From Spinacia oleracea (Eukaryota > Streptophyta > Magnoliopsida > Caryophyllales > Amaranthaceae), in NCBI RefSeq assembly GCF_020520425.1, contig NC_079492.1, forward strand, positions 2,170,001 through 2,234,000: a stretch of 64,000 nt of DNA, read 5' to 3'. The notes under the pieces are model-generated. The model saw only the letters and a program-made list of their open reading frames with translations. It did no database searches and had not been told where the DNA came from. Below, in pieces: positions 1 through 64,000 of this stretch. Both the position numbers and the translations under genes were made by a program. Each line of letters opens with the position of its first letter. Position 1 is the first letter of the stretch.

Positions 1-878
1 GCAAGCTTATTTAATTTATTTTTTTATAATTAGAAAATGTGTATATTTAATTAGCTAGCTAGGAGAAATTATTTATTCTTTCATTTATTCATTAATTAAT
101 TCAGGGTTAATATTGTACACATTTGTATAGGATGTACAATTTTAACCCCATCTTGTTTTACTAAATTGGTAAAACATTAAATTCACTCGTAGTTGCATAT
201 TGCATCTATTGTAATTAATCTAAAGAGGTTTGAGTTAATAATGACATTGCGATAAATTCTTCGATTTTAATATTTGTTTTTTGGCATAGGCTAAACGAAC
301 AATGTTACAAACTACTAGCACATTAGATTATAGTACAATATATACCAGCTACTAGCACGGTAAAACTTTTATATAGGTGGTCTGGTCGGGCATACACTGC
401 ACCTAATAATGTACGCACTTGTATATCGATCACATCGTAAATGTGAAATTAAGGTCAAGGTAATAATGGTTTGTGGCAATTGGCAAACGTACACTAGGGA
501 AATTTTATTGGGACGAAGGAAATATTAACTTGATATCTATCATATTATTTTTCTACATTTGTTGAATTTAGCTTTATATTTGCGTGAAAACTGTAGCAAC
601 GTAACTGATAATAATATGCATGGATGTTAACCTTAGGCTTAATTATAATATTAGCATATGTCTTTGTCACTTTAAAGAGACAAGTTATATATAGGAACAT
701 GATAGGGAAAGGAATGATAAACTATGTCATAATTATTTTAGCTAATGATATGATCCATAAAAGCTTTTTTAGGCTGACATGACACATAAGTGTTAGATAC
801 TTAGATTTCTGCTCATCTAAATGAATACTCCGTAGCTAATAAGATTGCTTAATTTGAGTACCCTTGATTCTAGATATA
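1..878. other. Intergenic, no gene seen
   Basis: AT-rich sequence with stops in all frames and no recognised repeat ends. I see no supported gene or RNA here. Confidence 0.6.
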
Positions 879-1535
879 GGGCGTGTTCGGCAGTAGCGTT
901 TGAGGTAGCGGGTAGTGTTTTGACCTAGTTAAGACGCTACTTGTAAAATTTGTGAGTGTTTGGTAAGGTAGCGGTTAGCGGTAGAGGTAGCGTTTGGGTA
1001 GCTTTTGTCAAACGATAAAATTAGTAGCTTTTAAGGTAGCGGGTAGTTTTTGACAAATTTATAATAAAGTTTTTAAAAAATATTCTACTTTTATCTTATT
1101 TTAGAATATCAACCGCTACTTTTACCGAACACACATATCAGTTAGCCGCTACTTTGACAACTAACCGTTACCCGCTACCATTCACCGCTACCCGCACTAC
1201 AAGAAATTGTACTATTAACGACGGGAAATCCCGTCGCGAAAGGCCAATAATCGTTGATTAACGACGGGATTTCCTGTCGCGAACCCGTCATAAAAAGGGG
1301 GTCGTCGTTAATAGAAATCCCATCGTAAATCCGTCGTGAACCCGTCGTAAAAGACATTTGCGACGGTTATTCCCGTCATTGTTTGGCTGTTTGCCCCGTC
1401 GCAAAAGGCTTTTGCGACGGGATTTTTGACCCGTCGTAATTAGGTTGTCGTTAAAGACACAAATTCTTGTAGTGCCGCTACTCGAACCGCTACCCTCTAC
1501 TCAACCGCTAACCGCTAATTTTGCCGAACAGGGCC
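879..1535. mobile_element. Harbinger-like MITE, interrupted by a CACTA MITE
   Basis: The ends are inverted repeats: GGGCGTGTTCGGCA at the left and TGCCGAACAGGGCC at the right. Both are flanked by ATA (876-878 and 1536-1538). The interior is rich in GGTAGCGG and CCGCTACC motifs in opposite orientations in the two halves. There is no coding capacity. The terminal sequence and 3-bp duplication fit PIF/Harbinger (Tourist-like) non-autonomous elements. A 280-bp CACTA MITE sits inside it. Confidence 0.72.
1195..1474. mobile_element. CACTA MITE nested in the Harbinger-like MITE
   Basis: Starts CACTACAAGAAATTGT and ends ACAAATTCTTGTAGTG. These are perfect CACTA-type terminal inverted repeats, flanked by the 3-bp duplication CCG (1192-1194 and 1475-1477). 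The 280-bp interior carries many copies of the subterminal motif CGACGGG/CCCGTCG in both orientations, as expected for transposase binding sites. It is non-coding, and inserted after the outer MITE. Confidence 0.88.
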
Positions 1536-1760
1536 ATACTCGGTATAAATAAGAACTTATTATACTTTAGTTATACTACATACTTTGTATATACTTCAGT
1601 TATACTCCGTACTCCGTATATGTTTACCGTCATTAATTTTCACAAAATACTCGTAGTGCTTTTTTTTTTTTTTTTAGGGAAAGATCGGGAGGGGGGAGCT
1701 TAAAATACTCGTAGTGCTTGAAATATAGAAATTAACTGAAACCCACCAAAATTTAATTAA

Positions 1761-1964
1761 GGGCCCGTTTGGTTTTTTTTTTGTTTTTTTATAAAATTAA
1801 GAACCAAAATATGAAAATCATAAAAAGTAGTTTTTACTTTGTGTTGTCAGTTCCGGATGTCAATATGATCATTTTACGTATTACTATTTTTAGTTGATGA
1901 TTCAATAAAAATCATATGACTTTCAAACCAAAACTAGAAACCGACAGTGATACCGAACGAGTCC
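1761..1964. mobile_element. Tourist-like MITE (204 bp)
   Basis: Terminal inverted repeats GGGCCCGTTTGGT (left) and ACCGAACGAGTCC (right), imperfect, are flanked by TAA on both sides (1758-1760 and 1965-1967). The TWA-type duplication and GGGCC...GTTTGGT ends fit PIF/Harbinger MITEs. No coding capacity. Confidence 0.75.
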
Positions 1965-2473
1965 TAAGGTACTTAAACTGTAAACTGAAGATTCAAAAAG
2001 TACACAAAATAAAAATCTACGGATTAATTTTCAATCTACCAATTAAGTCATATCCAATTAATCCAAATTTTTGGTTGTATAACTAGATTAGTTGGTAAAG
2101 TATTCAGGAGGTGGTACCCAAGACATGAGATCAAATACATTATACGCCATTTATCGTCTTATCCTTTAGTCTCTCTTACCCATTTTGAATGTTCTTTTTG
2201 TACTCATGAGTTACTTTTCCACTAGTTGAACATTGAATCTAATTAATGACATGACATTCTATATATTCATGCTAGTAATAAAGCATTATAAGACCTAATT
2301 AAGCTACTACTCCTACTACGGTAAAAGTGTGATTATTAGCCTAAAGCCCTAAACAATAGCCTCTATATTAGAACAGATCAAACTGCATGCTCTGAATCTT
2401 ACTTCTTCATCCACTTCAATAGACCAAATTCAGCATACCACATCCAACTTAACATTATAATAGTTGAATATTA
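1965..2473. other. Intergenic, no gene seen
   Basis: AT-rich spacer between two MITEs. No open frame of note and no repeat ends recognised. Confidence 0.55.
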
Positions 2474-2732
2474 CTTCCTCCGTCTTTTAATACTCGCAAC
2501 GTTTGTTAGTTTCACGCATGCCAATGCACAACTTTGATCATTTATATCTTAAATTCTCTTTATGCAAAAATTATAAAAAGTTGATATTTTGAAAATACAT
2601 ATTGAGACGAATCTAACAAGATCTCACATGACTATGTTTTATCTAATATAAAAAACACTAAGAATAGTTAAAGTAGATTATATGAATAGTGACAAAAGTC
2701 CAAACGTTGCGAGTATTAAAAGACGGAGGAAG
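2474..2732. mobile_element. Stowaway MITE (259 bp)
   Basis: Nearly perfect inverted repeats of about 33 bp, starting CTTCCTCCGTCTTTTAATAC and ending with its complement, flanked by TA dinucleotides (2472-2473 and 2733-2734). The CTYCCTCCGT terminus and TA duplication are diagnostic of Tc1/Mariner-derived Stowaway MITEs. Confidence 0.92.
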
Positions 2733-2902
2733 TATTACTATATAATAGTAGTAACATTCAATCTATGAAAAAGTCTAGCCGTTAATCCTAGATTTGGCCA
2801 AGTCAAATCATCCCTTTCTAATTCTACAGGTAACCAGTCAACATCTTCATATTTAATTTCGACCCACCTTCCTTCTTCTTTTATTTAAGAAGAACAACGT
2901 AC

Positions 2903-2910
2903 TATAAATA
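2903..2910 (+). promoter_or_regulatory. TATA box of the interrupted host gene
   Basis: TATAAATA lies about 90 bp upstream of the ATG at 2999 in an otherwise untranslated stretch, matching a plant core promoter for the At4g22030-like pseudogene. Confidence 0.5.
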
Positions 2911-2998
2911 CTTGACAACTCCAACCATAATCTTAACAACAGATTACATAAAACAAAACCCAAAAACACACAGAAAAACCCAACATCTAATTAACATT

Positions 2999-3342
2999 AT
3001 GGTTTCTTAACAAACCTCCACAACTTGTTTATCATCATCATCCTCAAACAAACTGATAATCACAAGTGCAATTAGTGGTTCAAAATACCTTAAATTCCCC
3101 AAAATTACAGTGCCAAAACTACAAAATCATGTACTTCATCATCAAAAACAACATTTAATACAAGACCTTAATAACCTTACTAATTATAACCCAATAACCA
3201 CAAATGACGACCAAATGGAAACAATCAAGCTATACACAATCTTAGAATCGGTTAATGATAGGATTGAAATGCACAAAAACATCGGTGATCAACGCGAGAA
3301 TTGGAATTCCTTGTTGTTGAACTCGGTTAACATGATCACTCT
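2999..3342 (+). pseudogene. 5' part of At4g22030-like family gene, disrupted
   Basis: An ATG at 2999 is followed by a TAA stop at codon 4 (3008-3010). The same frame then stays open and encodes a serine-rich leader and a conserved block ([19 protein letters not shown], then [14 protein letters not shown]). This resembles the family annotated in Arabidopsis as probable F-box protein At4g22030; I see no F-box. The frame runs directly into the 12.3-kb retrotransposon at 3343 and resumes after it at 15611 in the same codon phase (..MITL / TAVTMAG..), so the two parts were one exon. The function of the family is not well defined. The early stop, the insertion and a lesion in the 3' part make this a pseudogene, unless translation starts elsewhere. 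The 3338-3342 ACTCT is the target duplication. Confidence 0.82.
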
Positions 3343-3796
3343 TGTTCCGGGTGTGGAATGAGAACAGCTGACTGTGGGATACTGGATTCCTGTCGAGATT
3401 GCCGGTTGATATCTGCACAACAGAATGGATTAACTAGCCTCGGGGGTGGTTCGAGGATCCCCCCTCCGATGCTTAAGTAAGATTACTGAGAGATTAAGAG
3501 ATGATTAGGGAGTAAGAAAGAAGTGTGTTTAAGTGTTTGTGTACCCCATAGCAATAAATGAGGTGCTCCTTATATAGACCAATCCAAGGGTACGATCTGG
3601 TAGGTCCCTTGTGGTTAGATAGCGACCTGTTGATAGTGACCCTTGGTTGGTTGTCTTCATGATAATGCCGGTAGGTTGTCTTGCAAATAATGCCGGTAGA
3701 GGATATTTACCTAAGATGACCAGATTACCTGCAGGTTAAGTTTACATACGGGGAGTTCTGCCGGTACCAGGTGGTGCCGGTAGGACACCCCGTACA
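3343..3796 (-). repeat. Inverted LTR copy at left end
   Basis: On the minus strand this reads TGTACGGGG...CCCGGAACA, the same as the 3' LTR at 15155-15605. It therefore points outward, opposite to a normal 5' LTR. A TATATA core-promoter motif inside it consequently also points away from gag-pol. Confidence 0.88.
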
Positions 3797-4029
3797 ACTA
3801 GCCCCCTCAGAGTAAGCGCATATATGACAATTGTTGCGCTTGCTCTGAGTTTAATGGGAAAAAATAAGTATTATTTTGCTACCTGGTGGTACAACTAGCC
3901 CCCTCAGAGTGAAGCGCGGGCGCTGACTGTATTGCGAGTATTTCTGAGAAAAGACCGCGAACAGTTTGTCGACCGCCTTCTCTCTGAATGAAGAAATTCG
4001 TTGCTAGGTCCTTTGGAAAAAAGATTTGG

Positions 4030-4470
4030 ACTACTAGCCCCCTTGAAAAAGGTTTTGGCGACTATCCCCCTTGAAAAAAGATTTGGACGATAGCCCCCTT
4101 GAAAAAGGTTTGGACGACTAGCCCCCTTGAAAAAAAGATTTTGACGACTAGCCCCCTTGAAAAAGGTTTGGACGACTAGCCCCCTTGAAAAAGGTTTGGA
4201 CGACTAGCCCCCTTGCAAAAGGTTTGGACGACTAGCCCCCTTGAAAAAGGTTTGGACGACTAGCCCCCTTGAAAAAAGATTTGGACGATAGCCCCCTTGA
4301 AAAAGGTTTGGACGACTAGCCCCCTTGAAAAAAGATTTTGACGACTAGCCCCCTTGAAAAAAGGTTTGGACGACTAGCCCCCTTGAAAAAAGATTTTGAC
4401 GACTAGCCCCCTTGAAAAAGGTTTGGACGACTAGCCCCTTTGAAAAAGGTTTGGACGACTAGCCCCCTTG
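4030..4470. repeat. Minisatellite, about 16 units of ~28 bp (left arm)
   Basis: Unit consensus GACTAGCCCCCTTGAAAAAG plus GTTTGGAC, with variants such as AGATTTTGAC. I count about 16 copies. On the other strand each unit contains AAGGGGGCTAGT, matching the core of the polypurine tract before the LTR (GAGGGGGCTAGT). Confidence 0.92.
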
Positions 4471-4669
4471 AAGATGCTGTGGGTGACTAGGCATTATTTT
4501 TGAATTTTTGTCGTGCAAGTGGCGGGAGATTGTTACCCACGTTCTCCCACGTGGCCTTCATCTCGAGCGTTATTTGGTGCGCTTAATCTGGGTCGTTGAT
4601 TCTGAATGTAACTGGCCTTTTAACTGCTTGACTTACGGGTCGTGACGTTTTGCATACCCCCCTTTGACC

Positions 4670-4678
4670 AATAAAAGG
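4670..4678 (+). promoter_or_regulatory. TATA-like motif of the antisense-ORF promoter, left-arm copy
   Basis: AATAAAAGG preceded by CCAAT (GACCAATAAAAGG). The mirrored site in the right arm (14303-14311) lies upstream of the antisense ORF. In the left arm, the inversion makes the same promoter-like region face gag-pol. The motif is weak and no transcript evidence is available. Confidence 0.3.
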
Positions 4679-4810
4679 CCTTAACCTCTTCGAGATTTTT
4701 CATTTCACCCACTTTATTCTTGAACTTCCGACCTTTCTCTCTCTCTTCCCCTGGGTTTTTCGCTGAAATTTGTTGCTGTTTGATTCTCAAGCTTTTGCTG
4801 TTGTTGTGGT

Positions 4811-7800
4811 TTGAATTTTCCAAGGTTTATTAGCCTCCTTTTTCGTTGTTACCGAATTTCGGGTTTTTCTTCCTCTCTTATTTTTGTGCTTGATTTTCTT
4901 TCGTTTCAATGCACCACATTCGAACAGCACATGATGCTGTACACTGATTCTGATGCCATGTGGTGCAAAGTATTCCCATCCACACTCCTAGGAGTGGCAG
5001 CGAGCTGGTATAAGGGCATAGAGGCACACTCCATATACAGTTTCCGACAGCTGCAGGCGTCGTTTTTGTCACGATTTGTGAGCAAACAGAAGAGAAAGAA
5101 ATCATCGGGAGAGTTGATGTCGTTCGCTCAAAGAGATAGAGAGCCGTTAAGGGATTATCTCACCCGCTTTAACAACGAGTCAATCACTATTCCCAATTTG
5201 CAGCAGGAGGTTGCTGTTCTGGCTCTTATGAGGGGAATGCAAGAGTGCGAATTCAAGAAATATCTCAGCCGGAAGTCATACACCAATCTGGGTGACGTCC
5301 TGCACAAGGCCAACGAGTACATCAGGGGGGATGAAATGATGAAGATCTCCAATGTGGTAGTGGCAACCGGCGGAAATGTCGGGTACAATCCAGGCTATAA
5401 CCCACAGACGGGAAAAGGAGGAAACAATTTTCATCAGAGCAATAATCAGCAAGGGGCAGGCCAGAGAAACCAGAATAACAGAAATGCCAATCCACAAGGG
5501 CAGAGAAGCCGGCAAGACAGAAGGGAGTCCAGAGGACTCTTTGATAACTACACTCCGCTGAACACACCGCGGACGGCAATTTATAACATAAACAACAAAA
5601 TGGATGGCTGGAGAAGGCCGCCACCAATGCAGAGCAGGGAAAGGAATGTCAAGAAATTCTGTGACTTCCATAATGAGCACGGCCACCTAACAGAGGACTG
5701 CAGAGACCTCAAAGACAACATTGAGGATATGGTCAGAAAGGGGTATTTCTCACAGTATAGGGCAAGGCAGGGAAATGGTAACAACAACTCGGTGGGAGGA
5801 AACCCTACCAATTCATACCGGCCACAACAGCAAAATCAACAACAATACCCTAGAATCGAGCAACCATATCAGCCGCCTAGAATCGAGCAAAAACAGCCGG
5901 AAACCAGTGCCAGAGCAGAACAGAGGGATGGCGGGAAAAAACCACCCGTGTATGTAATTTATGGCGGCCCAGTCCACGGAGGGACAATAAGCGGCGCCAG
6001 TAGAAGCTTGGAGGAACACAGGCACATGGTAAACTTTCATAACACAAGAGTGTGGCCTAACCCACCCAACATACCAGTGATGACATTCTCGGAATCGGAT
6101 TGCAGAGGCATCATTTTCCCGCATGATGACCCACTAGTTCTTACAATTGATATAGCAAATGCCGATGTGAACAGAGTACTGGTAGACGGCGGCAGCTCAG
6201 CAAACATCATCTTCTGGGAAGCTTTCAAACAATTGCACATACCAGAGGACGAACTTCAAAGGGTAAACTACCCAGTAATCGGTTTCTCAGGATCTACAGT
6301 GTACCCAGAGGGTAGTATAAGGCTGCCGGTGAAAATCGGAGAAGGATCCGAAATGCGAGATCTCATGGTGGATTTCCTAATCATTAAAGTGCCAGCGGCC
6401 TACAATGTGATCATCGGTCGCCCATTCATACATGAAGTGCAGGCGGTAGTCTCCACCTATCACTTGACAATGATATATATGTCGAACCTGGAAAGGCCGG
6501 CAAAGATAAGGGGAAGTCAGTTGGCGGCAAGGTCCTGTTACTTGACTGCTTTGAGAACACCGGGAAGAATGGTCCCAGAAGTGAACTTGACTACTGAGCC
6601 GGCAAGGCAAGAGATACACTTGACTACTAAGCCGGCAAGACAAGAACAACTGTCAAAAAGGAAGAGCTGCACAAAAAGGGGTCGAACCGACCTAAACATG
6701 GAACACTTTGATGAAAGGCCGGTATCAGCACCAAGACCAATGCCAGATGGTCTGACAGAAAATATCGAGCTGGAGGCTGGAAACATGGATAGAACAGTCG
6801 TGATCGGTACGGAAATGGGGAGTGACATGGAGGTCAACCTCATAAGCTTGCTGAGAGAGCACGCGGACATCTTCGCATTCTCGGCGGATGAGATGCCTGG
6901 TATCGATCCAGAGATAATGGTTCACCGATTAAACGCCGACAGAAATGTTAGGCCTGTACGGCAGAAAAAACGTAATTTCTCCACGGAAAAAATGACAGCA
7001 ATACAAGAAGAGGTGGATAAACTTCTGGCGGCAGGTTTCATTGAGCCATGTGACTACCCCGAATGGTTGGCAAACGTGGTAATGGTAAAAAAGTCAAGTG
7101 GGTCATGGAGAATGTGCGTAGATTTCACCAACCTTAACAGAGCATGTCCGAAAGATTTCTACCCCCTGCCACGGATTGATAGGCTGGTAGACTCCACTAG
7201 CGGTCACGCAATGCTCAGTTTCCTAGATGCTTTCTCAGGGTATCATCAGGTCAGCCTGCATAAATCAGACAGGAAGAAGGCGGCCTTTATCACAGATGCA
7301 GGAGTTTTCTGTTATAAGGCGATGCCGTTCGGGTTGAAAAATGCAGGGGCAACATATCAAAGGCTTGTTGACAAGGTGTTCGCCGACCAAAAAGGCAGAA
7401 ACGTGGAGGTCTATGTAGATGACTCTATCGTAAAAAGCCGGAAGGAGGAGGATCATGTTAACGACCTCCGAGAAACTTTTGAAACTTTGAGAAAATACAT
7501 GATGAAATTAAACCCAAAAAAATGCGTCTTCGGAGTAAGGTCGGGAAAATTCCTGGGTTTCTTGGTCAGCGAGCGTGGCATAGACGCCAACCCTGAAAAA
7601 GTAGAAGCAATCATCAGTCTGCCGCAACCCAAGAGCGTAAAAGACATACAGCGGCTGACAGGAAAAATGGCCGCCTTAAACAGATTTGTGAGCAAGTCGG
7701 CAGATAAGCAAATGCCCTTCTTCACAACCCTGAGGCAAAACAAGAAGTTCAAATGGGGGCCGGCAGAGCAAGAGGCCTTTGAAGCTCTAAAAAGTCACTT

Positions 7801-9955
7801 AAAGAACCTGCCAACAATAGCAAGGGCAAAAGAGGGCGGCAAATTACAACTATACATATCGGCGTCGCCAAAGACTGTTGCAGCAGTACTGGTAGCCGAA
7901 GCAGAGAACAAAGGGCAGCAGCCGGTATATTTTGTGAGCCATGTGCTAAACGGCCCAGAAACAAGGTACACGTTGGTGGAAAAAATGGCATATGCAGTCC
8001 TCATCGCGGCTAGAAAGTTAAGACCATACTTTGATGCGCATACAATCGAAGTGCTAACAAACTTTCCTCTCGAAAAAGCCATCAGCAAGCTAGATACATC
8101 AGGCCGGTTGCTAAAATGGGCAATAGAGTTGTCCGAGTTTGACTTGGAATTCCGGCCAAGAACTGCAATCAAAGCCCAGGCATTGGCGGACTTCATAGTT
8201 GAAGCGTCATACCAAGAAGATGAAGTACAAGCTGAAGTATGGGATGTGTCAGTGGATGGTTCAGCTGCACAGACAGGCAGTGGGGCTGGAATAATCATGA
8301 AATCGCCAGCAGGAGACATTTTTGAGTATGCTATAAAGTTTACGTTCAACGCGTCAAATAACGAGGCAGAATACGAGGCAGAAATTGCCGGCATCCAAAT
8401 GTGCCTCGCAGCAGATGCCAAAAGAGTAATACTGACAACAGACTCCCAGCTGGTAGCAAGTCAATTCAGCGGAGAATATGAGGCCAAAGAACCTTCGATG
8501 GTCAAATACCTGGAGAAGTTGAGGTCGGTGTCGGCTCAGCTAGAGAAATTCAGCATTAATCTGGTACCCCGAGCAGAGAACACACTGGCAGACGCCCTAT
8601 CAAAGTTAGCAAGTTCAAATGTCGCCGACTTGAAAAGAACAGTCATGATGGAAGTCATGAATAAGCGAAGTACGGAGTCGGAGATAATACGGGTCATGGC
8701 CATCACAACTACCTCAGAATGGTACGATAATATCCAAACATACATACAGACTGGAGCGCTACCAGCAGATTTTGCAGAGGCCAAAAAGACAAGAAGGGAC
8801 TCGGTTTGGTACATCATCCTGTGGGGACGGTTGTACAAAAAGTCATTTAGCCTGCCATTCTTAAGGTGCCTAACAGCATTCGAGTCAGCAAGGCTGATCG
8901 AAGAGATGCACGAAGGAACATGTGGGAACCATGCCGGTGGAAAACCCCTTGCCATCATCTGTCAAAGGCAAGGCTATTACTGGCCAACAATGTTAGAAGA
9001 TTGTCGAGCTTATGTAAAAAAGTGCGAGAAATGTCAAAAGTTTTCAGCTGTGATAAACTTGCCGGCCAATGATTTGATGCCCATTCTGAACCCAATCCCA
9101 TTCGCACAATGGGGAATGGATATTGTTGGACCATTCCCAATGGCGGCTGGAGGGCGCAAGTTCTTAATAGTAGCAGTGGACTACTTCACCAAGTGGATAG
9201 AAGCAGAGCCGGTAGCAAAAATAACGGCAAACCAGGTGAAAAAATTCATATGGAAAAATATAATAACAAGATTCGGGCTGCCGCAGGCAATAGTTTTTTA
9301 CCATGGAGCACAGTTTGATTGTGCACCCATACAATGCTTCCTGGGATTATACAGAGTAAAGTTAGCTCACTCGTCAGTATGTCACCCACAGAGCAATGGG
9401 CAAGCAGAGGCGGCGAATAAGCAAATCCTGGCTGCACTGAAAAAGAAGCTAGAAGACTGTAAAGGCAAATGGGCAGATCTTATGCCAGAGATTCTGTGGT
9501 GCAACAGAACTGCTATCAAGGAGGCTACCGGCGAGAGTCCGTTCAAATTAAGCTTCGGGTCTGAGGCTGTTATACCGGCAGAAATGGCTCTGCCAACCAT
9601 GCGAATCCAGCATTACGATGAGGAGAGAAACGATCAGCTGCTGCGACATCAGTTGGATTTCATGCCAGAAATCCGCATGAAAGCAGAAGTAAGTTCGGCA
9701 GCATACAAAAGCAGAATGAGCAGAGCATACAACAAGAAAGTGAAGCATCGGCCTCTAGGAGTAGGAGACCTGGTACTGCGGAGAACGGCGGCAATAGGAA
9801 AAGGAAATGCTCAAGGAAAGCTGACAGCCAATTGGGAAGGACCATACCAGATATGGGAGGAAATAGTTCCTGGATCATACCGGTTAATGCAAATGGATGG
9901 TACCGCGCTCAAAAACTCCTGGAACGCCAGTACTCTGAGAAAGTACTATGTTTGA
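4811..9955 (+). CDS. gag-pol polyprotein of the Tat-type gypsy element
   Basis: An open frame of about 1,714 codons, the first part of which lies in the inverted arm, so the true start is uncertain. Domains in order by residue: gag capsid-like region from about 35 (QHMMLYTDSDAMWCKVFPST); zinc-knuckle-like CDFHNEHGHLTEDC near 283; aspartic protease with LVDGGSSANI near 456; reverse transcriptase about 700-960 with YVDD near 866; a first RNase H about 1015-1130; a second, archaeal-type RNase H (SVDGSAAQTGSGAG) about 1145-1270; integrase from about 1340 with a zinc-binding region (CEKCQKF) and a core starting WGMDIVGPFP. Two RNase H domains mark the Tat lineage. The product would form virus-like particles and copy and integrate the element. 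The element as a whole is broken at its 5' end. Confidence 0.9.
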   Translation: MNFPRFISLLFRCYRISGFSSSLIFVLDFLSFQCTTFEQHMMLYTDSDAMWCKVFPSTLLGVAASWYKGIEAHSIYSFRQLQASFLSRFVSKQKRKKSSGELMSFAQRDREPLRDYLTRFNNESITIPNLQQEVAVLALMRGMQECEFKKYLSRKSYTNLGDVLHKANEYIRGDEMMKISNVVVATGGNVGYNPGYNPQTGKGGNNFHQSNNQQGAGQRNQNNRNANPQGQRSRQDRRESRGLFDNYTPLNTPRTAIYNINNKMDGWRRPPPMQSRERNVKKFCDFHNEHGHLTEDCRDLKDNIEDMVRKGYFSQYRARQGNGNNNSVGGNPTNSYRPQQQNQQQYPRIEQPYQPPRIEQKQPETSARAEQRDGGKKPPVYVIYGGPVHGGTISGASRSLEEHRHMVNFHNTRVWPNPPNIPVMTFSESDCRGIIFPHDDPLVLTIDIANADVNRVLVDGGSSANIIFWEAFKQLHIPEDELQRVNYPVIGFSGSTVYPEGSIRLPVKIGEGSEMRDLMVDFLIIKVPAAYNVIIGRPFIHEVQAVVSTYHLTMIYMSNLERPAKIRGSQLAARSCYLTALRTPGRMVPEVNLTTEPARQEIHLTTKPARQEQLSKRKSCTKRGRTDLNMEHFDERPVSAPRPMPDGLTENIELEAGNMDRTVVIGTEMGSDMEVNLISLLREHADIFAFSADEMPGIDPEIMVHRLNADRNVRPVRQKKRNFSTEKMTAIQEEVDKLLAAGFIEPCDYPEWLANVVMVKKSSGSWRMCVDFTNLNRACPKDFYPLPRIDRLVDSTSGHAMLSFLDAFSGYHQVSLHKSDRKKAAFITDAGVFCYKAMPFGLKNAGATYQRLVDKVFADQKGRNVEVYVDDSIVKSRKEEDHVNDLRETFETLRKYMMKLNPKKCVFGVRSGKFLGFLVSERGIDANPEKVEAIISLPQPKSVKDIQRLTGKMAALNRFVSKSADKQMPFFTTLRQNKKFKWGPAEQEAFEALKSHLKNLPTIARAKEGGKLQLYISASPKTVAAVLVAEAENKGQQPVYFVSHVLNGPETRYTLVEKMAYAVLIAARKLRPYFDAHTIEVLTNFPLEKAISKLDTSGRLLKWAIELSEFDLEFRPRTAIKAQALADFIVEASYQEDEVQAEVWDVSVDGSAAQTGSGAGIIMKSPAGDIFEYAIKFTFNASNNEAEYEAEIAGIQMCLAADAKRVILTTDSQLVASQFSGEYEAKEPSMVKYLEKLRSVSAQLEKFSINLVPRAENTLADALSKLASSNVADLKRTVMMEVMNKRSTESEIIRVMAITTTSEWYDNIQTYIQTGALPADFAEAKKTRRDSVWYIILWGRLYKKSFSLPFLRCLTAFESARLIEEMHEGTCGNHAGGKPLAIICQRQGYYWPTMLEDCRAYVKKCEKCQKFSAVINLPANDLMPILNPIPFAQWGMDIVGPFPMAAGGRKFLIVAVDYFTKWIEAEPVAKITANQVKKFIWKNIITRFGLPQAIVFYHGAQFDCAPIQCFLGLYRVKLAHSSVCHPQSNGQAEAANKQILAALKKKLEDCKGKWADLMPEILWCNRTAIKEATGESPFKLSFGSEAVIPAEMALPTMRIQHYDEERNDQLLRHQLDFMPEIRMKAEVSSAAYKSRMSRAYNKKVKHRPLGVGDLVLRRTAAIGKGNAQGKLTANWEGPYQIWEEIVPGSYRLMQMDGTALKNSWNASTLRKYYV

Positions 9956-10790
9956 AAAAAAACCTGTAATGATGATGTATGAGCAGGCTGATTGCAATAG
10001 CCGTCTGCATTTTGCTGTTATGTATAATTAGGGCGGTCCTCAAATACGACCAGTCCATAAATGAAGGAAGAAAAAAGCAAAAAACAAACGCTGCATAAAT
10101 CAACACGCAAAGGTAATGTATGGATGTGATCAGTAACAGTAAAGAAAATAAATGCCGTTTGGGCACTTTACTGCGAAGCGTAGCAGTCCATAATAAAGTT
10201 GTTGTGATTAGTAGCTTTGGAGAAAATAAATGCCGTTAAGGCGCACTCCATTGTGAAGCGTAGCATTCAACGAATTGTATGGTGTGACTAGTAGCCGTAC
10301 AGAAAATAAATGCCGTTAAGAGTATTAGAAAAAATAAACGATGTTAAGATGCACTCCATTTCGAAACATAACAATCATTTCGAAGTGTATCATTTCAACA
10401 AGTTAAAAATATAGAAAGGCCGTCAACAAATAAGAGTTCATGCTAATAAAATGGAAGTATCATACGCAAAACGAAGTAAACATACAATCAAAAACTACTT
10501 GTTATAAATGCATGATTACAGCAGAAAAAAACACTAAAAACCGACAGCCATCACCAAAAAATCTTGCGAAGTGATTAGCTGATCACAAGGCACAAAAGAT
10601 GTCGGTTAAAAACCGACACCCCTACAATAAAACGATGTTCTAAGATATGTTACATCAACAATAAGTGCCCTAACAGCATCTGGAAAAAAGTCAAAAGCCA
10701 ACCGGCTAAACTAAAAAACCCTAACATGTATGAGGCCGGCTGGGAAAAGTAGAGGATCCGCAAGAAGAGGAGGGTGATGACTGCCAAGAC
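9956..10790 (+). repeat. Region 3' of pol with degenerate ~80-bp repeats
   Basis: Non-coding. About three to four degenerate copies of a unit containing AAAATAAATGCCGTTAAG, then CACTCCAT and GAAGCGTAGCA, lie at 10141-10375. The rest is A-rich with GCCGACA motifs. Confidence 0.6.
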
Positions 10791-10792
10791 CG

Positions 10793-11365
10793 TCAAACGG
10801 CACGCTCATCACCAGACCAGTAGGCATCTTCTGGAACTTGCAAGGGGGGCAAGGTTCTTTGATTGGCATTGCAAATCACAGCCTCGGGTAGCTCCTGAGG
10901 CTCAAAGCCGGTAGCAACCTTGTACAGCTCCTTCTCCTCATACCCAGCCTCAAATTCTTGCCACCCATCCTCATCCAGCTTCTTCACATGGCAAACGACC
11001 CGATGAGCAGCGCACCAACCACCGTTATGGCGCAGAGTAAGAATATCATTAAACCAGTCAGACTGGAGAAGCTTATCAACAGCTCTCTTGGCGGCAGTCT
11101 TCTTCACCACAGGCAAACTCTGGTTAAGACCAGTCAGCTCCTCAGTCAGACCGTCTGCCCTCTCAGTTTCAGCCTTCAGCTTCGGCTCAACCTCTTCCAG
11201 CCTTCGGTTCGTCGCCTCCAAATTCGAAGAAGCACTCTCCAAATTCTTCTCATTAATCTTCAAAGCAGATTCAGCCGCCTCAGCCCGCTTCTTCAGCTCG
11301 GCAATATCAATGCTATTCTGCGTCAGCTGCATCTGGTTCCAACGATAGACATAGTACAAATCCAT
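10793..11365 (-). CDS. Antisense extra ORF of Tat element, coiled-coil exon
   Basis: Open minus-strand frame with a long heptad-like charged region (AELKKRAEAAESALKINEKN), predicted to be coiled-coil. It lies downstream of two other antisense reading frames, and plausible GT/AG sites between them suggest splicing. Extra ORFs on the antisense strand between pol and the 3' LTR are known in Tat-lineage elements, and their function is unknown. Confidence 0.6.
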   Translation of the reverse strand: MDLYYVYRWNQMQLTQNSIDIAELKKRAEAAESALKINEKNLESASSNLEATNRRLEEVEPKLKAETERADGLTEELTGLNQSLPVVKKTAAKRAVDKLLQSDWFNDILTLRHNGGWCAAHRVVCHVKKLDEDGWQEFEAGYEEKELYKVATGFEPQELPEAVICNANQRTLPPLQVPEDAYWSGDERAV

Positions 11366-11450
11366 GCTGGATTAAACAGCCTAAGAAACAAAAAAAATTG
11401 TTGTACAAATGAGTAATCAAAAAAAAAGCCGGATAGAAAGTTGTAGCAAG

Positions 11451-12308
11451 CTAAGCAAGAAATACCTTGTATAAATCGTTGAAATGCTGAGCAGCAGGGG
11501 CGTCAATCTGACCCTGTGGCCTGTCAGCAGGAGTAATCAGATCCCGAAAAGCACGGTAGCCCAAATCCCCACCGTCCTTAGAAGAATCCGTCGCCACCGA
11601 CTCCCCACACAGCAGATCAATGTTTGGGTAGAACTGATCGGTGGGTTCGCCGCCAGAAGACCCGAACCATGATTTCATTGCTTCCGGGATCTTAAAGGGG
11701 GTATCCTCAATCCAACTGCCGGTACGAAGCGGCAGATGATAATTTAGTCGAGAATCACCAGATCGATTCTCGCTACGACTAACAGGAGGCATACTAGAAT
11801 TACCCCCTGTCACTGCGGCCGACATGGCACAGTGCTGAAACGGAGCCTCATTCTCGCCGCCACGATCTTCCTCGTCCAAAATCTCAATGGACGGCTGCGG
11901 AGACGGGTGAACCGCAACAGCAGAATCAGCCGTCTTTTTGAAAGCATCGTCAGCATGGATTTCGTACTGATCAACAGCAGCCGAAACATCATCGCCGCCA
12001 GCGGCCTTAGACTTCTTAGTGGGGTCAGAACGCCCACTAGTAAGTGACGACCTCTTCCGAGTCCTCCCACCACGGCCGGTTGGATTAGATTGCATAGTGG
12101 GCGGTTGCACAGTTTTTGGAATAGAGACAGACGAAGATTTTGTTTTAGAACCGCCGGCAACACGATTCTTCGCAATAGTAGCAGTTGAGCGACGGGAGGA
12201 GGCACGTGTGGAATACGTTGATATGGTGTCGTACTTTCCCTTAGGCGGCGGAGGCTGCGTACACACAGGTCGCCAATTCTCGTCAAATCCGAGAATTTCT
12301 CTATCCAA
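11451..12308 (-). CDS. Antisense extra ORF of Tat element, middle exon
   Basis: Minus-strand open frame rich in Ser, Arg and Pro (GRGGRTRKRSSLTSGRSDP), low complexity in its first half. No catalytic motif is recognisable. A GT-AG pair lies between it and the upstream frame (acceptor close to 12320), so it is probably one exon of a spliced antisense transcript. Confidence 0.55.
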   Translation of the reverse strand: MDREILGFDENWRPVCTQPPPPKGKYDTISTYSTRASSRRSTATIAKNRVAGGSKTKSSSVSIPKTVQPPTMQSNPTGRGGRTRKRSSLTSGRSDPTKKSKAAGGDDVSAAVDQYEIHADDAFKKTADSAVAVHPSPQPSIEILDEEDRGGENEAPFQHCAMSAAVTGGNSSMPPVSRSENRSGDSRLNYHLPLRTGSWIEDTPFKIPEAMKSWFGSSGGEPTDQFYPNIDLLCGESVATDSSKDGGDLGYRAFRDLITPADRPQGQIDAPAAQHFNDLYKVFLA

Positions 12309-12374
12309 TGTTTTAGTACCTGCAAAGACAACGACTCAATTAAAACCGGCAAAAAACTTATGCAATACACAAAG

Positions 12375-13883
12375 CTATAAATAGCAATAATAAGTACATC
12401 CCATTCGGCTGAAAATATGTTTACCAAAGCAGTGGGTGTTGCAAAGGCCGACAGCGGACAAGGGCTGATTACCCAAAATATAATAGGCATTAGGGAGCCA
12501 ATTTCGATTAACAGCCTGTTTTTTGCTGAGGCCGACATCTAAAATGTCACACGCCAAATAATCAAAAGCCTTTCTCTCCCGCCGGCCCAAACCACGCTGG
12601 TCATACTGCTCCATTCGAGGCCGGGGTTTAGAAAATGTCCGTCGGAGCAAAAAGCCGTCAGGAACTTGAACGAAGTAAAAGCGATCCTGCCAATCTTTAC
12701 AGCTCGACAAAGGAGGATGCACAGTCTTTCTCTTCGTTGCGCTATACGCCGACATCCACCCCGTCTCTCCATCCTTCTTCAACCATAACAGCCGCTTGAA
12801 CAAATTCAACGTCAGCGGCCATTGTTTAAACAAACACAACCAGACATATGAGATAACAGTTCTGATGGTAGTAGGGGTAACTTGGGCCAAGCAGACGTTC
12901 CAAGCCCGGAATATTTTCTCAACAAAGGGGTGCAGAGGAAAGCGAAGCCCAAAATCGAAATGCTTCGCATACACAGCAATATGGCCGGGAGGACAGTCGA
13001 ATATAGTTGCACCTTCATCCGGCACTACCAGCTTATACTCAGCCGGCAATCCAAGAAAAGTCCCTCCATGAACCACATGATTCTTCTTTATGATCAGATC
13101 GCGCCAAGACGTCAAAATCGCGGTTGTACGAGGAAGACTTTTTAAGGGAGGGAGTTCTTCTTTCCTATGAACATCCGTGGAGTCGTCGGTAAAATAAGGC
13201 TGTTCTTTAGCCTCATCCGCAAGAACTTCAGCGACTATCACGTCGGCCGGATCGTCATCATCTGAACCAATACCGTCGTCTCCAATGTCTGCGTCATCCC
13301 TACCAGAAACGCCAGCATCTTCACCATCATCACCCCTATGAGCATCAACATCCTTGCCGGCGGAATCCTCAAAGATGGAATCACCATCGGAGTATTCGCC
13401 GGTAGCCATATCAATATCATCATTAACAGGCTCTTTACCAGGGCGGCGGCCACTAGTGCTAGCCGGTTGTTCGGAAGCCATCCTATCAGCCTGACCAAAA
13501 GAAACACCGAAGTTGCCAGTATTAGTTCCATACTGCCCGTGGCCACTGCCGGTGGAATTCAAGAATTCCCGGTAATCACGAATATAATACCGCACCGAAA
13601 GGGGAGAAACATCTAAAGCAGGCTCAGAAGCCGGAATAGGATGCTCGCGAGACCTCATTTCCCGTATCATTCGAGCCCGCAGATGATGTAGGGCATAACA
13701 ACGCTCTCTCTCAGCCTGATTCAAACCCTCGTCATAAACCTCACGAATGGCAGTCCGTCTTAAATTAGATTGAGAGTACGGCTCCTCCCGGGCCCAACTA
13801 CAATTACTCTCTTGAGGAACACTCCAACCGGTAAACCCAGAAGGCTGAGAAGAAGGGTTGTCCCCACCCACATTTTTGGTCAT
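12375..13883 (-). CDS. Antisense extra ORF of Tat element, putative gypsy-type transposon domain
   Basis: Likely ATG at 13883 (MTKNVGGDNPSSQP). The N-terminal half is acidic and low complexity. The C-terminal half holds the block AVYAKHFDFGLRFPLHPFVE and ISYVWLCLFKQWPLTLNLF. This is the Pfam family called putative gypsy type transposon (Transposase_28), which is commonly found in plant Tat-type elements. The same domain occurs at 33550-34368 in the other Tat element. A donor-like GTAAAC near the 3' end suggests splicing to the next frame. Role unknown. Confidence 0.7.
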   Translation of the reverse strand: MTKNVGGDNPSSQPSGFTGWSVPQESNCSWAREEPYSQSNLRRTAIREVYDEGLNQAERERCYALHHLRARMIREMRSREHPIPASEPALDVSPLSVRYYIRDYREFLNSTGSGHGQYGTNTGNFGVSFGQADRMASEQPASTSGRRPGKEPVNDDIDMATGEYSDGDSIFEDSAGKDVDAHRGDDGEDAGVSGRDDADIGDDGIGSDDDDPADVIVAEVLADEAKEQPYFTDDSTDVHRKEELPPLKSLPRTTAILTSWRDLIIKKNHVVHGGTFLGLPAEYKLVVPDEGATIFDCPPGHIAVYAKHFDFGLRFPLHPFVEKIFRAWNVCLAQVTPTTIRTVISYVWLCLFKQWPLTLNLFKRLLWLKKDGETGWMSAYSATKRKTVHPPLSSCKDWQDRFYFVQVPDGFLLRRTFSKPRPRMEQYDQRGLGRRERKAFDYLACDILDVGLSKKQAVNRNWLPNAYYILGNQPLSAVGLCNTHCFGKHIFSRMGCTYYCYL

Positions 13884-14507
13884 TTTGTTTTTAAGGCGGC
13901 GGATAATTAAAAACAAGAAAAAATTTGACACCACAGAAATGCAAAAACAAAAATATATGTATAGCAAAGAGTAGCAAAATAGAGGGGTGGGTACCTACTG
14001 TTTTTTCTGGAGTTTGAAATACAAATGAAGCACGCGAAAGAGAAAAACAGGGAGAACCTACAAAAAACACAGAAACGAAAGAAAATCAAGCACAAAAATA
14101 AGAGAGGAAGAAAAACCCGAAATTCGGTAACAACGAAAAAGGAGGCTAATAAACCTTGGAAAATTCAAACCACAACAACAGCAAAAGCTTGAGAATCAAA
14201 CAGCAACAAATTTCAGCGAAAAACCCAGGGGAAGAGAGAGAGAAAGGTCGAAAGTTCAAGAATAAAGTGGGTGAAATGAAAAATCTCGAAGAGGTTAAGG
14301 CCTTTTATTGGTCAAAGGGGGGTATGCAAAACGTCACGACCCGTAAGTCAAGCAGTTAAAAGGTCAGTTACATTCAGAATCAACGACCCAGATTAAGCGC
14401 ACCAAATAACGCTCGAGATGAAGGCCACGTGGGAGAACGTGGGTAACAATCTCCCGCCACTTGCACGACAAAAATTCAAAAATAATGCCTAGTCACCCAC
14501 AGCATCT

Positions 14508-14935
14508 TCAAGGGGGCTAGTCGTCCAAACCTTTTTCAAAGGGGCTAGTCGTCCAAACCTTTTTCAAGGGGGCTAGTCGTCAAAATCTTTTTTCAAGGGG
14601 GCTAGTCGTCCAAACCTTTTTTCAAGGGGGCTAGTCGTCAAAATCTTTTTTCAAGGGGGCTAGTCGTCCAAACCTTTTTCAAGGGGGCTATCGTCCAAAT
14701 CTTTTTTCAAGGGGGCTAGTCGTCCAAACCTTTTTCAAGGGGGCTATTCGTCCAAACCTTTTGCAAGGGGGCTAGTCGTCCAAACCTTTTTCAAGGGGGC
14801 TAGTCGTCCAAACCTTTTTCAAGGGGGCTAGTCGTCAAAATCTTTTTTTCAAGGGGGCTATCGTCCAAATCTTTTTTCAAGGGGGATAGTCGTCAAAACC
14901 TTTTTCAAGGGGGCTAGTAGTCCAAATCTTTTTTC
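14508..14935. repeat. Minisatellite, about 15 units of ~28 bp (right arm)
   Basis: Unit CAAGGGGGCTAGTCGTCCAA plus ACCTTTTT, with a CAAAATC variant. I count about 15 units against about 16 in the left arm. The unit core AGGGGGCTAGT is the same as the polypurine tract at 15141-15154. Confidence 0.92.
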
Positions 14936-15140
14936 CAAAGGACCTAGCAACGAATTTCTTCATTCAGAGAGAAGGCGGTCGACAAACTGTTCGCGGTCTT
15001 TTCTCAGAAATACTCGCAATACAGTCAGCGCCCGCGCTTCACTCTGAGGGGGCTAGTTGTACCACCAGGTAGCAAAATAATACTTATTTTTTCCCATTAA
15101 ACTCAGAGCAAGCGCAACAATTGTCATATATGCGCTTACT

Positions 15141-15154
15141 CTGAGGGGGCTAGT
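15141..15154 (+). other. Polypurine tract before 3' LTR
   Basis: CTGAGGGGGCTAGT directly precedes the LTR start TGTACGGGG. A purine run here is the expected plus-strand primer site. A second near-identical block lies at about 15042-15060, and the core is further repeated about 15 times in the minisatellite. Confidence 0.7.
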
Positions 15155-15605
15155 TGTACGGGGTGTCCTACCGGCACCACCTGGTACCGGCAGAACTCCC
15201 CGTATGTAAACTTAACCTGCAGGTAATCTGGTCATCTTAGGTAAATATCCTCTACCGGCATTATTTGCAAGACAACCTACCGGCATTATCATGAAGACAA
15301 CCAACCAAGGGTCACTATCAACAGGTCGCTATCTAACCACAAGGGACCTACCAGATCGTACCCTTGGATTGGTCTATATAAGGAGCACCTCATTTATTGC
15401 TATGAGGTACACAAACACTTAAACACACTTCTTTCTTACTCCCTAATCATCTCTTAATCTCTCAGTAATCTTACTTAAGCATCGGAGGGGATCCTCGAAC
15501 CACCCCGAGGCTAGTTAATCCATTCTGTTGTGCAGATATCAACCGGCAATCTCGACAGGAATCCAGTATCCCACAGTCAGCTGTTCTCATTCCACACCCG
15601 GAACA
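15155..15605 (+). repeat. 3' LTR of the 12.3-kb Tat element
   Basis: 451 bp, TGTACGGGG...CCCGGAACA. It contains a TATA motif (TCTATATAAGG near 15373-15383) followed by a probable transcription start region. The outer end abuts the ACTCT duplication. Confidence 0.9.
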
Positions 15606-16294
15606 ACTCTAACCGCGGTTACAATGGCGGGTCTAGCTGAATCTAGTAGGTCGTCAAACGGGTTAGGGTTAAAGGTGTCATCAACCTTACTCTTTGTAGC
15701 GGGTACAGGGTTACTTTTGGTAATGAACAAGATTCAACCTTCTCAGTTAGTTGAGGAGCAAAGGAACGCTGTCAGGTTGTTCAAACGCCTTCAGACTAAC
15801 ATCAACACCACTCTTTCTATCGGAAAACCGAGTCGGGAAGATGTCGAGGTGGCGATGGCGAAGGTGTTGGCTTTGGATAGGGCATACCCGTTACCTCTTT
15901 TAGGGGCTATGATTGATAAATACCCCGAGAGTTTACAGCCTGCTGTATGGTGGCCGTCTAATAAGAAACAATCATCAACTTGGGGCAGTGGGGCGGACTT
16001 GTGGCGGCGGTGGCGGGGTCTATGGCTGCGGCGGTGAACACCATAGAGCATGGTGGGCAAGTAGGAATGGTGTTTGAGATGTACAGGAATTGTGCTGGTT
16101 TTTTTAAGTTGTTGGAAGAGACTGTTGAGTCTACCTTAAATGAGGAAGATTTAGGGAAAAGAGAAAATGGAGAGGTTTTTGAATTGAAGATGGCTTTACA
16201 TTTGGGAAGAAGTCTGTCTGAATTCAGGGATTTTGCCGAGAAATCAAGAAGAAATGGTGGTTCTGTTGATGGATTTGCAAGCAAGCTCTTTTAA
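15606..16294 (+). pseudogene. 3' part of At4g22030-like family gene
   Basis: Continues the exon interrupted at 3342. After the duplicated ACTCT, the frame gives TLTAVTMAGLAESS, a hydrophobic segment, then MNKIQPSQLVEEQRNAVRLF and KVLALDRAYPLPLLG, all conserved in the family. After [11 protein letters not shown] near 15970, the expected middle segment is missing, and the C-terminal part ([20 protein letters not shown], stop at 16292-16294) is in another frame. So the gene also carries an internal deletion with frameshift, independent of the retroelement. Together with the stop at codon 4 this supports a pseudogene. Which lesion came first cannot be told from this window alone. Confidence 0.82.
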
Positions 16295-16536
16295 ACATGC
16301 ACATAATTAATATAGCAGTGAAAATAGTACAGGAAATTCAGAAATTCTTTTATTCTTTTATCAGTTCTGAAGATGACACTATTTGTCTGTATGTATAGAC
16401 TAATTTAGGTGATTTGTACATGTAGGAATGATTTGTAAGTATTGGAAAATATGACATTAATTATAGTATAAGTTTCAAAATCCAATTTTCAATCGAGATG
16501 ATCAATGATTTATACTCCAATCAATTCAATAGTACT

Positions 16537-16644
16537 AAATTGCTTTTATAAACGTCGCATGTAAATATAGTTAAAAACCATTAAACTAATAAATTACTTT
16601 TATAAACGTCGCATGTAAATATAGTTAAAAACCATTGAACTAAC
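16537..16644. repeat. 54-bp tandem duplication
   Basis: Two adjacent copies (16537-16590 and 16591-16644) of a unit beginning AAATTGCTTTTATAAACGTC, differing at only about two bases. This is a recent local duplication in intergenic DNA. Confidence 0.88.
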
Positions 16645-17312
16645 ACAATTAGACGTTGTGCTACGAATGGAATGGATACCTCTCTAACCTTGAAAGGTGC
16701 TATTATTGGAACTGCTTCAGACATTTTCTTTAAGGTCGCTAGGGCTGAAACATGACTCGAGAACAAAATCATTAACCGAAAAAAGTATCAATTGATAATT
16801 TAGAACCGGGGTGGATCAAGCCTAAGACACAACAATAAACAACAACAACAACAACAAAAAAGCATAAATCACAAATGGAAAAAATGACTTACTCGAACTC
16901 TCGAAGACTATACCTTAAAAAAAATCTTAAATGATAGTCCAATCAAAATAATCCTAATTACGCTGATTTACGTCAAACTTAACTAGCTCTATTTTTATCC
17001 AACAAATTGTACAATCCACAAAGATCGACCCTTATTTCCAAATAATTATTCAATTTGGAATCTCATCTAGATCGCTCCTTTAATTTCTAAAAGCAAAAAT
17101 TAAAAATTAAAAATTAAAAAACATTCACCCTCCCAAATGCCCAATCAAAAGAGCCAGAAATAGTATTGCTCCGCATTTCTCTTCTCCATCCTTCTTCTCT
17201 TCTCTTCTCTTCTCTTCTCTTCTCCCTCATTTCTCTTTCCTCTTTCTCCCTCCATCTTCCTTTCCTTCCCCCTTCAATCTCCCACCCAGAAAACCAGAGA
17301 TTAAACAAAAAG
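16645..17312. other. Intergenic DNA and 5' UTR of the BAP31-like gene
   Basis: AT-rich spacer, then an A-rich stretch near 17090-17120 (AAAATT repeats), then a pyrimidine-rich leader just before the ATG at 17313. That leader includes about six copies of TTCTC (17192-17224). CT-rich leaders are common in plant housekeeping genes. No separate gene seen. Confidence 0.55.
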
Positions 17313-19989
17313 ATGATACACCTTCTATACACAGTAATCTTCGGCGAAGCAGCCATGATAATGCTGCTCCTTTTCAAAACCCCATTACGAAAGCTTGTGA
17401 TTGCAATCCTTGACAAAATCAAACGCGGTCGAGGCCCAATTGTAGTCAAGACTGTATCTGCTACAATCTCTATTGTTTTCATTTCCACCATTTATAGCAC
17501 GCTCAAGATCCAACGCCGCGCAATCGGTGATGATGGCGCACCTGAGACACTCAGCCCCACTGATCAAGTCATCTTTACCAGGCACCTTCTAGAAGCTTCT
17601 CTCATGGGTATTCCTCGTTTTTTCTCAATTTCTTCCTCAAATTTTCTGTAATTCTTTTGATTTTGTCCTGTTTTTGGTGTTTATATTGAATTTTGCTGAT
17701 TTTTTGAATGTGGGTGTTTTCGGATTGAAGTTTGGATTATAGACGAATGCCATACTTATTATTATGATTGAACTTTGGTGTGGTCGAATTGTGGAAAAAA
17801 GGCACCTTATTGAATGTTATTTGATGGGTATTGATCAATTTTGGTTTAGATTTTGCCATTGAAATTGGGGTTTGATGAATTTTGTGAATGTGGGATTTTG
17901 TTGTAATCAGTATTGTGTTATCTTGCAATATTGAAGATTTCAATTAATGCTTCATTTGTTGTTGTCATCCTATAAATTTGAGAAATTGGATTAGTTTGTT
18001 TTATGCAGCTAGACGCAATTCATGGTTTTGTTCTTTTTTTGGAATTCAATTGTTAAGTGAATTCCCCATTTGTTGTTGAGATCCATCGAATTCGAGAAAT
18101 GGGTTTGTTTGTTTTGCTTAAAGCAAGTAGAAACATCTCTTGAACACTGCTGCTGGATGGAAGTTAGGGAAACATATGTTGTCATTCTCTTAGATTAAGT
18201 TGAATTAGAGGTTATCGCGACAACTTGTAAATGGAGTTTAGGTAACAATTACTTGGGATCACCAAAACGAGATGGACAAAGCATATGAATTACAGTCATT
18301 ATTGAAGATGGAGTTTGGTATGATTAATCCTAGGCTCAAGCTAGACGCAATTCATGGTATACTTCTATGTTATTCTAGGTTTTGTTCTTTTTTGAATTCC
18401 ATTGTTTAGTGAATTCCCCGTTTGTTGTTGAGATCCATCGAATTCGAGAAATGGATTTGTTTGTTTTGTTTAAAGCAAGTAGAAACATCTCTTGAACACT
18501 GCTGTTGGATAGAAGTTAGGAGAATATATGTTGTCACTCTCTTAGGTTGAGTTGTATTAGATTTCTTCTTCTTCTTTAGAAGTTGGATTAGAGGTTATCG
18601 CGACAACTTGTTAATGGATTTTGGGTAACGATTGCTTGGGACGACCAAAATGAAACAGACAAAGCATATTTTTTGATAGAAATTTATTGAAGATGGAATT
18701 TGGTATGAAGAATCCTAGGCTCAAGCAAGAGCCATAGTGGCTGCAACAAGAGGAAACTAGGAAAGCCACCCTAATCAGTCAAGCAAGGAATTTGAATATC
18801 TTTGGATTTTTGTGCTTGAAGGCCAGGGTATTCTTTTTGTGAAACTACCATCTCAATCGATTCAGACTTTGAATCTAGGCTCCGTTCTATTCAACTTATT
18901 AACTTATCTGAACGTATTTGAACTTAATTGAACTAATATTAACTTATCTAAACTTAACTGAACTAATATTAACTTATCTGAACTTAATTTATCCGAAAAA
19001 CTTATTTCTACTGTAATAAACTTATTTTTTCTGAACTTATATTATCTGAACTTATCTTGTCTAAAATAAGTCGAACAGAACACAACCTTAGTGTGGTAAA
19101 GTTACCATCTCCTTTCGATTCATGTCCTTGATTGTTCCAAACAAGTGAAACAACGGTAATCAGGATATGGAGTTTTCAATATATGTTTTACATGCTAGTA
19201 TAATTTACTAGAGTAGTTAGCTAGGTTGATAGTTAAAACAATCTTTAGTAATTATAGATAGATTACCATTTTAGTATTCGAGTTTGCTCTTAGTAGACCA
19301 TGAACTGTAACTGTCACTGTTATTGAGTGCATTTGGATTATAAACCCGGGTACACAATGCTGTGTGCACACTAATGTACATTTATTGAGCACGTAATGAA
19401 CGTGGAGAATGATTTCAACGTACGCGTACAAGTGAAATATTTTAATATATGTTCTTTGGATTTGAACTATACGTTCTTTGGGTATAAACAATATGTCCTT
19501 TATATTTGATCTAAATGTTCATTTAAAAATAGAGTGCACATTAAGCATTGTGCACCCAGGTGCATAAACCACAGTTTGGCATCTAAGCCCACATTTGTGT
19601 TTTTTTCTGCTGCAGGATTCATCTTGTTTCTGGCTCTCATGATTGATCGTCTGCACCACTACATCAGAGAACTCCGTTTGAGGAGGAAGACCATGGAAGC
19701 TGTGAAGAAGAACGACGTGAGATCTGCTTTCGCCGGCCCTGAGGAAATAAAAGCAAGAGAGCAACAGGTAGACACATTTAAAGATATGATTAGACAGCTA
19801 GAATCAGATCTTGATAGCAAGGTTAAGGAAGCAACTAGCTCAGAAGCTACTGTTGAAGCTCTAAGGAAGCAATCGGAGGGACTTCTTCTTGAATATGACC
19901 GATTATTAGCAGAAAACCAAGAACTTCGGAGTCAATTACAGATATTGGACCACAAGATTTCACTTTCCACTTTCAAGAAGGATTCGTAA
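17313..19989 (+). CDS. BAP31-like endoplasmic reticulum membrane protein
   Basis: Two exons: 17313-17607 and 19616-19989. Donor GTATTC and acceptor TGCAG bound a 2,008-bp phase-1 intron, and the joined frame gives 222 residues, the usual size for plant BAP31 proteins. Three hydrophobic segments lie near residues 3-21, 47-64 and 98-113, followed by a long coiled-coil (about 150-215). The C-terminus ends FKKDS, a KKXX-type dilysine ER retrieval signal. BAP31 proteins reside in the ER membrane and act as sorting/quality-control adaptors for membrane cargo; the plant role is less defined. The start follows a pyrimidine-rich leader and matches the family N-terminus (MIHLLYTVIFGEAA). No stop or frameshift is seen, and the intron carries repeats. 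Confidence 0.93.
18007..18725. repeat. Tandem segmental duplication in the BAP31 intron
   Basis: Copy 1 (18007-18338) and copy 2 (18339-18725) both start AGCTAGACGCAATTCATGG. They share blocks such as GAGATCCATCGAATTCGAGA and AGCAAGTAGAAACATCTCTT, and both end near CCTAGGCTCAAGC. They differ by scattered substitutions and short indels, so the duplication is not very recent. Confidence 0.85.
18878..19087. mobile_element. MITE-like element in BAP31 intron
   Basis: Ends are inverted: GGCTCCGTTCTATTCAACTT at the left, and the complement of GGTTGTGTTCTGTTCGACTT at the right. The interior is made of repeated AACTTATCTGAACTTA units. Degenerate relatives occur near 21980-22085 (right end only) and 25730-25920. 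No clear target duplication could be fixed (CTA versus TTA). The superfamily is uncertain. Confidence 0.65.
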
Positions 19990-20310
19990 AAGGGATTTTC
20001 ACCACCCCACCTGTGAATGATTTTGTATGTTGTTCCTTGGTCTTCCTTTTGTAGTTATATTGTAAGTTTTTGATCTTTTCCATTTTATTTAACATCATTT
20101 GTGCCACTTGAGAGAGAATGATAAGCAAGAAACAATACAAGAAATACAAAAAGAGTTATCCTGAATTCTGTGTTTGCTCATTTACATGTATGCATAGATT
20201 TATTAATTCTTCGTACTACTCTGGTAACTACACTGTTCTATTAGATGAAATTTCATCCTCGGCTTTTTTTTAAGTCAAAAACTTGCATTTCGTTTATTTG
20301 TTTTCTTACA
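19990..20310. other. 3' UTR and spacer after the BAP31-like gene
   Basis: AT-rich with no gene. Possible polyadenylation signals are loosely present. Nothing else is seen before the Stowaway MITE. Confidence 0.5.
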
Positions 20311-20558
20311 CTCCCTCTGTATTTATTTAAGAGATACACTTGTCTTTTCCGACCGTATTTATTTAAGAGATACACTTGCCATTTTTAGTAACTTATCAAC
20401 CCCACCATCTAATTAAATAATATATCTACACCTCACCCCCACTCCCTAAAATGACATGGTCCCCACTTGTTTTTCTTATTAAAATATCTACTCAACCCCA
20501 CTTGTTTTATTACTTTATTTCATTCAATTCTGTATCTCTTAAATAAATAAGGAGGGAG
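20311..20558. mobile_element. Stowaway MITE
   Basis: Left end CTCCCTCTGTATTTATTTAA and right end the complement (TTAAATAAATAAGGAGGGAG), followed by TA. The left half contains a repeated TATTTATTTAAGAGATACAC block. The TIR type and TA flank identify a Tc1/Mariner-type MITE, different in sequence from the one at 2474. Confidence 0.8.
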
Positions 20559-20973
20559 TACATACAGATCTGTTAGTCTAAACTGCAGTTTGTCAGATTT
20601 TGGCACACCCATTGTGAGAGCACAATTTTCTGAGCTCTAGTTGTTACATAAAGGTGTGCCAAAATCAGTTTCCCGTCATAATGTGTGGTATATTGTCATA
20701 ATATACGTATCAATAATGGATATAAAAAGGCGCTCTGAAGTCTGAACCAGAAACTAGTCAACTACCCACCTGACTAACTTGATTGCTGTCAACAATTGAA
20801 GAACATATGCTTAACATAAAGTACCAAATTGGTTCACTGTCAAAATTCAGAGTGACTTTTTATTAACCAAAACCTGTATTGTACACTGCAAGAATTTCTT
20901 AGAATATTGATGCTGTAAATCGAATTCTGTAACTATACTAATCAAAGAAAACAGAACAAAACAGAACTAGTAA

Positions 20974-23036
20974 TCAAGCCATTGGATCCTTGGCAAAGCT
21001 TAGAATAGGATCATTCTCGCAAAGCAGTTTAGCAGCATTAAGCAGAGTAAACAACAGTAGTCCGATGAAAACTAGGAGGGAGAGTCCCGAGATGATGAGC
21101 ATCAACGCGGCTGCTGCATGGCCTTTGACCTCCTGTGCGTACTCTGCAGCTGCTAGAGCTAGCATGGTTAGCGGGAATGAGTACGCCCACCACGCTATGT
21201 TGAACTTCCTCATCGATTTCTTGAACAGAGTTGGCCTGCTCACCTGAAGAATCACCAACACCATTGAAAAATATCAGTTATTAAACACACACAAAAATTA
21301 CTACTTTCTGGTTGCGTGTGTAAGTGTATTTCGAGTACAGATGATCATCGTGAGCCCTGCCCGCTGGCCCGGCCCGGAAATAGCGGGTTTAGGCAGATTT
21401 TTTAGGGATGGCCCGGCCCGACAATATTGGGTTTATGCAGAAATTTCAGGCCCGGCCTGAAAATAGCGGGTTTAAGCATAATTTTAACCTTAGATTCCAA
21501 AAACATATAGCACACGTAGTAATAATCTCGTTGTCTTTTTCAGGTTTCCAAAATTTGCTTGTTTAGGAGTTTTAGTTTCCCCTGCCCCCATTTTTAAAGC
21601 TTCTATTGTAAAAACTTGCATAAGATTCCATATTCAAACTTTAGTTTGAACTCCAATTAGTGTATCTTACTAAGTTTAGTCTGAACTAGACCTGATCAAA
21701 AGGCGGGTCGGGCCGGGTTCGGGCATAAAAATCTGCCCATTACGCCGGGCCGGGCCAAAACATCGGGCCGATTTTTTGTGCCCAAAATCCGCTTTTTCGG
21801 GCCAAAAAAAGTGGGCTTTTCGGGTCATTTTTGGGCCGGGCCAAAATTATAACTAAAATTGTTGTTTTACATTGTTCAAAGCCCGTAATTTTTTTAAGAA
21901 GTTTGGGCCGGGCCGAAAAAGGCTGCCCAAAACCCGGTATTTTTCGGGCCGGGCCATCGTTGATCAGCTCTAGTATGAACTTATTAAAACTTGTCAAAAC
22001 TTATTTTAGTTATAATTAATACTTGGTCAACCCTTATATGTTTCCTGAAGTAAGGGGAAACAAGGTGAACAGAACATAGCCTTACCAGTGATGCAAAGAG
22101 GAAGAGTGAGAGGAAGAACAACATCTTCGACTCAGTATCATAAGATCCAGAGATAGAGCTCCAAGCCAAGCTAGCCATGCTCGGAACTGCGAGAAAAAGG
22201 AAGAAAACAGGACGAAGCATAGCAGGAAGACGATCTCCACCAGACAACCTTTGATAAAGAGTTACAAAAAGCACCAAATAATGAGCCATCCCTAACGAAA
22301 ACATACACACTGCACTTTCCTTCCACCCCATCTTAGCCGCGGCCCTAGCCCCAACCAGGTTCCCTAGGACCGATAACTGGCTCGTAGGGTTAGCCACCAT
22401 GGACAGGAACTTCTTCTCAGTGGTGAACCATTGACCGTATATTTTGACATCCAAGACTATGATTGGGATGGAAAATGCCCACCATAGGACTAGATGAGGG
22501 AAACCCTTTGGAGAAATGAAGATAGGGGTGGATTGGAGGAGGAGGAGCCAAGATGTCCAAGGGGCAAAAAGGTAATTCACACCTACATGGTGTAAAAGCT
22601 CTGCTTTTACTAAGTGGAAGTGGAAGAAGCATCGTAGCAGGTAGAAGAGGGAGAGGGAGATTAGTATTAGGAACGAGAGGGTCCAGAGGAGGAAGGAGGC
22701 CGTTAATGGGAGATTGTGGAAGACGTCTAATAGTGGTGATGGTTTGATGATGGTTTCAGTTGTTGTATTGTTATTATGAGTGGTTGTTTGGCGAAGGATT
22801 TTCCAAAGGAGTGCTTGGCTTCCAAACGCGAGGCTGATTCTGAAGTAGCCTGCATGGAGTCTGGCTAGAATGGAGGATAAGGATTTCTTTGAGGGAGTGA
22901 GTGAACGGCGGTGGCGGTGGCGGTGGCTATGAGTTGGTGTTGGAGTTTTAGGAGTGGTGGTGGTGGTGGTGGTGGTAGCAATGGTGATGGAAGAATCAAG
23001 CTGAATAGAGGATGGTTGTACTTCTATGCTCGACAT
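20974..23036 (-). CDS. S-type (slow) anion channel, SLAH1/SLAH4-like
   Basis: Two exons on the minus strand: 23036-22086 and 21243-20974, joined in phase 0 across GTAAG...CAG, giving 406 residues. It matches the SLAC1/SLAH (C4-dicarboxylate transporter/malic acid family) fold. Conserved blocks are LHAGYFRISLAFGSQALLWK near residue 60, GVNYLFAPWTSWLLLLQS, KIYGQWFTTEKKFLSMVANP, MGWKESAVCMFSLGMAHYL and FKKSMRKFNIAWWAYSFPLT, with about ten hydrophobic helices. The short N-terminus (about 55 residues, with Thr and His-rich runs) resembles SLAH1/SLAH4 rather than SLAC1. The family mediates chloride/nitrate efflux across the plasma membrane; SLAH1 works with SLAH3 in root xylem loading. The 842-bp intron holds a hAT MITE. 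The frame is intact. Confidence 0.93.
21687..21972. mobile_element. hAT-type MITE in the SLAH intron
   Basis: 286 bp with TIRs TAGACCTGATCA and TGATCAGCTCTA, flanked by 8-bp duplications GTCTGAAC (21679-21686) and GTATGAAC (21973-21980), which differ at one base. The interior is rich in GGGCCGGGCC motifs. An 8-bp duplication marks the hAT superfamily. A related GGCCCGGCCC-rich stretch lies at about 21350-21480, without clear ends. Confidence 0.82.
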
Positions 23037-23100
23037 TTTGGTGTTGGGTGAGGCTTTTAGAGGTTGTTGATGTTTTGTTACGTTAGAAAGATATGGGTGT

Positions 23101-23108
23101 TTATATAA
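23101..23108 (-). promoter_or_regulatory. TATA box of the SLAH-like gene
   Basis: TTATATAA on a short AT-rich stretch about 65 bp upstream of the ATG at 23036. Position and sequence fit a plant core promoter. Confidence 0.6.
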
Positions 23109-23924
23109 GGTACAAAAAGATTAAGATTATTACAAAGGGATCTTAATATAAGGTGTTTACATTAATGTTACTCGGACTCTTCGTTGTAAATTAATAAAAT
23201 AAGAGAAAATGTGTAGAAAGTTGTAAATTAATGTTGTGGGATAAGAGGGTTAAGATAATAAATTTTTCATGTCCAAAAATATAATAAATTGTAAAGAACA
23301 TTATGAAACAGGCTAAAACGAAAAGAGTAAAGATCATTTTGAAACAGAGTTAGAAGGTTATTCGTACTCTTCATTTTACCTCAAATAACTGTGTGTGTCA
23401 GATTCTCGACACTTTGACATGGGTGTGGACTCTCTTAATTACACTTCATTTTGGCCTAAAATCATGGTAATTTTCACAGTTTAATCGAAGCGAACACTTA
23501 GATATTTACTCGTATCTGACACTAGTACTCATACTATCCGGGTCGGAGTATCATTAATAGTGGATGGCTTTGAAAGAACCGAAGATATGTTCTCCTCTCC
23601 CTCTTGATTTGATTCTTTAATATTTTCTGCATGATACTACTATGATAGGTTACGTAACGTAACATTGTACTCCGTACGTAAAGTCGTAAACATCAAGTAA
23701 TTGAATAAAGCAGGCACCTCGAGCTCAGGTTTGAATCATATAGCAAATTTGGGGCTTATGGGCACAAAATGTAATTTTCACCTAAGTCAAATGTCTATAT
23801 CAAATAAAAATGACGCTTAAATTAAAGTATCTAAAGGATTTATAAATCTATAACAACTTCAGGAATCTAGGAAGATTTAAATGAATAGAGCCTTAACACA
23901 ACTTTAATGCAGATGGAATAAAAG

Positions 23925-23996
23925 AAGCAAACGATAAATACTCCATTAGTGAAGGGAATTAAGCAAACGATAAATACTCCATTAGTGAAGGGAATC
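23925..23996. repeat. 36-bp tandem duplication
   Basis: Two adjacent copies of a unit starting AAGCAAACGATAAATACTCC and ending GAAGGGAAT(T/C), at 23925-23960 and 23961-23996, essentially identical. Confidence 0.88.
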
Positions 23997-25090
23997 ATTC
24001 CAGAAACTGATTTTCATTACTACAAAATTCAGAATAAGAAACGTTGAATATAGAGCGGTCAAGTGTGTTAAACGTTTCGCAGGATCATATAGAGACATAA
24101 AACTATGTTTTTACAGTAATGTGCCAAAATTATTTTCACACGAGTAGAGGTGGTGAATAGATGATTCTAACACACTAACCTAGCCAATCTATGCATGGTA
24201 ACGTTAAATGATATGGTGCTCAGAGTTTGAAATCATTTTGAATAATTATAATGATAGTACCATTAATGGTAAGTAGGATGTTCACCTTTCACCTACTTCA
24301 ACACAAAATACTAGACACCTAAATGAGGTGATGTAGAAAGAAGTAAGTTGGGATTTTATGGTACCAATTGAGGTTCAATACAATTAGAGTTCCAAACAAT
24401 TTGTGGCAGAGGCGAAATCAGACTCGATTATAAGGGTGACAAATTAAATTTGAACCTCTTGTACTGAATAACACTCAAAATTTTACTAAACTAAACTAGC
24501 TGGCGTCCACAATTATTGAATACCCGTCATCTAGTTGCGTTATGCCTTTAACAATAGAAGCTACTTTGTTTAGGCATAGGTGCCATGGGAAACTATAGAA
24601 ACCACTGGCTTTGCAAGTTGCTTAAGTAGAAGCATGACTATGACAAGAAAAGCTGAAGTTAAAGGTTAAAGAGAAACAAACCAATGGTTCACATTCACAA
24701 TAACAAAGCATAATATATAACTCTATATGGGAAAGAGGCTAAATAAAGACCCTTAGCATATTTCCAACAATAAAGAAAAACTATAATATGTGGTATTTCC
24801 TCATCTTTGCTAGGTAATTAGTGGAGTTTCAATGTATTATGTGTAATTATGTACATAATTAGTTTACTCCTTTTTTTTCTTTAGTTTGTATTTAGTATGT
24901 TTTTATTGATATGGTGGGTTATGTTGAGTTAGATAATTCGTTTCAAAGTGCCATTCTATTGGAATAATAAAAGTGGAAAGTAGATTGATAAATATGAATA
25001 GGTTACAATGGAGTAAGTAATACATTCACTAATACAAAGAAAAAGGATGACTAGCTAAGTAGAAGAATCATATTGAAATTTAAGCAAATT

Positions 25091-25400
25091 TAGTTCATTA
25101 CGTCTAGTAAGACTATTTCATGTTCATCTTCTTATAGTTAGTTATTTCAGGAAAAATAAGTCAAGATAAGTGAAATCGGGTGAACAAGTGCACTTTTACT
25201 TAATCCGTTAAATGGGTAAAGGAGTTGGATATGCAAAATGTTAGTTAATTATGTATGATAATGAGTTTTTAATTACGTCTGGTAGTAAGATTATTTCATG
25301 TTTACCTAATTTCTAGTTATTTCAGGAAAAATAAGTTCAGATAAGCGAAATCAGGTGATCGTATAGATGCACCCTTACTTAATCCGTTAAAATGAGTAAA
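25091..25400. repeat. Divergent direct repeat
   Basis: Blocks TTATTTCAGGAAAAATAAGT and ACTTAATCCGTTAAA occur twice in the same order and spacing (about 25091-25220 and 25262-25400), with roughly 15% differences by eye. This is an old local duplication. Confidence 0.75.
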
Positions 25401-26090
25401 GATGGTATCTTAGAGGAGTTGGATACCTTTCCCTTGTTGATGTTTTATCAGAGGACATTTATAGTTAGGTTATATTGGATAATAATTGTATAGGTTGTAC
25501 GTTAACTTGTTTTGTCATTAATCTGTTTTTGTACTATGATGTTTTGGTGCTTAAGAAAATTAACTGCCTAGAACACCAGAAGAAAAAAAAAAAAAAAAGT
25601 ATGGTCATTCCAGAAGGACAACTAGCTAGGCAGGGAATACAGAATACATAACTCCTTCCATCCATGTATAAATGTATAATGTATTGGTTTCAACTAAGAT
25701 ATCAACTTGCATAGTTAAATGATTTTAATTTATTTGAACTTATTTAAACTTATCGATTTTATCTGAGCTTATTGCAACTTATCAGATCTTCTGAGCTTAT
25801 TACAACTTTTGGAACTGACTTTAATTACAAATACTTTTAGTAGCCCTTATTTTATTTTTCTGAACTTAGATAAACTTATTTTTCCGAAAAAATTGTAAAT
25901 AAGTTGAGCTGAAAAAGGTGGTACCAGCATATGTACTTCTTTCAACAACTTCAACTGTGAATTATGAATTTTGTCTCCCCTATCACCTTTTTCTTCAATT
26001 CTCTTGACCGTAAATTGTTTGGAATATCCAAATACGATATGTTTTTATTTATATCATGTTACGCGATATTTGATTACCAAGGAATTGATT

Positions 26091-27476
26091 CTAAAGAATG
26101 TTTTCTTGTAAGATGCTAAAAATCTTAGTACTAAAGATTGACAAGAGATCGCTCAAATAATTATTTTCACAATTTTTATAAGCTAAGGTTATACCTTTAC
26201 AAAAGAAATCACATTTTATACAATTACATATTGTATTCCTACAACAATTTAATAATTCAACATTAACAAATTGAAGGTTATGCTCAATGGTTAAACTTAA
26301 ACATAACCCATCTATAAAAATGGAACTTTTACTTGTCATATTGGGCTGGGCCTTTTGGGCCGACAAAAGGCCCATATTGCTTGAAATATCATTTTCTTCA
26401 TCACTAATTTTGTTGCTTCTCACTGTGATCCAATCCTCATCCCAATCCCAATTAGGAAACTGATCCCAAGATGAATTTACCATCAACTCCTTTATTCTAT
26501 CAATATGAGACTTGGTGGATCCTTCTTGGGCCACATTTTCGTGGGCTAATTGAGATTCCTTCAGGTTTAGGGTCTCCCAAATACCTTGGTCCAATATGCT
26601 TGTTGGAGTATCCATATTCGGCCCAAAGTCTGGCCCATAATCAATAACAAAAGGGTGTGTAAGAAGTTCAGCAACTGACCATCTCTCTTTTGGGTCTCTC
26701 TTCAAGCATTTAGACAAGAAGTCCTTGGCTTGGTCCGGTAAGAAGTCCGGAATTTCAGGCAACAAACCCGAAAACCCGATATGATACAAGGCCGAAAGCG
26801 GGTCTTGGGTAATATTGGGCCATGGGCTAACCCCGGTAGCCATCTCAAAAACGGTACAACCCAATGCCCAAACGTCTGCCGGGTAACTTTGTTGCTCGCC
26901 ACGTGCCACCTCCGGGGCCATGTACAAGGGGGTCCCACCTATCTCCGTCACGGACGAATCAAATCCTGCCACATCATTTACCACTTTACAACACCCAAAG
27001 TCCCCAATTTTCACCCCTTTACTAGTTACCAAAATGTTAGCACACTTGACATCACAATGTACCATACCTTTACAATGTAGGTACTCTAGTCCCCAGAGAA
27101 TTTCTCCGGTGTACCGTCTCATCAACGGATCGCTTAATCTGCCACCGCCGCCACCACCACCACCACCTCCACCTGCACCACCGCCGCCGCCTTTCGTTTG
27201 AATGACGTCAGCAAGCGTGCCACCAGAAGCATACTCTAGGAGAATATTGTACAACACCTTACCATTTTCAATAGTAACATCAAACCCTTTGTACTCAATA
27301 ACTTGATCACATTTTAACCTTGAATGAATTTCTTGCTCCTTTCGTAGAGTACTCGATTTCGAGTACTCGACGGACTTGACGGCGAAGGTTTCGCCACTAG
27401 GAACGGTGTTTGCTAGGGAGACTGCGGCGGAGGAGCCACGGCCAATGAGCTTGCCTCGAATCCATGATGAGTTCAT
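26091..27476 (-). CDS. MAPKKK17/18/20-like protein kinase
   Basis: Intronless frame of 461 codons. An N-terminal kinase domain covers residues about 5-275: glycine loop IGRGSSAAV near 11-19, lysine in FAVKSVE near 34, catalytic loop HCDVKCANIL near 138 (Cys replaces Arg of HRD, usual in this subclass), IGDFGCCK, and YMAPEVARG. A family motif WDEDWITVRSN follows the kinase domain. This subclass of MEKK-type kinases (MAPKKK13-21, intronless in Arabidopsis) feeds MKK3-type modules; MAPKKK17/18 respond to ABA. Oddities: a run of about 17 residues that is nearly all glycine interrupts the kinase domain around residues 97-112, and the last about 75 residues (Cys/Asn/Leu-rich) look unlike typical family tails and may be extension into former 3' UTR. 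No stop or frameshift is seen. Confidence 0.88.
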   Translation of the reverse strand: MNSSWIRGKLIGRGSSAAVSLANTVPSGETFAVKSVEYSKSSTLRKEQEIHSRLKCDQVIEYKGFDVTIENGKVLYNILLEYASGGTLADVIQTKGGGGGAGGGGGGGGGGGRLSDPLMRRYTGEILWGLEYLHCKGMVHCDVKCANILVTSKGVKIGDFGCCKVVNDVAGFDSSVTEIGGTPLYMAPEVARGEQQSYPADVWALGCTVFEMATGVSPWPNITQDPLSALYHIGFSGLLPEIPDFLPDQAKDFLSKCLKRDPKERWSVAELLTHPFVIDYGPDFGPNMDTPTSILDQGIWETLNLKESQLAHENVAQEGSTKSHIDRIKELMVNSSWDQFPNWDWDEDWITVRSNKISDEENDISSNMGLLSAQKAQPNMTSKSSIFIDGLCLSLTIEHNLQFVNVELLNCCRNTICNCIKCDFFCKGITLAYKNCENNYLSDLLSIFSTKIFSILQENIL

Positions 27477-27577
27477 TTCAAGCTAAAGCTTTTGAATTAG
27501 GAGAGAAAAATATGGCAATGATTATAATTCTTGTGGCATTGGTTAAGGTTTGGTGTGAGATCCAATTGAAGTGAGGA

Positions 27578-27584
27578 TTTTTAT
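27578..27584 (-). promoter_or_regulatory. TATA box of the MAPKKK-like gene
   Basis: TATAAAA on the minus strand, about 105 bp upstream of the ATG at 27476, preceding an AT-rich leader. Confidence 0.55.
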
Positions 27585-27942
27585 ACAAGAGTTTGGTTGG
27601 AAAAAGGGGATAATAAATTAAGCCTTAATTAATTAAATTAATGGGGTAATTGTTTTGGTTTGGCCAATGGGCGGTGTTCTTTTATACTTTACTCTATCCA
27701 TATTTGACGGCTCCTTTTAAATTTGAAGGTATCTTCACATGCCAAAAGCAAAGAATCAAACATGGGAGACGAATTTGAAGAATGGCATATTTAACGAGGT
27801 ATGTAAGGGCAACCAATCAGGTCTTGGCATAATGGTTAAGAGATAAATTGTTGCAAGAATAGTTTGACGAATTCTAATTTACCAGATCATGAATAAGTTA
27901 AACAAAAAATAAAAAACGATGAAGCTTTAAAGTCAATTATTT

Positions 27943-28152
27943 TTTAAAAGGTGAAACCCTCGCCCCAAAGCGCCACCGTCCAGCCATTCGAGCATTTTGG
28001 AGGAGGTAAGTCGCAATGTGTGCCTCAATTGGTCAATGTACAAGAAGTTGTGTCTTTCACATTCATGGTTTAAACCCTAGACCACCCCATACGTTTCTAA
28101 ACTTGACCTCTTTACACTTTACCAACTGAGCTACGTGCTGGATGAAAAATTT
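27943..28152 (-). mobile_element. tRNA-derived SINE
   Basis: On the minus strand, a pol III box A (TAGCTCAGTTGGTAAAG, 28117-28133) is followed about 41 bp later by a box B-like GGTTTAAACC (28067-28076), as in tRNA-derived SINEs. The segment ends in a T/A-rich tail, and AATTATTT flanks both sides (27935-27942 and 28153-28160), a plausible target duplication. It is not a functional tRNA gene, since the cloverleaf is not kept. Confidence 0.62.
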
Positions 28153-28526
28153 AATTATTTAGATCAACCATATGATAAAAGACCTACTTTTATAAAACAT
28201 ATACACATGTATATATGTAACATATGTTTTATACGGAATAATAGGTTTTTATATATTTAAAAAAAAATAAAGATTCAAGAATTTTCATACAAGTTTAGAA
28301 AGCCTACCAATTGAAATAGCTGGTTCCTTAACAATGTGGAAGAAGTTATGCACATACGGAGTATCAAACTATATGCAACCAAAGACTTTGAGTATGCAAA
28401 GGTGTTACCTCATGTATCCAAATATATATTTAGAGAATATACTTCACAACCAAAGTTTTTGTTTTTTTTTCCTTTTGTGTGGAGCAAAAAATGTGCAAGA
28501 TGACAATTCGACAAATGATGTAGACG

Positions 28527-28777
28527 CAATGGCGGAGCCAGGAATTTCAGGTTGGGGGGCGAGAAATTTATGTTAGCTTAAAAAAAGCCAAGAAAAAAAA
28601 TATATAAATTTGTCATTGTAGGGATTTGGTCTTGAGTTGTTTGTGCGAAACACTGAACACTCCACCATTGGGGCAAGACAAGCTTGGCAATAATATATAG
28701 GCATTTAATACTAAATATATCAATATTTTTTTCTTTGGGGGGCGGCCGCCCCCACCCGCCCCCTGTCTCCGCTACTG
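28527..28777. mobile_element. hAT-type MITE (251 bp)
   Basis: TIRs CAATGGCGGAGCCAGG and CCTGTCTCCGCTACTG, flanked by a perfect 8-bp duplication TGTAGACG (28519-28526, 28778-28785). The interior contains GGGGGGC / GCCCCCC stretches. No coding capacity. Confidence 0.88.
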
Positions 28778-28785
28778 TGTAGACG

Positions 28786-29595
28786 ATATTCGATCTCATA
28801 TCTTGGGTACCACCCTCTCAATACTTTGTCATCTAAGCTAGTTAACATTCACTACTGCAAGTCTGCAACCAAAGACTTTAAATAAGCGCGTTTCAAATTT
28901 AGTTGTCACGTTACTGATTAAAGTTACGTTATGAACGCGACAATTTATTTACATTATTTAGATGTCGTAGGACCATTAATTTTTTTTTAATTTTTTTTTT
29001 TATTTTGTTAAGGAATTGTAGGACCCTAAAGCTTACCAATTAGCATAACCTGAGTATATGCTTAATTAGGTGGTTGCTTATACCAGTGAAATTGATACTC
29101 TTCAGTCCTCACTGGCTGATTGGCGTCTCACATGGCGGCACGTGAGCACGTGATACTAGATTACTAGAGCTCTGGCCAAGTGACCTGAATCTGTGTTGGT
29201 GTTCAAGTATATATAGCTGTACTATGTCCACCCAAAAACTTTAAATTAAACTAAACCTTAATTACCTTAATTATTGGTATGACTTCTTATATTATAATCC
29301 TGAATTTTATTTGGTGGAATTATTAGATGGTAAAATTATTTGTAAAAATATTGTACGAGAATATAGAATAGATTGGTTTTTACAAAAGTCTAGTAGATAT
29401 TGTAAACTATAATTCTTCCAATCATTTGAAAAGACTTTAATTCTTTCTTAAGATTAAGCATCCAACGAACTTGGCCTTAAAATATACTATATTTTTTTAT
29501 TATTATTATTTGTCTGTAATATTGGGTTTTTTTTACGGGTTAATTTACGAGTTTTATGTTTTCACCTTTTTACCTAAAGTTCATGATGTAAGGAA
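28786..29595. other. Intergenic; paired G-boxes with a TATA-like site
   Basis: AT-rich DNA with no gene. Two CACGTG motifs lie 8 bp apart (29139-29144, 29147-29152), and TATATATAG follows at about 29208-29216. They look promoter-like, but no reading frame follows. Confidence 0.4.
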
Positions 29596-29765
29596 GTGCA
29601 TATCCAGAGATTATACGTAGCGGGGTTATTGCTTAACAATTACCTAAAACATACTCCATATATTTTTAGAAACCAAATTATTGAAAACTTGACTAAAATT
29701 AAGCAAATTTTGTTGCTAAATGGGGTCAAACGACCCCATTTTCAATCCGTTGCATCCGCCACTGG
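29596..29765. mobile_element. Possible hAT MITE remnant
   Basis: The right edge reads GCATCCGCCACTG, the complement of CAGTGGCGGATGC, a common plant hAT terminus. A GGGGTCAAACGACCCC inverted pair lies just inside. The left end is not clear and no target duplication was found. Confidence 0.35.
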
Positions 29766-31276
29766 ATGCAAGATTGATGTTTAAGTACGTAACACAAAGA
29801 GTGTTTGTCTTGTATATATCTAGAATGTACTATATTAAAGATTAATCAACGTAATAGACGTAAATTATGTAGCGTTTACTCGTTTAAAAGATGGATCGCC
29901 AAATGTTTTGTATTCCCATAAAGAAGGTCCCTCCCAAAAGGGATGTTTGGCCAGAAAGCTTTCTTCTAAGTGGTGAAAATAGTGTGAACGAATAATGAAG
30001 TTGCAAAGTAACAAAATTTGAGTGACAAAAGTGAGGGGAATAATAATGGGGTTGTAAATCTGAAGCAAAGTTCATGTTTTTGTGTTGATGTTAAAAAGAT
30101 AATAATTTTACACGTTAAAAGTTATCTACTCCAGCCCGAACCTACTGTTAGAATACCCACGTAAAGTCTACCAATTATTTTACTCTGCTTTTATCTTCAT
30201 CTGTGAGTTGTGAATTTTGAATGCTGTCACTAAGAAGCAATTACAGTTGGACTTTTGTTGATTTCTTAGCATTTAGGCCTGGCAAACTTGATCGAATCCG
30301 ATTAACCGATCCGATTGATCCGGTTTGATATACGATTTTAATCCGAAACGACGATATGAAGTTAACTCGAAACCTGGAACGAAATTGATTCGAAATTGAC
30401 TTAACCCGATACCTGGATTGACCCGAACCAATGAACTGAACCAATTGGACAAAAACTAAATTGACTCAAATCGTACAGCCTGAATATTAGCTAGTTCGCT
30501 ACATCATGACCTAATCTAACCCCAAAAAACGATCTAACCTGAGAAAAATGAACATATGTTGAACAGGCCCGAACCAAATTTCACTAGAAATCTTGACCCC
30601 CAAACCAAACCCTATCCGACCATGCATAAACCGAGTTACACCCAATACCCAAATGGACCGGAATCCGACCTGAAGTAAGATAATCCGAAATGACCCGAAG
30701 TGAATTGGTTCGATTAGTAACCCGATCCGAACGACCCAGTAGCATGGTATGTCCTTGTATATAGTTGTCTGATGTTTGTTTTTATGCCACTAATAATGTG
30801 TGGGCTGGCCTAGGCCTAGGCCGAAAATTCGAACCAGAAACGGACCACTTAATATCGAAAGCAGATTAAGTCACGGGACGGTCAAACTTAGCCCTCGGGC
30901 TATAACGTACCCACCCGCTAAGCTCCTTCATGGGTTCGACCGTTCGAGTCTCTGTCGTGCCACACCGACCGGCCCGTCATTGTCGTAACGTTCTTGGTAA
31001 TAAGGTAAATACAATAGATCTCAGGCGATCCATTTGATTAAACCCACTCAATTTGCCAATATCAGCTACGTGAACCCGGTAAGAGCCCTATTCACTTATA
31101 AAACTAAAGGGTTGAGCCTGTTTAGAAAAGGGCTGGATTCGGGCTGTTAAAGGGTCCTCAGCCCATTAAACAGGTATACTCGAGACGTTCAATGTTCGAA
31201 CCTTACCATGAATACCATCAACAGAGCAGAAATGCAAATAATGTGGGTATAAGCCATTTGTATTGCTTTGACATAA
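29766..31276. other. Intergenic; degenerate CCGA-rich repeat at 30270-30750
   Basis: No gene. Between about 30270 and 30750 the sequence is dominated by short motifs such as CCGATCCGA and TGACCCGAA, resembling the degenerate block at 63085-63439. The rest is unremarkable up to the Tat element. Confidence 0.45.
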
Positions 31277-31281
31277 CTATC

Positions 31282-33091
31282 TGTTCCGGTGTTGAAGTGG
31301 ATAGAACAATGGGCTTCGAATGAAGTGTTAGGTTATGATACATATGACAATTCATAAAACGGAAAAACCATAAAGCCAGGAAAACATATTATTTACACAT
31401 AATCATTTAGCATAGTTTAGATGCATACTCTTTGTTGCGTGCCTTCCCTAGCTGCGCCCGAGTCGAACAAGAACAAGTCTTTAGGACTCCAAGTGTCGTC
31501 CCTCCGTAGATAGTCCACAGCACGTCCGGATCCGCCTTAAGATTGACCAACTAGAATCGCCCTTAAGGTACTATTATTTTCGGCACTTTTAGGCAAATGT
31601 GTGACTGAATTTTTCTCTCAAAAACTCACTTTGAATACTTGAAAACTCGTTGTAAATATGTGACCCTAGGCACCTATTTATAGAGTTATGGAAAAGGATT
31701 TGGAATCCTATTAGGATACTAATTTATTTAATTATAATCCTACTAGGACTCTAATTAAATAAACTAAATCTTTTAGGATTAGATTTAATCATATGACGAA
31801 TCCCGGTAGCCTTAGGATTCGAGTAACACACTTCGAGTAATACGCTAGCACCGCACGCAGGCCTTGCGGCCCACGCACAGCGCCAACCCACTCGTCGCAG
31901 CCCCGCGCGCGCGCCCAAGCTTCGGCTGGGCCTGGCTTTTGCGCTGGGCCTGGTCGCATGCTTGGCGTGTGGTTGTTGCGCTTGGCTTGCTGGGCGATGG
32001 CCCGGCTTCGTTTGGGCCTTCGTCTGGCAGGCCTCGTCCGATGCTAATTCGTACGATGCGCTTCCGATTAAATTCTCGATTCCGGAATTTATTTCCGATA
32101 CGAACAATATTTAATATTTCCGATTCCGAAATTAATTTCCGTTTCGAACAAATATTTAATATTTCCGTTTCCGGAACTATTTTCCGATTCCGATAATATT
32201 TCCGATTCTGACAATATTTCCGTTTCCGGCAATATTTCCGATTCCGGCAATATTTCCATTTCCGATAATATTTTCCGATACGTACCATGTTTCCGTTTCC
32301 GGCAACATCTACGACTTGGATAATATTTATATTTCCGATACGATCCATATTTCCGTTTCCGGCAATATCATCGTTTCCGGAGTATTCATTTCTTGCTTGT
32401 GACGATCTCAGCTCCCACTGAAACCAAGATCCGTCGATTCCGAATATCCATAGATGGAGTATTTAATGCCATTAAATACTTGATCCGTTTACGTACTATT
32501 TGTGTGACCCTACGGGTTCAGTCAAGAGTAAGCTGTGGATTAATATCATTAATTCCACTTGAACTGAAGCGGCCTCTAGCTAGGCATTCAGCTCACTTGA
32601 TCTCACTGAATTATTAACTTGTTAATTAATACTGAACCGCATTTATTAGACTTAACATTGAATGCATACTTGGACCAAGGGCATTATTTCCTTCATGAAG
32701 GCCCTTTCGAGTGTGTTGAAGATCTTGCTAGCTTGAATGAGTAATGTCCGAATTCACCTGCACAAAGACAATGTTACTAGCCTCGGGGGTGTTTCCGAGG
32801 AAAGCCCCTCCGATGCCTAAGTAAGAACAATGCTCGGATCTTAGAGAGAAGTTCTCTAGAGAGTAGTCTTAAGGCAATAAATTGGACGTACCTTGAGGTG
32901 TGAGCCTTGGCGGCCTATTTATAGTGTTTGTATAATAAATATCCACATAGGTCATTTATTGTTTGGTGGGCCTTGGGCCTTGCTGGCTAGTCAGCCGTTT
33001 TTGTAGTGTTTGTGGGTTTGATGTTGTTGTATTGAGCCATTGGGCTTTGGACTTTAATGGCCCAATTGGTAGCCAATTGGGAGCCCAAACA
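31282..33091 (-). repeat. 3' LTR of second Tat element, split by a solo LTR
   Basis: LTR sequence at 31282-31325 and 32697-33091, matching 59632-60066. The two halves are separated by a 1,371-bp insertion with TGAAG on both sides. The order relative to pol makes this the 3' LTR. Confidence 0.88.
31326..32696 (-). mobile_element. Solo LTR of the Copia-type family
   Basis: 1,371 bp, TGTTAGGTTATG...TTTCCTTCA, flanked by a perfect TGAAG duplication (31321-31325, 32697-32701). It matches the LTRs at 37776-39209 and 56137-57606. The middle is a degenerate array built from ATTTCCGATTCCGGCAAT-like units. It is the product of LTR-LTR recombination after insertion into the Tat LTR. Confidence 0.88.
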
Positions 33092-33296
33092 ACATGCCCC
33101 CCAGACCCGGTCCATTTAGAAATAAATGGGCGGGTTTCCATATATCAGAAGTTGGAAAGTTTTCCCTCTCTTTTTTCAAAAAGGGACGTTGGAACCATGC
33201 ACTAGTGGGACAGGTGTCCAAAGGATGCTCCAGATGTGGCGTCGATCGGACGGCCCGAAATAAAGTGGAAGTTAGGCGGTTCACTGAGTGGTGGCC

Positions 33297-33304
33297 TATA
33301 AATA
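33297..33304 (+). promoter_or_regulatory. TATA box for the antisense extra ORF
   Basis: TATAAATA about 250 bp upstream of the ATG at 33550, inside the Tat element and on the strand opposite gag-pol. This supports a separate promoter for the antisense gene. Confidence 0.5.
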
Positions 33305-33549
33305 CTTGACCCAAATCATCGTTCAAAACTTTATTCGCAAAAATCTTTCTTAAGCTTTCCCAGAATTCCGGTGGTTTCTCTCGTGAGTTTTCTTTAGATC
33401 TTCGTGAATTTGTCAGGAATCAGCTTCGGGGCTTTGTTCTATTCGACTCATCGGCAACTTTAGCTCCGAGGAAGGTAATTTGTTTCCTGTTCTTCTCTTT
33501 ATCCTTCAGTTTCTTTGCACTTCGGCACTCTATTCTTTGGAGTTCTGTC

Positions 33550-34368
33550 ATGGCTGGGGGAAGGTGGAAAAAGAAGTCCGGTGTGGTTTCGTCGTCCAGT
33601 GGATCCGAGGAGAGATCGACGAAAGTCTCCTCCGAGGCTGATGAGCGCTCGGGGAGTGGGGCTCATGCTGGGCCGAGTCGTAAAACTGGCGCTACTGGTT
33701 GGTTTGCTGTTCTTCCTTTCTTCCCGAGGCGGTGGGAGGAGGCGGATCCCGAGGGCAGGCTTGCTGCTATGTTCAATGATCCGAGCGAGATTGTCGGTCC
33801 TAACGGCACGGCCGTTGATGGGGAGTGGTTGGTTGAAGCCCGTCGGGAGCGTTACCATCGGCTTGCCGAGGATCTTTATGGCATCCAGTATGCCTTGGGT
33901 TATTGGTGTGAGCTTCCGCTTCAGAAGCATGCTCGGGTGACGAGGCCGCCCCCAGATTTTATTGCAGTGTATCTCCATCACTTTGACTACGGGCTTCGAT
34001 TTCCTTTGGACCCGTTCGTTTCCCGCGTGTTGGAGGAGTATAACATTTCTTTGGCTCAGTTGACGCCGAAGTCAATGCGTCACATAATCTCCTACCGCTG
34101 GATGTGCGATTTCCTAGGTTACCCCCCATCTATCGAGGTTTTCAAGGAGATACACGAGCTCGGGAGGAATCAGAATAAGCAACATGGTTGGTGGACCATT
34201 ACCAACAAGCGGCTTCGGAAGGGTGAATCGCAGTACCTGACTGCGTTTCCTTACGTTTCTTCGGTTCCCAATTTGAAGACGCAGTGGCTTCTAGTTCGGG
34301 TGCCCGTGGACCCGAAGCACCCCCATTACTACGCGACACCGAAGTGGTTTGTAAAGGTGGATCCGTAG
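33550..34368 (+). CDS. Antisense extra ORF of second Tat element, putative gypsy-type transposon domain
   Basis: ATG at 33550; 272 codons. A Ser/Glu-rich N-terminus is followed by a domain with YLHHFDYGLRFPLDPFVSRV and MRHIISYRWMCDFLGYPPSI. It is the same family (Transposase_28, putative gypsy type transposon) as the minus-strand frame at 12375-13883, so both Tat elements carry homologous antisense genes. Function unknown. The gene continues downstream in further frames (34369 onward), probably spliced, and is interrupted by insertions. Confidence 0.7.
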   Translation: MAGGRWKKKSGVVSSSSGSEERSTKVSSEADERSGSGAHAGPSRKTGATGWFAVLPFFPRRWEEADPEGRLAAMFNDPSEIVGPNGTAVDGEWLVEARRERYHRLAEDLYGIQYALGYWCELPLQKHARVTRPPPDFIAVYLHHFDYGLRFPLDPFVSRVLEEYNISLAQLTPKSMRHIISYRWMCDFLGYPPSIEVFKEIHELGRNQNKQHGWWTITNKRLRKGESQYLTAFPYVSSVPNLKTQWLLVRVPVDPKHPHYYATPKWFVKVDP

Positions 34369-34854
34369 ATGTCTAGGTTTGGTCCGGTTGACCTGGAAAA
34401 TCCGGATCATGTTGCTCTGCTGGAGTGGTTCCGAGCGAAGACGACTAGGGAGCCTTTGCACTGGCTTCCTAACTTTCATTATATCACTCAGGAGGATCTC
34501 CTCGCTGCTGCCGGTCTCAGTAGGATCTACGATAGGGGTGAGATTTCTCGTGCTGAGATCGTGCTTCGGCTGGGGTGTTTGCCTCTCCTTGGTTTTGTTT
34601 GTATCTGATTCTTTTCTTCTCTTTTTTTCTTGTGCAGCGTTTGGTGAGGCCGCTATTGACCCCGAGAAGTTGGGGTACAAGTTAGAAGGTGGGGAGATTC
34701 TCGTTAGCTGCCTTCCTTGCGATTTCAAGGCGAGTAATCCTCGGCAGCCGAGGCTAGAGGGTCATAAGTTTTCGGATCACGCCTTGGCTCATCTTGACGA
34801 CGTCCGAGCTGACCCTTGGTCTGCGGATCGTCCTGGAGAGGATTCAACAGGTTG
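34369..34854 (+). CDS. Antisense extra ORF of second Tat element, further part
   Basis: Open plus-strand frames immediately after the previous domain encode ENPDHVALLEWFRAKTTREP-like sequence, which resembles the region following the domain in related extra ORFs. It ends at a CACTA-like insertion. No independent function is inferred. Confidence 0.45.
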
Positions 34855-36293
34855 CACTACAAGAAAACGCCGAATTTCCGACCGCCAATAATAGTCGAAA
34901 AAACAGCGTTTTTGGTCGCAAAAAAATTTACCGACCAAAGGTAGTCGGAAAAGGGTTGTCGGAGATGTTCTGGTCGGAGTTTGGACAAATTCCGACGAAA
35001 AAGTAGTCGGTAAAATTTTACGACTACTTTTCCGACTAAAAGTAGTCGCAAAATTTACGACTACTATTTTAGTCGTAAAACTACCGACTAACAAAGTAGT
35101 CGGTAAATTACCGACTAATTTGTAGTCGGTATTTTACCGACTACAAAAGTAGTCGGTAAAATACCGACTACATTGTTAGTCGTTCATTTTCCAACTACTT
35201 TGTTAGTCGGTCATTTTCCGACTAACATAGTAGTCGGTAAAACAATTTTTTTTTTTAAAAAAAAATGAAACCAGTAACTGGACAATCCAGTTACCAGTTT
35301 TCAGTTTGCCAATCTCCAATTGTCAACCGAACAAAAATGTAATTTTTTTTATCAAAACAAAAAATGTACGGAGTAATAAATTTTCATATTATTAATCCAC
35401 AAAGAAAATAAAACCCAAACTTGTATTATCAAAGAGTTATTACAAAATTAACAATACTTGTAATAGAGTCAAAATATTATTATACTTGATCGTATCTAAA
35501 ACAAAAATTATAAGACGACATTTTGTTGGAGCTCCTCCCTTCAAAGATTTGCTTGAGATCTTCTATCACCTACAACCACATAAAAAATAAAATTCCGAAA
35601 TATCAAATTAAAAACCGAAATTAAAAACGAAAATTAGATTAGACTAAAGAACGAAAATAATAAAAACGAAAGAAAATAACAAATCCGGTTTAAAAAAACC
35701 AGTTCAAAAAAAAATTAAAAAATGAAAATCAAATCAAATCACATTAGAAAACAAAAATAAATTAAAAAACGAAAATCAAATCAAATTAAAAACGAAAAAT
35801 TAAATTAGAAAAACAAAACCAGTTTAGAAAACGAAAATCAAACTTAAAAACCAAAATTAAATCAAATTAAAAAACGAAAATAAATAAATAAAAACGAAAA
35901 TTAAATTAGAAAAACAACACCAGTTTAAAAAACAAAAATTAAATTTGAAAACAAAAATGAAATTTAAAAACGAAAATCAAATTAATCAAAGAAAATCAAA
36001 TTCAAAAACGAAAATGAAATTAAAAAAAATCAAGACATTAAAATTTAGAAAAAGGAATCAGATCCAAATTAAAAATCATGAAAATCAAATTAAAAAACCA
36101 AATAAAAGAAAACCCACCCATTTTCGTCGATGAAGAAGGAGATCGATGATGAAGTCGGAGTCGATGGTGATGAAGGAGGTTGATGACGATGAAGATTATC
36201 TACGGTGATGGTGATGATCATCTACGGTCATGATAATGAAGAAGAGAGGAATGAGAGATAGAAGATGAAGACGGAGGAGAGAAAAGAAAGTAA
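34855..36293. mobile_element. CACTA-like non-autonomous element, one end missing
   Basis: Starts CACTACAAGAAAACGCC, a CACTA terminus. The first about 380 bp carry more than 15 copies of TAGTCGGTAAA or its complement, as subterminal repeats do. The rest is A-rich and degenerate (AAAACGAAAATCAAAT). No matching CTTGTAGTG end is found before the host ORF sequence resumes near 36294, so the right terminus is truncated or diverged. Confidence 0.65.
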
Positions 36294-37775
36294 CGGCTGA
36301 AAGGAATCCGAGTCTTGCTGAGGCAGGAGAGCGATATCTCGCTCGGCAACAAAAAGAGATGGGTCCTCCTAAGAGCATGCGTCGTTTCATTCCTGTCCCT
36401 GGTCAGAAGCTGTAAAGTGTGGCCGTGCTGGTGCCCAATGAACCCGTGGACCAGCCTTTGGCTGAGGAGACTGCTATTCCTTCGCCGCTGAAGCCGCTGA
36501 CTCCGGTGGGAGTAACTGTGCAGGTCATTACTCACGAAGTGGAGCAGGCGGAGGTAGATGCTCCTTTTGTCGGATCCGAGGTCCCTGCTTCCGAGGAAGC
36601 TGCAAATGACTTGGGGAAGGATCCCAAGACTCCTCCAAAGGTGGTGGTGGATATTTCTGATTCGGAGGCCGCGGATGGTCAACCTTTGGCTGCAGAAGGT
36701 GCTGAGCAGCCTTCGACTCTTCTGCTCTCTGAAGGTGGAGCTCCCGAAGGGCGTGGGACGAAGAGAACTCGCGAGACCTTGGGCTCGACCTCAACTTCTG
36801 TGTTGGAGGGGTTGGTCCATGGCGACCCTTGCTCTGATGTCCCTCTGAAGAGGGTCCCGTTGGAGGTTCGGGAGACCATGGCTCGCTATGCTCGGCCTGC
36901 TGTATTGGGCGAGGACCCGACTGCTCATGTGGGCTCCATGATTGGTCCCGAAGCTGCCCATGAGAATTTGCTGCGCGGGGTCCCGCAGTTCCGCGTTCCT
37001 GGGGAGGTGGCAAACCATCCAACTAAGATGGCTCAGTACCATCTGAACGAGGTAATTTATTGGCTGTTCGAACTTTGTTTGTTATGCTCGTTGCTTTTTT
37101 GGCTTCAACTAACTTTGTTTTCGTTTCTCTAGGCTGCCTATTGGAGTTCCTTTGCCGCTGTATGCCAACTTCACGACGAGAGAAGGCTTCGGCGGTTCGA
37201 GGAGCTCTACGCTCGGGACATCCCTAATCTTGACCACAAGTTTAGCTTTCTTGTGTCCGAGCTTGCGAAGGCGAGGCAAGAGGTTGCCGAGTTTACCAAG
37301 GAAGGGGGGGCTGCTCTGGTGGAGATTGGCAAGGAGGTTGGCATTCTGACCTTCCAAGTGGAAGAGGATGCCAACAAGCATAAGGCTTTTGTGAAGAAGA
37401 GTGCCGAAGAGAAAGCCGACCTCGAGCCCAAACTTCACAAAAAGTACGCTACCATTGTGGAGCTTCGGGAGAGCAATCTGCGGCTCCAAGCCTCTGTTGA
37501 GCGAGTTCCTGTTCTTGAAAATGACGTCAAGCGTCTTAAGGAGCAGGTTCAGGAGCTTGAGGAGGCGAAGGCTCAGATGTACACCGCTGAGCAATGCCAA
37601 GATATATACTGGGAGGGGATCCTCGGCGCTCGCAGGATGTTCGCCAAGAATATGCCTGACTTCAAGTGGGCCGAGCATGTGCCCAAGTGGCTCGAGGCTG
37701 AGGACAACTTGGTGGAATGCCAAGCTGATAGGGATGACGCTGCTAAGGAGCGTGAAGAAGCTGACAAGGAGCAAC
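36294..37775 (+). CDS. Antisense extra ORF of second Tat element, coiled-coil part
   Basis: Plus-strand frames: an acidic Pro/Glu-rich part (36419-37132) and a long coiled-coil part (37253 onward, e.g. NDVKRLKEQVQELEEAKAQM). The coiled-coil matches in position the coiled-coil frame at 10793-11365 of the first Tat element. A Copia insertion at 37776 interrupts it, and its tail resumes after 46388. Function unknown. Confidence 0.55.
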
Positions 37776-39209
37776 TGTTAGGTTATGATACATATGACAA
37801 TACATAAATCATGCGGAAAAACCATAAAGCCAGGAAAGCATATTATATTCACATAATCATTTAGCATAGAATTGATGCATACATGTTGTAGCGTGCCTTC
37901 CCTAGCTGCGCCCGAACCGAACAAGAACAAGTCTTTAGGACTCCAAATGTCGTCCCTCCGTAGATAGTCCACAGTACGTCCGGATCCGCCTCAAGTTAGA
38001 CCAACTAGAATCGCCCTTAAGGTTACTAGGAATTTCGGCTAGTGTTTGCAAGTGTATGGTTAATTTTATTTCAAAAACTTACCCTTTGAATACTTCAATC
38101 GTTCCTGCAAATAATGACCCTAGGCCCTTATTTATAGAGGTATGGAAAAGGAACTGGAATCCTATTAGGATACTAATTAGTTAAACTAGAATCCTAGTAG
38201 GACTCTAACTAATTAATTTTATCCTTTTAGGATTAGGAATTTAATCATCAAACAAATCCTACACAATTTAGGTTTCGTATGTGAACACAAACTATACACG
38301 AGCATGACCCACGAGCGTGCAGGCCATGCCCGCGCACAGCCCACACGGCCGGTCGGCCCACGCGAGCCGCAAGCCCACGCGAGCAGCAGCACAGCTCGCA
38401 GCCCATCGCTGCGCGCGCTGTGCGCGCTGCCACGGCCTGCTGGGCCTGGCCTTGCGCTGGGCCTGGCGTGGCCTTGGCTGTTCGTGTGGCGCGCTTGGCT
38501 TGCTGGGCGATGGCCTGGCTTCGTGCTGGGCCCTCGTCCGGCAGGCCTCGTCCGATGCTTATTCGTATAATACGCTTCCGATTAAATTCCCGGTTCCGAA
38601 ATTCATTTCCGATACGAACAATATTTAATATTTCCGATTCCGGAATCAATTTCCGTTTCGAACAAATATTTAATATTTCCGTTTCCGGAATTATTTTCCG
38701 ATTCCGATAATATTTCCGATTCTGACAATATTTCCGTTTCCGGCAATATTTCCGATTCCGGCAATATTTCCATTTCCGATAATATTTTCCGATACGTACC
38801 ATGTTTCCGTTTCCGGCAACATCTACGACTTGGATAATATTTATATTTCCGATACGATCCATATTTCCGTTTCCGGCAATATCATCGTTTCCGGAGTATT
38901 CATTTCTTGCTTGTGACGATCTCAGCTCCCACTGAAACCAAGATCCGTCGATTCCGAATATCCATAGATAGAGTATTTAATGCCATTAAATACTTGATCC
39001 GTTTACGTACTATTTGTGTGACCCTACGGGTTCAGTCAAGAGTAAGCTGTGGATTAATATCATCAATTCCACTTGAACTGAAGCGGCCTCTAGCTAGGCA
39101 TTCAGCTCACTTGATCTCACTGAATTATTAACTTGTTAATTAATACTGAACCGCACTTATTAGACTTAACATAGAATGCATACTTGGACCAAGGGCATTA
39201 TTTCCTTCA
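37776..39209 (-). repeat. Copia-type LTR
   Basis: 1,434 bp, TGTTAGGTTATG...TTTCCTTCA. It contains a TATA-like CTATAAATAA on the minus strand, a GC-rich block (about 38330-38540) and an array of ATTTCCGATTCCGGCAAT-like units (about 38570-38890). Confidence 0.85.
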
Positions 39210-40205
39210 CAAGGTACACAAATAATTGTGAGTACATGTTCTTAGGTTATGATACATATGACAATTCATAAATCATGCGGAAAAACCATAAAGCCAGGAA
39301 AGCATATTATATTCACATAATCATTTAGCATAGAATTGATGCATACATGTTGTAGCGTGCCTTCCCTAGCTGCGCCCAAACCGAACAAGAACAAGTATTT
39401 AGGACTCCAAATGTCGCCCCTCCTTAGATAGTCCACAGTACGTCCGGATCCGCCTTAAGTTAGACCAACTAGAATCGCCCTTAAGGTTACTAGGAATTTC
39501 GGCTAGTGTTTGCAAGTGTATGGTTAATTTTATTTCAAAAACTTACCCTTTGAATACTTCAATCGTTCCTGCAAATAATGACCCTAGGCCCTTATTTATA
39601 GAGGTATGAAAAAGGAACTGGAATTCTATTAGGATACTAATTAGTTAAACTAGAATCCTAGTAGGACTCTAACTAATTAATTTTATCCTTTTAGGATTAG
39701 GAATTTAATCATCAAACAAATCCTACACAATTTAGGTTTCGTATGTGAACACAAACTCTACACGAGCATGACCCACGAGCACTAGTAGAAAAAACACTTA
39801 TTACAGCCCCCTTATTGAAGGGGGCATAGAGAAATACGCTTCAACAAGTAATTGGTCAACGCGGGTCAAACATTATAAAGGGTTGTTGAAGCGAACATTT
39901 TTATTGTTCGCTTCAATAGCAATTGTTGAAGGGGGCATTAAATGTTCGCTTCAACAAATACTACTCGCATATACTCTAATTTTTAATTCTCTCTCCTCCT
40001 GATTTCTCCTGTTAGCCTGAAATTTTCATTTCTCTCTCTTCTCTTCCCGGTTCAAAACTCCTCAAACCATCCGCCCCTTTCCATGGAAGATCTTCTCTCC
40101 CTCATTCTCTATAATTTCAAAGAAGGTGTCTTCATAACTGAATTTTTCTGTTAATTTTGAATTATTGTTCTTGGGAATAGAGATTGGTTTTTGGTGTCAA
40201 ATTTT

Positions 40206-40628
40206 GTTACCGCCGGCGAGGGTTCTAACGCTGCTGCTGGCCCATCTTCATCTATCAAGAAATCGAAGCGTTTCGAGATCAAAAAAAGGAACGTCGTTTC
40301 TCTCTGGGCTTGGGGTAATTATTATTTCTACCATTTTAGCTTCAAATATCTTCATAAACCCTAACCCTAATTTAATGGAGGATTCTCTACTGTTTTTTGT
40401 TGATTTTCGGGGTCGATTTTCGGCAGATATTGTGGTCGATAATTGCGCAATTTGTAGGAACCACATCATGGATCTCTGTGAGTTCTTTTCCCTTAATTTT
40501 TAGGGTAATTTATTTTAAAGGTTTTTGTCAAAAATTGATTTTGATTTGTTGATGTTGATTTTGAATAGGCATTGAGTGCCAAGCAAACCAGGCGAGTGCT
40601 ACCAGTGAAGAGTGTACTGTTGCTTGGG
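40206..40628 (+). pseudogene. Captured exons 1-3 of RBX1 (RING-box protein)
   Basis: Exons 40206-40314, 40427-40477 and 40569-40628 translate as [16 protein letters not shown] then [27 protein letters not shown], and [10 protein letters not shown] with EECTVAW. All have intact GT and AG sites and phase. This is the N-terminal half of RBX1, the RING subunit of cullin-RING ubiquitin ligases, including the first zinc ligands (CAIC). The start codon region and the last part of the RING domain are absent, so it cannot make a working RBX1. One difference from the usual plant sequence is KKRNVV where KKWNAV is normal (loss of a conserved Trp). Introns are retained, so the copy came from genomic DNA, not mRNA. 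Confidence 0.88.
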
Positions 40629-41662
40629 GTATTCTCTCTCCTAATTTTTATTTTTATGAATTCCTCTTGATTCCTGGTCTTTTTTGTTGTGCTAAAACTG
40701 AACTTCAAACTAGATATCTTGAATCTAATTGAAGAAAGATTATGAGAATTTGGAATTTCAGTATGTTGCCATATATGTTTATGATTGGCAGCTAATTTTG
40801 AGTTTCCCATGTGTTTGGGTGTATACGTGTATGTGTCTGCCTTGTGTGGTTTCGGATAGGCACTGTGTTTGTGTCCCTAGTAGACTGTTTTCTTGATGTA
40901 AAGATGTAGAGAAATGTTCATTGGGGTGGATTAAATGGAGAGTGTTTAGTAGAATGAGGTGGTTCTTCAATATTGAATCTTTGAAACTACTTCTATGATA
41001 CTACGCAAATACGTCGGACTTTATTTCTCGATCATTCTTCAACTAACATGAATATTTTCCAGAAATTATGTGTCTTGAATGGTGTTTACATCACCTTTAA
41101 GTTATGTTATGTTATTTATTTTTCATAACTGTGTGCAATCAATAAGATAGCTAGCAAACTATGTACTTGTTCTCAATTGAATTTGATTATGGAGTCTCTA
41201 AGCAGTTAGCAAAATGAACTTAGTATTTTTTTTATTTGTTGTTGATGATGCGATGTAGTTTGACTCGAATTTGCTTTGATATTGATCTTATTTAGCAAGT
41301 GTCTGATTGAATTTCGGAGATAAAATTGTTAATTGTAGATCGATATGATGAGTCCCAGGTAACTTCTCTTTTCATCTACAACAGTACAACTTAATTACTT
41401 AATCAAAGTTTCCTGATTTCATCTATAAATTTGTTTGGATTCTGATTTTGTTTTTTTTGAAATATTCAAAATCATGTTACGCAACTGAAGTCAGATCAAT
41501 TGATCTGCCCCCTCTGGTTCTAAAAATATATTTTGGGTAGTCCTTCACTAACATGTAGACATAGTAAATTAGTAATAATATATTAAATTTGACGAGAACA
41601 AAATTTGGGTAGTCGTTCACATTGTCTGAAAATTAAAATTAGAACCTATAAGAATTTAAATA

Positions 41663-41930
41663 CTGCCTCCGTATTTTAAAAAGAGATACACTTTTCGTAA
41701 ACGGTTGTATTTTAAAAAGATATACACTTTCTTTTTTTTACATATTTTGGTCTTCACTTCTCTTATATTAATATTTCTCTCTTTCTTACCACACTTACTC
41801 ACATCATCTTTTTACTATAATAAATAATTCACCACCCACTACCCCACTTTCATCTTATTTTAATAAACTCAACTCACTCTCCTAAAATTATGTATCGGTC
41901 AAAGTATGTCTTTTTAAAATACGGAGGGAA
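41663..41930. mobile_element. Stowaway MITE inside the CACTA element
   Basis: Ends CTGCCTCCGTATTTTAAAAA and the complement TTTTTAAAATACGGAGGGAA, flanked by TA (41661-41662 and 41931-41932). A TATTTTAAAAAGA block is repeated near the left end. Identified by TIR and TA duplication. Confidence 0.85.
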
Positions 41931-42419
41931 TAACTTATAGATATAAGGAGTATATATATACATGAAAGGAATGAGAATGACCTATTAGGTTCTCATTCAT
42001 GTTAAAATTTCCTTTTTTTAGAAGTTTTTGTGTAGGCAAAATGTTTGAAAACTGAAAAAAGTGTTTAATTACTAAAGTGATGCAAGATAGAAGTTACAAG
42101 GACTAGAATCGTGAGTTCTTGTAAATGGAGTGCTAACCCGCTATTGTAATTTTGATCCACACTTTCTTGGTCTTATGCATGGATATAGGCCAAGGCTACA
42201 TAAATAAATATAGGGAAGATAGGGAAGAAGACAGTACGGAGTAGAATATGTGGGTAGGAGGTTGGGAAAAAAAAGCATATTGCTCTTCCATGATTAGCAA
42301 ACCATGTTTTTAGTTTGTTGGAATTTCTGTTGATTTCTGAACCTGAACGTTCGTACTTTTTAGTCAGTTTTTCATTGTATTCTTTAATTCATTCTCATGC
42401 TACTTCCAGACACTGATGA

Positions 42420-42510
42420 ATTTGTAATTCCAAACTTGGGAATAGAGAATCCTGACCAAATTGACTCCGAGCCTCCGACTGTAGAGGTCACCAAGTCTCC
42501 TCCCTTGAAG
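42420..42510 (+). pseudogene. Captured exon of unidentified gene
   Basis: A 91-bp open segment between CCAG and GTAAAC encodes TDEFVIPNLGIENPDQIDSE and then PPTVEVTKSPPLK. It looks like a real exon (splice sites, coding-like composition), but I do not recognise the parent gene. It lies between the RBX1 and Y14 pieces, in the same orientation. Confidence 0.45.
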
Positions 42511-42848
42511 GTAAACCTTTAGACATATTCTTTTCTTTTTCTCTTATCTGTATTCCTTGGTAGCTTGACAGATCAAACATAACCAACTCTGATAAACAAG
42601 GGGTCCGAGCTTGTTTCCTTTCCTTAGATATGGAAAGGTATTTATGTTTCGTTTCAATTCTCTTATATCTAAAAGGAAAGGATACAAGCTCTTATATATG
42701 TACTGCTGAAGTCTTGCTTGTGGTTGTGAATTTCAGAGTTGTAGTAGTTGAATTTTAAATTTCCCTGTATTTCTCTTTCCTTTTATATGGTTACAATTAA
42801 GTTGAAATTTCTGCAAGCAGAATTCTAACAAAGTTTGATTCATGGCAG

Positions 42849-42985
42849 CAATTGAAGGCTGGATTGTACTTGTCACAGGAGTGCATGAAGAGGCACAGGA
42901 AGAGGATCTCCTTAATGCTTTCGGAGATGTCGGTCATATTAAGAACCTGCATTTGAATCTGGATCGTCGTCCTGGATTTGTCAAG
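42849..42985 (+). pseudogene. Captured RRM exon of Y14/RBM8A
   Basis: A 137-bp exon between GGCAG and GTGAGA encodes [36 protein letters not shown] and LDRRPGFVK. This is the first half of the RNA recognition motif of Y14 (RBM8A), an exon junction complex core protein that pairs with MAGO. The RNP2-like VLVTGV is present; the RNP1 and the rest of the RRM are not found downstream. The reading phase does not match the preceding captured exon (42420-42510), so they may come from different genes. Confidence 0.85.
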
Positions 42986-44243
42986 GTGAGATGATGTTAA
43001 AGTTTTGTTGGTTATTTTAATTTGCTACATTTTTATTATTTTATGCTGCCTTTAATACGAAAGTTTGAAGTGGTTATTATCTGTTTTCTCCAGTTTATTT
43101 CATTAAGTTCTGGTGGTTATGATTGGTTTTGTTGATTTAGTCAGATGGTTCAGATATACTTGTTATTGCAAATATTTGGTATGTTGCCCGACAGTAGGTA
43201 GCTTTCCTGATACCTTAGTGGTGTCACAAAAAAGGTAAGAAAATCTTAAGTATTTTTTTCTCAAGTATTCCGTATAAATCACAATTGATAGTCAAAATAG
43301 ATACTTGTATTGGGGACTGACTAGAGTTGATCATAGATTCATAGGGTGCACTGGGGACTGGATTGACCTGAAGTAGCCTTAAAACCTAAATGGCCTAAAC
43401 AATCTAATCAGGCTAAGTACATCCCAAAATTGGCCAAACTAATCAAGCAGGAAAATGGCTGGCAGGCCTGGCTGACTTGATCAGCATAACACCAGATAAA
43501 ATTAGAAGACAAAAATGAACGCGATTTGAAGAGCTTACCCTGAGTAGTGCTTAGAAGGGAAGTTGCCAGTGAATCCTGGTAAGTTGGTAATTAGTGAATT
43601 TTGAGGTGCAGCTTTGATCAGAGTAAAACAAACTATGACATGAACTAGTAATGCTAGTGTAACAAGACGACAACTGCTAGCCGTTTCTTAGTTATTTTTC
43701 TTGCTAAAATTGATGCAAATACTATAGGCATTGACCCTTTTATTCTTCTATTTCCATGAGACTATGATCTTCATACACAACCATTAGGAAAATTGATTAT
43801 TAGGATATGGGTTAAACCAATATGGAATAAAATACTGTATTTATTCAACAACGATCTGTATCTACCCAGAAATTTCTTAAGGATAACGTTTTATCAAGTA
43901 GCAGGTAAAGTAGTCTGTTTTTAGGAGGTGGGTTTTCTGTAAATAATTAAAAATAATGGTTTTAAGCTACAACAAACCATTATTTTCATTTTATAAATCA
44001 CATAGTTACCTTCTTCTACCAACTGATAAGGCATAAATAAAAATATCCCTCTGGTTTCTTCAACGTCTGTCACTTTCTAGGAATCAGCAGACAATATGTT
44101 TATTTAACCTGGCAGTGTTAGTTCCTAAGACATGGATGATTCTCAGGAATTTCCATGAAATCCAAGCATACATCTGTGCATCTAGAAATATAGACACTTA
44201 TTCTGATTTTAGCCTTAAGAACTAAGTGAAAGAACACAATTTA

Positions 44244-44640
44244 ACTTTCTAAAACTCAGTTGAATCTATTTATGCACATGTAAGGCTCATAGGATCGTTA
44301 TAGGTCATATTTAGGTGACATTTCCGCTCCCAACTTTGAACTAAAGAACCTAAGGACTCATTTGATTCTTATTACATGATTAATATGCATAGTTTTAACT
44401 TTCTAAAACTCATTCCAATCTACGTATGCACATTTAAGGCTCATTGGGTGGTTATAGGTCATGTTTAGAGCTAAAATAACATTTTCTCTCCCAACTTTGA
44501 ACTAAAGAACCTAAGGACTCATTTGATTCTTATTACATGATTAATATGCATAGTTTTAACTTTCTAAAACTCATTCGAATCTATTTATGCACATTTAAGG
44601 CTCGTTATAGGTCATATTTTTAACAACTTAATTATCTCTA
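44244..44640. repeat. Local triplication inside the CACTA element
   Basis: Blocks TTTCTAAAACTCA, ACTTTGAACTAAAGAACCTA and TTACATGATTAATATGCATA recur with a period of about 157-165 bp. There are two full copies and one partial. Non-coding. Confidence 0.82.
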
Positions 44641-46388
44641 TAGTCTGCAACTATATCTTTTTATGCTTCAATGGAATGTAAAGATACTATCGTGAGTGTG
44701 AACTTTGGTACTCTATAGCTCATATATTTTCCTTCCATCTTGCAGGGATCGAGTCGATTGGAATTAGAAAGTCAACACGGCCTTAATTAAGGTTTGTACG
44801 TAATGCATGATCGATCTAAAGGGAGCTAAGTGGCCGGATTAGAGAAATTTGTTAGACTAGGTCTCTAGCCTTTTGTCTTTATTTGTTAATATTAGTTTTA
44901 ATTTGTTAGACTAGCTAGCTAGGTGTTTAAAAATTGTAAACGTACGTACTATACGTTTTTCTTTATTAGGCTAATATAAATGAAGTTAATTTAATGATCG
45001 ATTTGTTAATAAAAAAATAAGCAGATTCATACCTTTGCTATTCTGGTGTTGATTGGTGCGTGTACAGGTTTCAATACTCAATGGTGTATATATATAGATT
45101 TGGTTATTGCCACCTATTTTATATTTTAAAAGAATTTGGAAAAAAAAATAATGTTGTTGAAGGGGGCTTTTAATGTACGCCTCGACAACATATGAATTTA
45201 TGGCGCCAATGTACAGGTATTGGCGCAAGAATACAGGTCTGTTGAGGGGGGCATTTAAAAGTGAGCCTCAACAGAGGTGTCTGTTGAGGCGGGCTTTTGT
45301 AAAGCCCCCCACAACAGGTCCTTATTTTTTCGCTTTGGTTTTGGGCTGTTGAGGCGGGCTTTTGAAAGCCCCCCACAACAGACCACCTGTTGAGGCGAAC
45401 AAAGCCCGCCTCAACAGCTATGTGAGCTGTTGAAGCCACGTCTGTCGAAGCGGGCCTTGTTCGCTTCAATAAGCCCAAAATGCCCCCCTCAACAGGTATT
45501 TTTTCCACTAGTGGAGCGTGCAGGCCATGCCCGCGCACAGCCCACACGGCCGCTCGGCCCACGCGAGCCGCAAGCCCACGCGAGCAGCAGCACATGCAGC
45601 TCGCAGCCCATTGCTGCGCGCGCTGCCATGGCCTGCTGGGCCTGGCCTTGCGCTGGGCCTGGCGTGGCCTTGGCTGTTTGTGTGGCGCGCTTGGCTTGCT
45701 GGGCGATGGCCTGGCTTCGTGCTGGGCCCTCGTCCGGCAGGCCTCGTCCGATGCTTATTCGTACGATACGCTTCCGATTAAATTCCCGGTTCCGGAATTC
45801 ATTTCCGATACGAACAATATTTAATATTTCCGATTCCGGAATCAATTTCCGTTTCGAACAAATATTTAATATTTCCGTTTCCGGAATTATTTTCCGATTC
45901 CGATAATATTTCCGTTTCCGGCAATATTTCCGATTCCGGCAATATTTCCATTTCCGATAATATTTTCCGATACGTACCATGTTTCCATTTCCGGCAACAT
46001 CTACGACTTGGATAATATTTATATTTCCGATACGATCCATATTACCGTTTCCGGCAATATCATCGTTTCCGGAGTATTCATTTTTTGCTTGTGACGATCT
46101 CAGCTCCCACTGAAACCAAGATCCGTCGATTTCGAATATCCATAGATAGAGTATTTAATGCCATTAAATACTTGATCCGTTTACGTACTATTTGTGTGAC
46201 CCTACGGGTGTCAGTCAAGAGTAAGCTGTGGATTAATATCATTAATTCCACTTGAACTGAAGCGGCCTCTAGCTACGCATTCAGCTCACTTGATCTCACT
46301 GAATTATTAACTTGTTAATTAATACTGAACCGCACTTATTAGACTTAACATAGAATGCATACTTGGACCAAGGGCATTATTTCCTTCA

Positions 46389-47500
46389 GCAACAAGCTCG
46401 GAAGGTCGCCTCGGAAGGTGACACCACTGCGGGTACTTCTCCGAGGGTATCTCCTCAGGGACCTGTTGGTGATGTCCCTTAGGAACTCGGGCAGTCGTCT
46501 TCTTCAGAGTCGGTTGGTTCCAGTTGAGGGCCTCCGAACTTGTGCTTGACTTTCTCCCCTTTTGCCTCGGTGCTGCGTCGTACTTTAATTTCTTTTTGCT
46601 TTCTTAGTACTTCGGTAGGCCAATGTTTTGTCTGTTGATGGCTGCCGATTTAGCTTTTTTTCTTAGGTCATTTTGCTTTCAATTTTTGAGGATTCCTCGG
46701 GTTGTGCCGTGCTTTAGTTGGTATGATTCTACTTGTTCCCCCGAATATTGAATGAAAAATGACTTCGCTGTTTCGTTTTAATTTTCTGTGTTTCCGAAGT
46801 ATCTACTTCTTTTGCTTTTGAATCCGTAGTTTTGCTATGGTGCTTCCTCGTTTGCGAGTTCTCCAAATCCGTAGATTTTCTAAGAGACTCGTTTTGAGTT
46901 CTGAGCTTTCCTTAGACTCTGCTGGGGGATTCGGTAGCCTTGGACTTTAGTCTTTGGTTTCTTTGGAAACGCTGGTTTTCTTCTGTCAGGAGTCTCGCTT
47001 TTGAGCTCTTCAGATCCGAGGATCTGTTAAGAGGCTACTTTGAGCTTTTTAACGCCTGTAGACGTGTTTAGAGTCTGCTTCTGAGCTCTTCAGATCCGTG
47101 GATCTGTTAAGAGTCTACTTTTGAGCTCTTTAACGCTTGTAGACGTGTTTAGAGTCTGCTTCTGAGCTCTTCAGATCCGTGGATCTGTTAAGAGTCTACT
47201 TTTGAGCTCTTTAACGTATGTTTCCGTTCCTCCGACTTCTTGTGGCAAGGAAACTTGGGCAAGAAGTCGCAAGTCTGACTCTTAGTTATGAGCTTCGGGG
47301 ATCCTTGGATCTGAGCCGAACTCTTTATAACTATTCGAGAGACCCTGTTGCGAACGGAATTTTCTTGGGTATCGCGAATCTGAGGATTCTGGACGGTATC
47401 TTGCGGGTTGGATTGAGTCAGCTATTCCTTAGGTTTAGTTTCCAAGGAGTAGCTACCTCGGATTGTTTTTAGCTTCGGATTGATCAGATCCGAAGTTGCA
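46389..47500 (+). other. Tail of antisense ORF and downstream region of Tat element
   Basis: The first about 95 bp continue the antisense extra ORF after the Copia insertion (stop near 46482). The rest is non-coding T-rich Tat sequence that precedes the end of pol on the opposite strand. It includes a tandem repeat at 47001-47218. Confidence 0.5.
47001..47218. repeat. 81-bp tandem repeat, about 2.7 units
   Basis: Unit holds GAGCTCTTCAGATCCGTGGA, then TCTGTTAAGAG and TTTAACGCTTGTAGACGTG. Copies start at 47001, 47082 and 47163. It occupies the same place (between pol and the antisense ORF) as the ~80-bp repeats at 10141-10375 in the other Tat element. Confidence 0.85.
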
Positions 47501-47505
47501 TGCAA

Positions 47506-47506
<1 letters not shown>

Positions 47507-47586
<80 letters not shown>
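47507..47586. repeat. (TA)40 microsatellite
   Basis: An uninterrupted 80-bp run of TA. A run this long is likely length-variable, and its assembled length should be treated with caution. Confidence 0.95.
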
Positions 47587-47589
<3 letters not shown>

Positions 47590-47703
47590 GGTAAGAGAAC
47601 AAAAGACATTAGAGATATGTTTAATGAAACACATGGTGCCAGTGGCTTTCTCTTCTCATTAAACTTACTCGTTAAACTTACTTGGATTACAAAGGGGGTA
47701 AGG

Positions 47704-50700
47704 TCATACAAAATATTTCTTGAGAACATCGGCATTCCAATGGTTCTTCAAGATTGTTCCGTCTAACTGTTTAAGCACAAAGGTGCCAGTCCTCTTTTCA
47801 GAGTGGATGATGTATGGCCCTTCCCATGTTGCCGAGAGTTTTCCATGGATCCTTCCCTTTTGAACTGCAGCAGCATTCCTGAGCACTAGGTCGCCGACCT
47901 TCAGAGGTCTGGCATTGACTCTTCGGTTGTAGTGCTTGCTAACCCTCTGCTGGTAAGCTGCGTTGAGAGTTCTGGCTTCGTCCCGAGCTTCATCTAGTAG
48001 ATCTAGGGCTTCGGTCAGAAGTTGATCATTGATTTGTCCGTGGGTTCCATCATACTTGTTGTATGCTTGGACCCTCAAACTTTCTGTTCCGATCTCTACA
48101 GGGATGACAGCTTCGGAACCGTATACCAGGTGGAAGGGTGTCTGTCCCGTGGCTTCTTTCTCGGTGGTCCGAAGGGACCAGAGTGTTCCAGGGAGCTCTT
48201 CTAGCCACTTACTCTTTTCGTCCTCGACTCTTTTCTTGAGAGCGTTGAGTATGAGTTTTTTCGCGGCTTCGGCTTGGCCGTTGCTCTGAGGATGGCATGC
48301 CGCCGAGTAGGCGAGGTGGATACCGAACTGTTTGCACCACGTCTGCAGTGGTGTGTTATCAAATTTCTTTCCATGGTCGAAGACCATTAGCCTCGGTATA
48401 CCAAATCTTGTGATGATGTTTTGCCAAATGAATTTGCGGACTTGTGGCTCAGTGATGGACGAAACTACTTCGGCTTCAATCCACTTGCTGAAATAATCGA
48501 CTCCTATAATCAACCATTTCTTCTGGTTCACAGCTGAGGGGAATGGACCGATGATATCCAAGCCCCATTTTGCGAATGGAAAGGGGTAGAGTGTTGATTT
48601 TAAGGTCTGAGCTGGCTGATGGATTGCTGGTGCGAACTTCTGGCATTTCTCGCACTTTCTTGTCAGCGCTTTTGCCTCGGAAACCATGGTGGGCCACCAG
48701 AACCCGGCCCTTAGTGCCTTGTGTGCCAATGCCCTACCTCCGATGTGATTTCCACATATGCCGAGGTGGATTTCCCTTAGGATGTAATCGGCATCAGTTG
48801 GGCCGACACATTTCAGCAGTGGGGCTGAGAATGACCTCCTCATGAGTTCTCCGTGGGCGTCAATGACGAACCTTTGGTTAAATCTTTTTAACTTTCTTGC
48901 TTGCAGCTTGTCTTCGAGAAGTTCTCCCCTTTCCTTGTATGCAATGACTGCGTCCATCCAGCTTGGTTCGGGACGTAGATTGCAGACTGCGGGGGGTGGC
49001 ATGTCAATGCTTCTCTCTTGGTGTACTTCCACATGGACCGACCTGTTTAGGTCGATGAGCGTTGAGCTTGCAAGTTTGGACAGTGCATCCGCTTGTGTGT
49101 TCTGACCTCGGGGAATGAGGATGACTTCAAAGGATCTTAACTTTGACGTTAAGGATTTAATTTTTGCTAGGTAGGCTGTCATACTGGGCCATTTGGGCTC
49201 ATACTCCCCTCGGATTTGGTTGGCTACGAGCTGAGAATCAGTTTTGAGGCAAACATGTTCGGCCTCTAGAGATAAGCATAGCTCTATCCCTGTGATCGCG
49301 GCCTCATATTCGGCCTCATTGTTGGTTGCTTTGAAACCGAACTTCAGGGCATATTCGATGCTTTTTCCTACTGGAGGTATCAGCACTACTCCGGCTCCCG
49401 AGGCGTTCACTGTGGAAGATCCGTCAGTGTATACTTCCCATGTTCTTTTGGTGTCATCCAACATTTCCTGATATGAGCATTCGGCCAAGAAGTCAGCGAG
49501 TGCTTGTGCTTTGATGGCGGTCCTCGGCTGATACTTGATGCCGAACTCAGATAGCTCGAAAGCCCATGCAACCAATTTTCCCGACCTTTCTATCTTGTCT
49601 AGCACTTTTTCCAGTGGTTGGTCAGTTAGCACCACTACTTGATGGGAATCGAAGTAGGGCCTAAGCTTTCGGGCTGCCACCACCACTGCGTATGCTACTT
49701 TTTCAATGAGTGGGTACCGAGTCTCGGCATCTGTTAGGGTTCGGTTGGTGAAGTGGATTGGCTGTTGCTTTTTCTCTTCTTCCCGCAGGAATACTGCGTT
49801 TACCGTCCCGGGGCTAACTGCGACGTATAAGTATAGGGTTTCCCCCTCTTTCGGCCTGGCTAGTGTCGGCAGTTGGGCCAAGTGAGCCCTGAGCTGTTGG
49901 AATGCATCGTTCTGCTCTTGTTCCCACGTTAGCTCGGGGTCCACTTTCCTCGGGACGCATTTCTTTTTGATAGGCTCAGCTTCTCCTCCTGAGAGGGTTT
50001 TTGGTTTGAGAGCTTTGAAGAAGGGTGCCCCCTTGTCCGAAGCTTTCGATATGAATCTTGAGAGTGCGGCTAACCTGCCTGTTAGCCTCTGCACGTCTCT
50101 CTTTGTCTTCGGCGCGGGTAGGTATAATGCAGCCTGGACCTTGTCCGGGTTTGCATCAATTCCCCTTTCGCTCACCATGAATCCCAGGAACTTTCCTGCT
50201 TTTACCCCGAAGACACACTTCTTCGGGTTCAGCTTCATTTTGTACTTCCTCGGGTTGGCGAAGGTTTCGGCCAAGTCTTTGATGTGATCCTCCTCCTTCA
50301 CGCTTTTTACTATGGAATCGTCCACATAAACCTCGACGTTTCTTCCTTTTTGATCGGTGAAGACGTGATCAACTAACCTTTGGTACGTAGCCCCGACATT
50401 TTTCAATCCGAAGGGCATCATTCTGTAGTTGAACACTCCCGCGCTTGAGATGAAGGCAGTTTTTGCTCTATCGTCGGGGTGCATGAATACTTGATGGTAC
50501 CCTGAAAAGGCGTTGTAGACACCTACTTTTGTCCCCATTCCCGAAAGGGAAGGTTCGATGATGAGAACACAAATCTCCACTTGGCAACGCGTCTCCTATA
50601 AAATAACGAATCTCAATCACCTTTTCATTTTAGCCAAAACTGCTATTTATGGAAACCTGCTAAGAATGGTAACTGTCGTAAAAGGTAGTTGTTAAAAGTG

Positions 50701-52265
50701 GCAAAGTCATAAAAGATAGAAACCTGTCAGAATTAGGTGTTGCACGCCAACATAAATCCTAAAAGAGATAGAATTTGCATTCCTGGTATAATTCGAAAAT
50801 AAGAGTTACGTATTAATTAAATTCCTAACGAACCTAGAGTTCGTAACGGGCCCAGACGCATTCCGTCATAAAGTTAATACGCACTAATAGACTCGGATGA
50901 ATCTCAAAAGCTCCGTGTTTTAAGAGTCCAAATCTGACAAAGAACTCGGCCCAGATCCCATTTTCAATGCCTGGATCTGGGCGCTGAAATCTTCGGCGCC
51001 CAGCCCTGGGCGCTGAAAATGCCTGGAGCCGTTTTATTTCCGGATTCTTTTTGGATCTGTATCTTAAAATCTATCTTTCCACACACCCTTTTCCTATAAA
51101 TACAGCCCCAAAACCGACGTGAAGAGGACACAATTCCATAAACTGAGTATTGACTCTAGCCTTAAGCCTAGCCTCACGCTGCGAAATTGATCCGGCGTTC
51201 TGTCGCAATCGACCCAAAAGTCGAACAGAACGCGTCCTGCCCCTTGTAGCTGATGAATTAAGCCTAAATACTGGAACATTGCTTGGAAACCCGACATTCG
51301 TCAAATAAAAGGAGAAATAGCAAAGCCAAGTGGTTAGTTTTCTGAGAACCGTAACGCACCTCTCAAGAGTGTGTTGTAATGTGTCCCTCATATGATTTAA
51401 TCGCTTTTATCACCCTTTTATAAAATTGTCAAACTATTAACTTGATTGATCTATCACGCCTAATACGATAATACCTTGGACAATTGAATTATCATGCTAG
51501 GTACCTTAAATCAATCTAAATAAGATAATCGCGATCGATTTAGTGTCATGTGTTGCATATTTCTAAAATCAATTCAGAATAGTTTAATAGTTTAACGCAT
51601 GTCCCTTCAATTATTTATGCTGAGCTAGTAAGGATAACCTGCCTCTGGAGTTATCGATAAGCACTCCTCTCGGTAGTTACAGTCCCTCGAAGTCTCGAAC
51701 TCTCAATCTCTTCCCTGCGGGTGTACGTTGAGCAATCCCCACACCAGGGATCACAAGGGAACCTATGGCCGTCGTGGTCGAACATAATTGCACTCCCTTT
51801 ATGTCACGATAACCGGGTTTTGTCAGTTTTTCTCATTGTCGTTAAAAACTGAATGGCGACTCCTATATTACTAGTCGATTGGGTGTAAACTCACAGGAAA
51901 TCCAATTACGCTTGATCTGACAACGTCACGCCCACGAGGGACGAGGTCACGCATTAGCCTCGTGCTTTTTCGACCCCCTCACAGGCGTCCATGAAGCTAA
52001 GCAAGGCATGGCCACTGGTAGAGTCCACCAGCTGATCTATCCTCGAGAGGGGATAGCAGTCTTTCGGGCAAGCCCAGTTCAGATCCGTGAAGTCAACGCA
52101 CATGCGCCACGAACCGTTTGCTTTTTTGACCATGACCACGTTGGCTAACCACTTGGGGTACATGCATGGTTCGATAAAACCTGCTTCTTGCAGTTTCTTC
52201 ACCTCTTCGGTGATAGCTTTGTTCTTTTCCGAGGAGTAATTCCTTTTCTTTTGTTTGATTGGTCG
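47704..52265 (-). CDS. pol of second Tat element, interrupted
   Basis: Minus-strand coding at 51984-52265 (start of reverse transcriptase, GFIEPCMYPKWLANVVMVKK) and 47704-50514, separated by a solo LTR. The second part runs through the RT palm (YVDDSIV), a first RNase H (RTLTDAETRYPLIEKVAYAV), a second archaeal-type RNase H (VYTDGSSTVNASGAGVVLIP), and integrase with CEKCQKF and WGLDIIGPFPS. This domain order with two RNase H domains is Tat-lineage. The element is a fossil with several breaks, and no working polyprotein is expected. Confidence 0.85.
50515..51983 (+). mobile_element. Solo LTR of another family in pol
   Basis: 1,469 bp, TGTAGACACCTAC...GACCCCCTCACA, with a perfect GGCGT duplication (50510-50514, 51984-51988). 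A TATA motif (CTATAAATACAG near 51094) shows it points to the plus strand. It contains GGCGCCCAGCCCTGGGCGC, a perfect palindrome-like block. Superfamily not determined, since no internal part is present. Confidence 0.82.
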
Positions 52266-53030
52266 TGTTAGGTTATGATACATATGACAATTCATAAATC
52301 ATGCGGAAAAACCATAAAGCCAGGAAAGCATATTATATTCACATAATCATTTAGCATAGTATTGATGCATACATGTTGTAGCGTGCCTTCCCTAGCTGCA
52401 CCCGAAACGAACAAGAACAAGTGTTTAGGACTCCAAATGTCGCCCCTCCGTAGATAGGTCCGCAGTACGTCCGGATCCGCCTCAAGTTAGACCAACTAGA
52501 ATCGCCCTTAAGGTTACTAGGAATTTCGGCTAGTGTTTGCAAGTGTATGGTTAATTTTATTTCAAAAACTTACCCTTTGAATACTTCAATCGTTCCTTCA
52601 AATAATGACCCTAGGCCCTTATTTATAGAGGTATGGAAAAGGAACTGGAATCCTATTAGGATACTAATTAGTTAAACTAGAATCCTAGTAGGACTCTAAC
52701 TAATTAATTTTATCCTTTTAGGATTAGGAATTTAATCATCAAACAAATCCTACACAATTTAGGTTTCGTATGTGAACACAAACTCTACACGAGCATGACC
52801 CACGAGCGTGCAGGCCATGCCCGCGCACAGCCCACACGGCCGCTCGGCCCACGCGAGCCGCAAGCCCACGCGAGCAGCAGCACAGCTCGCAGCCCATTGC
52901 TGCGCGCGCTGCCATGGCCTGCTGGGCCTGGCCTTGCGCTGGGCCTGGCGTGGCCTTGGCTGTTCGTGTGGCGCGCTTGGCTTGCTGGGCGATGGCCTGG
53001 TTTCGTGCTGGGCCCTCGTCCGGCAGGCCC

Positions 53031-53560
53031 ACGTCCGGCAGGCTGGGCGATCTACGCGGGGTAACATTTCTAGATTGACCATGATTCTCACCAGATTCTT
53101 CTAAAGATCTCTGAGTTTCATCCTGAATGTCATCTTGAGCATTCTCTAGAGTTTGTTGTTCGACTCGAATTTCTTCGAGGTCTACTTTTCTCCTACTTGT
53201 CATTTTGGAAATGTGATCTTTCTCCAAAAAGACACCATCTCGAGCAACAAACACCTTGTTCTCAGATGTATTGTAGAAGTAATACCCCTTTGTTTCCTTT
53301 GGATAGCCCACAAGGATACATTTGTCAGATTTTGGATGAAGTTTGTCTGAAATTAATCGTTTGACGTATACTTCACATCCCCAAATCTTAAGAAAAGACA
53401 CATTTGGAGGCTTTCCAAACCATAACTCATATGGAGTCTTTTCGACAGCTTTAGACGGAGCTCTATTTATAGTGAGTGCAACTGTATTTAGTGCATGTTG
53501 ATAGGTACGACTTAATCCTAAAACATCTTAGGTAAGCAAAAGCCTTTTGCTAATAGTCTA
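53031..53560 (-). CDS. Copia integrase fragment
   Basis: Minus-strand frame encoding APSKAVEKTPYELWFGKPPN, then FLKIWGCEVYVKR and KCILVGYPKETKGYYFYN. This is the conserved end of the Copia integrase region and the GYP...KGY linker before reverse transcriptase. It shows that the LTR family is Ty1-Copia. It is only a fragment of pol. Confidence 0.8.
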
Positions 53561-54780
53561 GAAACTATTCTTGGTTGATAGGTACGTCTAAGAACTTATT
53601 AGGTAAACCTATCGATTTTGCCACGACATAAAAGGACTCCTTACTTATATCGTTGAGTTTCACCAAAACTAACATGTACTCACAATTATTTGTGTACCTT
53701 GCCCCTTTAGGACCAATAAGTAACACCTCGCTGAGCGAAAACTATTACTAGATTGATGTAAAGGATATCCAAGCAAGTGTATATTTTGGCATGGCACCTT
53801 TTAACTCAATTTTTAAGTTTGGAACTTAAGGCTCTTACTATGTTGGTTAGATTTTAAGTGAACTAAAATCCTTAATCATGCAACATAATCAAGCTTTGAT
53901 CTCATGCATTTTAAGACATATTTAAAAGCAATAAATAACTTAAAACATGCATAAGATAAATGTGATCTAGTATGGCCCGACTTCATCTTGAAGCTTTAAC
54001 TTCAAAGTCCGTCTTGAAAATCTCCGTGGGAGGCACCATTTTCTTCAAATAGGATAAGCTATAATTAAAACTAATTACAACTATTTGATGGTACGCAGAC
54101 CATATTTGAATTGAAAAACAACTTTGGTACTTTAGACCAATTACATTCAAATTAATGGTACGCAGACCATATTTTCTATCCTATTTGGGCCATACTAGTC
54201 ACTTCATAACCTGCAAAACAGTACATATACAATATATACCATTCACCCATTCATTATCATGAATGGCCCACATAGCTGGTTAGTAAAACACATTATGCAT
54301 CACATAAACATTTGCAGCAATTAATCAAGGGCACCAATAATCTACAAATTATTCAGTCCTTATTAATTCTAATCAAGTTGTTTTAACCTTAAGGATTTGT
54401 AGACCTAATCAAGAGTATATGACTAAAAGGGCTCCCACTTAAACCAATAAATTCATATGCTTTACTAATTTTCAACATAAAAATGTATTTCTAGTCTAAC
54501 CGGAAACATACAAATTTAATTAAAATTTAAAGCTCGTATAAATTTATAATTGAATCCAAAAAGTTTAATTTAATTTCAGTCGTATTTAAATTAATTCATG
54601 ATTTTAATTTTAGTAAAATAATTAGAATAAATAAAATTTATTATAATTACAATATTCAAAATTAAAATCAAAGAAAATAATTTAAATTATTAATTTTAAA
54701 ATTAATTAAAATTACGTAAACTGAAATTTTCAAATTAAAATTTCAAAACGATCTAATCGCAACGCAACAATCCCACGCAA
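53561..54780 (-). other. Non-coding Copia internal region
   Basis: AT-rich sequence with no clear domain. It includes the 30-bp stretch (about 53672-53702) also found between the two LTRs of the Copia copy at 39210-39239, and a repeated GGTACGCAGACCATA block (about 54090 and 54157). Confidence 0.55.
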
Positions 54781-56136
54781 CGCACGCCCATGGGCCACAC
54801 GCACACAGCCATCGCTGGCCATGTGCGCGCAGCCCATGTGCTGCGTCGCATCGCTGCTGCTCACCATCGCAAGGCATCAATCGAACACGCGAGCTGGTGC
54901 TCGCTGCGCGCGCCAACGCTCGATGTACGCGAGCCATCGCTCGCTGCGCGCCCCAGCGCTCGATTTATGCGAGCCATCACTCGCTGCGCGCCTGCCTTTC
55001 CCGCATGCAAGCTTGCGCTCATCGCACGAGGCAGCAGTATGCGAGCTGGCGCTCGCTGCGCGCGAGCCATCGACGATGTGCATAGCGCTCGTGGCACGCG
55101 AGCTTGCGCTCGCTGCGCGCGAGGCTCCGCATGCTTGCGCGAGGCAGTGCGCGCTGTGGCGCAGCACGCTTGCTGCCCACACGCGACTGCTCGTGCCTTT
55201 CTCTCGCCCCTGCCCACACGCCCATTGCTCACAGCCCACGACACAAGGCAGGGCTACTGCCTTGTGCTCGTGCACCATGCCCTTGCTCGCTGCATTCGTA
55301 CCGCATGGGCGACGAGCTCCCTTGCTCGTCGTCGCATGTCCGCACTATATAACACCCCTTAAGGGTAACACGTAGCGTCCATTGCTTTGTGCGTGCAAGT
55401 TATATGAGCGAGTCGCATAAAAGTTAAAAATTTATATTCAAAATTAATGACAAATTAATAAATAATATTAATTTCATAATTTTAAGGCGAAAAATCGAAA
55501 ATTTATTATTTAATTGATTTCCGATTAACATGGATTCAAGTCTAGGTCATAAAAATTAAAATTTAACATAAATTTACAATTTTTATGGTGGTTTTTAATC
55601 ATAGGTTTATAATTAAATTATAACTAATTATGAAAATCAAATTATTTCTAAATTATTTCAATTTTCAACAAATTAATCATAATTACAAATTAGATTGCAT
55701 AATTAACAAGGCTAGGCATTCAAACTTGTTAAACATATACAGTAGGTCAATCAAAATTCAAGATTTATCAACAAGAATCGCAAATATTTAATTTAACATC
55801 TTAAATTTACGAAATTTTGCATTCGAAAAACTAAAACCTCCGAAAAGTCATAGTTAGGCTTCGAATTTGAGAATTCTGGGTTCGGCCGAAAAGTACTATT
55901 TTTGTCAAAATTTTAGAATGCCTTTTACATGCGGAAATGATACAAAAATCACTCGATTTGGATGAGTAACGAAGAAACTGCCGAAAAACTGCGTACGTAT
56001 AATTAAATAAACGCAATTTGCAATTAATTAACAATTACGAAAATTAATCACCCCTTTTAATTCTTGCAAATTTGTAATATTTAACCATGTTCATGCAATT
56101 TAGATTATGAAAATAATAAGAGGCTCGTGATACCAC
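54781..56136 (-). other. Copia leader with GC-rich repeat block
   Basis: At 54880-55140 GCTCGCTGCGCGC or a close variant occurs about five times. This is followed by AT-rich sequence up to the primer site near 56121. About 0.9 kb of this region recurs in the opposite orientation at 62180-63075. Many open frames here are artefacts of the GC-rich repeats. Confidence 0.6.
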
Positions 56137-57606
56137 TGTTAGGTTATGATACATATGACAATTCATAAATCATGCGGAAAAACCATAAAGCCAGGAAAGC
56201 ATATTATATTCACATAATCATTTAGCATAGTATTGATGCATACATGTTGTAGCGTGCCTTCCCTAGCTGCGCCCGAACCGAACAAGAACAATTCTTTAGG
56301 ACTCCAAATGTCGCCCCTCCGTAGATAGTCCACAGTACGTCCGGATCCGCCTCAAGTTAGACCAACTAGAATCGCCCTTAAGGTTACTAGGAATTTCGGC
56401 TAGTGTTTGCAAGTGTATGGTTAATTTTATTTCAAAAACTTACCCTTTGAATACTTCAATCGTTCCTTCAAATAATGACCCTAGGCCCTTATTTATAGAG
56501 GTATGGAAAAGGAACTGGAATCCTATTAGGATACTAATTAGTTAAACTAGAATCCTAGTAGGACTCTAACTAATTAATTTTATCCTTTTAGGATTAGGAA
56601 TTTAATCATCAAACAAATCCTACACAATTTAGGTTTCGTATGTGAATACAAACTCTACACGAGCATGACCCACGAGCGTGCAGGCCATGCCCGCGCACAG
56701 CCCACACGGCCGCTCGGCCCACGCGAGCCGCAAGCCCACGCGAGCAGCAGCACAGCTCACAGCCCATTGTTGCGCACGCTGCGCGCGCTGCCATGGCCTG
56801 CTGGGCCTGGCCTTGCGCTGGGCCTGGCGTGGCCTTGGCTGTTCGTGTGGCGCGCTTGGCTTGCTGGGCGATGGCCTGGTTTCGTGCTGGGCCCTCGTAC
56901 GGCAGGCCTCGTCCGATGCTTATTCGTACGATACGCTTCCGATTAAATTCCCGGTTCCGGAATTCATTTCCGATACGAACAATATTTAATATTTCCGATT
57001 CTGGAATCAATTTCCGTTTCGAACAAATATTTAATATTTCCGTTTCCGGAATTATTTTCCGATTCCGATAATATTTCCGATTCTGACAATATTTCCGTTT
57101 CCGGCAATATTTCCGATTCTGACAATATTTCCGTTTCCGGCAATATTTCCGATTCCGGCAATATTTCCATTTCCGATAATATTTTCCGATACGTACCATG
57201 TTTCCGTTTCCGGCAACATCTACGACTTGGATAATATTTATATTTCCGATACGATCCATATTTCCGTTTCCGGCAATATCATCGTTTCCGGAGTATTCAT
57301 TTCTTGCTTGTGACGATCTCAGCTCCCACTGAAACCAAGATCCGTCGATTCCCAATATCCATAGATAGAGTATTTAATGCCATTAAATACTTGATCCGTT
57401 TACGTACTATTTGTGTGACCCTACGGGTTCAGTCAAGAGTAAGCTGTGGATTAATATCATTAATTCCACTTGAACTGAAGCGACCTCTAGCTAGGCATTC
57501 AGCTCACTTGATCTCACTGAATTATTAACTTGTTAATTAATACTGAACCGCATTTATTAGACTTAACATAGAATGCATACTTGGACCAAGGGCATTATTT
57601 CCTTCA

Positions 57607-59396
57607 GGTCGGGCCTCGTCATTGACATCTAGCTTGTGGCAGATCATCTTGTGAACGTTGTGGTTATTGAGATCCATTTCAATTACCAACGGGTCGTCGT
57701 GTTTGTACTGGGTTCCGAGGCAATCATCAGCAGTAAAAGTCATGTTCGGGGGTGTAGGCTGGTTCTCCCCTACGGTGCTGAAGTTGACTCGGTGGGAGAG
57801 AGCCCTCAAGTGTTGCTTGCTGGCATGGCCGGATCTTTGCCCTCCGAACACCACAAGGATTGGTTTTTTCTTTTTCCCTTGGGTCTCATGGACTCTTCTC
57901 TGGGCCTGCTCTTGTAGTTTTCCAGACGTTGCTTTTTCTTTTTCTTCCCTCTCCGTTCTTCGGTCGAGCAAGTATTGCTTTAGGTAGCCTCGGCGGATGA
58001 GGTCCTCGATGTTGTCCTTCAGCGAGTTGCACTCCTCGGTGGTATGGCCGAAGTCATCGTGGAACTCACACCACTTGTTCTTGTTTCTACGAAGGGGGTT
58101 TGATCTGAGCTTGTCTGGTAGCTTCCACTTTTCATCGTCCTTGTGGAGGCTGAAGATTTCTCTTCGGGGTATGGTGAGTGGAGTGTAGTTGGTGTATTTG
58201 GGTTGAAATTCGCCCTTCCTCCCGTCTTTCTTTGGGCTTGCCTCTCTCGCGCCCACCTTCTCTTTCCCCTTTCTCGAGTTGCCCTCGGGCTTACTCTGAT
58301 TCATCTTGGTATCCCTTGTATCCGAGGGACCTTTCAACCTTGCAGCTGCCTTGTTGAACTCTTCCGTTCTGATGAACGCATCTGCCATTTGAAGCACGTC
58401 AGCTATTTTGGATGGGTTTTTCGTTGACAGTTTATCTCGGAATTTCCCCTCCCGGAGTGCGTGCTTCAAGGCGAAGATTGCTACGTCTGGCTGCAGGTTC
58501 GGGATGTTTGTTGATTCTTTCATGAATCTGGCCATGAAGTCCCGAAGACTTTCATCTCGTTCCTGTTGTATGGAGGTCAGTTCTGCGGTAGTTCGTTCGG
58601 GGCGATTGTTGCTCACAAATTGTACGCAGAACCTCTTCTTCAGCTTTTTCCAGCTTTTGATCGATCCCTTCGGCAGCGACCTGAACCATTCCCCTGCAAC
58701 TCCCGTCAGCGTGGTTGGGAAGTATTTGCACCAACAAGCCTCGGAGTAGGGGCTCAAGAACATTTGCTGCTCGTAGGAGATGACGTGATCCCTCGAATCC
58801 GTAATTCCGCTGAATGTTAAGTGTGCTGGTAGCCTCACTTTAGGAATCTCCTCCATAACAATATCATTTGAGAACGGGGAAGATGTTGGGGTCATGATCC
58901 TCTTTCCTAGCCTCGCCCTGATACCTTCGCTCCTCGAGTTTCCTCTGTGGGATTGTTCGGGGGCGTATAGGGGGCTAGCAGTTTGATCACTCCTCCTTCT
59001 CCTTCTCGACTGGCCACTGGCTTCGATTTTCCTACTGGATCTACTGGGGCTGCCTAGCCTATCATGGACCGAAGGACGCAACCTACTGTGTACCGAGCTT
59101 CGGATCCGAGTGCGGTCACTTGCCCCGCTTTGGAGAGCTTGCGGTGTTGGAGATGGTGTTTCAAACCATTCTGGTTGTTGTTCCGCCCTTTGTTGCGTAT
59201 CCCACATACTCTCTCTCCATCTTGTCGTTAAGTGTGTCCCCGACATTGTAGGGAGAGTGCGTTCGGGTCCCGCAGTCTCTTCGTTAGGCGGTGGCTTGTT
59301 CAGCAGAAGTTGTCGCCTGAATCTCCTCGCTTCTCGGCGATCCGCTGCCTGTGCCTGTTTTTTCTCAATAAAGAGGAAATTCTGCATGATGGTCAT
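57607..59396 (-). CDS. gag of second Tat element
   Basis: Minus-strand frame beginning MTIMQNFLFIEKKQAQAADR at 59396. It has an Arg/Ser-rich N-terminal region, a capsid-like region (SEACWCKYFPTTLTGVAGEW, ERTTAELTSIQQERDESLRD) and a zinc-knuckle-like CEFHDDFGHTTEECNSLKDN. It lies just after the 5' LTR and primer site, as expected. The copy belongs to a broken element, interrupted on its left by the Copia insertion. Confidence 0.82.
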
Positions 59397-59611
59397 GGCT
59401 GCGGCGAGCTCTTCTCAAGAAGGGAGTGGAGGTCTGCTAGCTGTTGCGGCGGTAGCCCTTGTCGGCTGTGAACTCGCCACTGAATGCAGTTGTTCCCCCT
59501 CATCAGATCCTGGATCCGTTTGGACAAGGACATCGTCCTGGTTGTCATTGTTGGGAATTTCCATTTTTCAAGTGAAAAATGGGGTGTTTTTCAAGGCTTT
59601 GAAGTGTTCTT

Positions 59612-59630
59612 CCCCACAGACGGCGCCAAA
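59612..59630 (-). other. Primer-binding site of second Tat element
   Basis: On the minus strand TTTGGCGCCGTCTGTGGGG starts right after the LTR end CCGGAACA. A GGCGCCGTCTGTGGG-type sequence in this place is characteristic of plant gypsy primer sites. I do not assign the tRNA. Confidence 0.6.
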
Positions 59631-59631
59631 T

Positions 59632-60066
59632 TGTTCCGGTGTTGAAGTGGATAGAACAATGGGCTTCGAATGAAGGCCCTTTCGAGTGTGTTGAAGATCT
59701 TGCTAGCTTGAATGAGTAATGTCCGAATTCACCTGCACAAAGACAATGTTACTAGCCTCGGGGGTGTTTCCGAGGAAAGCCCCTCCGATGCCTAAGTAAG
59801 AACAATGCTCGGATCTTAGAGAGAAGTTCTCTAGAGAGTAGTCTTAAGGAAATAAATTGGACGTAACTTGAGGTGTGAGCCTTGGCGGCCTATTTATAGT
59901 GTTTGTGTAATAAATATCCACATAGGTCATTTATTGTTTGGTGGGCCTTGGGCCTTGCTGGCTAGTCAGCCGTTTTTGTAGTGTTTGTGGGTTTGATGTT
60001 GTTGTATTGAGCCATTGGGCTTTGGACTTTAATGGCCCAATTGGTAGCCAATTGGGAGCCCAAACA
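59632..60066 (-). repeat. 5' LTR of second Tat element
   Basis: 435 bp, uninterrupted copy of the LTR at 31282-33091. It contains a TATA motif on the minus strand (CTATAAATAGG, complement near 59890-59900). It ends next to the CTATC duplication. Confidence 0.88.
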
Positions 60067-60071
60067 CTATC

Positions 60072-60739
60072 TATTACTATATACTAAAAGTGACACATAC
60101 AAAATATAAAAGCTAAAACATGGATGATGAGTGAAAGGTGTATTGCGATTCTTAGAAAGCGATATACTTGTTATTTGTTATTTGTTATTGCGATTCTTAG
60201 ACAACATCCACCCCAGAGCCTTTCTCAGCTTGGATTAATTACAAGAACAGTTTCTTAATTGACTTGAAATCAGAAATAGTAGCAACATGCACATATACTT
60301 GTTTCTTGCACAAGGGATAGCTTAGAAAAATCTGAATATCTGGTCAACTGTTGAATCTGAACTCAACAATGTGTTTATAGTGTCTTTGAATTTTTTTGGT
60401 CTGCCAATATTTTCTACATAAAAATTAAGGGGAGAAAAATGCAGAAGCTGGAACAAGAGCATTTAGTCAGTTTTCACAAGATACTGATTTGCTTAGACCT
60501 TAATCTGACAATATGTGGAATTTTGGATTCAGTAAAGGTATAGATGAAACGGGTCACATGATAGATATCCAATCTCATCCATAAAAACTAAACTGATTAA
60601 ATCTTAAAGTGCAATTAAACCAACAAATAACAACTCTCCAATATTTTATCTTTTGTCTATTTTTCCCTCAAAATATTTTCTGAAAGAAAGTCACCAGAGA
60701 AAAATAGGTATTGTTATATGTATTTAATCAAGAAGCTAG
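60072..60739. other. Intergenic, no gene seen
   Basis: AT-rich spacer with a short TTGTTATTTGTTATT repeat near 60170 and a repeated ATTGCGATTCTTAGA (about 60138 and 60188). No coding signal. Confidence 0.5.
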
Positions 60740-61145
60740 TTAACTAGGTTGAGAATACAGTCCTATGCAACGTTTGCAGAGATGTATGATGTCACCAGAA
60801 TAAAATAAACTTTCTTGCAAGCGCTTCAGCTCGTCATAAGCGCATTCAAGGCCAGGGCAGTAGAGTAATGGTGGGTTAAATCGGATGTCGTTGATATTAG
60901 ATGGTAGGAATGCCCCATTCTCAACCAGAAATCTGACTGCCTCCCTATTCCTCTCTTTAGCTACTAAGTGGAGAGGTGTCCCTGTACCCCGCCAAAACAA
61001 TCATGGTAAGACCTCAAGATTAGTTAAAAACACGGTAAAATTAGCTAGAAGGTAAGAGCTATTACAGTGTTATATGCTGAGATAAGAGCTTGCTTTGTAT
61101 TTGACCTATCTCTCTCGTTTACTCCATCAGGCTGCTGATGAATTC
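60740..61145 (-). pseudogene. Ankyrin-repeat gene remnant, 3' exons
   Basis: Two exon-like segments on the minus strand: 61145-61066 (between TGCAG and GTAATA), encoding IHQQPDGVNERDRSNTKQAL, and 60981-60740 (after GTACAG), encoding GTPLHLVAKERNREAVRFLV and then LECAYDELKRLQE. The second is an ankyrin repeat with its helix signature TPLHLVAK. The phases of the two segments do not match, and no upstream exons are visible, so this is probably a truncated gene copy. The parent family is not identified. It could alternatively be the 3' end of a gene with an exon boundary that I misplace. Confidence 0.5.
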
Positions 61146-62179
61146 CTGCATACATATACATTATGTTCTAAACACGAAGCCTTCATGTTCTAAAGAATTA
61201 GGATGATGAAATATTACAAATGGACTCAATTTTTTCAATTGTAATTTATCTGTTTAAAAAGTTAGAACATCTTATTGTCATTTACTCATTTTTAGAATAT
61301 CAAGAATTCCTTCAGAAATTCAAAACATGAGAAACTCTCTAAATGTATAAAATTCAGGAATAAGTCAGAAATTAATCATACAAAAAAACGGGAAAGAAAA
61401 TCACAAATTAATTCAGAAAAAATCTGAAAGTCACAGTTTAATTTAGAAATAATCAGAAATATTCTAAAAAATCACAAATTAATTCAGAAATTCGAAAATT
61501 AATCACAAAACATTCCGAAAAAATAAAATTAATTTTGAAATTCAGGAAATAATCCAAAAAATTTAAAACATTAAATCAACAACTGTCCCGTGTGCCACAT
61601 GTTCTAAAAATTAAGTCATGTGTTCTAAAATTGTCCCGTGTGTTCCAAAATTAACAACCAATATATTTATCTCAAACAGAAACCAAAGAGAGCTAAAAAA
61701 AACCAACCAAAATCTAATAGTTTCACTTATCATTAATGAAATTAGGGAATAGTCCATGGCTGATGTTAGAATCCAACCTTCCTTTACTTGTATTTCTCCT
61801 TTCTATTGCTTTCTAGGATCTTTCTAATAGTTTTCTAGGCTTTAGGAAGAATTATTATGTTACTGTAATTCCAGTGTTCACTGGCAAATTTTAGCTAATT
61901 CAAAATAAACCTTTATAAGGGGTATGAACCAATACCTCTCATCAGAAGTTGTCTTTGCTTAATTCATGTGTTGTTGCTAGCCTTTATAGATATTGTGTTA
62001 TCGCATGCTTTTAAGCTTTCCAAGACCCATCAAAGTCCCTCAAAACAGATACACTCTCGTCGACGGTCCCGCTTGTGCCTGCTGTGCGCACACAAGCGCC
62101 CCGTTCGACCCTTGACCCTCGCTCTTGTCGCCAATAGGCAAGAGTGCCCTTCAGAATTAGACGCCATTATTTAATTATA
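61146..62179. other. Intergenic, no supported gene
   Basis: A/T-rich with runs such as AATTCAGAAA. A short open frame at 61968-62174 (68 codons, basic and Ser-rich) has no recognisable similarity and is probably chance. Confidence 0.45.
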
Positions 62180-63075
62180 TGTTCGCAGGATTTTCGGCAG
62201 TTTAGTCAATAATGGTCGGAATCGTATAATTTTATAGTGAATTTCGCATGTAAACGACGTTTTAAAATTTTGACTAAAATCAAAGATTTGATGCTGAACC
62301 CAGAATTCCCAAATTCGAAGCCTAAATATGACTTCGGAGGTTTTAGTTTTTCTAACGCAAAATTTATAATTTTTTGGATGTTAAATTAAATATTTGTGAA
62401 TCTTGCTTGTAAATCTTGAATCTATGATTGACCTTCTGTAAATGTTTAACAATTTTAATGCCTAAGCTTGTTAATTATACAACCTAATTTGTAATTGTAA
62501 TTAATTTGTTGAAATTCGAATAATTTAGAATTTGATTTGATTCTCATAATTAATTAGCAATTTAATTAGGAACCTATGATTAAAAACCACCATAAAATTT
62601 GTTAAAATTAAAAAGTTTTAAAATTTTATGACCTAGATTTGAATCCATGAAAATAAATATAATCGGAAATTAATTTGAATAATAAATTTTCGATTTTTCG
62701 CCCAAAATTTATGAAATTAATATGATTTATTAATTCGTCAATAAATTTAAATAATAAAAGTTTTAACTTTTATGAAATCCGTTCACGAATCTTGCACGCA
62801 CGAAGCAATGGACGCTAAGTGTTACCCTTAAGGGGTGTTGTATAGTGCGGGCATGCGACGACGAGCAAGGGAGCTCGTCGCCCATGCGGTACGATGCAGC
62901 GAGCAAGGGCGTGGCACATGCGCGCAAGGCAGCAGCCCTGCCATGCGCTATGTGTTGCGTGCGTATGGGCGGGAGGGGCGAAGAGAGCAAGGCAGCGAGC
63001 ACTTGAAGGCTGCGCGCGCGGGCAGCGCTGGCTGGCTCGTCCAGCAGCGTTGCCCAGCCCATCGAGGGATGCCTG
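62180..63075 (+). mobile_element. Copia leader fragment, opposite orientation
   Basis: Similar to the reverse complement of about 54880-56050. Shared blocks include GAACCCAGAATTCCCAAATT-like sequence (with GGTTTTAGTTTTTC nearby) and TGTTACCCTTAAGGGGTGTT followed by GCGACGACGAGCAAGGGAGC. It has no LTR or coding part and no clear duplication at the ends, so it is an old truncated piece. Confidence 0.7.
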
Positions 63076-63084
63076 ATAGCAATC

Positions 63085-63439
63085 AGACCTAATATAACTC
63101 GTGTTCGAGAGTGAACCCACCTAAATTTAATCGACCCGATAACTATCTGACCTGAAATTGACCTGAATCCGATATTAAAGCTACAAGTCCGACTCAAGCC
63201 CGACTCGATAAGGCCCGAACTCGAAATAGTACCCGGAATAAGACTCAATCCAAAGCCGACGTATACCCGAGATGAAAAAATAACCCGACCAGAAATCAAA
63301 CTGATCGAACCCACCTAAATCCGACTAAACCCAATTGATAAAGTGACCCGATATAAGTATATAACCCGACCGGATCATGTTCCAATACCAGAAATAACCA
63401 GATCTGGGCCTGACTCGAGTAACCGTTTTAATAGGTCTA
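63085..63439. repeat. Degenerate CCGA-rich repeat
   Basis: Dense short motifs (ACCCGA, CCGACTC, TGACCCGAT) between CAGACCTAAT at the left and ATAGGTCTA at the right, an imperfect inverted pair. It resembles the block at 30270-30750. No target duplication was found, so its transposon origin is only likely. Confidence 0.45.
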
Positions 63440-63898
63440 CTTCTATGGTTTTATTTAGGCAAAACATTCTCATTCTGTAATACCAGTGTACAACAACATA
63501 AAATCATTTGGCCTCCTTTGTATTCATTTTCTCTCTCCACTTCATTTATTACGAAACAGATAATGTCTTACTAAAATATCAAGATTACCCATACCAAACT
63601 CTCAAAACTAATTAGAATACAATGGCCAATCCGTCTTTAGAATCTGCAAGAAACCTTCGTACAGAAACTATCTGCTATTTGTCGTCTTGGTCACAAAAAA
63701 TACAACTGTACTTATTTCATCCCAGCCGTTGTTCTTATTGTGTAGTTACATCAAACGGTAAAAAATTAAAAATCACTGACGTGTCACCTTCCTCCTATTG
63801 TTTACTCGTCTGTTCATCAGCAGGGTCAGGGTGATTTCACTGTTCACTCCACTATTCACTCCATTTACTCCCCTTTCTTTCCTCTTCCCTTCACTCTA
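63440..63898. other. Intergenic and possible promoter/5' UTR
   Basis: AT-rich, becoming pyrimidine-rich (CTCCCCTTTCTTTCCTCTTC near 63868-63887) just before an ATG at 63899, like a plant 5' UTR. An open frame at 63622-63834 has no recognised similarity. Confidence 0.35.
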
Positions 63899-63934
63899 AT
63901 GTTTGCATCAACAATGATGGTTCAAGATAATGAA
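63899..63934 (+). CDS. Possible first exon of a gene running off the window
   Basis: ATG after a pyrimidine-rich leader gives MFASTMMVQDNE and then a strong donor GTAAGT at 63935. The short exon cannot be assigned to a family, and the rest of the gene lies outside the window. Confidence 0.3.
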
Positions 63935-64000
63935 GTAAGTCTGCCCTCTTTATTTTGATTCTTTTATCTCTTTATCTCGCATTGTGTTGTATTTTGAAAA

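Follow-up and report, generated by a model that had tools for sequence, protein, structure and literature searches.

Inverted LTR arms with a U5 end at each terminus in a Retand-like retrotransposon copy of Spinacia oleracea

Background

Retand elements are plant LTR retrotransposons whose antisense open reading frames (ORFs) carry Transposase_28 in 97% of clusters, according to excerpts of a survey of 617 assemblies (PMC11963269); part of a second source also covers the Retand layout (PMC7264820). The copy described here resembles Retand in its gag-pol, where RNase H is matched twice and the integrase is of the DDE type, and in a long region between pol and the 3' LTR that holds antisense ORFs, a PF04195 Transposase_28 match and tandem repeats. 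It differs in that its LTRs are inverted, 5' LTR and PBS are absent and gag is truncated, and its LTR of ~1.28 kb slightly exceeds the range of 315-1,194 bp given for the clusters in the survey excerpts (PMC11963269).

Inverted LTRs around ORFs are found in DIRS-1 and other tyrosine-recombinase retrotransposons, and this likeness extends to the present copy. DIRS-1, however, uses a tyrosine recombinase and is thought to integrate circular intermediates (excerpts of PMC5633606), whereas the present copy encodes the core of a DDE integrase and is flanked by a 5-bp target site duplication (TSD). A reading of the locus made from its sequence alone (the sequence-only reading) had named no established class that integrates with two U5 ends. 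As far as inverted LTRs in general are concerned this was too broad, because a class with that arrangement exists in DIRS-1, albeit one that works by a tyrosine recombinase (excerpts of PMC5633606).

Integrase is known to join a pair of identical U5 ends to a target in the test tube, where U5-end DNAs undergo concerted integration in strand-transfer assays (PMC3790719, in excerpt); those substrates are short DNAs, and the insertion here is genomic and 12 kb long. Inverted circles produced by retroviral or Ty autointegration share the inverted LTR orientation (PMC4751563, in excerpt) but are circular and have an LTR terminus at the inner junction, whereas the present copy is integrated, has a host TSD and has an internal-internal (leader-gag) junction. 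Recombination of incomplete HIV-1 cDNA has also been proposed, but in the excerpted part of that work it is integrase-independent (PMC5072744). For a locust Gypsy element, "inverted LTR" denotes an LTR that sits in inverse orientation within an intron. In the open-licence literature searched, no integrase-type element was found with a U5...U5 insertion in a genome, and the lack of precedent is provisional.

In this paper we describe the structure of the copy, the identity of its two outer ends and the parts that it lacks, and weigh the routes by which it could have arisen.

Results

Inverted arms and feature order

The element spans positions 3343-15605 (12,263 bp) of the window, that is, the whole 64,000-nucleotide stretch of Spinacia oleracea contig NC_079492.1 that was analysed. 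Its features and those of the interrupted host gene are as follows.

3110-3342, plus strand: host gene upstream of the insertion, PF14476 profile positions 1-38
3338-3342, no strand: TSD, left copy, ACTCT
3343-4654, minus strand: left LTR, 1312 bp, inverted, U5 end outermost; inner limit putative, placed by a PPT-like tract
4655-4907, minus strand: inverted copy of the stretch directly upstream of the 3' LTR, with the PPT-like tract and the antisense-ORF promoter/leader; ends at the inner junction
4907-4908, no strand: inner junction, where the inverted antisense-ORF leader abuts gag
4908-9955, plus strand: gag-pol in a single open frame, with gag (N-terminal ~205 residues absent), RT, two RNase H matches and integrase
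10793-13967, minus strand: antisense ORFs (10793-11365, 11451-12308 and 12375-13967) between pol and the right LTR
14072-14324, plus strand: stretch upstream of the 3' LTR, common to the left arm, with the antisense-ORF leader, a promoter-like site (14301, minus strand) and PPT-like AAAGGGGGG at 14314
14325-15605, plus strand: right LTR, 1281 bp, a correctly oriented 3' LTR with its U5 end outside; U3 start putative
15606-15610, no strand: TSD, right copy, ACTCT
15611-15980, plus strand: host gene downstream of the insertion, PF14476 profile positions 40-161

Self-BLAST of the window paired 3342-4907 with 15606-14072 as an inverted repeat (97.1% over 1568 columns, E=0), and a repeat search again paired the arms as inverted, in several pieces. 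Global alignment of 3343-4907 with the reverse complement of 14072-15605 gave 5 substitutions and 31 gap columns, the latter comprising one 28-bp minisatellite unit and 3 bases across two homopolymer runs; Tandem Repeats Finder counted 16.1 units of the 28-bp minisatellite in the left arm and 15.1 in the right. All five substitutions have C or G in the left arm and T or A in the right, a bias in too few differences for interpretation. The likeness between the arms breaks off sharply at 4907/14072. Beside the TSD the element begins TGTTCCGGGT... on the left (TGTTCC...) and ends ...ACCCGGAACA on the right (...GGAACA). The sequence-only reading had described the two arms as mutual reverse complements and had placed ACTCT on either side of the 12.3 kb; its arm coordinates are exact, and both copies of ACTCT lie where the list above has them.

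The interrupted host gene

When the flanks are merged over a single ACTCT they form one open frame, so that the empty site can be read precisely. The merged protein of 197 residues matches PF14476 (Chloroplast_duf, "Petal formation-expressed") with E=2.4e-76, its residues 40-196 aligning to profile positions 1-158. Scanned separately, the left half stops at position 38 and the right half starts at position 40, the split codon being 39. Since the merged match runs without a gap over positions 38, 39 and 40, the element is a single clean insertion, and apart from the duplication the host sequence has neither lost nor gained anything at the site. Arms of 1.5 kb, together with the return of a conserved host frame once the TSD is taken out, are far beyond chance. 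The host gene carries a second lesion at 15980-16300, where the match past position 161 restarts at 239 in a different frame, and this copy of the gene therefore looks broken independently of the insertion.

Identity of the outer ends

The window contains a second Retand-type element (31282-60066, minus strand) with gag, pol and an opposite-strand Transposase_28 ORF, which served as a control. Later insertions have fragmented it, and its ends are still readable: directly repeated LTR pieces (397 bp, 99.2% identical, and 44 bp, 100% identical), an LTR of 435 bp, the TSD GATAG, and a U5 end ...CACCGGAACA followed after two or three bases by PBS-like TGGCGCCGTCTGTGGGGA. A short LTR-like repeat family also occurs in this region, with direct repeats at 37774-38316 and 39242-39780 (98% identical) around 0.9 kb; parts of the 37774-39780 unit recur near 31326-32695, 45514-46392, 52265-53037 and 56135-57607, within the second Retand element.

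The R/U5 block of the control LTR aligned to the plus strand of the right arm at 15469-15535 with a score of 70, against 21 on the minus strand; 200 mononucleotide shuffles of the right arm reached a maximum of 30 (mean 21.9). By this homology the right arm is a regular 3' LTR that runs in the direction of gag-pol and has U5 as its outer end. The left arm repeats this sequence in inverted orientation and therefore also has U5 outermost, which upholds the proposal that both outer ends are the same LTR end. TATA-like TATATAAGG at 15375 (plus strand) and 3568 (minus strand) points outward on both sides. The U3 start probably lies at 14325, as placed from the PPT-like tract at 14314.

Coding content

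Judging by its layout and by the control element in the window, the copy is a Ty3/Gypsy element of the Tat/Retand kind. The plus-strand frame 4811-9955 holds 1,714 codons, the first ~32 of them within the left arm, and in this one frame lie Pfam matches to gag, RT, two RNase H domains and the integrase core (rve, DDE); an aspartic protease match is weak (E=0.052). As in Retand, gag, RT, RNase H and integrase share one direction of transcription, gag being truncated relative to the control, and an antisense Transposase_28 ORF (12375-13967, PF04195, E=1.2e-7) lies between pol and the 3' LTR. The first antisense ORF had no NCBIfam match. Two LTRs in direct orientation are absent; with inverted arms the copy is therefore a rearranged Retand derivative and no intact member. 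Pfam scans of four ORFs gave no match to a recombinase family, and a DIRS identity is ruled out by the rve core in the gag-pol frame together with the TSD.

The antisense ORFs were also considered as a trace of a head-to-head fusion of two elements. This was rejected, as such ORFs are antisense normally, both in the control element and in the Retand survey; the antisense ORF is normal for Retand and lies outside the anomaly. Between pol and the antisense ORFs, at 10114-10348, there are degenerate repeats of ~80 bp that resemble the tandem arrays reported there for Retand elements.

Missing parts

The element has no sense 5' LTR. The first residue of its gag with homology to the control is number 36 of the frame (base 4916), 8 bases past the junction, and corresponds to residue 207 of the control gag, so that ~205 gag residues are missing. 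A PBS normally adjoins the inner side of the U5 end of the 5' LTR; the element has no inward-facing U5 end, and no PBS was found beside a 5' LTR. A search of the element with the control PBS gave at best a match with 6 mismatches in 18 (0 for the control itself, by construction). The sole TGGCGCCG in the element is a minus-strand site within the gag-pol frame (5992-5999), away from any LTR. The features lost are thus the 5' LTR, the PBS, the leader and the start of gag.

In viral_contigs nothing matched the 25-base junction exactly, and a 352-residue pol stretch gave 1 candidate stretch in viral_contigs and 18 in genome_contigs, none of them confirmed; both collections are viral and prokaryotic and have no bearing on plant copy number.

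Discussion

An accident during reverse transcription, whose product was still accepted by integrase, probably gave rise to this U5...U5 insertion. In the cDNA of an LTR element the U5 end is completed early on, once the first strand transfer has taken place, and the U3 end comes last, requiring the second transfer and completion. An unfinished cDNA can therefore offer integrase only its U5 end, the other end being ragged, and the parts that the present copy has lost are those made last or located toward the 5' end. Under the proposed scheme, a first unfinished cDNA would have extended from its U5 end back as far as gag (4908), and a second, shorter one from its U5 end only as far as the antisense-ORF leader (14072). 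Fusion of the two unfinished ends would yield a molecule with two finished ends, both of them U5. The same product could be reached if, at 14072, synthesis of the minus strand jumped from gag RNA to minus-strand DNA and then copied that DNA out to the U5 terminus. In either case integrase would then have attached the two U5 ends to the host PF14476 gene at sites staggered by 5 bp. A purine-rich plus-strand start at 14072 was considered as support for a defined intermediate and rejected: a 14-base window there is 93% purine, yet 9.5% of leader windows are at least as rich.

The clean TSD (ACTCT on both sides, a short 5 bp) and the TG...CA termini, as expected of a DDE-integrase insertion, argue for integrase in this event, and the DDE integrase (rve) that the element encodes is consistent with a duplication of that length. 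It had been proposed that integrase joined an already palindromic-ended DNA to the host. The TSD and the gapless host gene support the single insertion event in this proposal; that the fusion preceded integration, by end fusion or by strand switch, we infer. The suggestion that aberrant reverse transcription had supplied an inverted copy of the 3' end likewise fits the structure, and can be sharpened to the joining of two unfinished cDNA ends, the order of events being the conditional part. The 5 substitutions and the 28-bp unit between the arms fit ageing and descent from two parents alike.

A change after integration is the alternative that survives best, although we consider it unlikely. 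An ordinary element would have inserted at ACTCT, and break repair or replication template switching would later have put the inverted 3' end over the 5' LTR, the PBS and the start of gag. The TSD and the precise empty site are expected from this history too, and the left flank with the putative U3 start (T/TG) shares 3 bases with the reversed right end (T/TGTT), sufficient for a microhomology switch. Such a switch, however, must have landed precisely on the LTR terminus next to the TSD, 1 of ~1,300 LTR positions, and a second switch back to gag would also be required. Fusion before integration is favoured because a later change must stop exactly at the LTR terminus.

That the assembly or a library is at fault, and the true element has direct LTRs, seems quite improbable. 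Fold-back chimeras are known in long-read data, but at the left junction the U5 end meets unique host DNA precisely at the TSD, different host flanks that each carry a matching TSD are not what a fold-back read would leave, and the two arms differ by 5 substitutions and 31 gap columns. A deletion between two elements of opposite orientation, the left one on the minus strand and the right one on the plus strand, could account for the left arm as the 3' end of the minus-strand copy; we give this very little credence, since the outer TSDs would be unrelated (a 5-bp match by chance is 1 in 1,024) and the host DNA between the elements would be lost, whereas the host gene is continuous to the codon. 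Autointegration, in which self-attack by the cDNA yields an inverted segment and circles with inverted LTRs can arise (excerpts of PMC4751563), is hardly credible at all: its described product is a circle without a host TSD insertion, and an LTR terminus is expected at the inner junction, whereas position 4907 at the junction matches 14072, which lies 253 bp internal to the putative U3 start; this contradicts an origin by autointegration, provided that the U3 start is placed rightly.

A commonly used plant substitution rate is 1.3e-8. With this rate the divergence of the arms (5 substitutions in ~1,534 aligned bases, 0.33%) corresponds to an insertion age of about 0.13 million years, given arms identical at birth; the insertion may be younger still, in case the arms stem from two parent copies. 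Because the PBS is absent and no LTR promoter reads into the element, the copy should not move. The sequence-only reading had left room for a mobile form; this is unlikely for a copy without a PBS and with outward-facing LTR promoters, and the copy looks like a one-off, immobile event rather than a new class of element. The promoter-like CCAATAAAAGG of the antisense ORF is duplicated at 4668 on the plus strand, upstream of the truncated gag-pol, whose first in-frame ATG is at 4931, with another ATG preceding it at 4909; expression of this frame is speculation.

If read support holds, the cDNA-fusion origin would make this locus a natural record of a genomic insertion by integrase in which the DNA carried the U5 end at both termini and the 5-bp duplication was correct, and an aberrant cDNA intermediate, normally lost, would have been preserved. 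Inverted terminal LTRs that share a TSD, sorted as U5...U5 or U3...U3, would reveal the frequency with which unfinished cDNAs are joined and inserted, and whether annotation based on direct LTRs misses such inverted copies. It is conceivable, if somewhat doubtful, that unfinished LTR-retrotransposon cDNAs regularly fuse tail to tail and insert by two U5 ends in living plants, and that inverted-LTR insertions are a class overlooked because annotation seeks direct repeats.

The window holds a further inverted pair at 55247-56010 and 62167-62942 (83% identical, 788 bp). Ordinary genes are also present on the minus strand, a SLAC1-type anion channel and a protein kinase, at 21984-23036 and 26091-27476.
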